Origin: Alphaproteobacteria bacterium
Lineage (GTDB): Bacteria > Pseudomonadota > Alphaproteobacteria > Rhodospirillales > Magnetovibrionaceae
Assembly: GCA_015231605.1 (NCBI GenBank)
Contig: JADGBG010000020.1
Span: forward strand, 1-35,652
Direction: 5' to 3'
DNA length: 35,652 nucleotides
Translations under genes and position numbers: made by a program
Part shown: positions 1-35,652 of the stretch, piece by piece
How positions within the stretch are numbered: the first letter of the stretch is position 1
How the letters are laid out: the number at the start of each line of letters is the position of its first letter
The notes under the pieces: generated by a model
The model's input: the letters and a program-made list of their open reading frames with translations, nothing else
What the model was told of the DNA's origin: nothing
The model's database searches: none

Positions 1-671
1 GCGCCCTTGCCGCCGTGGGCCACGGACCAGCCGACGGGGTCGGCGAGGAAGTCCTTCACGCCCTGGATGGCTTCGGGCGAGAACGCTTGGCGCTGTTCGG
101 CGACTTCCAGCACGTCCTGCCAGGTGGCCAGGTAGTGCATCGTCACGCCCGCCTGGGTCAGCGTGTCCAGCGCGCCGGGGAACGCGCCGTAGAAGAACAC
201 CACGAACACGTCCGACACGCTCGCGCCCGCGGTCTTGAGCGCGTTGACGAAGTTGATCTTGGAGCCGCCGTCGGTGGCCAGATCTTCGACCAGAAGCACG
301 TGGCTGCCTTCCGGCATGTGGCCTTCGATCTGGGCGTTGCGACCGAACCCCTTGGGCTTCTTGCGCACGTACAGCATCGGCTTGTCGAGCAGGTGGGAAA
401 TCCATGCGGAGTACGGGATGCCCGCCGTTTCGCCGCCGGCCACCGCGTCCATCGCGGCGACGTCGCAGTTGGCCTTCAGGGTTTCGACGGCAAGTTCCAT
501 CATGCGGGTGCGTTCCGCCGGGAACGAGATCAGCTTGCGGCAGTCGATGTACACTGGGCTGGCCCAGCCCGCCGTCAGGGTATAGGGCTCTTCGGGCCGG
601 AAATTCACGGCTTCGATGTCGAGAAGGATCTTGGCGGCTTCCAGACCGGCGGGGTTGCGCACGACGCTCAC
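1..671 (-). CDS. pyrE: Orotate phosphoribosyltransferase (3' end cut by the window edge)
   Basis: Joins orotate to PRPP to make orotidine 5'-monophosphate in cytosolic de novo pyrimidine synthesis. The frame reads without a stop from the GTG at 669-671 to the left edge (223 codons visible). The family is roughly 210-230 residues, so little should be missing. The PRPP-binding loop is clear (VLLVEDLATDGGSK, two acidic residues then T-D-G-G), preceded by the YVRKKPKGFGR segment typical of OPRTs. The GTG start is chosen because GGGAGA lies 7 bases upstream and no ATG in frame has a better ribosome site. hspQ lies 70 bases upstream on the same strand and may be co-transcribed. Family assignment is secure from the PRPP motif and overall sequence. 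Confidence 0.93.
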   Translation of the reverse strand, partial: MSVVRNPAGLEAAKILLDIEAVNFRPEEPYTLTAGWASPVYIDCRKLISFPAERTRMMELAVETLKANCDVAAMDAVAGGETAGIPYSAWISHLLDKPMLYVRKKPKGFGRNAQIEGHMPEGSHVLLVEDLATDGGSKINFVNALKTAGASVSDVFVVFFYGAFPGALDTLTQAGVTMHYLATWQDVLEVAEQRQAFSPEAIQGVKDFLADPVGWSVAHGGKG

Positions 672-741
672 GGCGGGGTCTCCCTGACTAGGATTGCGAT
701 GCGTGACGTTTATGGCCGTGGGGCCGCGGCTTGTAAAGGTC

Positions 742-1059
742 TCAGTTCACCTGGCCGCGCCGGGGAACGTACCCGCCCGCGTTCAGGCGTTCGAAATACT
801 TGTCCACGTCCGGATGGCGGATCGGGCCGCCCTCGGCGTCGGGCTCCAGATTGCGTTCGCTGACGTACGACAGATCCGCCGAGCCGTCCACCAGCACGTG
901 GTACCATGGGCACGAACTAACACCGCCCCGCGTTTCCGGGGCGTTCATGGCGCGCCCGACACGGAAATGCGCGTCCACGTCCACCACCACGCCCCGATAT
1001 CCCAGCAGCGTGTTGTGCACCAGTTGGCCGACCGTGTATTTCGCCGATTTTCCTGACAT
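742..1059 (-). CDS. hspQ: Heat shock protein HspQ (hemimethylated-DNA-binding/YccV-like domain)
   Basis: A small cytosolic protein of 105 residues. Enterobacterial HspQ acts as a specificity factor for Lon protease and was first described as a hemimethylated-DNA binder; which role applies here is not shown by sequence. Seen: the family core KYTVGQLVHN, then GYRGVVVDVDAHF, then WYHVLVDGS and a SYVSERNL segment, which together form the YccV beta-barrel signature. The ATG at 1057-1059 has GGAA about 7 bases upstream. The C-terminal tail (HPDVDKYFERLNAGGYVPRRGQVN) is typical of alphaproteobacterial members. It lies just upstream of pyrE on the same strand. I saw no convincing sigma-32 promoter in the 208 bases upstream. 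Confidence 0.9.
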   Translation of the reverse strand: MSGKSAKYTVGQLVHNTLLGYRGVVVDVDAHFRVGRAMNAPETRGGVSSCPWYHVLVDGSADLSYVSERNLEPDAEGGPIRHPDVDKYFERLNAGGYVPRRGQVN

Positions 1060-1267
1060 GGGAGCGTTCCATCCTGTCGCGCCGACCCATCAAGACTCCC
1101 GTGAAAAGAGACATCGGTCAACAGGCATGTTGTCGGAAAGATCACTGCGGTGCTGGACATTCGCTTCGATGCCAATATCATCTCCACGCGCACCACCACC
1201 CCGGCGATCCGTCGCCGTTCGCTGGACCGGGGTGCGAAGGTTTGAAATCGCCTGGATTGGAGACGAC

Positions 1268-2263
1268 ATGGCCCTGCAGGGGGATAACGCGCGGGTTTGG
1301 CTGCTGATCGACGATCGCGCCGGGAACCGGGCGCAGGTTCTGGGCGTGGCGCGCGCGCTGGGCCTGCCGTTCGAGATCAAGACCATCGAATACACCATCG
1401 CCGCCGAGCTGCCCAATTACATGCTGATGGCGTCGTTCAGCATGCTGACCCGCAACTGCCGCGTCAATCTGGCCGCGCCCTGGCCGGACGTGGTGATCGC
1501 GGCGGGGCGGCGCACCGCCCCGGTGGCGCGGCGCATCAAGGAGCTGTCCGGCGGCAAGGCGTTCCTGACGCAGATCATGCATCCGGGATCCAGTGGCGAG
1601 GACGATTTCCAGCTGATCGCCGTGCCGCGCCACGACGGCATGGCCCCGGCCCCCAACAGGTTCGAAGTCACCGGCGCGCCCCATGGCGTGACGCCGGAAA
1701 CGCTGGCCGAGGCGCGTCTGGCCTGGACCGGCAAGTTCGACCATCTGCCCAAGCCCTGGGTGGCGTTGATCGTGGGCGGCGACACCAAGCGCAAGACGTT
1801 CAACCCCGACATGGCGCGGGAGTTGGGCGAACGCGCCGCCAAACTGGCGCGGGACGCGGGCGGATCGCTGTTGGTGACGACGTCGCGCCGCTCCACGCCC
1901 GAGGCGACCGGGGCGCTGATCGCGGCGCTGGGCGACGTTCCCGCCAATGTCTTCACGTGGGGGGACGCGGGGGATAACCCGTACATGGGGTATTTGGCGT
2001 TGGCCGATTATGTGATCGTCACGGGGGATTCCGTGTCCATGTGTTCGGAGGCCTGCGCCGCCGGCAAACCGGTCTATATTTTCGCGCCCAAGAAACTGAC
2101 CGCGCACAAGCACGGAAAGCTGCACCAGGATCTCTACGCCAAGGGCCATGCACGGCCGCTGGAGGCCGTGGCCAGCCTGGAGATCTGGAGCCATGAGCCG
2201 CTCAACGCGGCCTATGAAATCGCGGCGGAAATGCGCCGCCGTTTGGGATTGTCGGAGGACTAG
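1268..2263 (+). CDS. ELM1 family protein (DUF1022, mitochondrial-fission-ELM1-like)
   Basis: A protein of 331 residues in the ELM1/DUF1022 family. The plant member takes part in mitochondrial fission; the bacterial role is not established. The fold resembles GT-B nucleotide-sugar-binding enzymes such as MurG, so a glycosyltransferase-like activity is possible but inferred. Motifs seen: WLLIDDRAGNRAQVLGVARALG at the N terminus, VVIAAGRRTAPVARRIK, LIVGGDTKRKTF in the middle, and VTGDSVSMCSEACAAGKPVYIF near the C terminus, the characteristic family block. The frame is open far upstream, but the ATG at 1268 has GGAG 5 bases upstream and begins where family similarity begins. A YbjN-domain gene follows after 4 bases, so the two are probably co-transcribed. 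Confidence 0.85.
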   Translation: MALQGDNARVWLLIDDRAGNRAQVLGVARALGLPFEIKTIEYTIAAELPNYMLMASFSMLTRNCRVNLAAPWPDVVIAAGRRTAPVARRIKELSGGKAFLTQIMHPGSSGEDDFQLIAVPRHDGMAPAPNRFEVTGAPHGVTPETLAEARLAWTGKFDHLPKPWVALIVGGDTKRKTFNPDMARELGERAAKLARDAGGSLLVTTSRRSTPEATGALIAALGDVPANVFTWGDAGDNPYMGYLALADYVIVTGDSVSMCSEACAAGKPVYIFAPKKLTAHKHGKLHQDLYAKGHARPLEAVASLEIWSHEPLNAAYEIAAEMRRRLGLSED

Positions 2264-2267
2264 GGAA

Positions 2268-2774
2268 ATGAAACGCGCCGTCGCCGCCGTTTTCGCCGCC
2301 GCATTCATGGCGGCACAGCCGGGCCAAGCCGCCGACGTGCTGGACGGCCTCACCGCCATGGAACTGAAGTATCTGGTGGAAGGCTGGGGATACCAGGGCT
2401 TTGTCCACGAATCCCCCGAGGAGTTGCCCCAGGTGGTGGTTTCGACCAAGGACGACGCTGAAAAGGAATTCGCCGTGATGCTGACCGGGTGCGAGGCCGG
2501 GGACGCGGCGTTCCACGAAAAACACTGCAAAGGCCTGATGTTCCGCACCATCGTGAAGCCTGGCCATCCGGTGAAGCCGGAAACCTATGCCAAGTGGAAC
2601 AAGGGGCTGAACCTGGCGCGCGCCTACGACGTGGGCGAAGGGCGCGCGCGGTTGCGTTGGCACGTGACCATCGAAGGCGGGGTCACGCGTGAACATATCC
2701 GCGCCATGACGAATCGCTGGCGCGAAGATCTGGCGACGTTCATCGAAACCGTGGAACTGGCCGAGTGGGAATAG
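2268..2774 (+). CDS. Secreted YbjN-domain protein
   Basis: A 168-residue protein starting with a Sec signal peptide: MKR, a hydrophobic Ala/Phe-rich stretch, then a likely cut after AQPGQA. The mature part resembles the YbjN family: an N-terminal LTAMELKYLVEGWGYQG helix-strand, a central beta region, and a C-terminal segment with a conserved N-x-W (TNRWREDLATFIETVEL). YbjN domains are thought to act as chaperone-like or partner-binding folds; no enzymatic role is known. Two Cys residues (in TGCEAG and KHCKGL) could form a disulphide in the periplasm. It starts 4 bases after the ELM1 stop, with AGGGAA next to the start. It converges with the diguanylate cyclase gene, leaving a 13-base gap. Confidence 0.7.
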   Translation: MKRAVAAVFAAAFMAAQPGQAADVLDGLTAMELKYLVEGWGYQGFVHESPEELPQVVVSTKDDAEKEFAVMLTGCEAGDAAFHEKHCKGLMFRTIVKPGHPVKPETYAKWNKGLNLARAYDVGEGRARLRWHVTIEGGVTREHIRAMTNRWREDLATFIETVELAEWE

Positions 2775-2787
2775 AGAGTTTTCCGCG

Positions 2788-4518
2788 TCAGCCCTGGGAA
2801 TGGGGCGCGATGACGAAGCTGTTCTTGCCGGCGCCCTTGACGTCGTACATGGCGTGATCCGCCTGCTTCAGGATGGCTTGCGCACCTTCGCCGTGGTCCG
2901 GATAGCCGGCTATGCCGATGCTGGCGCCGATGTGGCCGGCATGACCGTCCAGATCGAAGGGGCGCGATAGCGCCACGAGGATCTTTTCCGCCACCGGCCG
3001 GGTGTTGTTCAGGTCTTCGAGGTCCACCAGCAAGATGACGAACTCGTCCCCGCCGAGACGCGCCACCGTGTCGTTTTCGCGCACGCAGGCGCGGAGCCTG
3101 TCGGCCACGCCCTTGAGCAGGATGTCGCCCTTGTCGTGGCCCAGGGTGTCGTTGACCGCCTTGAACCCGTCGAGATCGATGAACAGGACCGCGCATTTTC
3201 GGGCATGCCGGCGGGCGTTGTGGATCGCGCCTTCGATGCGGTCCATCAGCAGAATCCGGTTGGGCAGGCCGGTGAGTGTGTCGTGGCTGGCCATGTGGCG
3301 CATCTGGTCCTCGGCGCGGCGGCGTTCCTCGACCTCGTCCTGAAGTTCGCGGGTGCGTTGTTTGACCTTGGCTTCCAGGGTTTCGTTATGCCTGCGCAGC
3401 GCGTCGCTGGATTGGCGGAGCGCGCCCTGCATCATGTTGAACCGATTGGCTAAAATTCCGGTTTCGTCGTTGGAGGGCTCCTCCACCACCGAGAACTCGC
3501 CCCTTTCGGCAATGCGCATGACCTGGCGGGTGAGTTCCGCGATGGGACGGGTCAGGCCGTGGGAAACCGCCACGCCCACCAGGGCCGTCACCGCCGTCAC
3601 CAGGGCCGCCAGCCACACGAAGGTGCGTTGGATGTCGGCTTCGGTTTCGTCGAGGCGCTGGCGCGGCACGGCCAGGAACAGGGAGCCCGGCGTGATCCCG
3701 TCCATCAGCTCCAACGGATTGGCGGCGACGAAGTAGCGCTGGCCGAGAAAACGGGCTTCGATGATTTCATCGGGTTGATCCAGCAGCATCTTGTATTCCA
3801 GGTACGGCAGCGGCAAGTCGCCGATGGGCGTCCCCTCGGCGTCCTTAAGCGTCGATCCCATGACCGCGCGATCGCGCACCACGGCCAGTTCCATGGCGGT
3901 GTTGCGCTTGATGTTTTGCACGAACGCGTTGTCGATGGGTTCGCCGATCAACAACGCGCCGACAATGGAGCCGTTGTCGCGGATCGGCCCCGCCGCGTAC
4001 AGCATGAAGCGGTTGAGTTCGTTGACCACCGCGACGCTGACCTCTCCGGCGTCCAAGGCTCTGCGGACGATCTCGACGTGGCCCATGTTGTCGCCGAAAT
4101 TGCCGGGACTGTGGAAGCGGTAGATCACCACGCCCTCCCGGTTGACCACCGTCGCGCCCTTGGACAGCGCGGTCGGCAGGTGTTCCGTGACATAAGTTTC
4201 CACGGGGGTGCGTCGACCGCCGCGCATGGCTTCGGCCAAACCGTGTTCTTGTTCATCGAGGATCAGGTGGCGCACCCAGTTGGTCCAGGCCTGGGCCTGG
4301 ACATTGAAGACGGTCTTGCTGAATTCCAAAGTGGATTGAAATTCCTGGCTGACCACACGGGTGAAGCCGGATTCTGCGATGCGCAGGCTGAAATAGGCGC
4401 TGACACCCATGGCCAGACACACCAGCAAGACCATGGCGCTCACGACCTTGAACTGCATGCGACGATAAAACGGCAGCTTGGCCGCATCCGACGGGATGGG
4501 AAGGGGGCTGTCCGTCAC
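2788..4518 (-). CDS. Membrane diguanylate cyclase: periplasmic sensor, HAMP, GGDEF
   Basis: Makes c-di-GMP from two GTP at the inner membrane. Of 576 residues, a first membrane helix lies at about 23-45, a large periplasmic sensor region (cache-like, alpha helix then mixed alpha/beta) at about 46-298, a second helix at about 299-319, HAMP at about 320-370, a charged coiled coil at about 370-405, and GGDEF at about 405-570. The active site is intact: GGDEF at 489-493, with the product-inhibition I-site R480-E-N-D483 five residues upstream. The GTG start overlaps the stop of the upstream multiheme cytochrome by four bases (GTGA), so the two are translationally coupled. No EAL domain follows, so this should be a synthase only. 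The sensor ligand cannot be told from sequence; the coupling suggests a redox or respiratory signal. Confidence 0.9.
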   Translation of the reverse strand: MTDSPLPIPSDAAKLPFYRRMQFKVVSAMVLLVCLAMGVSAYFSLRIAESGFTRVVSQEFQSTLEFSKTVFNVQAQAWTNWVRHLILDEQEHGLAEAMRGGRRTPVETYVTEHLPTALSKGATVVNREGVVIYRFHSPGNFGDNMGHVEIVRRALDAGEVSVAVVNELNRFMLYAAGPIRDNGSIVGALLIGEPIDNAFVQNIKRNTAMELAVVRDRAVMGSTLKDAEGTPIGDLPLPYLEYKMLLDQPDEIIEARFLGQRYFVAANPLELMDGITPGSLFLAVPRQRLDETEADIQRTFVWLAALVTAVTALVGVAVSHGLTRPIAELTRQVMRIAERGEFSVVEEPSNDETGILANRFNMMQGALRQSSDALRRHNETLEAKVKQRTRELQDEVEERRRAEDQMRHMASHDTLTGLPNRILLMDRIEGAIHNARRHARKCAVLFIDLDGFKAVNDTLGHDKGDILLKGVADRLRACVRENDTVARLGGDEFVILLVDLEDLNNTRPVAEKILVALSRPFDLDGHAGHIGASIGIAGYPDHGEGAQAILKQADHAMYDVKGAGKNSFVIAPHSQG

Positions 4519-6047
4519 GGCGCGTCCCGGGTCAGGTAATCAAGAACGTGGGCCTGGACGTCGGGTTCCAGCTTCACCTGGACGCCGTAATGGGTGTCCA
4601 GCGTGGACATCACGCGCCGCCAGGTTTCGACGGGTTGGGCCGCCTGGTCGAACACCCGGTGGCAACCGCCGCAGGCCTTCACCACCACTTCGTCGCCGAC
4701 CCGACCGGACCCGTAGAATTTGTCGAATTCCGCGATGGCCCAATCCAGCGGCTTGTCGGCGTGGCAGCCGCCGTTCTGGCACGAATTGGGCACGCCGTAA
4801 TCGCGCGTGGCCAGGGGCGGCACGATGCGGAATGCATGGCTGCGGATGGGGAACGCGCCGCCGGACTCCACGATGTAAGGCATGTGGCAATCGGGGCAGC
4901 CCTTGGACGACGGCGGCCCGGGATAGTGTTGCTGGCCGCGCGCGCCAGCCTTGAACGAGATGCTGTCCACGTGACAGATGCCGCACTTTTGTTGAGGCGG
5001 GGTGGTGTTGCCCCATTTGGCGTGATCGAAGCCGTGGGGTTCGTGGCAGACCGGGCAGGTGAGCCCCTGGGTCGCGGTGTTCAGGGTGGGCTTTTCGCCG
5101 TCGTTGGCGAGGATGTGGTCGGCGCTGTGGCACGACAGGCAGGCGTCCGTCAGCTTGCCCCGGTCCGGCGTGTGGCGCTCTCTCAACAATTCCAGCGCGC
5201 GGCCGTGCTTGGACGCCGAAAAGTCGGCGAATTCCTGGTGCCGGTTCTTCGACAGGCCGATTCCCCACCAGAATTGTTCTTTCTTGTCACGGTCCTGGGT
5301 CATGGGCTGGAAGGTCTCGCCCGGCATGTCTCCCGGCGTGACGTTGAGCGGAAAGTCGAAGGTGGTCTGGATGTGCTCGTCGTCCCTTTGCTGGGTGCCG
5401 CGGGTGTGGCACTGCCCGCACACCGCCGAATTGACGGACGAAATGATGCCGCTGTCCCATTCGGCGGCGTTTTTCTCGTGACAAATGGCGCATTGCGGGT
5501 CCGCACTGCCGCGTGAACGCGCCACGTGGGTGCTGCCGGGACCGTGGCAGGCCTCGCATCCGATGCCGAATTCGGAAAACGTGTAGGTTTCCGGATTGAA
5601 CCCCGTGGTGTGGCAGCCGTTGCACTTCACCGACAGCGGCGTATCCTTCCAGTCCTTGACCTTGTAGGGCACCCATTTCTGCGTCGTGATCATCCATTTT
5701 GCCGTCAACGGATAGTATTCGCCGTCGATCATCCGGGCGTAGACCTGTTCCCACTTGTTGCCGATCACGAACTGGATGTCGTCCTTGGAAAACTTGACGA
5801 TTTCCGGGTCGGCCTTGGACCAGTCGGCGACAATTTCGATGGGGCCGTCGACCGGGTGGAACATTTTCGGGTGCAATGTATTGTCGCGCCAGCTCTCGTA
5901 ATGGGACTGATGGCAATCCTGGCAGCTTTCCGACGTCACGTGATGGGGGCGGGAGGAGAAGTCGCGATGGGTGGTGAAGCCCCAAATCGCGGCGGCGACC
6001 GCGCCGACAACGGCCAACCCCGTCAAGGCCTTGAACATTTTCATCAT
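4515..6047 (-). CDS. Undecaheme-type c-type cytochrome, membrane-anchored or periplasmic
   Basis: A 510-residue electron-transfer or multiheme oxidoreductase protein facing the periplasm. After a signal/anchor segment at about residues 5-23 there are ten CXXCH heme sites, starting at residues 42, 142, 164, 186, 210, 303, 331, 355, 384 and 459, plus an unusual CX4CH at 423-429. The block with NGCHTTGFNP followed by CEACHGPGSTH is common in multiheme cytochromes of the cytochrome c554/hydroxylamine-oxidoreductase superfamily. The C-terminal CGGCH followed by WRRVM..LDTHYG resembles the small diheme DHC domain. The ATG at 6047 is chosen because GGAG lies 11 bases upstream; a GTG at 6092 has no ribosome site. 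It is coupled to the downstream diguanylate cyclase. No known substrate family is recognised. Confidence 0.85.
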   Translation of the reverse strand: MMKMFKALTGLAVVGAVAAAIWGFTTHRDFSSRPHHVTSESCQDCHQSHYESWRDNTLHPKMFHPVDGPIEIVADWSKADPEIVKFSKDDIQFVIGNKWEQVYARMIDGEYYPLTAKWMITTQKWVPYKVKDWKDTPLSVKCNGCHTTGFNPETYTFSEFGIGCEACHGPGSTHVARSRGSADPQCAICHEKNAAEWDSGIISSVNSAVCGQCHTRGTQQRDDEHIQTTFDFPLNVTPGDMPGETFQPMTQDRDKKEQFWWGIGLSKNRHQEFADFSASKHGRALELLRERHTPDRGKLTDACLSCHSADHILANDGEKPTLNTATQGLTCPVCHEPHGFDHAKWGNTTPPQQKCGICHVDSISFKAGARGQQHYPGPPSSKGCPDCHMPYIVESGGAFPIRSHAFRIVPPLATRDYGVPNSCQNGGCHADKPLDWAIAEFDKFYGSGRVGDEVVVKACGGCHRVFDQAAQPVETWRRVMSTLDTHYGVQVKLEPDVQAHVLDYLTRDAP

Positions 6048-6083
6048 CGCCAACACAGCTCCACAGCCAATCCGCAATGGCGA

Positions 6084-6112
6084 ATTATACACTGAAAACA
6101 GCGATTAAATAC
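6084..6112 (-). promoter_or_regulatory. Possible sigma-70-like promoter of the cytochrome-GGDEF pair
   Basis: A perfect TATAAT lies at 6084-6089 on the minus strand, 37 bases upstream of the cytochrome ATG. The -35 position with a 17-base spacer reads GTATTT, a poor match. The surrounding DNA is AT-rich compared with the genes on either side. Inference from motif only. Confidence 0.35.
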
Positions 6113-6148
6113 AAGATTAATCACAAGAAAGGGCGTGGAGCGGTGGCG

Positions 6149-7471
6149 TCAGACGGCCTTGGAATGGCGGCCTTCGCCGGTGCCGAGATAGGCGTCGAAG
6201 GCGCTGGCCACCAGGCGTATGAAGGGGCGCCCTGCTTCCGAGACGGTGACGCGTCCGCCGTCGACGGTGCAGATGCCGTCCTCGACCAGCGGTTTCAGCT
6301 TTTCCAGGTCCCGGGCGAAATGGGTGGGGTCCACCTCGGCGGTCAGGTTGCACATGATGTCCTCGATCACCGCGCGGCGCAGCGTGTCCTCGTCGCTGAG
6401 CGCGATGCCCTTGGCGGTGGCGGGGCGTCCGGCGAAAACGGCTTCGCGGTAGCCCTTCAATGCGCGTTCGTTCTGCACGTAGCCCTGCGGCAGGTAGCCG
6501 ATGGCCGAGGCCCCGAAGCCCAGCATGGCCGGCGCGGTGTCGGTGGTGTAGCCCTGGAAGTTGCGGTGCAGCTCGCCGGTTTCCACGGCATTGGCCATGG
6601 GGTCGTCGGGATGTGCAAAGTGGTCGAAGCCGATCTGCACATAGCCCAGGTGTTTGAGCCGTTCCACGGCCAGCGAGAATTGTTCCCAGCGTTCCGCCGC
6701 GCCGGGCAGATCCTCTTCGCGGATCATCTTCTGGTGCGACTGCATCCACGGCACGTGGGCGTAGCCGAACAGCGCCAGGCGATTGGGCCGCAAATCCACG
6801 GTCATGTCGATCATGGATTCGATTTCCGCCGTTGTCTGTAGCGGCAGGCCGTACATCAGATCCATGTTGATGCGCGAGATGTTGTGCGCGCGCAGCCATT
6901 CGATGACCTGCTTGGTGGTTTCGTAGGGCTGGATGCGGTGGATGGCTTCCTGGACCTTGGGCTCGTACGACTGCACGCCGATGGAGGCGCGGTTGACCCC
7001 GGCGCGCTCCAGGTCGCGGACGTAGTCCTCGGTCGCGGTGCGGGGGTCCAGCTCCACGGCGATTTCGGCGTCGGAGGCCACGTCGAAACGCGCGCGCAGC
7101 TTGTCCAGCGTCGCCATCCAGTCTTCGCCCTTGAGCATGGTCGGCGAGCCGCCGCCCCAGTGCAGGTGCTTGGCCGTCATGCGGGCCGGCAGGGCGTCGG
7201 CGATCAGGTCGACCTCGGCCAGGACCGCGTCCAGGTATTCCTTCACCGGTTCGTAACGCTTCACGATCTTGGTGTAGCAGCCGCAGAACCAACACATTTC
7301 GTCGCAAAACGGGATGTGGAAGTACAGCGACAAGTTGGTCGCGGGGTCCAGTTCGGAAAGCCACTGGCGATACACCGCGCCGTCCACGCCGTCATGAAAA
7401 TGCGGCGCGGTGGGATAGCTGGTGTAGCGCGGGACGCGCAGGTCGTACTTGTTGATCAGGTCGTCGGTCAT
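6149..7471 (-). CDS. hemN: Oxygen-independent coproporphyrinogen III oxidase (radical SAM)
   Basis: Converts coproporphyrinogen III to protoporphyrinogen IX without oxygen, in cytosolic heme synthesis. Of 440 residues (E. coli HemN has 457), the radical SAM cluster C56-X3-C60-X2-C63 followed by G-C65 is intact (FCDEMCWFCGC). The N terminus NKYDLRVPRYTSYPTAPHF, the GGGSPT glycine motif and the C-terminal HemN domain are all present, and the YTSYPT and CGC features separate it from HemW. The ATG at 7469-7471 is chosen because true HemN proteins begin near this residue and GGAAAG lies about 10 bases upstream; an open extension to 7540 lacks family similarity. It lies upstream of the multiheme cytochrome on the same strand, consistent with heme demand under low oxygen. 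Confidence 0.93.
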   Translation of the reverse strand: MTDDLINKYDLRVPRYTSYPTAPHFHDGVDGAVYRQWLSELDPATNLSLYFHIPFCDEMCWFCGCYTKIVKRYEPVKEYLDAVLAEVDLIADALPARMTAKHLHWGGGSPTMLKGEDWMATLDKLRARFDVASDAEIAVELDPRTATEDYVRDLERAGVNRASIGVQSYEPKVQEAIHRIQPYETTKQVIEWLRAHNISRINMDLMYGLPLQTTAEIESMIDMTVDLRPNRLALFGYAHVPWMQSHQKMIREEDLPGAAERWEQFSLAVERLKHLGYVQIGFDHFAHPDDPMANAVETGELHRNFQGYTTDTAPAMLGFGASAIGYLPQGYVQNERALKGYREAVFAGRPATAKGIALSDEDTLRRAVIEDIMCNLTAEVDPTHFARDLEKLKPLVEDGICTVDGGRVTVSEAGRPFIRLVASAFDAYLGTGEGRHSKAV

Positions 7472-7560
7472 CGGGGCGGGACTTTCCGTGTCGGGGAATC
7501 GGATTTCCCATAACGTAAGGCCGCCGGGAAACCAAGGCAAGCGCGGCGGATCAATCCGTC

Positions 7561-7592
7561 AGGGCGGGCAATCGGGTGAACCCGATCGCCCT
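7561..7592 (-). terminator. Hairpin directly after the TadE-like gene; possible terminator or repeat copy
   Basis: The stem AGGGCG/CGCCCT (7561-7566 with 7587-7592) continues, past a 4-base bulge (ggca), into ATCGGG/CCCGAT (7571-7576 with 7581-7586) with a 4-base loop. It begins two bases after the stop of the TadE-like gene. There is no U-run on the minus strand, so intrinsic termination is uncertain. The loop and right arm closely match the hairpin at 22814-22839. Confidence 0.5.
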
Positions 7593-7594
7593 GA

Positions 7595-8020
7595 TCAATC
7601 CGTGCTGTTGACCGGCGTGCGCAGCGACGTGCTGAGCGGCACGTTGGTGAGGTCCACCAGCGGCATCATGTAGTCGAACAGATAGCTGGCGGAAACCGTC
7701 CGGTAGGACACGCCGCCCACCACGTCCGCCCCCGGTTCGTCGGCGGTGAAGGTGATGCCGTCGAACATGTTGCTGACCTGCTCCTGCGCGTAGGTTTCCA
7801 GGTCCGCCTGGGACACCTCGGGGTTGACCATGACGTACCGCGCCGTCTGTTCGACCCCGTATTGCATGATGTTGCGGACGTAAAACAGCCGTCCCAGATC
7901 GACGATGCCAAGGATGAAGATCAGGAAAATGGGCGCGACCAGGGCGAATTCCACCGCCACGGCGGCGCGCTCGCCGCATGCGCCGCGAAGGAAGGTCCGG
8001 AGGGTGCGCGTCTGTCTCAT
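7595..8020 (-). CDS. TadE-like minor pseudopilin
   Basis: A 141-residue pilus assembly protein of the TadE/TadG-like family, inserted in the inner membrane and thought to be processed by the prepilin peptidase and to take part in Flp pilus assembly. The N-terminal segment has the family signature AAVAVEFALVAPIFLIFILGIVDLGR, a pilin-like hydrophobic helix with the conserved Glu at +5. This is followed by a periplasmic region of about 100 residues. The ATG at 8018-8020 is preferred because it lies 13 bases after the preceding gene's stop; an ATG at 8056 would overlap that gene and has no ribosome site. It is the last gene of the minus-strand minor-pilin cluster. Confidence 0.85.
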   Translation of the reverse strand: MRQTRTLRTFLRGACGERAAVAVEFALVAPIFLIFILGIVDLGRLFYVRNIMQYGVEQTARYVMVNPEVSQADLETYAQEQVSNMFDGITFTADEPGADVVGGVSYRTVSASYLFDYMMPLVDLTNVPLSTSLRTPVNSTD

Positions 8021-8033
8021 GGCGGGGCGGGCC

Positions 8034-8498
8034 TCATTGGGTGCGAATGGTCGCATCGGCGGTGATGTCGATGGTTCCGGGGTAGAAAATCCAGGTGTGC
8101 GTGTAGACGGCCGAGATGGCGGTGTAGGTTTGGGTCCGCCCAGTGGTGCCGCCGCCGCACGTATCCGTTCCGCACGCGAACGTCGCGCCGTCGGAACATC
8201 CGCACAGGTTCGCGTCCACCGTCACCACGACCCCGACAAGATCCACGGCGTCCTCGACGACCCCCTGGACCAGGGCCTCGGTGGCGTTTTCGCTGTCGAC
8301 CAGGGCGTATTGCGCCCCCGCACGCACCGCGCCGGTGATTTCCATCTTGTGGAACATATAGATGGCGATGTCGACGATGTTGAGCAGGATGATCGACAGG
8401 AAGGTCGAAATCATCGCGAACTCGATGGCGCTGGCCCCGGATTCCGATGTGCGGAACCGCGCCGTCAGACGCCGCAAGGGAAGGGGGGGAAACGCCAT
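8034..8498 (-). CDS. TadE/TadF-like minor pseudopilin
   Basis: A 154-residue second minor pseudopilin of the Flp pilus. The N terminus has a basic leader and then ESGASAIEFAM, matching the prepilin peptidase site (cut after Gly, Glu at +5), followed by a hydrophobic helix of about 25 residues. The periplasmic part contains a Cys-rich stretch (four Cys within about 18 residues, around CGCSDGATFACGTDTCGGG) that could form disulphides or a metal site; this is unusual for the family and its purpose is unknown. The ATG at 8496-8498 has GGAG 8 bases upstream and follows the TadG-like stop by 5 bases. TadE and TadF cannot be told apart confidently. Confidence 0.82.
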   Translation of the reverse strand: MAFPPLPLRRLTARFRTSESGASAIEFAMISTFLSIILLNIVDIAIYMFHKMEITGAVRAGAQYALVDSENATEALVQGVVEDAVDLVGVVVTVDANLCGCSDGATFACGTDTCGGGTTGRTQTYTAISAVYTHTWIFYPGTIDITADATIRTQ

Positions 8499-8503
8499 CG
8501 CCG

Positions 8504-9805
8504 CTACTCCACCAAACCGGGTCTCGCCCCGTACGTCACGGGATTGCCGCCATAGATATCGCAGTTGTTTTCGATGTCCGCGTCGCCGTTGAAACTGATG
8601 GTCTGCGCCACCAGCATCAGACACCCGTTGCTGTCGGTGTCGTTGCCGCCGGTGAACGAGATGTCGTTGTTGGGCAGGTAGATCGCGCCGCCCAACTCCA
8701 GCTCGGAACCGCCGTTGAAGGTGGCGTCCATGCTGGGGCTGGAGCCTCCGTCGCGGTCCTGATAGACCAGCACGCCCTCATAGTCTTCCCCGGCCAGCGG
8801 GGCTGTGAGTTCGATGGTCGCGCCGCCGGTGAAGTTGACCGTGCCCGCGTTGCCGCCGTCGTAATTGGTGAGGATGATGGTGACGCCGTCGCCCGTAACC
8901 GATCCGCCGCCGTTCACCGTGAAGTCGCCATCGTCCATGATGTAGGTGCCGGGATCCATGCTCACGGTGGCGCCGGCGTTGATGGTGATGCCGCCGCAGT
9001 ATATGCCGGGCGACAACAGGGCGCCGTTGGCGGGTTGGTAGGCTTGGTTGCCGGGCGGGTCATGGTCGCATCCCGTATCCGCTGGCACGGTGAGATCTGC
9101 GTAAGGATCCGTCACCGTGGAGGCGTTGGATGCCGCCGAGCCGCAATTCGTGGTGATGTTTTCCTCGCCATCGATGCCGCCCGCGGCCCAGATGCATTCC
9201 ACGTCCAGGCTGCCGTTCTGGGCGTTGACCGATTTGGTGCCATGGTTGGAGTTGGACACCAGCGCGCAGCCGTCCATGCTGACGTCGGTGCCCGCGCCGT
9301 TGGTGTAGATGGCGTTCATGGCGCTGGTCGAAAGGGCCAGAACGCAGGCTTCCTGGTCCCCCGACGTGCCGGCCACGGCGCGCGCCGTGGTGACGGGGGA
9401 GATCGCGTAGAAGACTTGGCTCAGCACCGTTTCCAACTGGCGGGTGATGACGATCTCGGTGTAGGCGTCGTTCCCGGAATAGGCGCCGGATGTGGGCGTG
9501 CCGACGTAGGTCATGGCGTCCGTCGCCGCGTCGAAGCCGTTGACGTCGGCTTCCAGTTGCGCTGCGGCCTCGTATTCGGCCGCATCCGCGCCGTAGGCCC
9601 GTTCGATCGCGGCGGCGACGGCGGCGGAATCGGCGATGGTCTGCAATTCGCGGCGTTCCTTGAACCAGATGCCGGCTTCCACCCCCAGGCCGATGATGCC
9701 GAACAACACCGGCAGCATCAGCGCGAACATGACGGCGATGGCGCCGCCTTCTTCACGGGCGAAGCGTCTCAGCAGCTTCCGGTGTGTTGCGCGAACATGG
9801 GGCAC
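8504..9805 (-). CDS. TadG-like pilus assembly protein with beta-rich, helix-like C terminus
   Basis: A 433-residue protein. The N terminus (EEGGAIAVMFALMLPVLFGIIGLGVEAG, residues 18-45) is the TadE/G pilin-like anchor, followed by the ERRELQTIADSAAVAAA region common to TadG proteins. In place of a von Willebrand A domain, the C-terminal part (about 270-433) is rich in Gly, Asp, Asn, Thr and short hydrophobic strands with repeated FNGG or FTGG turns, like a right-handed beta-helix or polymer-forming fold. Several Cys are scattered through the middle. The GTG at 9803-9805 is chosen because AGAGGAT lies 9 bases upstream and similarity begins here, although the frame stays open to 10039. It is the first gene of the minus-strand cluster and is divergent from the TadD-like gene. 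Confidence 0.82.
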   Translation of the reverse strand: MPHVRATHRKLLRRFAREEGGAIAVMFALMLPVLFGIIGLGVEAGIWFKERRELQTIADSAAVAAAIERAYGADAAEYEAAAQLEADVNGFDAATDAMTYVGTPTSGAYSGNDAYTEIVITRQLETVLSQVFYAISPVTTARAVAGTSGDQEACVLALSTSAMNAIYTNGAGTDVSMDGCALVSNSNHGTKSVNAQNGSLDVECIWAAGGIDGEENITTNCGSAASNASTVTDPYADLTVPADTGCDHDPPGNQAYQPANGALLSPGIYCGGITINAGATVSMDPGTYIMDDGDFTVNGGGSVTGDGVTIILTNYDGGNAGTVNFTGGATIELTAPLAGEDYEGVLVYQDRDGGSSPSMDATFNGGSELELGGAIYLPNNDISFTGGNDTDSNGCLMLVAQTISFNGDADIENNCDIYGGNPVTYGARPGLVE

Positions 9806-9929
9806 GTGGGTTATATCCTCTTTATCCTTCAAGGCGTTCGCCTGGAATTGTGACGGAGGAGAGAGCAAAGGGCAAGCCGTGCGACGTTTCCGCCCCATAT
9901 CAGTTTCTCGAAAATCCCTGGAAAAGGCA

Positions 9930-9943
9930 GTGACGGGCGTCAC
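9930..9943. promoter_or_regulatory. Candidate Crp-type operator GTGA-N6-TCAC between tadG-like and tadD-like genes
   Basis: GTGACGGGCGTCAC is a perfect palindrome apart from its centre and contains the GTGA-N6-TCAC core bound by Crp-type regulators. It lies 125 bases upstream of the TadG-like start and 90 bases upstream of the TadD-like start, in the shared divergent region. A Crp-family gene is encoded 1.4 kb away. Confidence 0.4.
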
Positions 9944-10032
9944 GGGCCTGGAAGACGCGCGCGCGGTATGCTCATGTGGGCTGTACGCCGAGGGCAATTG
10001 CGCTACACTCGCGCCAGGGAGGATTCCGTCAC

Positions 10033-10818
10033 GTGACATTCGCCGCGACCTTGGTTGGACTATTGCGCGCCGCCGTCTTTGGTGGGGCGCTCGTGGCGTT
10101 GGCGGCGTGTCAGACCACGTCGGCCACGGGGCGCGGCAAGGCGTCGGGCGCGGACAATCTCCAGGAAGCCTTGCTCCAATCGGCCAATGAGGCCGTGATC
10201 GTCAACAATTACGCCGCCGCCGCGGGGGCCTATGCGCGCCTGGTCGAACAGCGTCCGGACGACCCGGCGGTCATGGCGGGGTTCATCCGCTACATGCGCT
10301 ACGCGGATCGCGCGGGCGAGGTGGTCGCCTTCGTCGACGCCCAGGGCGCGGACGCAATCGCCGATCCCGGCGTGCGGTTCGAATACGCCAAGGCCATGCT
10401 GTCGGCCGGCCGGGCGAGCGAGGCGCTGTCCAGGCTGCGCGAACTGATGGATGTCGCGGCCGAGGATTGGCGCCTGCATTCCGCGTTGGGAGTGGCGCAC
10501 GACGCGCTGGGCGACTTCGAACGCGCCGGGCAGGCCTACGTCCAGGCGCTTCGCCTGTCGCCGGACAATGCGGTGGTGTTGAACAACCTCGCCATGTCGC
10601 AGGCCATGGCGGGCGACATCGACGCCGCCGTGGCGTCCCTGGAAAAGGCCGCCGCTCTCGATCGAAAGCGCGCCAACATTCGTCAGAATTTGGCGTTGAT
10701 GTACGCCATCAAGGGGGATGTGGAACGCGCCCGCACCTTGTCCGCCATGGACCTGGATGCCGGTGAGGTGGATGCCAACCTCTCCTTCTATCGCCGTTTC
10801 GAAGGGGCGCGGCCATGA
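10033..10818 (+). CDS. tadD: TadD-like TPR lipoprotein of the Flp pilus
   Basis: A 261-residue outer-membrane or periplasmic lipoprotein that, by family, assists secretin assembly or localisation in the tad system. A signal peptide ends in the lipobox LAAC, with the lipidated Cys at about residue 25. Three or more tetratricopeptide repeats follow, for example the ALGVAHDALGDFERAGQAYVQALRLSPDN unit and the next NLAMSQAMAGDIDAAVASLEKAAALD. The GTG at 10033 is chosen because AGGGAGGA lies about 9 bases upstream and the signal peptide begins properly there. Its stop overlaps the ATG of the PilZ gene by four bases (ATGA). TPR proteins are diverse; the assignment to TadD rests on lipoprotein plus TPR plus position in the tad locus. 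Confidence 0.82.
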   Translation: MTFAATLVGLLRAAVFGGALVALAACQTTSATGRGKASGADNLQEALLQSANEAVIVNNYAAAAGAYARLVEQRPDDPAVMAGFIRYMRYADRAGEVVAFVDAQGADAIADPGVRFEYAKAMLSAGRASEALSRLRELMDVAAEDWRLHSALGVAHDALGDFERAGQAYVQALRLSPDNAVVLNNLAMSQAMAGDIDAAVASLEKAAALDRKRANIRQNLALMYAIKGDVERARTLSAMDLDAGEVDANLSFYRRFEGARP

Positions 10819-11240
10819 CCGACGAACCCCCGCAAACCGACGTTCACGGCGTTCCCCGGGAACTGGTCAAGCGCCGCGCCGCGGTGCGGCTGACCACCGT
10901 TTACGGCGGGCGGGTGATCCAGTTCGGCAAGGCGTATCCGTGCGTGGTTTCCGACGTATCGGCCGGCGGCGCGAAGGTCCGCCTCAAGGATCCCCGCGAT
11001 TTTTCCAAGTTGACCAAGAGCCAACCGGTGGAGCTGGTGTTCGAGCGGTTGAGCGACTACAAGTCGCTCGGCGCGGAGATCGCCTGGACCAAGCCCGACG
11101 AGGATGTCGTGGGCCTGACCTTCACGGATCCGGAACTGCGCCGCAGGGTGGTGATCAAGAAATTAATGCCGAACCGCTGGCGCATCGCCACGGAACACGT
11201 GCAAGCCGAAGCCGAGGGCCTTGAGGGGGACGGCGCATAG
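10815..11240 (+). CDS. PilZ-domain c-di-GMP-binding protein
   Basis: A 141-residue cytosolic single-domain PilZ protein that should bind c-di-GMP. Both binding motifs are intact: R21-x-x-x-R25 (in KRRAAVR) and D47-x-S49-x-x-G52 (in SDVSAGG). The C-terminal strand region (LGAEIAWTKPDEDVVGLTFTDPE) is the usual PilZ barrel ending. It overlaps the TadD-like gene by four bases, so translation is coupled, which ties a c-di-GMP effector to pilus assembly. Its partner is not known. Nearby GGDEF proteins (2788-4518 and 25601-27283) could supply the signal. Confidence 0.88.
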   Translation: MTDEPPQTDVHGVPRELVKRRAAVRLTTVYGGRVIQFGKAYPCVVSDVSAGGAKVRLKDPRDFSKLTKSQPVELVFERLSDYKSLGAEIAWTKPDEDVVGLTFTDPELRRRVVIKKLMPNRWRIATEHVQAEAEGLEGDGA

Positions 11241-11252
11241 ATGCCGCGTCGG

Positions 11253-11288
11253 CCGTTACAAACGGTTGTGATGGAAAGTTTTTTTTGA
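11253..11288 (+). terminator. Weak stem followed by T-run after the PilZ gene
   Basis: The 5-bp stem CCGTT/AACGG (11253-11257 with 11261-11265, loop ACA) is followed about 13 bases later by a run of eight T residues at 11279-11286. The distance is longer than usual for an intrinsic terminator. The end of the T-run also overlaps TTGACA at 11285-11290, which could be a -35 box for the downstream regulator, although I see no good -10. Confidence 0.3.
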
Positions 11289-11327
11289 CAAGATAACGGC
11301 GAGTTCAGAGCGCGGAACGGGTCATTC

Positions 11328-12035
11328 ATGAACGATTCGGACACCAACCACGTCGATCCCATGGATCGCAAGCTGACGGGAATCGGCATCTTGTCCGAAG
11401 CCCCGCCCAGCGTCGTGCGGGAACTGGAAGGGGTGTGTTCCTGGCAACGTTTCGCGGCCCAGGACGTGATCGTGGACCGGGAAGACGAATCCACGGACGT
11501 CTATTTCATCGTCAAAGGCAGCGTGAAGGTCATGGACTTCCTGGGGGACGACCAGGAAATCACCCTGGCGGAATTGAGCGCGGGCAGCAGTTTCGGCGAA
11601 ATGTCGGCGATCGATTCCGCCAAGCGTTCGGCGCGCGTCTCGTCCATGGGGGACACCATCGTCGCGTCCATGCCCGGGCGGGCGTTTCGCACGCTGCTGA
11701 TGGAATGCCCGGGGATCTCGCTGATGTTGCTCAAGCGGTTCGCGGGCCTGATCCGCACGCTGAACAACCGCGTCACCTCGCTCAGCACGTTGAGCCCGCA
11801 TCAGCGCGTTTATTATGAGTTGCTGCGCATGTCCGAACCCAACCCCCAAGGCGACGGCACGTGGTTGATCCATTATCTGCCCAAGCATGAGGAAATCGCG
11901 AGTTGGAGCGGCACGTCCCGCGAGGATGTCGCCATGGCGATCGGTCATCTGGCGCGGGAAGGGATCGTCGGGCGGAAACACAAGTCTCTGATTATCAAGG
12001 ACCATAGCCGGCTGCAGATGCTGGTCAGCCTGTGA
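11328..12035 (+). CDS. Crp/Fnr-family transcriptional regulator
   Basis: A 235-residue cytosolic regulator with an N-terminal cyclic-nucleotide-binding barrel (about 20-130), a dimer helix (about 131-155) and a C-terminal winged helix (about 156-228). The phosphate-binding cassette FGE91MSAID..R100SARV keeps the Glu and Arg-Ser that contact cAMP in CRP, so cyclic nucleotide binding is plausible. The FNR iron-sulphur Cys set is absent; only two scattered Cys remain. The recognition helix starts SRE (R198, E199), as in CRP, where these contact the GTGA half-site; the third contact Arg is replaced by Met. The ATG at 11328 is the first plausible start. Position between PilZ/TadD and the Flp pilin gene suggests control of pilus genes. 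Confidence 0.88.
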   Translation: MNDSDTNHVDPMDRKLTGIGILSEAPPSVVRELEGVCSWQRFAAQDVIVDREDESTDVYFIVKGSVKVMDFLGDDQEITLAELSAGSSFGEMSAIDSAKRSARVSSMGDTIVASMPGRAFRTLLMECPGISLMLLKRFAGLIRTLNNRVTSLSTLSPHQRVYYELLRMSEPNPQGDGTWLIHYLPKHEEIASWSGTSREDVAMAIGHLAREGIVGRKHKSLIIKDHSRLQMLVSL

Positions 12036-12286
12036 CGGGCATCATTCCCGGGCAACCGGTTTCGCATTATCCTGTCCTTGAAAAGTATGAATGTCCCAAT
12101 TGCACATTCGCAATGCACTGAAACGGTCAACCCATCGAGGTGGAAAAAATAAGGGGTTGGTTTGTAAGGGGAAATGTTGTTATGCCCCCTTGACTTCCCT
12201 GAATCCCTGGGCCAATCTATTTGCACAGGATTGGAGAGTCCGGTCGAATTTTTTCTGCCTATGAGCAAAAACTAGGAGTTGTGATA
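12036..12286 (+). promoter_or_regulatory. AT-rich control region upstream of the Flp pilin gene
   Basis: A 251-base gap of lower GC than its neighbours. It holds a perfect inverted repeat ATTGC-N6-GCAAT at 12099-12114, two direct TAAGGGG copies 15 bases apart (12150-12156, 12165-12171), and AAGGGG facing CCCCTT (12166-12171, 12186-12191). TTGACT at 12190-12195 could be a -35 box, but no clear -10 follows at 16-18 bases. The pilin start has a strong AGGAG at 12274-12278. Function as the pilin promoter is inferred from position. Confidence 0.45.
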
Positions 12287-12460
12287 ATGGCTAAGTTTTC
12301 GAACCTTCTGAACCGCTTCAAGAGTGATGAGTCCGGCGCGACCGCTATCGAATACGGCTTGATTGCCGCGTTGATCGCCGTCGTCATCATCACCGCCCTG
12401 ACCTTCATGGGCAGCAGCCTGGAAGCCAAGTTCGCCGAAGTGAACAGCGGTCTGAACTAA
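12287..12460 (+). CDS. flp: Flp/Fap-family type IVb pilin
   Basis: The major pilin of the tad/Flp pilus, a 57-residue prepilin. The basic leader MAKFSNLLNRFKSDESG is followed by the cleavage site G-ATAIEYGLIAALIA (Glu at +5 with an adjacent Tyr, the Flp signature), a single hydrophobic helix, and a short polar tail ending EVNSGLN. The inner-membrane prepilin peptidase CpaA encoded next should cut it. The ATG at 12287 has AGGAG 8 bases upstream; the frame opens further upstream but without pilin features. It is followed by a strong terminator at 12485-12515, which would let pilin mRNA exceed that of downstream cpaA. Ser/Thr residues after the helix (MGSS, NSG) could be glycosylated; this is inference. 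Confidence 0.95.
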   Translation: MAKFSNLLNRFKSDESGATAIEYGLIAALIAVVIITALTFMGSSLEAKFAEVNSGLN

Positions 12461-12484
12461 GACCTTGCGGCCCACCGGCATCTG

Positions 12485-12523
12485 GAGCCGCCCCGGACTC
12501 GTTCCGGGGCGGCTCTGTCTTTT
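12485..12523 (+). terminator. Strong intrinsic terminator after flp
   Basis: A perfect 13-bp GC-rich stem (12485-12497 paired with 12503-12515, loop CTCGT) is followed by TGTCTTTT. It sits between the pilin gene and cpaA, a position where partial termination commonly keeps pilin expression far above the downstream assembly genes. Confidence 0.88.
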
Positions 12524-12555
12524 GGGGGACTTGTCGAGGGTATGAGCGTGTCGCC

Positions 12556-13089
12556 ATGGCGTTGATGCAAACCGTGCTGATGGCCCTGTACCTGGGGCTG
12601 GTTCTGTATGGCGCGTGGTCGGATGCGCGGGCCTTGCGGATCCCCAATTGGATCTCCCTGACGATTTTGGCCGCATTTTTTCCCATGGCGGCTGTTTCGG
12701 GCCTTCCCCTGGCCGATGTCCCGTGGCATGTCGCGGCGGGATTGGTCACGTTGGTGGCCGGGTTCACGCTGTTCGCCTTCGGTTTGCTGGGCGGCGGCGA
12801 CGCCAAGTTGATGGCGGCATGCGCGCTGTGGATCGGTTGGCGGGATCTGTGGCTTTTTGTCTTGGCGGTCCTCCTGGTGGGGGGCGTTTTGTCGCTGCTG
12901 GTGATTTTGCTCCGCAAGGGTCTGGGCCTGTGGCCGCAATGGCTGGTGGCCCATGCATCGGGGCTGTTCACCCCCAACAAGGCGGTTCCCTATGGCATCG
13001 CCATCGCGGCGGGGGCGTTGCTGATGGCCCCGCGCATGGCGGTGTTTCCGGAAGGCTGGCGCATGATTTTCGCCGTCCTGGCCGGGTAG
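12556..13089 (+). CDS. cpaA: Prepilin peptidase CpaA/TadV (A24 aspartyl protease)
   Basis: Cuts the leader of Flp pilin and TadE/F-type pseudopilins at the inner membrane. Of 177 residues, about five to six hydrophobic segments are visible. Both catalytic aspartates are present: the first in WSDARALRIPN after the first helix, the second in LGGGDAKLM (the GxGD-type motif of A24 peptidases). It lacks the N-terminal methylation domain of longer PilD enzymes, as usual for TadV/CpaA. The ATG at 12556 is used; GAGGG lies about 16 bases upstream, which is rather far, and an ATG nine bases downstream is an alternative. The GT87-like gene follows after 8 bases. Confidence 0.9.
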   Translation: MALMQTVLMALYLGLVLYGAWSDARALRIPNWISLTILAAFFPMAAVSGLPLADVPWHVAAGLVTLVAGFTLFAFGLLGGGDAKLMAACALWIGWRDLWLFVLAVLLVGGVLSLLVILLRKGLGLWPQWLVAHASGLFTPNKAVPYGIAIAAGALLMAPRMAVFPEGWRMIFAVLAG

Positions 13090-13097
13090 GGGGGGCG

Positions 13098-14285
13098 ATG
13101 CGGTCGCTGCGAACGGGCGCGTGGCTGACGGCGGAACGCATCCGCGTTTATTCCTGGATATTGATTGTCCTCTGGACCCTGGGACTGGCTGGCGTGGTGG
13201 CGACGTCCAGCGATTACCGGGACGCCTTCGGGCGGCCTCTGGGCACGGATTTCGCCAATGTCTGGACGGCCGGGGCGATGGCGCTCGACGGCCATGCGGC
13301 CGCGGTCTGGGAACCCGAAGCCCATCATGCGGTGCAGCTGCGGGTCTTCGGTCCCGGCTCCCCGTTCTACGGCTGGCATTATCCGCCGTTTTTCCTGCTC
13401 GTGGCCTCGGTGTTGGCGCTGATGCCCTACGGCCTGGCCCTGGGCGTGTGGCTGGCGGGGACGATTCCCCTTTACCTGCGCGCCCTGAAGGGGATCGTTT
13501 CGGATCGTTTGGCGACGTTGGCCGCCGTGGCCTTTCCCGGCGTGGCGGTGACGGCCATTCATGGGCAGAACGGTTTTCTCACCACGGCGCTGTTCGCCGG
13601 CGCGCTCATGCAATTGGAGCGCCGCCCGTATGTCTCGGGCGTGCTGTTCGGTCTGATGGCGTACAAGCCGCAGTTCGGCCTGTTGGTGCCCGTGGCGTTG
13701 GCGGTATCGGGTCGATGGCGCGCGTTTGGCGCGGCGTCGCTGACCGTGGCGATGCTGGCGGGGATCAGCACCCTGGCTTTCGGCATGGAAATTTGGGACG
13801 CGTTCCTCGCCAGCACCCGGTTCACCCGCGACGTGGTGCTTGAGGCCGGGGCGTTGGCCTGGGAAAAGCAGCAAAGCGCCTTCGCGGCGGTGCGTCTGTG
13901 GGGCGGGACCGTGGAACTGGCCTATGGCGCCCAGGCGGCGATGGCGGTGTTTTCCGCCTTTGGCGTCGCGTGGCTGTGGCGCGGCCGGGCGGCGTTCGCC
14001 GTCAAGGCCGCGGGGCTCGTGTGTGGGGCCTTGCTGGCGACGCCCTATGTTCTCGACTACGACATGGTCATCGTCGCGCCGGCCATCGCCTGGATGGCGG
14101 CGCATGGGATGAAACACGGGTTTCTGGATTGGGAAAAGACCGTTCTGGCCCTGGCGTGGATCGCGCCGCTGGTGGCGCGGGCCTCGGCGCTGGCGATCAA
14201 CTTTCCGTTGGGTTTGATCGTCTTGACCGCCTTATTCCTTTTGATCCTTCGCCGTGCCTGGATGGATGGTCCTAATTTCCGCTGA
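13098..14285 (+). CDS. GT87-like (DUF2029) polytopic membrane glycosyltransferase
   Basis: A 395-residue integral membrane protein with about nine to ten hydrophobic helices. It resembles the DUF2029/GT87 family of GT-C enzymes, which in mycobacteria add mannose from polyprenyl-phosphate donors. Features seen: an early periplasmic loop with an acidic residue (GTDFANVWTAGAMALDG, equivalent to the catalytic D of GT87), FYGWHYPPFFLLVASVLALMPY, AIHGQNGFLTTALFAGAL, and LFGLMAYKPQFGLLVPVAL, all typical family blocks. The ATG at 13098 has a GGGGGG run just upstream. It lies 8 bases after cpaA and so is probably expressed with it, which suggests a role in modifying the pilus or a surface glycan. Its end overlaps the convergent tadC by 14 bases. 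Donor and acceptor are unknown. Confidence 0.78.
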   Translation: MRSLRTGAWLTAERIRVYSWILIVLWTLGLAGVVATSSDYRDAFGRPLGTDFANVWTAGAMALDGHAAAVWEPEAHHAVQLRVFGPGSPFYGWHYPPFFLLVASVLALMPYGLALGVWLAGTIPLYLRALKGIVSDRLATLAAVAFPGVAVTAIHGQNGFLTTALFAGALMQLERRPYVSGVLFGLMAYKPQFGLLVPVALAVSGRWRAFGAASLTVAMLAGISTLAFGMEIWDAFLASTRFTRDVVLEAGALAWEKQQSAFAAVRLWGGTVELAYGAQAAMAVFSAFGVAWLWRGRAAFAVKAAGLVCGALLATPYVLDYDMVIVAPAIAWMAAHGMKHGFLDWEKTVLALAWIAPLVARASALAINFPLGLIVLTALFLLILRRAWMDGPNFR

Positions 14286-15234
14286 TGCGCAAGGCCGCCG
14301 GTCCGATCACCACCATGAACAAGGGCGGCAGGAAAAACACGATCATCGGCACCGTCAGCTTGGCGGGCAGCGACGCGCCTTTCTTTTCCGCAATGGCCAT
14401 GCGTTCCTGGCGGCGTTCCTGGGACAGGACCTTGAGCGCCTTGCCCACGGGCGTGCCGTATTTTTCCGACTGCACCAAGGTGGTGGCCAGCGACTTGATG
14501 GCCGGAACGCCGGTGCGTTCGGCGAAATTCATATAAGCCTTGTGCCGGTCGCCCAGGTAGGCGAGCTCCGCCGACGTGATGCCGAATTCCTGGGCCAGGG
14601 ACGGCGACTTTTCGCCGATTTCGTCGGTCACGCGGTCGAACGCGCCTTCGATCGACAACCCCCCTTCGACGCAGATCACCATCAGGTCCAGGGCGTCGGC
14701 AAAACCGACCCCCAGTTCCTGCTGACGTTTTTGCGCGGTGTTGGTGATGACGATTTTGGGGAAATAGAAACCCAGAAACGCGCCCGCGCCCATGAACGCC
14801 ATTTTCACCGGGGTGGGGTAGGGGAAGTTCTTCCACATGGACAGGATCACCACGGCCGCCAAAAAAAAGCCGATGGCCGTGGCGATGCGCGCGAAGGTGA
14901 AGATGATCAACGCATTCTGATTGCGATAGCCGGCCTGGGCCAGGTTCGCCTTGAGCTCCTTGGACGATAGCGCCTCGTCGAGTTTCAGGGCGTGCAGCAC
15001 CTTTTTCATGACCTCCACGCGGGTCTGTTGCTGGCGCTGGCGGATCGCGGACCCCTTGGACCCCAGGGCTTCCATCTGGGCGCGCGACAACTGTTGGCGC
15101 GTGCTCGCCACCATCTTCACCCGTTTCGAGGTCTTTTCCCGAAACATGAAGGGCAGGGCCACGGCGGCGACGGACAGCAAGGCCGCGCCCACGGCCATCC
15201 AGACGATCAAGGTCGGTGTTTCGATGCCGAACAT
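14272..15234 (-). CDS. tadC: TadC, inner-membrane platform protein (T2SS F family)
   Basis: One of two polytopic platform proteins of the tad pilus machine, partnering TadB and the ATPase CpaF. Of 320 residues, membrane helices appear at the N terminus (about 10-32), in the middle (about 110-160) and at the C terminus (about 290-315). The T2SSF domain core is visible: ALDLMVICVEGGLSIEGAFDRV, followed by the LGDRHKAYMNFAERTGVPAIKSLATTLVQSEKYGTPVGKALKVLSQE block conserved in TadC. The ATG at 15232-15234 has a strong AGGAG 6 bases upstream. It is the last gene of the cpaB-to-tadC operon and converges with the GT87-like gene with 14 bases of overlap. Confidence 0.92.
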   Translation of the reverse strand: MFGIETPTLIVWMAVGAALLSVAAVALPFMFREKTSKRVKMVASTRQQLSRAQMEALGSKGSAIRQRQQQTRVEVMKKVLHALKLDEALSSKELKANLAQAGYRNQNALIIFTFARIATAIGFFLAAVVILSMWKNFPYPTPVKMAFMGAGAFLGFYFPKIVITNTAQKRQQELGVGFADALDLMVICVEGGLSIEGAFDRVTDEIGEKSPSLAQEFGITSAELAYLGDRHKAYMNFAERTGVPAIKSLATTLVQSEKYGTPVGKALKVLSQERRQERMAIAEKKGASLPAKLTVPMIVFFLPPLFMVVIGPAALRISGN

Positions 15235-15250
15235 ATCCGTCTCCTCACCC

Positions 15251-16231
15251 CTAGATATCGAAATTGATCATTTGGCCCATCACGAACACGCCCGCGCCCA
15301 TCATGCCCAGCCCGATGAACACCAGGTGGATGCCTTCGCCGAACAGCACCGCGACGTAGGCCGGGTTGACCAACGACAGCATCCCCAGCACCGCGAACGG
15401 AAGGGCGGCGATGATGGCGGCGGACGACTTGGCTTCAGAGCTCAGCGCCTGGATCTTGTCCTTCATGCGCTTGCGGTCGCGCAGCACTTCGGACAGGTTG
15501 TCGAGCGTGTCCGCCAGATTGCCGCCGGTCTGTTTCTGGATTTGCAGCACGATGGCGAAGAACTTGAATTCCGCCGTCGGGACGCGCTTCAACGCGCGCA
15601 CCAGAATTTCTTCGAGGGTCATGCCGAGTTTCTGGCCCTCGACGATCATGGTGAACTCCTCGCCCAACGGACCGTGGAATTCCCGCGAGATGATCGCCAG
15701 GCATTCGCCCACCGGCAGGCCGGAGCGGATGCCGCGCGTGATGACGTCGATGGCTTCGGCGAAGTGGCTGGTGAAATCGTTCTGACGGCTTTTCGCCATG
15801 CGCCCGAGAATGATCTTGGGCACGCCGAACGCGCCGACGACGAACGCCGCGGGAACCGCGGGCATGGGCGCGCCGGCGAAGAACGAGACCGCCGCCAGCA
15901 CCACGCCCAGGCCAAGGCTGCCGAGGATCAAGGCGCTGGGTTCGATCTGCAACCCGGCCTGAAGCAGGGCGGCTTCGATCTTTTCGCTCATACCCTCGTC
16001 TTTTTTCTCGGCGCCGATGCCCTTGAGCTTATCCTGGATGCGTTTCTGGCGGCGGCTTTCGGCCTTGGCGGAAACGCTGCCGCTGGATGCGACCGAACCG
16101 ATGGCGTCGATGCGCTTCTTCAGCCGCACTTTGGGTTTCATGCCCACCATGACCATGGAACCGATGCCGACGACCAGGATCAGAATGACGCCCGCGACCA
16201 GACCCAGCAGAACGGGAAGCGAGATGTCCAT
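15251..16231 (-). CDS. tadB: TadB, inner-membrane platform protein (T2SS F family)
   Basis: The second platform protein of the Flp pilus machine. Of 326 residues, an N-terminal helix lies at about 5-28, then a basic linker with AESRRQKRIQDKLKG, paired helices at about 100-130, the T2SSF cytoplasmic domain (AEAIDVITRGIRSGLPVGECLAIISREFHGPLGEEF, then ILVRALKRVPTAEFKFFAIVLQIQKQTGGNLADTLDNLSEVLRDR, both TadB hallmarks), and C-terminal helices at about 265-320. The ATG at 16229-16231 follows the CpaF stop by two bases, indicating a tight operon. TadC follows after 16 bases. Confidence 0.93.
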   Translation of the reverse strand: MDISLPVLLGLVAGVILILVVGIGSMVMVGMKPKVRLKKRIDAIGSVASSGSVSAKAESRRQKRIQDKLKGIGAEKKDEGMSEKIEAALLQAGLQIEPSALILGSLGLGVVLAAVSFFAGAPMPAVPAAFVVGAFGVPKIILGRMAKSRQNDFTSHFAEAIDVITRGIRSGLPVGECLAIISREFHGPLGEEFTMIVEGQKLGMTLEEILVRALKRVPTAEFKFFAIVLQIQKQTGGNLADTLDNLSEVLRDRKRMKDKIQALSSEAKSSAAIIAALPFAVLGMLSLVNPAYVAVLFGEGIHLVFIGLGMMGAGVFVMGQMINFDI

Positions 16232-16233
16232 GG

Positions 16234-17739
16234 TTACAACCCACCGCCGAACTTGAGCGCGTTCGCCAGCTTTTCCTCAAGTCCGTAGTAGCGCGCCTTG
16301 TCCCAGAACGACGGGCGCAGGCCACTGAACTTGTGCCGGCCGGTCAGCTTGCCATTGGCGTCCTCGCCTTCGATCTCGTAGACGCAGAGATCCTGCAACG
16401 TCACCACGTCGCCTTCCATGCCGATCACTTCGGTGAGGTGGGTGATCTTGCGCGAGCCGTCGCGCAGGCGCGCGGCCTGGACGATGATGTTGACCGCGCC
16501 GGAAATCTGTTCGCGCATGGCCTTAGACGGCAGGTTGTATCCGCCCATCATGATCATGTTTTCCACGCGCGAGATGGCTTCGCGCGGGTTGTTGGCGTGG
16601 ACCGTGCCCATGGACCCGTCGTGGCCGGTGTTCATCGCTTGCAGCAAGTCGAACGCTTCGGGTCCGCGCACTTCGCCGACGATGATGCGTTCCGGGCGCA
16701 TGCGCAGGCAGTTCTTGACCAGATCGCGCATGGTGATCTCGCCCTTGCCTTCCAGGTTGGGCGGGCGGGTTTCCAGGCGCACCACGTGGGGCTGCTGCAA
16801 TTGCAGTTCGGCCGAATCCTCGCACGTGATGATGCGTTCCGCCGAATCGATGTGGCCGGTCATGCAGTTCAACAGCGTGGTCTTGCCCGAACCCGTGCCG
16901 CCGGAAATCAGGCAGTTCAGCCGGATCGCGGAAATCACCTCCAGCACCGCCTTGAGTTCCGCCGTGATGGAGCCGAATTGCAGAAGGTTCTGGAGCGTCA
17001 GCTTGTCTTTTTTGAACTTACGGATGGTGAGCGCGGTGCCGTCAATGGCCAGCGGCGGCGCGATGACGTTGACGCGCGAACCGTCCGCCAGGCGGGCATC
17101 GCAGATGGGGCTGGCTTCGTCGACGCGGCGGCCCACGGCGGACACGATGCGTTGGCAGATGTTCATCAGCTGCGCCTGGTCGCGGAACTTGACGTCGGTG
17201 AGCTCCATCTTGCCGCTGACTTCGATGTAGGTGGTGTTGGGGCCGTTGACCATGAGGTCCGCGATGTCGTCGCGCGCGAGCAGGGGCTCCAGCGGGCCGA
17301 ATCCCAGAATGTCGTTGCAGATGTCCTGGATGACGGTTTGTTGTTCCTGGAGGCTCAAGACCAATCCCCGCATGGAGATGATCTCGCTCACCATGTCGGT
17401 GATTTCCTCGCGCACCTGGTCGGGGGTCAGGGAACTCAATTCCGCCAGGTCGACGGCCTCCATCAGGTCGTTGAAAACGTTGACCTTGATTTCGTCCAGC
17501 TTTTCCTTGGCCTCGGCGCTGAGCTTGGGCGCGGCCTGGGATTCGGGCTTGGCGGGGGTCTTGGGCTTGGGCGGCGGCGCGGCCTTTTTCGGTTCCTGGG
17601 CGGCCGGTTTGGAGGCCGCGGCCGGGCCGGGCGCCGGGGAGGGTGCCGGTTTCGGTTCCTTGGGTTCAACCTTCTGGCCGCCGCCGAAACCCTTCGGGGG
17701 CGTGATGCCGGGTCCACCTGTGCCGCGTTTGCCAAACAT
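16234..17739 (-). CDS. cpaF: CpaF/TadA secretion ATPase
   Basis: The hexameric cytoplasmic ATPase that powers Flp pilus assembly. Of 501 residues, a low-complexity Pro/Lys/Ala-rich tail occupies about 1-75, then the N-terminal domain (about 75-260) with FGPLEPLLARDDIADLMVNGP, then the RecA-like domain with Walker A GGTGSGKT at 280-287, an Asp box around the ITCEDSAELQL segment, Walker B-like RIIVGEVRGPEAFDLLQAMNTGHDGSMGTVHANN (with His box) and the C-terminal arm. The Pro-rich extension is longer than in many CpaF proteins and is probably disordered. It lies between cpaE (63 bases upstream) and tadB (2 bases downstream). Confidence 0.95.
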   Translation of the reverse strand: MFGKRGTGGPGITPPKGFGGGQKVEPKEPKPAPSPAPGPAAASKPAAQEPKKAAPPPKPKTPAKPESQAAPKLSAEAKEKLDEIKVNVFNDLMEAVDLAELSSLTPDQVREEITDMVSEIISMRGLVLSLQEQQTVIQDICNDILGFGPLEPLLARDDIADLMVNGPNTTYIEVSGKMELTDVKFRDQAQLMNICQRIVSAVGRRVDEASPICDARLADGSRVNVIAPPLAIDGTALTIRKFKKDKLTLQNLLQFGSITAELKAVLEVISAIRLNCLISGGTGSGKTTLLNCMTGHIDSAERIITCEDSAELQLQQPHVVRLETRPPNLEGKGEITMRDLVKNCLRMRPERIIVGEVRGPEAFDLLQAMNTGHDGSMGTVHANNPREAISRVENMIMMGGYNLPSKAMREQISGAVNIIVQAARLRDGSRKITHLTEVIGMEGDVVTLQDLCVYEIEGEDANGKLTGRHKFSGLRPSFWDKARYYGLEEKLANALKFGGGL

Positions 17740-17802
17740 TGTCTTCGAATGTTCCGTTGTTCTCGTGCCCTCGGCGCCGGATCAAGTCTACGCCAAGCGG
17801 GC

Positions 17803-19002
17803 CTATTTCTTGAAGAGGGAGGACAAAAGCCCGCCGGCCGGTTTTTGCTTCTTCAATTTGGTGATGGCTTCCTTGCCGCTGACCATCTTGGCCAGTGTCT
17901 CCACGCTTTCCGTCACCGGGGATTTCGGGGCCGCCGAGCGCAGAACCTCACCGTTGTTCATGGCGGCGGCGAGCGCCTCGCCATCGAACGGAATGGTCAA
18001 CGCCGGGGCCTGTCCGAGGACGTCCTTGAAGTCCTTTTCGCCGAGCTCGCCTTTTTTCAACTCGCCCACGCGGTTGAGCACCAAACGGGTCGGGTGTTCC
18101 AGTCCGCGATTGGGGGCGAGGAACTCCACCAAGTTCTTGCCGTCGCGCAGGGTGTACAGGTCCGGCTGGCCCACCAGGACCGTTTCGTCGGCATCCACCA
18201 GCAAATCCTGGGTCCAGGTGGTCCAGGCGTGCGGCACGTCGAGGATCACATAGCTGGCCATTTCCTTGACCACATGGATCACGCGTTCCAGGGTCTGGGG
18301 CGTGATTTCCACGCCGCTGTTGAGCCGCCCCGGCGCGCACAGGATCGAGACGTTCTTGGTTCCCGTTTCCAGGAACCGCATCAACAGGCTTTCGTCCAGG
18401 TTGGCCGACTGGTTGAGCGCGTCGGCGATGGTCTGGTGGGGCTGAATGTTGTAGCTCAGCGCCGCCGTGCCGAAGGGGATGTCCAAATCGACGATGATCA
18501 CGTCCTCGTCATAGAGTTGAGCCAGTTCGAACGCCACGTTGTGCGCCAGGGTGGAGCTGCCGGCCCCGCCCCGCATCCCGAAAAACGCGATGGTGCGGCT
18601 TTTCGCCTGGGCGGACTTTTCGGCGAAGGTGTCCACCACGGCGGCCTTCAGCTCCTCGGCCGTGACGGTTTCCAGGAAATACTGGCTGATGCCGGATTCG
18701 ATCAGCGTCTTGAACAGGTTGATGTCGTTTTCCGCGCCGATCAGGATGACCCGCGTGCCCGGCTGGCAGACATCGGCCAGCATATTGAGTTCCTCGAACA
18801 GGGCCTCGTCCTCGGCCGTGGATTCGATGATCAGCAGGTCCGGCGTGGAATGTTCGGACAGGTACGCGACCGCGGCGTCCATGCCGCCGTCCTCGATCAT
18901 GGTGGAAGACCGCAGGAAGATGCGGTCCTCGCTCATGTCCTGGACCGCTTCGCGCACGGCGTCGGTCAGCGTGAACGCGCCGATATGGATTCTGAGAATC
19001 AC
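17803..19002 (-). CDS. cpaE: CpaE/TadZ pilus localisation ATPase-like protein
   Basis: Helps place the Flp pilus machine in the cell; belongs to the ParA/MinD superfamily with an atypical receiver in front. Of 399 residues, the receiver-like domain lies at about 1-125, with the usual phospho-Asp position occupied by Glu (DLLIIESTAED), so phosphorylation is unlikely. The ParA-like domain follows with a deviant Walker A FGMRGGAGSSTLAHN, in which both signature lysines are missing (Arg and Ser instead), as often seen in TadZ proteins; ATP hydrolysis may be weak or absent. VIIVDLDIPFGTAAL is the Walker A' region. The GTG at 19000-19002 has a strong GGGAGG 5 bases upstream. cpaD lies 41 bases upstream. 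Confidence 0.9.
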   Translation of the reverse strand: MILRIHIGAFTLTDAVREAVQDMSEDRIFLRSSTMIEDGGMDAAVAYLSEHSTPDLLIIESTAEDEALFEELNMLADVCQPGTRVILIGAENDINLFKTLIESGISQYFLETVTAEELKAAVVDTFAEKSAQAKSRTIAFFGMRGGAGSSTLAHNVAFELAQLYDEDVIIVDLDIPFGTAALSYNIQPHQTIADALNQSANLDESLLMRFLETGTKNVSILCAPGRLNSGVEITPQTLERVIHVVKEMASYVILDVPHAWTTWTQDLLVDADETVLVGQPDLYTLRDGKNLVEFLAPNRGLEHPTRLVLNRVGELKKGELGEKDFKDVLGQAPALTIPFDGEALAAAMNNGEVLRSAAPKSPVTESVETLAKMVSGKEAITKLKKQKPAGGLLSSLFKK

Positions 19003-19043
19003 GTCTGCCTCCCGATCTCAACCGTCCGCATCATGTGCCGTCC

Positions 19044-19667
19044 TCACTTCCCCGTGGTCGTCGTGGACGCCCCGCCGGCGCTGTACTTGCCGATGGCCGC
19101 GTCGGAACTGGCCGCGCCGCCGCCGCTCATCGGCTTGGCGCGCAGGAAGTCGTCTGGGTCCGCCGCCATCAAGGCCTTGTTGCGCTGGGTGGCGCAGCCG
19201 TAATTGCCGTGCGGCTTGTTGCCGGGGGTGAAGGTTGCGTTACCGGACCAGTCGCCGCATTCCGGGGCCACGGCCTTGGCGGCGGTGAAGCTCAACACCA
19301 CGATGGGGGTGGCGACGGTGGTCTCGCCGATCATCGTCAACTCGCTTTCGCGAAACCCGTTTTGCGTCAACACCGCGTACGCCGCCTCAAGATCTTGGGC
19401 TTCCACGGTCACCTGACCCTGGCCGCGCCCGGCGAAATCGCGCAGGAACGCGCGGAATCGCCCGGCGTCGGTCGTGTTCAGGCGCGTGCCCTCGTCGGGC
19501 AGTTCGATGGACAACGTCACCCGTTCCCGCGCCACCTGGATCGGGTGGGTTTCCCGGTAATCGTATCCTTCGGGCTTCGGCTCGGCGCATCCGGTCAACA
19601 GGGCGGCGCCAAGGCCCAGGACGGCCAGCGAACGGACGGGGGCGGTCAGGGGGCTGCGCTTCGTCAT
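19044..19667 (-). CDS. cpaD: CpaD-family pilus assembly lipoprotein
   Basis: An outer-membrane or periplasmic lipoprotein of the tad system, thought to assist the CpaC secretin. Of 207 residues, the signal peptide ends in the lipobox LLTGC. The mature protein has the CpaD signature YDYRETHPIQVARERVTLSIEL just after the lipidated Cys, and a C-terminal conserved block with PECGDWSGN followed by NYGCATQRNKALMAADPDDFLRAKP. The ATG at 19665-19667 has GGAG 9 bases upstream that overlaps the end of cpaC, so translation is linked. The tail is rich in Gly/Ser/Thr and likely disordered. Confidence 0.9.
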   Translation of the reverse strand: MTKRSPLTAPVRSLAVLGLGAALLTGCAEPKPEGYDYRETHPIQVARERVTLSIELPDEGTRLNTTDAGRFRAFLRDFAGRGQGQVTVEAQDLEAAYAVLTQNGFRESELTMIGETTVATPIVVLSFTAAKAVAPECGDWSGNATFTPGNKPHGNYGCATQRNKALMAADPDDFLRAKPMSGGGAASSDAAIGKYSAGGASTTTTGK

Positions 19668-19673
19668 GTCCGC

Positions 19674-21149
19674 TTACTCCATGATGTGGCCATACGGCCC
19701 GGCCAGAGGGGTGGCGTAGGGCGGCAGTTCGGTCCTGGTGTACTGCTTGTGCAGACGCCCCAGCAGGTAATAGTCGATGTCGCTGGCCATGGCGAAGCCG
19801 TCGGTCGGCAGCGCCATGCGGGCGTCGTGGCCCACGGGCTTGGCGAGATAGGCCGTGACGACGATGACCAGTTCGGTTTCTTCGTTCTTGAAGGCTTCAC
19901 TGCGGAACAACGCCCCCAGGACCGGGACGTCCTTCAGCCCGGGAACGCCATCGATGGTGTTGTTGATGTCGTTCTGGATCAGACCCGAGATCATCATGGA
20001 GCCGCCGGACGGCAGGTCGACGGTGGTCTTGGTTTCCTTCTTGGTCGTGCCATAAGGGGTCAAGGTCTTGTCGATGGCCGAGTTTTCCGTGGAAATCTGC
20101 AGGTTGATGCGGCCGTCGTCCAATACGGTGGGGGTGAATTTGAGGCCCACGCCGTAGGGGATCTGCGTGTAGACCGCATTGCCGTTCTGGTCCGTGCCCG
20201 ATTGCTGGGGGAACGTGCCGCCCGCCAGGAAACTGGCGGCGCTGCCGGAAATGGCGGTCAACGTCGGTTCCGCCAAGGTTTTGGCTAGGCCGTTTTCTTC
20301 GAGCACGCGGTAGGCGATCGCACCGAAGCCGGTGAGGTGAGGAATCAGCGTGCCAGACGCATACTTGGCGGTTTCGAGGAACGGCTTGTAGGCGATGCTG
20401 GCCATCGACAACGTGCCGGCCGGGCGATTGGCGATGTTGAACGAATAATCGAAGTTGAAGCCCAACTGCTTGATGGCGGTGCGCTTGATTTCCGCCACAC
20501 GGACCTGCATGACCACCTGACGGCTGCCCAGGATTTCCAGGTTGTTGATGATGTTGGCGGCGCCGCCGGCGTATCGTCCCGCGATGTCCACGGCCTGGGA
20601 CGACGCGCCGGGGCTGCGCACGAAGCCGTTCAGCATGACGGTGCCGCGTTGGGCGGTGACGTCGATTTTGTCTTCGGGCAGGATTTCCGCGATGGCCGCG
20701 CGGATGCCGCTGACGTCGACGTCCACCTGGATGTCGCCTTGGAACACGATGTTGCCCGTGGCATCCTCGAAAATCAGGGACGTCGCGCCGGGCGCGCGGC
20801 CGAGGATGAAGACGTATTTCTTGTCCGTGCCCTCGGACTTGCGGACCTCCGCCACGTTGGGCTGGCCGATCCACACCTTGTCCACGGTTTCGGGCAGGCG
20901 CACCAGGGCGTATTTGTCGATCGGCACGCGGATCAGGTCCGTTTTGTCGTCCACGATCCATTCGGACGAAGCCTGGGGTTCGGGCTGGGCGGTGGTGAAC
21001 GTGGGGATGGGCGCGCTGGCCACGCTTTGCGGCAGGGCGGCGGTGGGGGTCTGCGCGCGCCCGGGAACCTGCTGCGCGTGGGCGCCGAACGCCACGGCGG
21101 CGGCCAAGCCCATGGGCAAAAGCATGCGGGTGGTTCGTGATGTTCTCAT
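19674..21149 (-). CDS. cpaC: CpaC/RcpA outer-membrane secretin
   Basis: Forms the outer-membrane channel through which the Flp pilus emerges. Of 491 residues, a signal peptide occupies about 1-25 (cut after AHA), followed by the N-terminal secretin domain (VDDKTDLIRVPIDKYALVRLPETVDKVWIGQPNVAEV), a BON-like domain (IRAAIAEILPEDKIDVTAQRGTVMLNGFV) and the secretin core (QVVMQVRVAEIKRTAIKQLGFNFDY, then VPGLKDVPVLGALFRSEAFKNEETELVIVVTAYLAKPV). The last motif is the secretin family hallmark. Its ATG overlaps the cpaB stop by one base (TAATG), so the genes are translationally coupled. Confidence 0.95.
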   Translation of the reverse strand: MRTSRTTRMLLPMGLAAAVAFGAHAQQVPGRAQTPTAALPQSVASAPIPTFTTAQPEPQASSEWIVDDKTDLIRVPIDKYALVRLPETVDKVWIGQPNVAEVRKSEGTDKKYVFILGRAPGATSLIFEDATGNIVFQGDIQVDVDVSGIRAAIAEILPEDKIDVTAQRGTVMLNGFVRSPGASSQAVDIAGRYAGGAANIINNLEILGSRQVVMQVRVAEIKRTAIKQLGFNFDYSFNIANRPAGTLSMASIAYKPFLETAKYASGTLIPHLTGFGAIAYRVLEENGLAKTLAEPTLTAISGSAASFLAGGTFPQQSGTDQNGNAVYTQIPYGVGLKFTPTVLDDGRINLQISTENSAIDKTLTPYGTTKKETKTTVDLPSGGSMMISGLIQNDINNTIDGVPGLKDVPVLGALFRSEAFKNEETELVIVVTAYLAKPVGHDARMALPTDGFAMASDIDYYLLGRLHKQYTRTELPPYATPLAGPYGHIME

Positions 21150-22156
21150 TATTCCTCGACCCCCTCCGTGACGCCACGGTAAATGGTGACCTTCGCGCCG
21201 CCGCCGGGGGGCGGGGCGGCGGGCGCCGTGCCGGCGCCGGGCATTTGGATGTCCTCGGGCGCGGGGATGAAGGCGCTGGCGGCCTGTTCCTGTTCCTGAT
21301 CCTGATCCTGATCCATCCCCTCGGCGCCGTCCTTGCGCGGGTCCATGCCGCTGGCGAAGGCCTTGAAATGGCTCAGCAAGGGGCTGACCTCGACGTCGGT
21401 GACGAAGCTGATTCCGTCCTTCGTGTCGCCCGGCTCGGCGGAGCGCAAAACCAGGGACAGCTTGCCCATGGCCTTCGCCGTGGTGATGATTTCGGCCTGT
21501 TTGGGCGTGACCTCCAGCAAAACCGTTTTCGACAGGGCCGCGCCCTTTTCGAATTCGCTGACCTTTTGGTCGATGGCGAGAACGTTGAGATCGTGCAGGA
21601 TGGTTTCGCTGACGTGCTGCATGGCGATGAGCTCGCCGGTTGGCGCGCCGGCTTCCGTCGCCGCCCGCTTGAACATGGTGTGGGTCAGCACCAAATCGAT
21701 CCGGTCGCCGGGCATGATGAACCCGGATGACGCCGTGTCGGCCGCGGTCTTGACCGACACCGCCCGCATGCCGGGGGCCAGGCTGCCCGGCATGAAGCCT
21801 GGCTTGTCGGACTTGTAGAGCTTCGCCAGGGTGATGGGTTCGCCCTTGACGATGGCCCGGCGGACCACGTGCTTGTCCTTGATCAGCGCGGGAAGGGGGT
21901 TGTCCTTCTTGTCGCGCGCCATGAAGGTTTCCTGGATCGCGTCATCGGGCCAGGGTTGCCAGGCAACGTTCTTGTCGTTGATCACGGTCCCCGCGGGCAG
22001 GTCGGCGCCGGCGACCAGAACCTGGCTGGTCGGCGTCTTGGGCGCGCGCGCGGCGGTTTCTTCCTGCTGGGTCGTGATGTAGCTGCGCAGCAGATACGCC
22101 GTCCCCCCGGCGAGGATGATCGCCGCGAATATCAGGCCGATGACGACGCCTCTCAT
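21149..22156 (-). CDS. cpaB: CpaB/RcpC pilus assembly protein (SAF domain)
   Basis: A periplasmic, membrane-anchored accessory protein of the Flp pilus secretin. Of 335 residues, one N-terminal helix (MRGVVIGLIFAAIILAGGTAYLL) is followed by an SAF domain with SQVLVAGADLPAGTVINDKNVAWQPWP, the RcpC beta region (IDLVLTHTM..., then VLLEVTPKQAEIITTAKAMGKLSLVLRSAEP), and a C-terminal low-complexity tail with Asp/Gln/Glu repeats and Pro/Ala. The ATG at 22154-22156 is chosen because the membrane helix starts there and GGGGAG lies 11 bases upstream; the frame stays open to 22297 without family features. It is the first gene of the minus-strand tad operon. Confidence 0.92.
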   Translation of the reverse strand: MRGVVIGLIFAAIILAGGTAYLLRSYITTQQEETAARAPKTPTSQVLVAGADLPAGTVINDKNVAWQPWPDDAIQETFMARDKKDNPLPALIKDKHVVRRAIVKGEPITLAKLYKSDKPGFMPGSLAPGMRAVSVKTAADTASSGFIMPGDRIDLVLTHTMFKRAATEAGAPTGELIAMQHVSETILHDLNVLAIDQKVSEFEKGAALSKTVLLEVTPKQAEIITTAKAMGKLSLVLRSAEPGDTKDGISFVTDVEVSPLLSHFKAFASGMDPRKDGAEGMDQDQDQEQEQAASAFIPAPEDIQMPGAGTAPAAPPPGGGAKVTIYRGVTEGVEE

Positions 22157-22466
22157 AGTGGCCGTGGCTCCCCGTTTCGCCCTACACGTCCGCGCGGTCG
22201 CCCAAGGCAGGTTCCGCACGTTCCATCCCCGGTCTTGTATAGCGTTGATTTCGTTAAAGAAACGTGCACGCCTTCCCCCAACCACCGGGACTCGCATAAC
22301 ACTTTACCCGAATATTCGGCGGTGGCGCAAAAAAATCTTTTCGTTTCAGCGTCTAACATGGTTCATTCCGGACGGGGGCGCCGTTGGCGGGGTGGACATT
22401 CATGGGGCCGGCGGCCGGTGTTTCGTGGTAGGGTTCCAGTGGTTTTTTCGGTAGTGGGATATCGCC
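22157..22466. promoter_or_regulatory. 310-base divergent control region between cpaB and the DUF6166 gene
   Basis: No credible gene is seen here. The region must hold the promoter of the seven-gene cpa/tad operon (minus strand) and probably that of the DUF6166 gene (plus strand). It contains a 12-base palindrome CCGAATATTCGG at 22308-22319. A TATACA on the minus strand (22236-22241) is a possible -10 for cpaB, without a good -35. Assignments are inferred. Confidence 0.45.
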
Positions 22467-22811
22467 ATGTCAACTTACATGGGACTGCGCCTGGGCGAAG
22501 TGACACGCGTCACTGTCGATGGCGACGAACTGAATCCGCGTCTCGATTTGCGGTGCTTGTCCGAGGACGGCTTCGAATGGGGGTACGTGGGCAGCGGCCC
22601 GTACCAACTGGCGCTGGCGATTTTGGCCCATGAATTGGGGGAACAGCGCGCGCTTGGGAACTATCGCTCCTTTTGCGAAAACACCGTCGCGCGACTGCGC
22701 CTGGACCATTGGGTGCTGGAAGGCGATCAGATCGAAATGTCGCTCCAGGGCGTGGTCGAAGTGAACATGACCCTCGAGGAACTGCTCGACAAGGTGCGTG
22801 GGGTTTCCTGA
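22467..22811 (+). CDS. DUF6166-domain protein of unknown function
   Basis: A 114-residue protein, probably cytosolic, with no signal peptide or membrane helix. The central segment (GFEWGYVGSGPYQLALAILAHELGEQ) matches the DUF6166 pattern of an aromatic-rich turn, then G-S-G-P-x-Q-L-A-L-A-I-L; it is followed by a basic helix (ENTVARLRL) and a short C-terminal helix with LEELLDKVRG. No function is established for this family. The ATG at 22467 has a GTGGGA 7 bases upstream. It is divergent from the cpa operon and followed by a hairpin with T-rich tail, so it is probably a single-gene unit. A GTGA-N6-TCAC palindrome falls within codons 12-16. Confidence 0.65.
   Translation: MSTYMGLRLGEVTRVTVDGDELNPRLDLRCLSEDGFEWGYVGSGPYQLALAILAHELGEQRALGNYRSFCENTVARLRLDHWVLEGDQIEMSLQGVVEVNMTLEELLDKVRGVS
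22500..22513. promoter_or_regulatory. Candidate Crp-type palindrome GTGAC-N4-GTCAC within the start of the DUF6166 gene
   Basis: GTGACACGCGTCAC has the same 5-4-5 layout as the site at 9930-9943. It encodes ordinary residues (V-T-R-V-T) and lies 344 bases from the cpaB start, so it may be coincidental. Confidence 0.25.
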
Positions 22812-22813
22812 CG

Positions 22814-22848
22814 GGGCGAGCGGGTGAACCTGATCGCCCTTATCTTTT
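22814..22848 (+). terminator. Intrinsic terminator of the DUF6166 gene
   Basis: The outer stem GGGCGA/TCGCCC (22814-22819 with 22834-22839) encloses a 2-base mismatch and the inner stem GGGT/ACCT (with one G-T pair), followed by TTATCTTTT at 22840-22848. It starts two bases after the stop. Loop and right arm closely match the hairpin at 7561-7592. Confidence 0.65.
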
Positions 22849-22978
22849 CGCCCCCTCAAGCGCCGGGCGGGCGCATCCGCGCCCTTGGCTCGCTCCGCGC
22901 GGCCTTGATGGCCGTTGGAAAGCCTTCGTCCAGGCGGCGATATCGGCGTATTTTCCGTCACCCGATCGCCCTGCGTTT
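22849..22978. repeat. Structured repeat-like intergenic element
   Basis: Non-coding GC-rich segment between the DUF6166 terminator and the end of the STT3-like gene. It contains hairpins GGGCGC-ATCC-GCGCCC (22869-22884) and CGGCC-TTGAT-GGCCG (22900-22914). Near its right edge, ACCCGATCGCCCTG (22960-22973) repeats the arm of the 7561-7592 hairpin. This density of stems and shared arm resembles a dispersed palindromic element, but only partial copies exist in this window. Confidence 0.35.
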
Positions 22979-22995
22979 CCTGACACCAGGTCAGG
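22979..22995 (-). terminator. Small hairpin overlapping the stop of the STT3-like gene
   Basis: A perfect 6-bp stem, CCTGAC (22979-22984) with GTCAGG (22990-22995), loop ACCAG, spans the stop codon at 22991-22993. No T-run follows on the minus strand, so a terminator role is uncertain. Confidence 0.25.
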
Positions 22996-24847
22996 GAACG
23001 AAGCGGTACATGCGGAAATGCCGCTCCAGACCGTCGGGGAGCGGCGATTCGGCCAACCATGCGGGGGGCATCCCCCTCGCCAGGCGGCGCATGAAGGTGT
23101 CCCCCTCGAAACGCAGGAAAAAGGCCTCTTCTTCGCCGCCGGCGCAGGTCACGACGTAATCCACGCCGCGCGCCGCCAAGATGCGCCGGGCCACGGCCAT
23201 GTCGGTGGCCTGGAAAGCGTCGAAGGCGTCCATGAGCCCCCGGGTGTTGCGGTGGTAAGGTGTGCCGACCACCCGGTGGCGCGTGCGATAAAGCAGCTCG
23301 GGACCCTCGTGGATATGCGTGAACAGGGTTTGCGGCCGCCCGCCCGCGAATCCCGGGCTGTTGAGGTGGGGGGCAAGGCGCGCCCATTGGCACACGGGGG
23401 GCACGGGGCTCTCGGGCGCGTCCGCCGTTCGATCGATCAGCACGGCGGTCACGACATGGCCCGCCAACACCAGCGCCACCAACGGCGCGCGCAGCGCCGG
23501 CGTGCCGGGGGCGGGGCCGACGATGGGGCCGCCCCGCCAGTCCATCAGGCGTTCCGCCAGCATGGCCCAGGGAATGACCAAGATTACGCCCATGTACGCA
23601 CCCCACCGCTCCTGCCACACCGTCAACGGGGCGTACAACGCCACCGCCAAGGCGAACAGCAGGGCCAGGGCGCGAGCGCCATCGCCCGGCGCGGCTCTCC
23701 CGCGAACCGACCGGATCCAGATGCCCACCCATATCATCGGCCCCAGAACCATGACGGCGGTGATGGCGGTGTCGGCGTCCAACGTAGCGAGGGAATGGAA
23801 TTCCTTCACCCGCGTCAGCCACAGCCCGTCCAGGCGCGGGTCCATGGCCGCGCCGAACGGTCCCTTGAAGAATCCGGGATAAAGGCCCGCCAGCAGCACC
23901 GTGGCCAGACCCGCCGCCGCGCCTGACCAGGCCAGGCGGGCGGTGCTGCTTTCCTTGATGCGCGCGCGGTTGCGCCACAGCCCCTCGACGCCCATGGCGA
24001 TCAGCGCCAGCAGCACGGCATGGACGGTGGACAGACGGTCGTAATCTTCCGACCCCAGCCATTCGGCGGGCGGGCGTTCGATCATCAGCGCGGGCAGGAG
24101 GCACAGCGCCCCCGCCTTGGAAAACAGCGCCAGCGCGCGCAACCAGCGCTCTTCGCCCCGCGCGATCCACAACAGTCCCAGAAGCGCCAGCGCCAGCAGC
24201 TCGATCGTCAGCGTTTCAATGCTGACCCACAGTCCGAACGCCGCCACCGCCCCGGCCAGTGCCGGCGCGCGGGGCGTGGCGTTCGGATCGTGGACGTGGC
24301 GGGCCAACAGCGCCACGACGGCGGCGAACACCAGCAGGATCAGGGAATGGTGATCGGGCCGGGCGGCGACGAAATAGTAGTGCGTGATGGGCTGAAAGGC
24401 GAACAAGACCACCAGCACGACACGCCCACGCGGGTCCAGCAGGCTTCGCGTTCCCCACAACAGTACCCAGATCGTCAAGACGTAAAACACCGGGCTCGCC
24501 ACGACGCCGGCGACGTACAGCGCCGCGTGTCCGCCCAGGAACGGCCACAGCGGCGCGGCCAGCGCGGCGATGCCGATGTCCAGAGGGCGGGTCCAATGCA
24601 GGGTGTCGCCGTATGGCCAATTCGAGCGGACGGAGAGGTTGGCGTACCAATCTCCCCCCGAAAGCCAGTCCCGCACCCGCACCATGCGCATATAGGCGTC
24701 GGGGTCCGCGAACCATTCCCCAAGCAGGGCGCGGCCGTCTCCGCCGAAGTAGGGCGGCACGACGCCGAGGACCACCGCCAGGACGACGGCGAGGGCCAGA
24801 GCGATGCCGGGGGCCCCGGGTTTGCGGAGAGAGCGGGATAAGGACAT
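22991..24847 (-). CDS. STT3/GT-C-like polytopic membrane glycosyltransferase candidate
   Basis: A 618-residue membrane protein with a cytosolic basic N terminus, about 11-12 hydrophobic helices across roughly residues 15-480, and a C-terminal soluble periplasmic domain of about 130 residues. The first loop after helix 1 has FADPDAYMRMVRVRDWLSGGDW, then HWTRPLD, an Asp-containing signature of alphaproteobacterial proteins related to STT3/GT-C enzymes that move sugars from lipid carriers. Other blocks: HYYFVAARPDHHSLILL and LWVSIETLTIELL. The precise substrate is unknown; a polyprenyl-linked glycan transferase or ligase is the best guess. The ATG at 24845-24847 is preferred over the one at 24874, which would lie at the predicted transcription start. 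It is divergent from the MarR-type gene. Confidence 0.65.
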   Translation of the reverse strand: MSLSRSLRKPGAPGIALALAVVLAVVLGVVPPYFGGDGRALLGEWFADPDAYMRMVRVRDWLSGGDWYANLSVRSNWPYGDTLHWTRPLDIGIAALAAPLWPFLGGHAALYVAGVVASPVFYVLTIWVLLWGTRSLLDPRGRVVLVVLFAFQPITHYYFVAARPDHHSLILLVFAAVVALLARHVHDPNATPRAPALAGAVAAFGLWVSIETLTIELLALALLGLLWIARGEERWLRALALFSKAGALCLLPALMIERPPAEWLGSEDYDRLSTVHAVLLALIAMGVEGLWRNRARIKESSTARLAWSGAAAGLATVLLAGLYPGFFKGPFGAAMDPRLDGLWLTRVKEFHSLATLDADTAITAVMVLGPMIWVGIWIRSVRGRAAPGDGARALALLFALAVALYAPLTVWQERWGAYMGVILVIPWAMLAERLMDWRGGPIVGPAPGTPALRAPLVALVLAGHVVTAVLIDRTADAPESPVPPVCQWARLAPHLNSPGFAGGRPQTLFTHIHEGPELLYRTRHRVVGTPYHRNTRGLMDAFDAFQATDMAVARRILAARGVDYVVTCAGGEEEAFFLRFEGDTFMRRLARGMPPAWLAESPLPDGLERHFRMYRFVP

Positions 24848-24871
24848 GCGGACCGGACTTTTTCCTAACCC

Positions 24872-24887
24872 CATGATCTATATCACA
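24872..24887. promoter_or_regulatory. Candidate Crp-type site and extended -10 in the STT3/MarR divergent region
   Basis: On the minus strand TGTGA-TATAGA-TCATG matches the Crp consensus TGTGA-N6-TCACA in the left half and in TCA of the right half. The same bases contain TGATATAGA, an extended -10 box for the STT3-like gene. A bound regulator here would overlap the promoter. Motif-based inference. Confidence 0.35.
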
Positions 24888-24958
24888 GTCGGACGGATGG
24901 CGTTGGCGTAATTTTGCGCAAATTTAAACCGCATTGCGCCGACGGGAGGGCTTGCGAC

Positions 24959-25411
24959 GTGAAAAAGGAATACCTGGAACTGATCCGCTTGATCGAACGT
25001 CTGCACAGACGTTTCCTGGACGTACTGCGCGCCGAATTGGGCCGCATGGGCGTGGGGGAGTTGAACGCGGTCCAGGCGTTGTTGCTGAGCAACGTGGGCG
25101 AGGAACGCATCGCCATCCGCGATCTGGTGGAACGGGGGTACTACCAAGGCTCCAACGTGTCCTACAACATCAAGAAACTCACGGAATTGGGCTTTCTGGA
25201 ACAGGAACGCTCCTCCCACGACCGCCGTTCCGTCATGGTGGGGCTCACGCCCAAGGCCATGACGATCGTCGAGCGCGTTCGCGACCTGGAAAGCGAGCAC
25301 GCGGCCGCCCTGGAAAGGGCGGGACTGGATGCATCGACCTTGCAATCCGCCGCACGGGCCCTGCAAGGGCTGGAGCGGACCTGGACGCAATATATTCAAT
25401 TCGGGCGCTGA
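24959..25411 (+). CDS. MarR-family regulator, LdtR-like
   Basis: A 150-residue winged-helix dimeric repressor or activator. The sequence follows the LdtR-type pattern of alphaproteobacteria: KKEYLELIRLIERLHRRFLDV at the N terminus, then NAVQALLLSNVGEE, the recognition region RGYYQGSNVSYNIKKLTELGFL, and the wing QERSSHDRRSVMVGLT. LdtR of Liberibacter controls an L,D-transpeptidase and osmotic tolerance; the target here is not known. The GTG at 24959 is chosen because GGGAGGG lies about 8 bases upstream and the family begins at this residue; a TTG 15 codons upstream is open but unlike the family. It is divergent from the STT3-like gene with a 111-base gap. Confidence 0.88.
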   Translation: MKKEYLELIRLIERLHRRFLDVLRAELGRMGVGELNAVQALLLSNVGEERIAIRDLVERGYYQGSNVSYNIKKLTELGFLEQERSSHDRRSVMVGLTPKAMTIVERVRDLESEHAAALERAGLDASTLQSAARALQGLERTWTQYIQFGR

Positions 25412-25600
25412 ATTCCTGCGTATGCCATTTTTTCGATTGGTGCACATGGAAATTCTTGATAGCATTCAAAGAAAATAATCAAGGAACCGAGGGATGCGGA
25501 TGGCCCCGCGCGCAATCGTGGTCTTCCTTCATGTCGTTGAATGCGGTGTCGGTCCGGCGTGCGTCGATCGGGGCGGTGGCGTTCGAGTGTCGGTGGCGCG
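25412..25600 (+). promoter_or_regulatory. Non-coding gap before the PleD-like gene
   Basis: A 189-base gap, AT-rich in its first 80 bases. It holds an inverted repeat CTTGAT-N17-ATCAAG beginning near 25456, which could be an operator. No gene or clear promoter is seen. Confidence 0.3.
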
Positions 25601-27283
25601 ATGATGAGCCGCGATCACGGACGGCTGGAAAAGGATCTGAGCGATCTGCGCGGGCGGTTCGCGGACGACCTGCGCGGTCGTATCGACGACATCATCAAAG
25701 CCATGGGCAGCTTGCGCGGCCAGACGGGCAAGGCGTTTCGCGGTGGAGTTGAGGCTCTGCGCCGGGACGTTTGCGAATTGGCCGGGGCGGGGGCCAGTTT
25801 CGGCTATTCCCAGGTCAGCGTCGTGGCGCGAGAGGTGGAAAGCGCCTGCGATGCCGTGTTGGCGCGCCGGGACCCGCCCGAGGAACAGGATCTGGCGCGG
25901 CTTTACCGTTTGAGCGGCTGCCTGCGGGAAGCGGGCGAGATGTCGCAAGGCGGGAGCGGCGACGAAACCGCGGACATCGAAAACTCCCTGGACCATTGTC
26001 CAACCCTGAAGGTCCGGCAAAACGCCTTGATCGTCATGGAGGCCGAGGGGGACGGCATTGAACAGCTCCGCCTTGAGATGGAGCATTTCGGCTTCGACGT
26101 GCATGTCGTCGAACATCCCTCCCTGCTGGAAGCCGAGCTGGCCCGCGTGGGGCCCATGGACGTGTTGGTCAGCGGCCTGGATTTCCGTGGCGACAAATCG
26201 GCGGCCCTGAACGTGCTCGCGGACTTGCGCGCGCGCGGCGTCGAATTGCCGCCCCTGGTGATCCATACGGAACACGACGACATGCAATCGCGACTTGGCG
26301 CTGTGCGGGCGGGGGCGGTGGCCTACATGCTCAAACCCGTGGACATGCCCGATCTGGTCGACCAGTTGGAGGCCGTGACCCGCGAAGGCGAACAGGAACC
26401 GTACCGTATCCTGATCATCGACGACGACGAAGCGTTGGCCCGGCACACGGAACTGGTGTTGACCGCTACGGGGATGGAGGTCATGGCCCTGAGCGATCCC
26501 ATGGAGGTGCTGAAGGCACTGGACGACTTCTCGCCCGAATTGATCCTGCTGGATCTCTACATGCCCGAATGCAGCGGCCGCGAGATCGCCACCATCATCC
26601 GCCAACGCCAGGAATTCGCGGGCATCCCCGTGGTGTTCCTGTCGGGCGAGGACGACAAGGACAAGCAGCTGGAAGCCATGAAGATGGGCGGCGACGATTT
26701 TCTCACCAAACCCATCCGCGCCTCGCATCTGATTTCCGCGGTGCGCATCCGGGCCGAACGGTTCCGCCAGTTGCGCGCCCTGATGGTGCGCGACGGCATG
26801 ACCGGCCTGTTCAACCACACCACCACCAAGCAGCTTTTGGCGAACGAACTGTCCCGCTCCCACCGCTCGGGCGCGGAAATGGCGCTGGTGGCGCTGGACA
26901 TCGACCATTTCAAGAACGTCAACGACACGTACGGCCACGCCGTGGGCGACCGGGTGATCAAGGGCTTGTCGCGGCTCATGCGTCAGCGACTGCGCGGCAC
27001 GGATATCCTGGGACGCATGGGGGGCGAGGAATTCGCCGCCATCCTGCCCGACACCGGCATGGTCGAGGCCGCGCACCTCTTCGACCAATTGCGCCAGGCC
27101 TTTTCCGACATCGTGTTCCATGCCGCCAGCGGCGAGACGTTCAGCGTCACCGTCAGCTGCGGCGTCGCGGCCTACCCGCGCTACGCCACCGTGACCGACT
27201 TGTCAGACGCCGCCGACAAGGCGCTTTACGCCGCCAAGCACGGCGGGCGCAACATGGTGGTGCGTGCCGACAGCGGCCACTGA
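25601..27283 (+). CDS. PleD-like response regulator: degenerate HPt, two REC, GGDEF (GGEEF)
   Basis: A 560-residue cytosolic diguanylate cyclase. The N-terminal helical part (about 20-95) looks like an HPt domain (CELAGAGASFGY, usually HxLAGSGASFG), but Cys58 stands where the phospho-His should be. A first receiver (about 140-258) is degenerate: Gly192 replaces the phospho-Asp and the acidic pocket is poor, although Lys245 remains. The second receiver (about 268-385) is canonical, with D274-D276, D318 and K370. The cyclase domain has GGEEF at 474-478 and an I-site R465-G-T-D468. The ATG at 25601 (or 25604) has only a weak GGTGG upstream; the frame is open to 25541. No cognate histidine kinase is adjacent. 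It converges with the GmhB-like gene with a 4-base gap. Confidence 0.9.
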   Translation: MMSRDHGRLEKDLSDLRGRFADDLRGRIDDIIKAMGSLRGQTGKAFRGGVEALRRDVCELAGAGASFGYSQVSVVAREVESACDAVLARRDPPEEQDLARLYRLSGCLREAGEMSQGGSGDETADIENSLDHCPTLKVRQNALIVMEAEGDGIEQLRLEMEHFGFDVHVVEHPSLLEAELARVGPMDVLVSGLDFRGDKSAALNVLADLRARGVELPPLVIHTEHDDMQSRLGAVRAGAVAYMLKPVDMPDLVDQLEAVTREGEQEPYRILIIDDDEALARHTELVLTATGMEVMALSDPMEVLKALDDFSPELILLDLYMPECSGREIATIIRQRQEFAGIPVVFLSGEDDKDKQLEAMKMGGDDFLTKPIRASHLISAVRIRAERFRQLRALMVRDGMTGLFNHTTTKQLLANELSRSHRSGAEMALVALDIDHFKNVNDTYGHAVGDRVIKGLSRLMRQRLRGTDILGRMGGEEFAAILPDTGMVEAAHLFDQLRQAFSDIVFHAASGETFSVTVSCGVAAYPRYATVTDLSDAADKALYAAKHGGRNMVVRADSGH

Positions 27284-27287
27284 CAGT

Positions 27288-27965
27288 TCACTTGAGCAGA
27301 GGGATGAGATCCAGCGCTTCGCCCAGGTTGGCGGCGGCGTGGATGGCGAACCCGTCGGCCGCCACGGCCAGGGCGGCGTCCCGTTCGCCGTCGCGCGAAC
27401 CGTGGCCGGTAAGCACGTGAACGCCGCCTTCCAATCCGCCGTTGCGTCCGGCTTCCATGTCCAGGGCGCGGTCGCCGACGATCCAGGAACGCGCCAGGTC
27501 GACCCCCATCACGTCGCGCGCCAATTCCAGCATGCCGGGATTGGGCTTGCGCGCCGGGTGATCGGGATGGGCGTAGACCCCCTGGCCCTTGGAATGGAAG
27601 GGGCATGCGAACACGCCGTCCACATGCGCACCGCCCTCGGCCAAGTCGTCCAGGATGCGGGTCTGCACCGCGACGAAGTCGTCCCAACCGAAATAGCCGT
27701 AGCCGACGCCCGCCTGATTGGTGACCAGGATCACCGGCAGTCCGCGGGCGTTCGCGGCCTTGACGGTTTCGGCGGCGCGCGGGGTCAGGCGGACCTTTTC
27801 CGGTTCGTGCAGGTAATGCGCTTCCTCCACCACCACGCCGTCGCGGTCCAGGAACAGGGCGGGTCGACCCCGCGTCGCGTCCAGGCCTGACAGCGCCTGG
27901 GTCCAGATACCGTCGGTGAAGCGCGCGCCCATGGGAAAGGCGGAGGGGCGGGGGTAATCGGTCAT
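27288..27965 (-). CDS. HAD-IIIA phosphatase, GmhB-like (heptose-bisphosphate phosphatase family)
   Basis: A 225-residue cytosolic HAD-superfamily phosphatase. The GmhB/HisB-N type motifs are present: FLDRDG (nucleophile D40, acid D42), VTNQAGVGYG (motif II), ARKPNPGM (Lys140) and VGDRALDMEAGRNGG (motif IV). In GmhB, a Cys/His set ending in CxC-RKP binds zinc; here Cys121 and His124 are present but the CxC before RKP reads HPA, so the zinc site is altered. GmhB removes the 7-phosphate of heptose bisphosphate for LPS core synthesis; with the altered loop, substrate may differ. The start is 3 bases from the SDR stop, placing it last in the nad cluster. Confidence 0.78.
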   Translation of the reverse strand: MTDYPRPSAFPMGARFTDGIWTQALSGLDATRGRPALFLDRDGVVVEEAHYLHEPEKVRLTPRAAETVKAANARGLPVILVTNQAGVGYGYFGWDDFVAVQTRILDDLAEGGAHVDGVFACPFHSKGQGVYAHPDHPARKPNPGMLELARDVMGVDLARSWIVGDRALDMEAGRNGGLEGGVHVLTGHGSRDGERDAALAVAADGFAIHAAANLGEALDLIPLLK

Positions 27966-27968
27966 GGT

Positions 27969-28631
27969 CTATTCGTCCGTGTCGATGTCGGCAACGCTCA
28001 GAAGAGAGCCGGTGGCGAAACGGCCCGGCTCCAGCGCCAGGCGGGTGAAGGCGAAGGACAGCCGCCCCGGATCGGGAACCTCGCGCCCGGTGATCAGGCC
28101 CAGGATCCGCACGCCTTGGGGCAGGGTCTGGGACAGCGCCTGGACCACGGCCCGCAATGCGGCGCCGGCCGCGCTGGCGCAAATGTCGCCGGCCAGGGGG
28201 GCTTCGGGGGCGTCGATGACCAGAACGATCAATCCGCGTCCCTCGTCGCCCATGTGTCCGGCCATTTCCCGAACCAGGTTGAGGGGGCCGAACACGGCGC
28301 TTTCCCAGCTTTTGCGCCAGGCTTCGTCCGTGATGTCGTCGAGCGACCCGCGCGGCACGTTGCCGGCGCAGTTGAAAAAGAATTCGGCGTCCGAACCCGC
28401 CAGCGCCAGCACGTCCGCGTCGGCGGGGTTGGCGGGATTGCCGGTGTGCGCCTCGGCCTCGACGCCGTAGTCGCTACGGATGTCGCTGGCGGCCTGCTCG
28501 GTGGCGACGAAGTTGCGGCCCATGACATAAACGCCGCATCCGGTCTGCGCCAAGGCGCGCGCGGCCACAAGACCGACGCCTCCCGACGCGCCCGTCACCA
28601 TGGCCATTTTACCGGAAAGCGGTCCGTTCAT
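27969..28631 (-). CDS. Short-chain dehydrogenase-fold protein lacking the YxxxK catalytic pair
   Basis: A 220-residue Rossmann-fold protein of the SDR superfamily. The nucleotide-binding motif TGASGGVG (13-20) is intact and NCAG (87-90) stands for the usual NNAG. The active-site block reads ICASA (150-154) where active SDRs have YxASK, so both Tyr and Lys are missing, as is the upstream Ser (APEAPLAG) and probably the Asn of the tetrad. NAD(P) binding is likely; classical oxidoreductase chemistry is not. It may be a sensor, structural partner or an enzyme with other chemistry. The ATG at 28629-28631 lies 4 bases after the nadB stop and the gene is 3 bases before the GmhB-like gene, so it is probably co-transcribed with NAD synthesis genes. 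Confidence 0.82.
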   Translation of the reverse strand: MNGPLSGKMAMVTGASGGVGLVAARALAQTGCGVYVMGRNFVATEQAASDIRSDYGVEAEAHTGNPANPADADVLALAGSDAEFFFNCAGNVPRGSLDDITDEAWRKSWESAVFGPLNLVREMAGHMGDEGRGLIVLVIDAPEAPLAGDICASAAGAALRAVVQALSQTLPQGVRILGLITGREVPDPGRLSFAFTRLALEPGRFATGSLLSVADIDTDE

Positions 28632-28635
28632 GATG

Positions 28636-30264
28636 TTACCTTTTCGTACAGTCGGGAGCGAGGATGGTCGGTGCGGGGGGATGGGAGCTATCCAGATCCG
28701 GATAGTCCAGGGTGTAGTGCAGCCCCCGGCTTTCCTTGCGCGCCAGGGCGGAGCGAACGATCAGGTCGGCGCAAACGGCCAAGTTGCGCAGTTCCAGCAG
28801 ATCGCCGGTGATGCGGAAGTGGCCGTAGTATTCGAAGATTTCCGCCTGCAACAGATCGATCCGCCGTTGCGCGCGCGCCAGGCGCTTGTCGGTGCGCACG
28901 ATGCCGACGTAATCCCACATGAAGCGGCGCAGTTCTTCCCAGTTGTGGGAGATCACGACCTCTTCGTCGGAATCCGTGACCCGGCTCTCGTCCCACGGCG
29001 GCGGGGGGGGCGGTGCGTCGACGCCGTCCGCCATGCGGGCGCGGATGTCGCGGGCGGCGGCCGAGGAATAGACCAGGCATTCCAACAACGAATTGCTGGC
29101 CATGCGATTCGCGCCGTGCAGGCCGGTGTAGGTGACCTCGCCCACCGCGTAGAGACCCTGGACGTCGGTGCGGCCGTGCGTGTCCACCATCACGCCGCCA
29201 CAGGTGTAGTGCGCGGCCGGAACCACGGGCAGGGGTTCCTTGGTCATGTCGAAGCCGTAGGCGCGGGTCTTTTCCAGGATCATCGGGAAGTGTTCCTCGA
29301 TGAACGCTTGGCCCTTGTGGCGGATGTCCAGATACATGCAGTCCGCGCCGAGCCGCTTCATTTCATAGTCGATGGCGCGGGCCACGACGTCGCGGGGCGC
29401 CAGTTCGCCGCGTTCGTCGAATCGGTCCATGAACCGCTTGCCGTCGGGACCCTTCAACAGCCCGCCTTCGCCGCGCACGGCCTCGGTGATGAGAAACGTC
29501 TTGGCGCGGGGGTGATACAGGCACGTGGGGTGGAACTGGGTGAATTCCATATTCGCCACCCGGCACCCCGCGCGCCACGCCATGGCGATGCCGTCGCCGG
29601 TGCAGATGTCGGGATTGGAGGTGTAGAGATACACCTTGCTTACCCCGCCCGTCGCCAGCACCACGAACGGCGCGCTGAAGGCCGAAACCCGGCCGGTCTT
29701 GGTGTTGAGAGCGTAAAGGCCCGTGACGCGTTCGAACGCGCCGGTTTTTCCCCGGGCGCCCCACAGGTCGACGGCGTTGTGGTGTTCGAAGACTTGGATG
29801 TTGGCGCTTTCGCGCACCCGCTGTTCCAACGTGGTTTCCATGGCCCGGCCGGTGGCGTCGGCGGCGTGGACGACGCGGCGGTGGCTGTGCCCGCCTTCGC
29901 GCGTCAGGTGGTATTCGTCCTGGCCGCTGGCGCTGGTGCGCCGGGTGAATTCGACGCCGTAGTGCGCCAGCGTGTCGATGGCCTCGCGGCCGTGTTCGAC
30001 GACGAACCGCACCGCGTCCTCGTCGCACAGGCCCGCGCCCGCGACCAGAGTGTCCTGGATGTGGGATTCGACGCTGTCGCGTTCATCCAACACGGCGGCG
30101 ATGCCGCCCTGGGCGTAATAGGTGTTGGATTCCTTGAGCGCGCTTTTGGTGATCACCGCGACCCGGGCGAAGGCCGCGAGTTCCAGCGCCAGATTCAGCC
30201 CGGCCGCGCCGGATCCGACCACCAGGACGTCGAAGCTGTGTGGGGATGAGGTCTGAGACGTCAC
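28636..30264 (-). CDS. nadB: L-aspartate oxidase
   Basis: Oxidises L-aspartate to iminoaspartate, the first step of de novo NAD synthesis; a cytosolic FAD enzyme. Of 542 residues, the FAD-binding GxGxxG region is [18 protein letters not shown] near residue 12; [55 protein letters not shown] and the [34 protein letters not shown] block are NadB hallmarks that separate it from succinate dehydrogenase flavoproteins. The GTG at 30262-30264 has GGGA about 8 bases upstream; part of that site lies in an inverted repeat at 30274-30296. It sits between nadC and the SDR-like gene. Confidence 0.95.
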
Positions 30265-30273
30265 GCGCGGGTT

Positions 30274-30296
30274 CCCGAATTTACGATATTTTCGGG
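30274..30296 (-). promoter_or_regulatory. Hairpin next to the nadB ribosome-binding site
   Basis: CCCGAA (30274-30279 as seen on the plus strand) and TTCGGG (30291-30296) form a perfect 6-bp inverted repeat with an 11-base loop, in the nadC-nadB gap. On the mRNA the 3' arm includes the GGG of the presumed nadB Shine-Dalgarno, 9 bases before the GTG. Control of translation is inferred. Confidence 0.3.
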
Positions 30297-30306
30297 TTAT
30301 AAGCGT

Positions 30307-31167
30307 TTACGCGCCGGGGTTCCAGTCCAAACCGATGTCCACGGCGGGGGCGGACTGGGTGATGCGGCCGACGGAAATGGTCTGCACCCCGGTTTCGGCG
30401 ATGGCGCGGACCTTTTCCAATGTCACGCCACCCGACGCCTCGGTCCGCACGGCGCGGCCGACGATGTGCACGGCCTCGCGCAGCTGGCTGATGGACATGT
30501 TGTCCAAAAGAACGGCGTCGACACCGCAATTCAACGCCGCCTCGACCTGGATCAGGGTGTCGCATTCGACTTCGATGGGGCCGTGGCCGGCTTCGCGGGC
30601 GCGGTTGACGGCGGTGGCGAGACCGCCCGCCGCCGCGATGTGGTTGTCCTTGATCAGCACTGCGTCGTCCAACCGCATGCGGTGGTTCTGCGCGCCGCCC
30701 ATGCGGGTGGCGTACTTGGCCAGTTCGCGATAGCCCGGCAGGGTCTTGCGGGTGTCCAAAATCACGGCCCCGGTTCCGGCCACGGCTTCGACGTACTGGC
30801 GGGTCAGGGTGGCGATGCCGCTCAGATGCTGCAACAGGTTCAGCGCCGTGCGCTCGGCGCTCAACAGCGCGCGCGCGGGGCCTTCGACGCGGGCCAGCAC
30901 CGCGCCTTCCTGGACGCGGACGCCGTCCTCGGTTTCCGGGATCCAGACGATGTCCGCGCTGACCCTCTTGAACACCAGCCCCGCGAGATCCAGGCCCGCC
31001 ACCACCATGGCGTGGCGCGCCGCCATGACGCCGGAAAAGCGGGCGTCCTCGGGAATGGTGGCGTTGGAGGTGATGTCGCCGCCTTCGCCCAGGTCTTCGG
31101 CCAGGGCGGCGTCGATGATGCGCTCTACGGTCTTGAGGCTGATGCCTTCGGGCAGGGTGGTTTTCAT
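30307..31167 (-). CDS. nadC: Nicotinate-nucleotide pyrophosphorylase (quinolinate phosphoribosyltransferase)
   Basis: Converts quinolinate and PRPP to nicotinate mononucleotide in de novo NAD synthesis. Of 286 residues, the family blocks are present: EDLGEGGDITSNATIP near the N terminus, ERTALNLLQHLSGIATLTRQYV, ILDTRKTLPGYRELAKYATRMGGAQNHRMRLDDAVLIKDNHIA (the substrate-binding Arg/Lys/His cluster), IEVECDTL and VDAVLLDNMSISQLREAV, then EASGGVTLEKVRAIAETGVQTISVG. Length matches the bacterial norm. The ATG lies 4 bases after the nadA stop; nadB follows after 42 bases. Confidence 0.96.
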   Translation of the reverse strand: MKTTLPEGISLKTVERIIDAALAEDLGEGGDITSNATIPEDARFSGVMAARHAMVVAGLDLAGLVFKRVSADIVWIPETEDGVRVQEGAVLARVEGPARALLSAERTALNLLQHLSGIATLTRQYVEAVAGTGAVILDTRKTLPGYRELAKYATRMGGAQNHRMRLDDAVLIKDNHIAAAGGLATAVNRAREAGHGPIEVECDTLIQVEAALNCGVDAVLLDNMSISQLREAVHIVGRAVRTEASGGVTLEKVRAIAETGVQTISVGRITQSAPAVDIGLDWNPGA

Positions 31168-31171
31168 GAGC

Positions 31172-32185
31172 TTAGGCCGCGTCCTGTGCGCGTTTGGCTT
31201 TGGGGGCCATGTCCAGCATGCGCTGCAACGGCTTCAACGCGCCCAGCCTCAGATCCTCCGGCATTTCGATGCGGGGCGCGGCGTTGGTCAGGCACAGATA
31301 GAGTTTTTCCAGCGTGTTCAACGCCATGAACGGGCAGTTGCCGCAATCGCACCCGCCGTCCGCGCCGGGCGCGGGATAAAAGATCTTGCCGGGCGCGTCC
31401 TTTTCCATCTGGTGAATGATGTGCGTTTCCGTGGCGACAATGAATTCGGAACCGGCGGAATCGTGCACGAACTTGAGGATCTGGCTGGTGGAGCCCACGT
31501 GGTCCGCCACGTCGAGGATGCTTTCCGGGCATTCGGGGTGCGCGGCGACCAATGCGCCCGGATGCTGGCTTTTCATGCGCGTGATTTCGCGGGCGGAGAA
31601 CTGTTCGTGGACGATGCATGTCCCCGGCCACAACACCATGTCGCGCCCGGTCTTGCGTTGCAGGTACGCGCCCAGGTGACGGTCGGGGGCGAACAGGATG
31701 GGCTGGTCCTTGGGCAGGGCATTGATGATGTGCTCGGCGCTCGACGAGGTGACGATGATGTCGGACAGGGCCTTCACCTCGGCCGAGCAGTTGATGTAGG
31801 TGAGCGAGACGTGGTCCGGATATTGCGCGCGCCAGGCCTTGAAGGCGGCGGCCTGGCAGGAATCCTCCAGCGAGCATCCGGCTTCGGCGTCGGGGATCAC
31901 CACGGTCTTTTGCGGCGACAGGATCTTCGCCACCTCGGCCATGAAACGCACGCCGCAGAACACGATCATGTCGGCGTCGGTGGCGGCGGCCTTGCGCGAA
32001 AGGTCCAAGGAATCGCCGACGAAATCGGCCAGGTCCTGGATTTCGCCGTCCTGGTAGTAATGCGCCAGGATCACGGCGTTCTTTTCCTTGCGTAGGCGCC
32101 GGATTTCCGCCTCAAGGTCCAGATGGGGGTCGATGGCGCCTTCCATAAGCGCGGAAGCGTCCGGCATAACGATGGTGTCGGTCAT
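31172..32185 (-). CDS. nadA: Quinolinate synthase (4Fe-4S)
   Basis: Condenses iminoaspartate with dihydroxyacetone phosphate to quinolinate in NAD synthesis. Of 337 residues, the family blocks are present: NAVILAHYYQDGEIQDLADFVGDSL, MIVFCGVRFMAEVAKILSP, then GTCIVHEQF, and CDCGNCPFMALNTLEKLYLCL. The three cluster cysteines are in FCGVRFM, GTCIVHE and the CDCGNCP segment. The ATG at 32183-32185 is chosen since the frame's earlier TTG (32203) lacks a ribosome site; a purine-rich GGACAGAG precedes the ATG. It is first of the nadA-nadC-nadB-SDR-HAD gene run. Upstream, the 117-base gap to the WW-motif gene has only a weak TAGACT -10-like box on the minus strand. Confidence 0.95.
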   Translation of the reverse strand: MTDTIVMPDASALMEGAIDPHLDLEAEIRRLRKEKNAVILAHYYQDGEIQDLADFVGDSLDLSRKAAATDADMIVFCGVRFMAEVAKILSPQKTVVIPDAEAGCSLEDSCQAAAFKAWRAQYPDHVSLTYINCSAEVKALSDIIVTSSSAEHIINALPKDQPILFAPDRHLGAYLQRKTGRDMVLWPGTCIVHEQFSAREITRMKSQHPGALVAAHPECPESILDVADHVGSTSQILKFVHDSAGSEFIVATETHIIHQMEKDAPGKIFYPAPGADGGCDCGNCPFMALNTLEKLYLCLTNAAPRIEMPEDLRLGALKPLQRMLDMAPKAKRAQDAA

Positions 32186-32320
32186 GGCTCTGTCCGGGGT
32201 CAAGCCCGTCGTTCCGTGGTCGGGGCGGTCTTTTGGATTTATTGATTAGTCTAGCGTCCTTGATATGGACGCGAAAGGGGGGATGGGCAATTCTTTTTTT
32301 GCGGCCTTGGCGCGGTTCGC

Positions 32321-33025
32321 TCAGCCCTCGCCGTCCCGGCGGAGGCGGACGGGGGATTTTCGCCACGTGATGGCGCCGGAAATGTGGCGGGTGTTGGTCG
32401 CGGTGGTGGTGAGCTGGGTGTATTCCCGGCCCGATGCGTCGGTTTTCCGCTTTACGGAGGCCTCGACCTCGATGCCGCCGCCGCCCCACCAGCGGTAGGT
32501 GCAGCGTGGCGTGTCGCCCATCTGCACGCGCGCGCAGCTGACGTCGATGGGCCTGCCGTATTCTCGGGCGTAGGCGTCCAGAAGCTCCTTTTCGCCAAGC
32601 CGTGCGAACGTTTCGTCCAGGCGCATGCGGTAGATGCGCGGCAAGGTCCGGCGGTGGGTTTTCCCCGCGACGTAGACATGGCCCGTTTCCCCCTTCATCC
32701 AGGCGATCATGCGACCGCGCGGACCGTCGACCCGAGCCATGCCGGATCCATTATCGCCGGTCGTGATCCGGGCCGCGGGGTGGGCTTCACGGACCAGGCG
32801 CGGCGTCATGCCGAATTTCAGCCCTTGCAGGACGAACTGCTCATTGACGTTGAGGTCATGGGGCAGGATGTAACGCTCGCTATCGGCCGGAACGGTCGTT
32901 TCGAACGACAAGTCGAGGGGCCATAGATACACGCCCCCGGCCGCGGCCATGAAACCGATCAACGCCAAGGACAGCATCAGGCGGATGCGGGGGCTAAGGG
33001 GCGAGGGGGCGGATGCGGCGGCCAT
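32321..33025 (-). CDS. Membrane-anchored protein of unknown function, WW-motif paralogue 1
   Basis: A 234-residue protein with a short cytosolic N terminus, one hydrophobic helix (about 14-36, IRLMLSLALIGFMAAAGGVYLW) and a periplasmic domain. I do not recognise a named family. Features: FGMTPRLVREAHPAARI near residue 72, a basic middle region, and a C-terminal block SCARVQMGDTPRCTYRWWGGGGIEVEASV with two Cys that could form a disulphide. The neighbouring gene at 33056-33736 shares the order G-(x)n-HP-x-A and C-(x)n-C-x-Y-x-WW-(x)n-LE-type, suggesting duplication. The ATG at 33023-33025 has AGGTGAAG about 7 bases upstream and lies 30 bases after the neighbour's stop. Confidence 0.6.
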   Translation of the reverse strand: MAAASAPSPLSPRIRLMLSLALIGFMAAAGGVYLWPLDLSFETTVPADSERYILPHDLNVNEQFVLQGLKFGMTPRLVREAHPAARITTGDNGSGMARVDGPRGRMIAWMKGETGHVYVAGKTHRRTLPRIYRMRLDETFARLGEKELLDAYAREYGRPIDVSCARVQMGDTPRCTYRWWGGGGIEVEASVKRKTDASGREYTQLTTTATNTRHISGAITWRKSPVRLRRDGEG

Positions 33026-33055
33026 GGTCGGTCTTCACCTGGGGAGAATAGGCGT

Positions 33056-33736
33056 TCAGCGGCCCGCCTGGCGGCGCAGGCGGCCTTCCTGGCGGGTGTC
33101 GATCAGCACGCTTGAGACGCCGAGTGCCTGGTCTGCTTCGGGCCGCACGGTGAGTTCCAGGCGCAGGATGTCCGCCGCCCACCATGTGTAATGGCACTCC
33201 TTTTGCCCGGTGGCGATGGACAGCTTGCAATCGGTCACGGCGGGCGCGCCCAGGGAGCTGGCGATGGAGCCGACATAGGTGTTTTCGTCCATGTCCTTGA
33301 CCACGGCGTGTTGGCGTACCTGATAGGCGACGGTGCGGCCATGGCTCATCAGGTAGATGACGGCGGTGTCCACGCCCTTTTCGCTGAACGAGACGATCTT
33401 GTCGCCCGTGGTGGCGGTCAGCACCTGCGCCCCGGGGTGCTTTTGCAGCACCGCGTCCATGTCGGTGCCCAGCGGCACCGGTCCCAACTGATAGGCATAA
33501 CGCGGCGTGTCGTTGAACAGGCGCATGAAAACGTTGACGCCGTCGCCCAGACCGGGGAACAGGAAGAACGCGACCATCACCCCCAACATGACCAACGCCG
33601 CCAGACACAACAGCAGGAGCTTGACGATGTCGGATCGGTTGTCCGGACGTTTCGGCCTGTCCGGCTCGTCGAGGATCCGGTTTTCCAAAGTCTCGTCGCC
33701 AAAATCGATGTCCGGAATGTTGCGGGCATGGGCCAT
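33056..33736 (-). CDS. Membrane-anchored protein of unknown function, WW-motif paralogue 2
   Basis: A 226-residue protein: an acidic/basic cytosolic N terminus of about 40 residues (NIPDIDFGDETLENRILDE), one hydrophobic helix (IVKLLLLCLAALVMLGVMVAFFLF), and a periplasmic domain. The domain contains PLGTDMDAVLQKHPGAQV and a C-terminal TDCKLSIATGQKECHYTWWAADILRLELTV, aligning with the matching blocks of the protein at 32321-33025. The two Cys bracket the conserved Y-x-WW and may pair. No enzyme motif is visible. The ATG at 33734-33736 is chosen because GGAG lies 8 bases upstream; an ATG nine codons earlier lacks one. Probably transcribed with its paralogue. Confidence 0.6.
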   Translation of the reverse strand: MAHARNIPDIDFGDETLENRILDEPDRPKRPDNRSDIVKLLLLCLAALVMLGVMVAFFLFPGLGDGVNVFMRLFNDTPRYAYQLGPVPLGTDMDAVLQKHPGAQVLTATTGDKIVSFSEKGVDTAVIYLMSHGRTVAYQVRQHAVVKDMDENTYVGSIASSLGAPAVTDCKLSIATGQKECHYTWWAADILRLELTVRPEADQALGVSSVLIDTRQEGRLRRQAGR

Positions 33737-33817
33737 CTTGTGCGCTCCGTGTGATCCAATCATGGATTCACACTAACAAAGCGCTTTGCCTGGGGATGTG
33801 CGCCCGGTCACAACCCC

Positions 33818-35599
33818 TCAGACGGGCTCGCCCGCCATCAGTCCGCGCACGGAATTGCCCAGATACAGCCGCCCCGCGACAAGGTCTTCGGGGCGCACCA
33901 CGGCCTCGATGGCGCGGCCGCCGTCGATCAGGGCTTGGCGCAGCACGCCCGGCAACAGTCCCGACGCCACCGGCGGGGTCAACAGCACGCCGTCGCCCCG
34001 GTCCACGAATACGGTGGTGAACGATCCCTCGCACACCTCGCCCATGGGGTTGAGGAACAGAACCTCGTCGCAGCCCGTGGCATGGGCCATGCGCGCGCGC
34101 TCCCCATCCCAACGCGCGCGGTTGGTGGTCTTGTGGTAGGTGAAGGGACTGTCCGGATCCACGGGTTCGGGGGACAGGGCATAACGCAGCACGCCATCCC
34201 GGCCAATGGCCGTCAGGGGCGCGGCCTCGGCGTTCACTTCGCCGTATCCGTCACACAGAAGCCGCACCCGCATCGGTCCGGTTGCGGTTGCGACGGCATC
34301 GTGCAGGGCGCGCCGGGCGGCGGCGGCGTCAAAGGGGAAGGCGAAGGCGTGGGCCGACGCCGCCATGCGCCGCACATGGGCGTCCAGGTCCGCGCAGCCG
34401 TCTTCGGGGGTCCATTTCAGGGTTTCCAACAGGGAAAAGGCCGGTGGCGGCGGTTCGGTGAGGAAACGGGCCTTGATGTGGCATTCCTCCCATTCCCGTG
34501 CGGGATCGGAATCGTAGACCACGCCGCTGCCCACGTCCATGCGGCCCCGGCCGTCGGGGCGGATGTCGAGAGTGCGGATGGCGACGTTGAAGCGCATGTC
34601 CCCGTTGGGTCCGGCATATCCCACCGCCCCGGTGTAGACGCCGCGCGGGCGGGCTTCCAGGGCGCGGATGATTTCCATCGCCTTGACCTTGGGCGCGCCG
34701 GTGACGGAGCCGCAGGGAAACAGCGCGCGCGTCACGTCTGCGAACCCCGAGCCGGGACGCAGCCGCGCCTCCACGTCCGACGTCATCTGGTGCACCGTGG
34801 GATAGGTCTCCACGGTGAACAGATCGCCGGCCGTGACGCTGCCGATCTCGGCCACCCGGCCCAGGTCGTTGCGCAGCAAATCCACGATCATCAGGTTCTC
34901 GGCGCGGGATTTCTCGTCCGCGCCCAGCCAGCGGGCCAGCTCCGCGTCCCGCTGCGGATTGGCAGCGCGGGGCGCGGTGCCCTTCATGGGGCGGGTGCGG
35001 ATGCGCCCGCCCCGGCATTCCACGAACAGTTCGGGGGACAGCGACAAAATCCGTCCGGCCCCGGTGTCCAGAAACGCGCCGTGGCCCGCGCGCTGGCGTT
35101 CGCGCAGGCGCGCGTACAGCGCACGCGGGCTGCCGTCGAGCCGGAAGTCCAGCGGGAAGGTGTAGTTGATTTGATAGACGTCGCCGTCGCGGATATGGCG
35201 GCGGATGACGTCGATGGTGGCGAGGTAGTCGGACCGATCCAGCGCCGCGGCGAGGCCCTGCACCGCATGGCCTTCGGCGGCCCACTCGTTCATCAGGGCG
35301 CGGACGGCGCCACGGTCCAGGCGGGCCGGGGCATCGAAGACCCCCAGCCACGTCAGCGGCCCGTCCCGGCCGTCGGGCATCAGGGGGGCGAGCCTGGTTT
35401 CCAGCGCATACCCCAGTTCGTAGGCGAGATAACCCGCCACATGGCGGCCGACGGCCAGGGCCGCGTCGATCCGTTCGAACGTGGCCTCGACGTCTTGCGG
35501 CCCATCGCAGACGATGACGTCCAGCGGACGGGAAAACAGCAGCGTCTCTGCGCCATCGCGGGCGTCGTCGATCAGAACAAAGGGCGGGTCAAGCGTCAT
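33818..35599 (-). CDS. pabB: Fused aminodeoxychorismate synthase component I and aminodeoxychorismate lyase
   Basis: Makes 4-aminobenzoate for folate. The 593-residue protein joins two enzymes. Residues about 1-330 are PabB (chorismate-binding): YLAYELGYALETRL, GDVYQINYTFPLDF, LSLSPELFVECRGGRIRTRPMKGTAPR (Lys of the P-x-KGT motif), ENLMIVDLLRNDLGRVAEIGSV, and FPCGSVTGAPKVKAMEII. Residues about 380-590 are PabC, a class IV PLP enzyme: the PLP Lys lies in YHKTTNRARWD, and CDEVLFLNPMGEVCEGSFTTVFV and PPVASGLLPGVLRQAL are family hallmarks. Such fusions are common in alphaproteobacteria. No amidotransferase (PabA) gene is in the window. The ATG at 35597-35599 is the only good start. Confidence 0.93.
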   Translation of the reverse strand: MTLDPPFVLIDDARDGAETLLFSRPLDVIVCDGPQDVEATFERIDAALAVGRHVAGYLAYELGYALETRLAPLMPDGRDGPLTWLGVFDAPARLDRGAVRALMNEWAAEGHAVQGLAAALDRSDYLATIDVIRRHIRDGDVYQINYTFPLDFRLDGSPRALYARLRERQRAGHGAFLDTGAGRILSLSPELFVECRGGRIRTRPMKGTAPRAANPQRDAELARWLGADEKSRAENLMIVDLLRNDLGRVAEIGSVTAGDLFTVETYPTVHQMTSDVEARLRPGSGFADVTRALFPCGSVTGAPKVKAMEIIRALEARPRGVYTGAVGYAGPNGDMRFNVAIRTLDIRPDGRGRMDVGSGVVYDSDPAREWEECHIKARFLTEPPPPAFSLLETLKWTPEDGCADLDAHVRRMAASAHAFAFPFDAAAARRALHDAVATATGPMRVRLLCDGYGEVNAEAAPLTAIGRDGVLRYALSPEPVDPDSPFTYHKTTNRARWDGERARMAHATGCDEVLFLNPMGEVCEGSFTTVFVDRGDGVLLTPPVASGLLPGVLRQALIDGGRAIEAVVRPEDLVAGRLYLGNSVRGLMAGEPV

Positions 35600-35652
35600 G
35601 GACAGGGTTTAGCGCCCGCGGGCGCAAAAGGAAAGGGCCGCGCCCCGCGGGC

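Follow-up and report, generated by a model that had tools for sequence, protein, structure and literature searches.

In Vibrio, the membrane sensor LuxQ recognises its signal through a partner protein, LuxP (PMC8534201). The gene pair described here likewise joins a periplasmic partner to a membrane sensor whose periplasmic domain is of the tandem PAS-like (double-Cache-like) type, but LuxP binds autoinducer-2, whereas the partner here is a multiheme cytochrome and the complex is one that we propose from sequence. H-NOX proteins are stand-alone heme proteins that act on a kinase or a c-di-GMP enzyme and are often encoded nearby (PMC8738867). The likeness lies in a separate heme protein whose partners are histidine kinases or diguanylate cyclases. 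H-NOX proteins are cytosolic and bind NO at a single heme, whereas the present pair combines 10-11 c-type hemes with a periplasmic domain. In the cbb3 oxidase-PrrB system of Rhodobacter sphaeroides, a membrane sensor kinase is regulated by the flow of electrons through a cytochrome complex (PMC8399564). It differs from the present pair in that the oxidase complex acts with the transmembrane region of PrrB, and in that a c-di-GMP output is absent. To our knowledge, PrrB has no Cache domain.

In HmsC-HmsD, a diguanylate cyclase has a periplasmic redox-sensitive partner (PMC8846402), but this system relies on disulfide reduction and is without hemes; the word 'cytochrome' is absent from the accessible main text of the same article, a broad review of c-di-GMP sensing. 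Electrode respiration is linked to the diguanylate cyclase EsnD by the Geobacter electrode sensing network EsnABCD, which differs in being chemotaxis-type; a putative periplasmic domain is absent from EsnA, and the available portion of the article describes no cytochrome partner (PMC5585712). In sCache_heme proteins (DUF3365/Tll0287), a c-type heme is joined to Cache sensing, with roles in NO or redox responses (PMC12889525); there the heme lies within the Cache domain, whereas here a separate protein carries the hemes and the Cache domain is without a heme motif. On the cytochrome side, the closest solved relative is OcwA of Thermincola potens, a nonaheme cell-surface terminal reductase; the core of the present cytochrome has one heme more, followed by a DHC-like extension, and the protein has a sensor partner. 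No pair of a multiheme cytochrome and a double-Cache sensor was described in the accessible parts of the open-licence literature searched, nor in those of PMC10734462, PMC4914508 and PMC3770913. Little is known about periplasmic sensing of electron supply at oxic-anoxic boundaries or on minerals, and a conserved pair with interchangeable outputs offers a defined two-gene system in which to ask whether electron flow is a signal.

A cytochrome gene overlapping a putative diguanylate cyclase gene

The window, that is, the whole 35,652-nucleotide stretch of DNA analysed, carries the pair at 2788-6047. An earlier note on this DNA had described there an 11-heme cytochrome whose stop codon overlaps by four bases the GTG of a cyclase with a periplasmic sensor region, HAMP and an intact GGDEF with I-site. 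The coordinates are correct, the shared bases are the GTGA at 4515-4518, the 11 hemes correspond to 11 candidate sites (10 CXXCH and one CX4CH, CQNGGCH), and the domains of the cyclase were recovered by Pfam, with an RxxD (REND) before the GGDEF. The features, all on the minus strand, are as follows:

2788..4518, minus: putative diguanylate cyclase with periplasmic sensor (GTG start, 576 aa)
2821..3291, minus: GGDEF domain, with intact GGDEF and RxxD (REND) (Pfam and sequence)
3412..3567, minus: HAMP domain (Pfam)
3622..4377, minus: predicted periplasmic double-Cache sensor domain, with homologues at each of the other 11 loci
4515..4518, minus: GTGA, the cytochrome stop (TGA) shared with the cyclase start (GTG) (sequence)
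4515..6047, minus: c-type multiheme cytochrome (510 aa if started at ATG 6047, 525 aa if at GTG 6092)
4518..4700, minus: C-terminal extension with the 11th candidate heme (CGGCH; PF09626 DHC, E 1.3e-10)
4710..5954, minus: decaheme core, nine CXXCH and the CX4CH, common to the window and 11 other genomes
4761..4781, minus: CX4CH motif CQNGGCH, a CX4CH being present in 12/12
5973..6047, minus: N-terminal hydrophobic stretch, putative Sec signal or membrane anchor (sequence; helix 2-32 in a low-confidence model)

The cytochrome reading frame extends from a GTG at 6092 to 4515, but the in-frame ATG at 6047 is the likelier start. Translational coupling of the two genes is suggested by their overlap; among the 12 loci described below, cytochrome and sensor genes overlap by 4 bp in six and are separated by 9-22 bp in the other six. 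Pfam detected GGDEF (PF00990, E 1.2e-48), HAMP (PF00672, E 3.7e-9) and dCache_3 (PF14827, E 9.4e-9) in the window protein, which by its intact GGDEF signature classifies as a diguanylate cyclase. GGDEF matches are numerous in the window's genome (30, two of these in one frame).

The same gene order in 12 genomes

A scan of genome contigs with a single sequence found no relative, whereas a scan with a two-row alignment found four loci. In all, the cytochrome subfamily was found in 12 genomes, and in 12/12 the next gene on the same strand encodes the sensor, so that the adjacency is not limited to the window genome. These genomes, among them several from bacteria only distantly related to one another, form four groups and are hence not 12 independent cases, and near-copies occur among them (the cytochromes of L060 and L094-L097 are 91-95% identical); six of the 12 loci lie outside the alignments used to build the profiles.

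In a sample of 398 genomes from the phylum, a full-length cytochrome was found only in the window's own genome, G000, and in G133 (E <= 1e-10; up to four candidates scored per genome), with partial matches in G189 and G292 (E about 8e-12). The sensor domain was found in G000 and G133 only (E <= 1e-8; up to six candidates per genome). Both searches apparently used the same sample, own genome included, and the genome samples overlap. The sensor-domain profile, built without HAMP, covered these 398 genomes and the 12 carriers, each of which had one match (E <= 0.001), the copy at the cytochrome; the cytochrome searches also took in 158, 210, 300 and 48 genomes beyond the reach of the sensor profile.

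Among 120 genomes of the family and order, own genome included, the cytochrome matched in 67 (E <= 0.001), most matching rows covering the DHC-like C-terminus alone. Partial matches to the core occurred in G093, G115, G047, G063, G098, G076, G084, G043 and G073; the best, in G093 (E 7e-29), is a different cytochrome with nine CXXCH, and the ORFs listed there included no GGDEF or HisKA motif. The sensor-plus-HAMP stretch gave weak matches in 62 of the 120 (own genome included; best other E 1.6e-7), mostly to the HAMP end, some of them starting at residue 100-133. Distant kin of the sensor domain without a cytochrome thus likely exist. Plasmid records matching the cytochrome numbered 85, all below 60% identity, and the sensor-plus-HAMP stretch found no match in the plasmid search.

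A conserved sensor domain with exchangeable outputs

The sensors of L055 and L060, whose output differs from that of the window protein, are clearly homologous to the window's (E 4e-42 and 6e-42, respectively). Between the window and the other loci, identity is 27-30% for the sensor and 47-52% for the cytochrome, and this fast divergence of the sensor gives no hint of a single contact surface under strict conservation.

The sensor is predicted to have a double-Cache fold. A model of the window sensor (pLDDT 76.6) has a double PAS-like periplasmic fold and matched double-Cache structures at Z about 15, PctA and DctB being among the structural matches, and the LuxQ structures 3c30 and 3c38 at Z 14.2. 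In a Pfam scan of 10 sensors for dCache_3 (cut-off 25.7 bits), the window (35.6) and L055 (47.7) alone passed; L061 reached 24.6 bits and the other seven gave no match at the limit used. Double-Cache membership of the sensors below the cut-off is deduced from their homology to those of the window and L055. A c-type heme hidden inside the sensor was considered and rejected: none of six sensors (the window and five others) has a CXXCH, the motif found inside the Cache domain of sCache_heme (DUF3365) proteins.

Across the 12 sensors the output domain is GGDEF in five and a histidine kinase in seven, as assigned by Pfam in 10 and by sequence-motif match in L095 and L097. In the cytochrome tree the output label must have changed at least twice, once within the Sideroxydans-family group, where L058 has a histidine kinase (truncated by the contig end, with PAS and the start of HisKA seen) and L059, L061, L092 and L093 have GGDEF; the sensor tree, which is less resolved, gives two output changes, one of them forced. 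The earlier note had tied the cytochrome to a c-di-GMP synthase. The pair is indeed conserved, but its c-di-GMP output is not, and a c-di-GMP-specific system is rejected, 7/12 outputs being kinases. The comparison places the conserved link between the cytochrome and the double-Cache domain, not with c-di-GMP as such.

A decaheme core related to OcwA

An 11-heme cytochrome is not a family feature: among the 12 loci the 11th heme is confined to the window, which alone has the C-terminal extension, resembling one half of a diheme cytochrome c. The closest solved structure is PDB 6i5b, which we take to be OcwA (phmmer, E 1.2e-30, residues 49-452), and the phmmer match supports an OcwA-like nonaheme relation along the heme core. 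The score against the DmsE family decaheme (TIGR03508) was 32 bits, against a cut-off of 192.2. The window cytochrome is related to OcwA and to the cytochrome c552/c554 kind, and is predicted to be periplasmic or membrane-anchored. Its structure model, from a five-row alignment, had a mean pLDDT of 35 and was unusable apart from helix 2-32.

Interpretation of the pair

At the level of sequence, the conserved gene order, the homologous sensors, the joint occurrence within what was searched and the differing outputs are established. We give an even chance to the view that they reflect a two-gene redox input module, in which the cytochrome is a co-receptor of the downstream double-Cache domain and the outputs are exchangeable. 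The periplasmic or membrane-anchored decaheme cytochrome (undecaheme in the window) would pass its redox or substrate-bound state to the sensor, most likely by periplasmic contact, and the signal would reach the output domain by way of TM2 and HAMP, leading to c-di-GMP synthesis in the window genome and to phosphotransfer in others. That the proteins touch, that redox is the signal and that surface attachment is an outcome are inferences, as is the direction of the response, and the sensor would be driven by electrons or by a product of the cytochrome.

Somewhat more tentatively, at a little short of even chances, a respiratory-type multiheme cytochrome may have been recruited by a transmembrane receptor as its periplasmic sensing subunit, reporting redox state or electron flow through the double-Cache domain to c-di-GMP synthesis or a phosphorelay in bacteria of redox boundaries. 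Carriers of the pair from such boundaries include Sideroxydans relatives and a tubeworm symbiont. The data suggest that the pair lets cells sense electron supply or their redox surroundings, and in some genomes this would connect c-di-GMP with electron transfer in the periplasm.

A different reading, which we regard as unlikely though worth weighing, is that the cytochrome is a periplasmic redox enzyme whose substrate or product is bound by the double-Cache domain, contact between the proteins being unnecessary; it would resemble relatives whose substrates are nitrite, hydroxylamine or other small molecules. Small ligands are often bound by double-Cache domains, as in PctA and DctB, and OcwA, with its two open hemes, shows slow nitrite reduction (PMC6703420). 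Open hemes are possible in the subfamily, since there are 10 core hemes but just eight invariant histidines outside the heme motifs. However, in the alignment the window cytochrome does not retain as pairs the distal His-His residues that lie over the open hemes of OcwA, single histidines (285 and 389) lying nearby, so that catalysis by the window cytochrome is not evident. Nor is there an electron-donor gene directly beside the pair, unlike in 8/12 distant cytochromes, where a triheme protein and a cytochrome b561-like protein (Pfam-tested in four of the eight) come next instead of the sensor. The distant cytochromes are all from the order of G513, and the sensor was absent from 12/12 in the stretches examined, L099, L100 and L105 included, which have a CX4CH and eight CXXCH; in L101 a GGDEF gene is present, but it is non-adjacent, with an opposite-strand ORF between. 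Electron supply is still possible, because the symbiont group has candidate genes 3-5 kb downstream of the sensor, past HDOD and DUF2202 genes (in L060 a cytochrome b561 at 15287-15922, the same as in L094, and a diheme cytochrome c at 16417-16980), and because in the window a diheme-like half is fused to the cytochrome. Of all ORFs in the 11 loci, the L060 diheme protein alone matched this DHC-like tail, at 31% across 54 residues (E 4e-8, small database).

It is improbable that the pair is simply an operon of a respiratory enzyme and a dedicated regulator, in which the sensor governs how the cytochrome is expressed or used, or governs attachment, without the cytochrome taking any part in sensing. 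Co-regulation is frequent among operon partners, the histidine kinases (7/12) could control transcription, and respiratory-type genes are found a few kb from the pair in the symbiont group. Nonetheless, the output is exchangeable, a cyclase in 5/12, and it is the periplasmic domain that stays with the cytochrome; moreover, in the stretches compared, the four groups share no neighbour beyond the pair, and no response regulator beside it is common to them. Chance adjacency of two unrelated genes, for which the frequency of GGDEF genes in the window genome could speak, is contradicted by the 12/12 adjacency in four groups, the joint occurrence and the negative controls, and its probability is negligible. 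The window also carries Tad/Flp pilus genes and a PilZ protein, which point circumstantially to surface attachment as the outcome in this genome.

The cytochrome and its partner in the window

The two genes of the pair lie on the minus strand and share a GTGA, in which the cytochrome stop falls and the cyclase gene begins:

2788–4518, minus strand: cyclase gene
4515–6092, minus strand: cytochrome gene (longest frame; from the sequence, the ATG at 6047 is the more likely start)

A motif scan of the window cytochrome found ten CXXCH motifs and one CX4CH. Its nearest solved relative is PDB 6i5b (E 1.2e-30, residues 49–452), an entry titled 'Uncharacterized protein' which we take to be OcwA. Its C-terminal 60 residues resemble half of PF09626, diheme cytochrome c (E 1.3e-10). 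Eight non-motif histidines are invariant across the 12 cytochromes of the subfamily (window residues 42, 74, 189, 285, 296, 353, 389 and 419); ten would be needed were every heme of the decaheme core to have two invariant histidines, and some core hemes may thus be open, or ligated otherwise than by two His. Hemes 2 and 5 of OcwA are described, in the part of the source consulted, as open under His-His pairs, and heme 9 as Met-ligated (PMC6703420). In an alignment of the window and 6i5b sequences, the His-His pairs over the open hemes are not retained as pairs in the window.

Pfam assigns dCache_3, HAMP and GGDEF domains to the cyclase, which has an RxxD five residues ahead of the GGDEF signature. 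The structural matches of a model of its sensor region (pLDDT 76.6) were double-Cache domains, over model residues 31–282.

Structural matches of the window sensor model
PctA (5ltx): Z 15.4, rmsd 3.9, 224 aligned
DctB (3by9): Z 15.2, rmsd 3.3, 219 aligned
LuxQ (3c30): Z 14.2, rmsd 3.6, 202 aligned

The pairing is conserved and the output varies

The adjacency of the two genes, noticed earlier in the window alone, extends well beyond one genome: a co-occurrence search showed that at all 12 loci, that of the window among them, the cytochrome gene is directly followed on its own strand by a gene for a sensor homologous to the one in the window (profile search), in a sample of four groups that includes several near-copies and several loci on MAG contigs. 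The sensor profiles were built from six of these loci, and L092–L097 are independent of them. Cytochrome and sensor genes overlap by 4 bp in six loci and are 9 to 22 bp apart in the other six. The sensors of the window and of genome G133 share 27% identity over 368 positions (E 4e-42).

The sensor output is GGDEF in the window, L059, L061, L092 and L093, and a histidine kinase in L055, L058 (cut off at the contig end), L060 and L094–L097, as assigned by Pfam except for L095 and L097, for which a motif match was used. The output label changes at least twice on the cytochrome tree, once within the Sideroxydans-family group, and likewise twice on the sensor tree, where well-supported branches force one of the changes. 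When the sensor was searched for by a profile of its periplasmic part, ending before HAMP, two of the 398 phylum genomes gave a match (E ≤ 1e-8): the window's own and the one other genome with a full-length cytochrome. Each of the 12 carriers contained a single match (E ≤ 0.001). The cytochrome goes with the sensor domain, not with the output. The earlier proposal of a cytochrome feeding a c-di-GMP synthase fits the window and four more loci, which have a cyclase partner, but not the other 7 of 12, where the partner is a histidine kinase.

Extending the query to HAMP under a loose limit gave weak matches in 62 of 120 relatives (the best outside the window at E 1.6e-7), and remote kin of the sensor domain lacking a cytochrome of this subfamily therefore probably exist. 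Only 2 of 10 sensors scanned passed the Pfam dCache_3 cut-off.

Distribution and relatives of the cytochrome

The cytochrome subfamily is rare and patchily distributed, given the few matches across family, order, class and phylum samples. A two-row cytochrome alignment searched against genome contigs gave four loci at 49–53% identity: two from Nitrosomonadales, one from Sideroxydans and one from an Escarpia laminata (tubeworm) symbiont. In the phylum sample the cytochrome was found in 4 of 398 genomes (E ≤ 1e-10), full-length in the window genome and G133 and partial in two others. The family of the Sideroxydans genome had it in 5 of 158 genomes (three loci already found by the contig scan, plus G874 and G878). 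In a wider order search the centre genome was the sole match among 300, as was G133 among 48 genomes of its class. The symbiont's order gave 17 of 210 (E ≤ 1e-40), five close (G513 and G1034–G1037, E < 1e-220) and the other 12 distant (E between 1e-57 and 4e-42).

The 12 distant cytochromes, from this one order, have eight CXXCH each, three with an additional CX4CH, and no sensor-profile match was found near them in the fetched stretches, where the downstream genes are visible. In eight of the 12 loci a triheme protein and then a cytochrome b561-like protein follow (the latter Pfam-checked in four of the eight); L098 has a NapC/NirT protein next, and three have neither arrangement. In these eight (L101–L104, L106–L109) the octaheme cytochrome and the genes after it have the appearance of a respiratory operon. 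The whole looks like a respiratory lineage of which one branch would have been recruited by a sensor.

Around the pair itself, no further gene is common to the four groups in the stretches compared (matches >60 residues, E ≤ 1e-8; kinase domains and shadow frames aside). The symbiont group has, 3–5 kb downstream of the sensor in L060, a cytochrome b561 (15287–15922) and a diheme cytochrome c (DHC; 16417–16980); L094 likewise has a b561 (12247–12882). The 11th-heme tail of the window cytochrome is 31% identical to the L060 diheme protein over 54 residues, and this DHC-like tail may be what is left of a common electron partner, which one lineage fused to the cytochrome and the other kept as a separate protein. 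The symbiont-order loci have a second hybrid histidine kinase gene immediately upstream of the cytochrome gene (domains checked by Pfam for L060 only):

L060: 4416–7853
L094: 1791–5228
L095: 1627–5490
L096: 8432–12295
L097: 1282–5145

A possible co-receptor system

We read the pair as a probable co-receptor system in which the state of the cytochrome would be the input and the output is HAMP-coupled. Contact is the route by which we favour the signal passing to the sensor, because sensor orthologues without the cytochrome were not seen in the genomes searched for both (the 398 of the phylum sample and the 12 carriers), and because sensing through a partner is known, from the portion of the source seen, for the double-Cache-like domain of LuxPQ (PMC8534201). 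A somewhat less probable alternative is that the ligand of the sensor is a small molecule on which the cytochrome acts. Beside the contact route, there is precedent for electron flow acting on a sensor in cbb3-PrrB (PMC8399564), and for a heme protein serving kinase or cyclase outputs in H-NOX (PMC8738867), both as far as the excerpts describe them.

The new element is the stable union of cytochrome and sensor; the parts themselves are of known kinds. No description of such a pair was found in the accessible portions of the open-licence literature searched. The word 'cytochrome' does not occur in the main text, as accessed, of a review of c-di-GMP sensing (PMC8846402), and a Gallionellaceae pangenome paper lists, in the part available, multiheme clusters and, as one of the sensory proteins, a single-motif PAS cyclase, the pair not being there.

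Other genes in the window

6149–7540, same strand as the cytochrome and directly upstream: hemN, oxygen-independent coproporphyrinogen III oxidase (TIGR00538, 443.9 bits, cut-off 324.95)
7595–22297: Tad/Flp pilus assembly genes (TadE-like, Tad, T2SSF, T2SSE ATPase, AAA_31, secretin, RcpC/CpaB; Pfam on seven ORFs)
10815–11240: PilZ-domain protein (Pfam)
11328–12035: Crp/Fnr-type regulator (Pfam)
25541–27283: response regulator whose output domain is GGDEF, the second cyclase of the window

In the neighbourhood comparison, hemN was not one of the window genes with a counterpart in the other groups. Tad/Flp, an adhesive-pilus system, lies near the window cyclase. The PilZ protein, of a family of c-di-GMP receptors, and the Crp/Fnr-type regulator that follows it are encoded no more than some 7 kb from the cytochrome.
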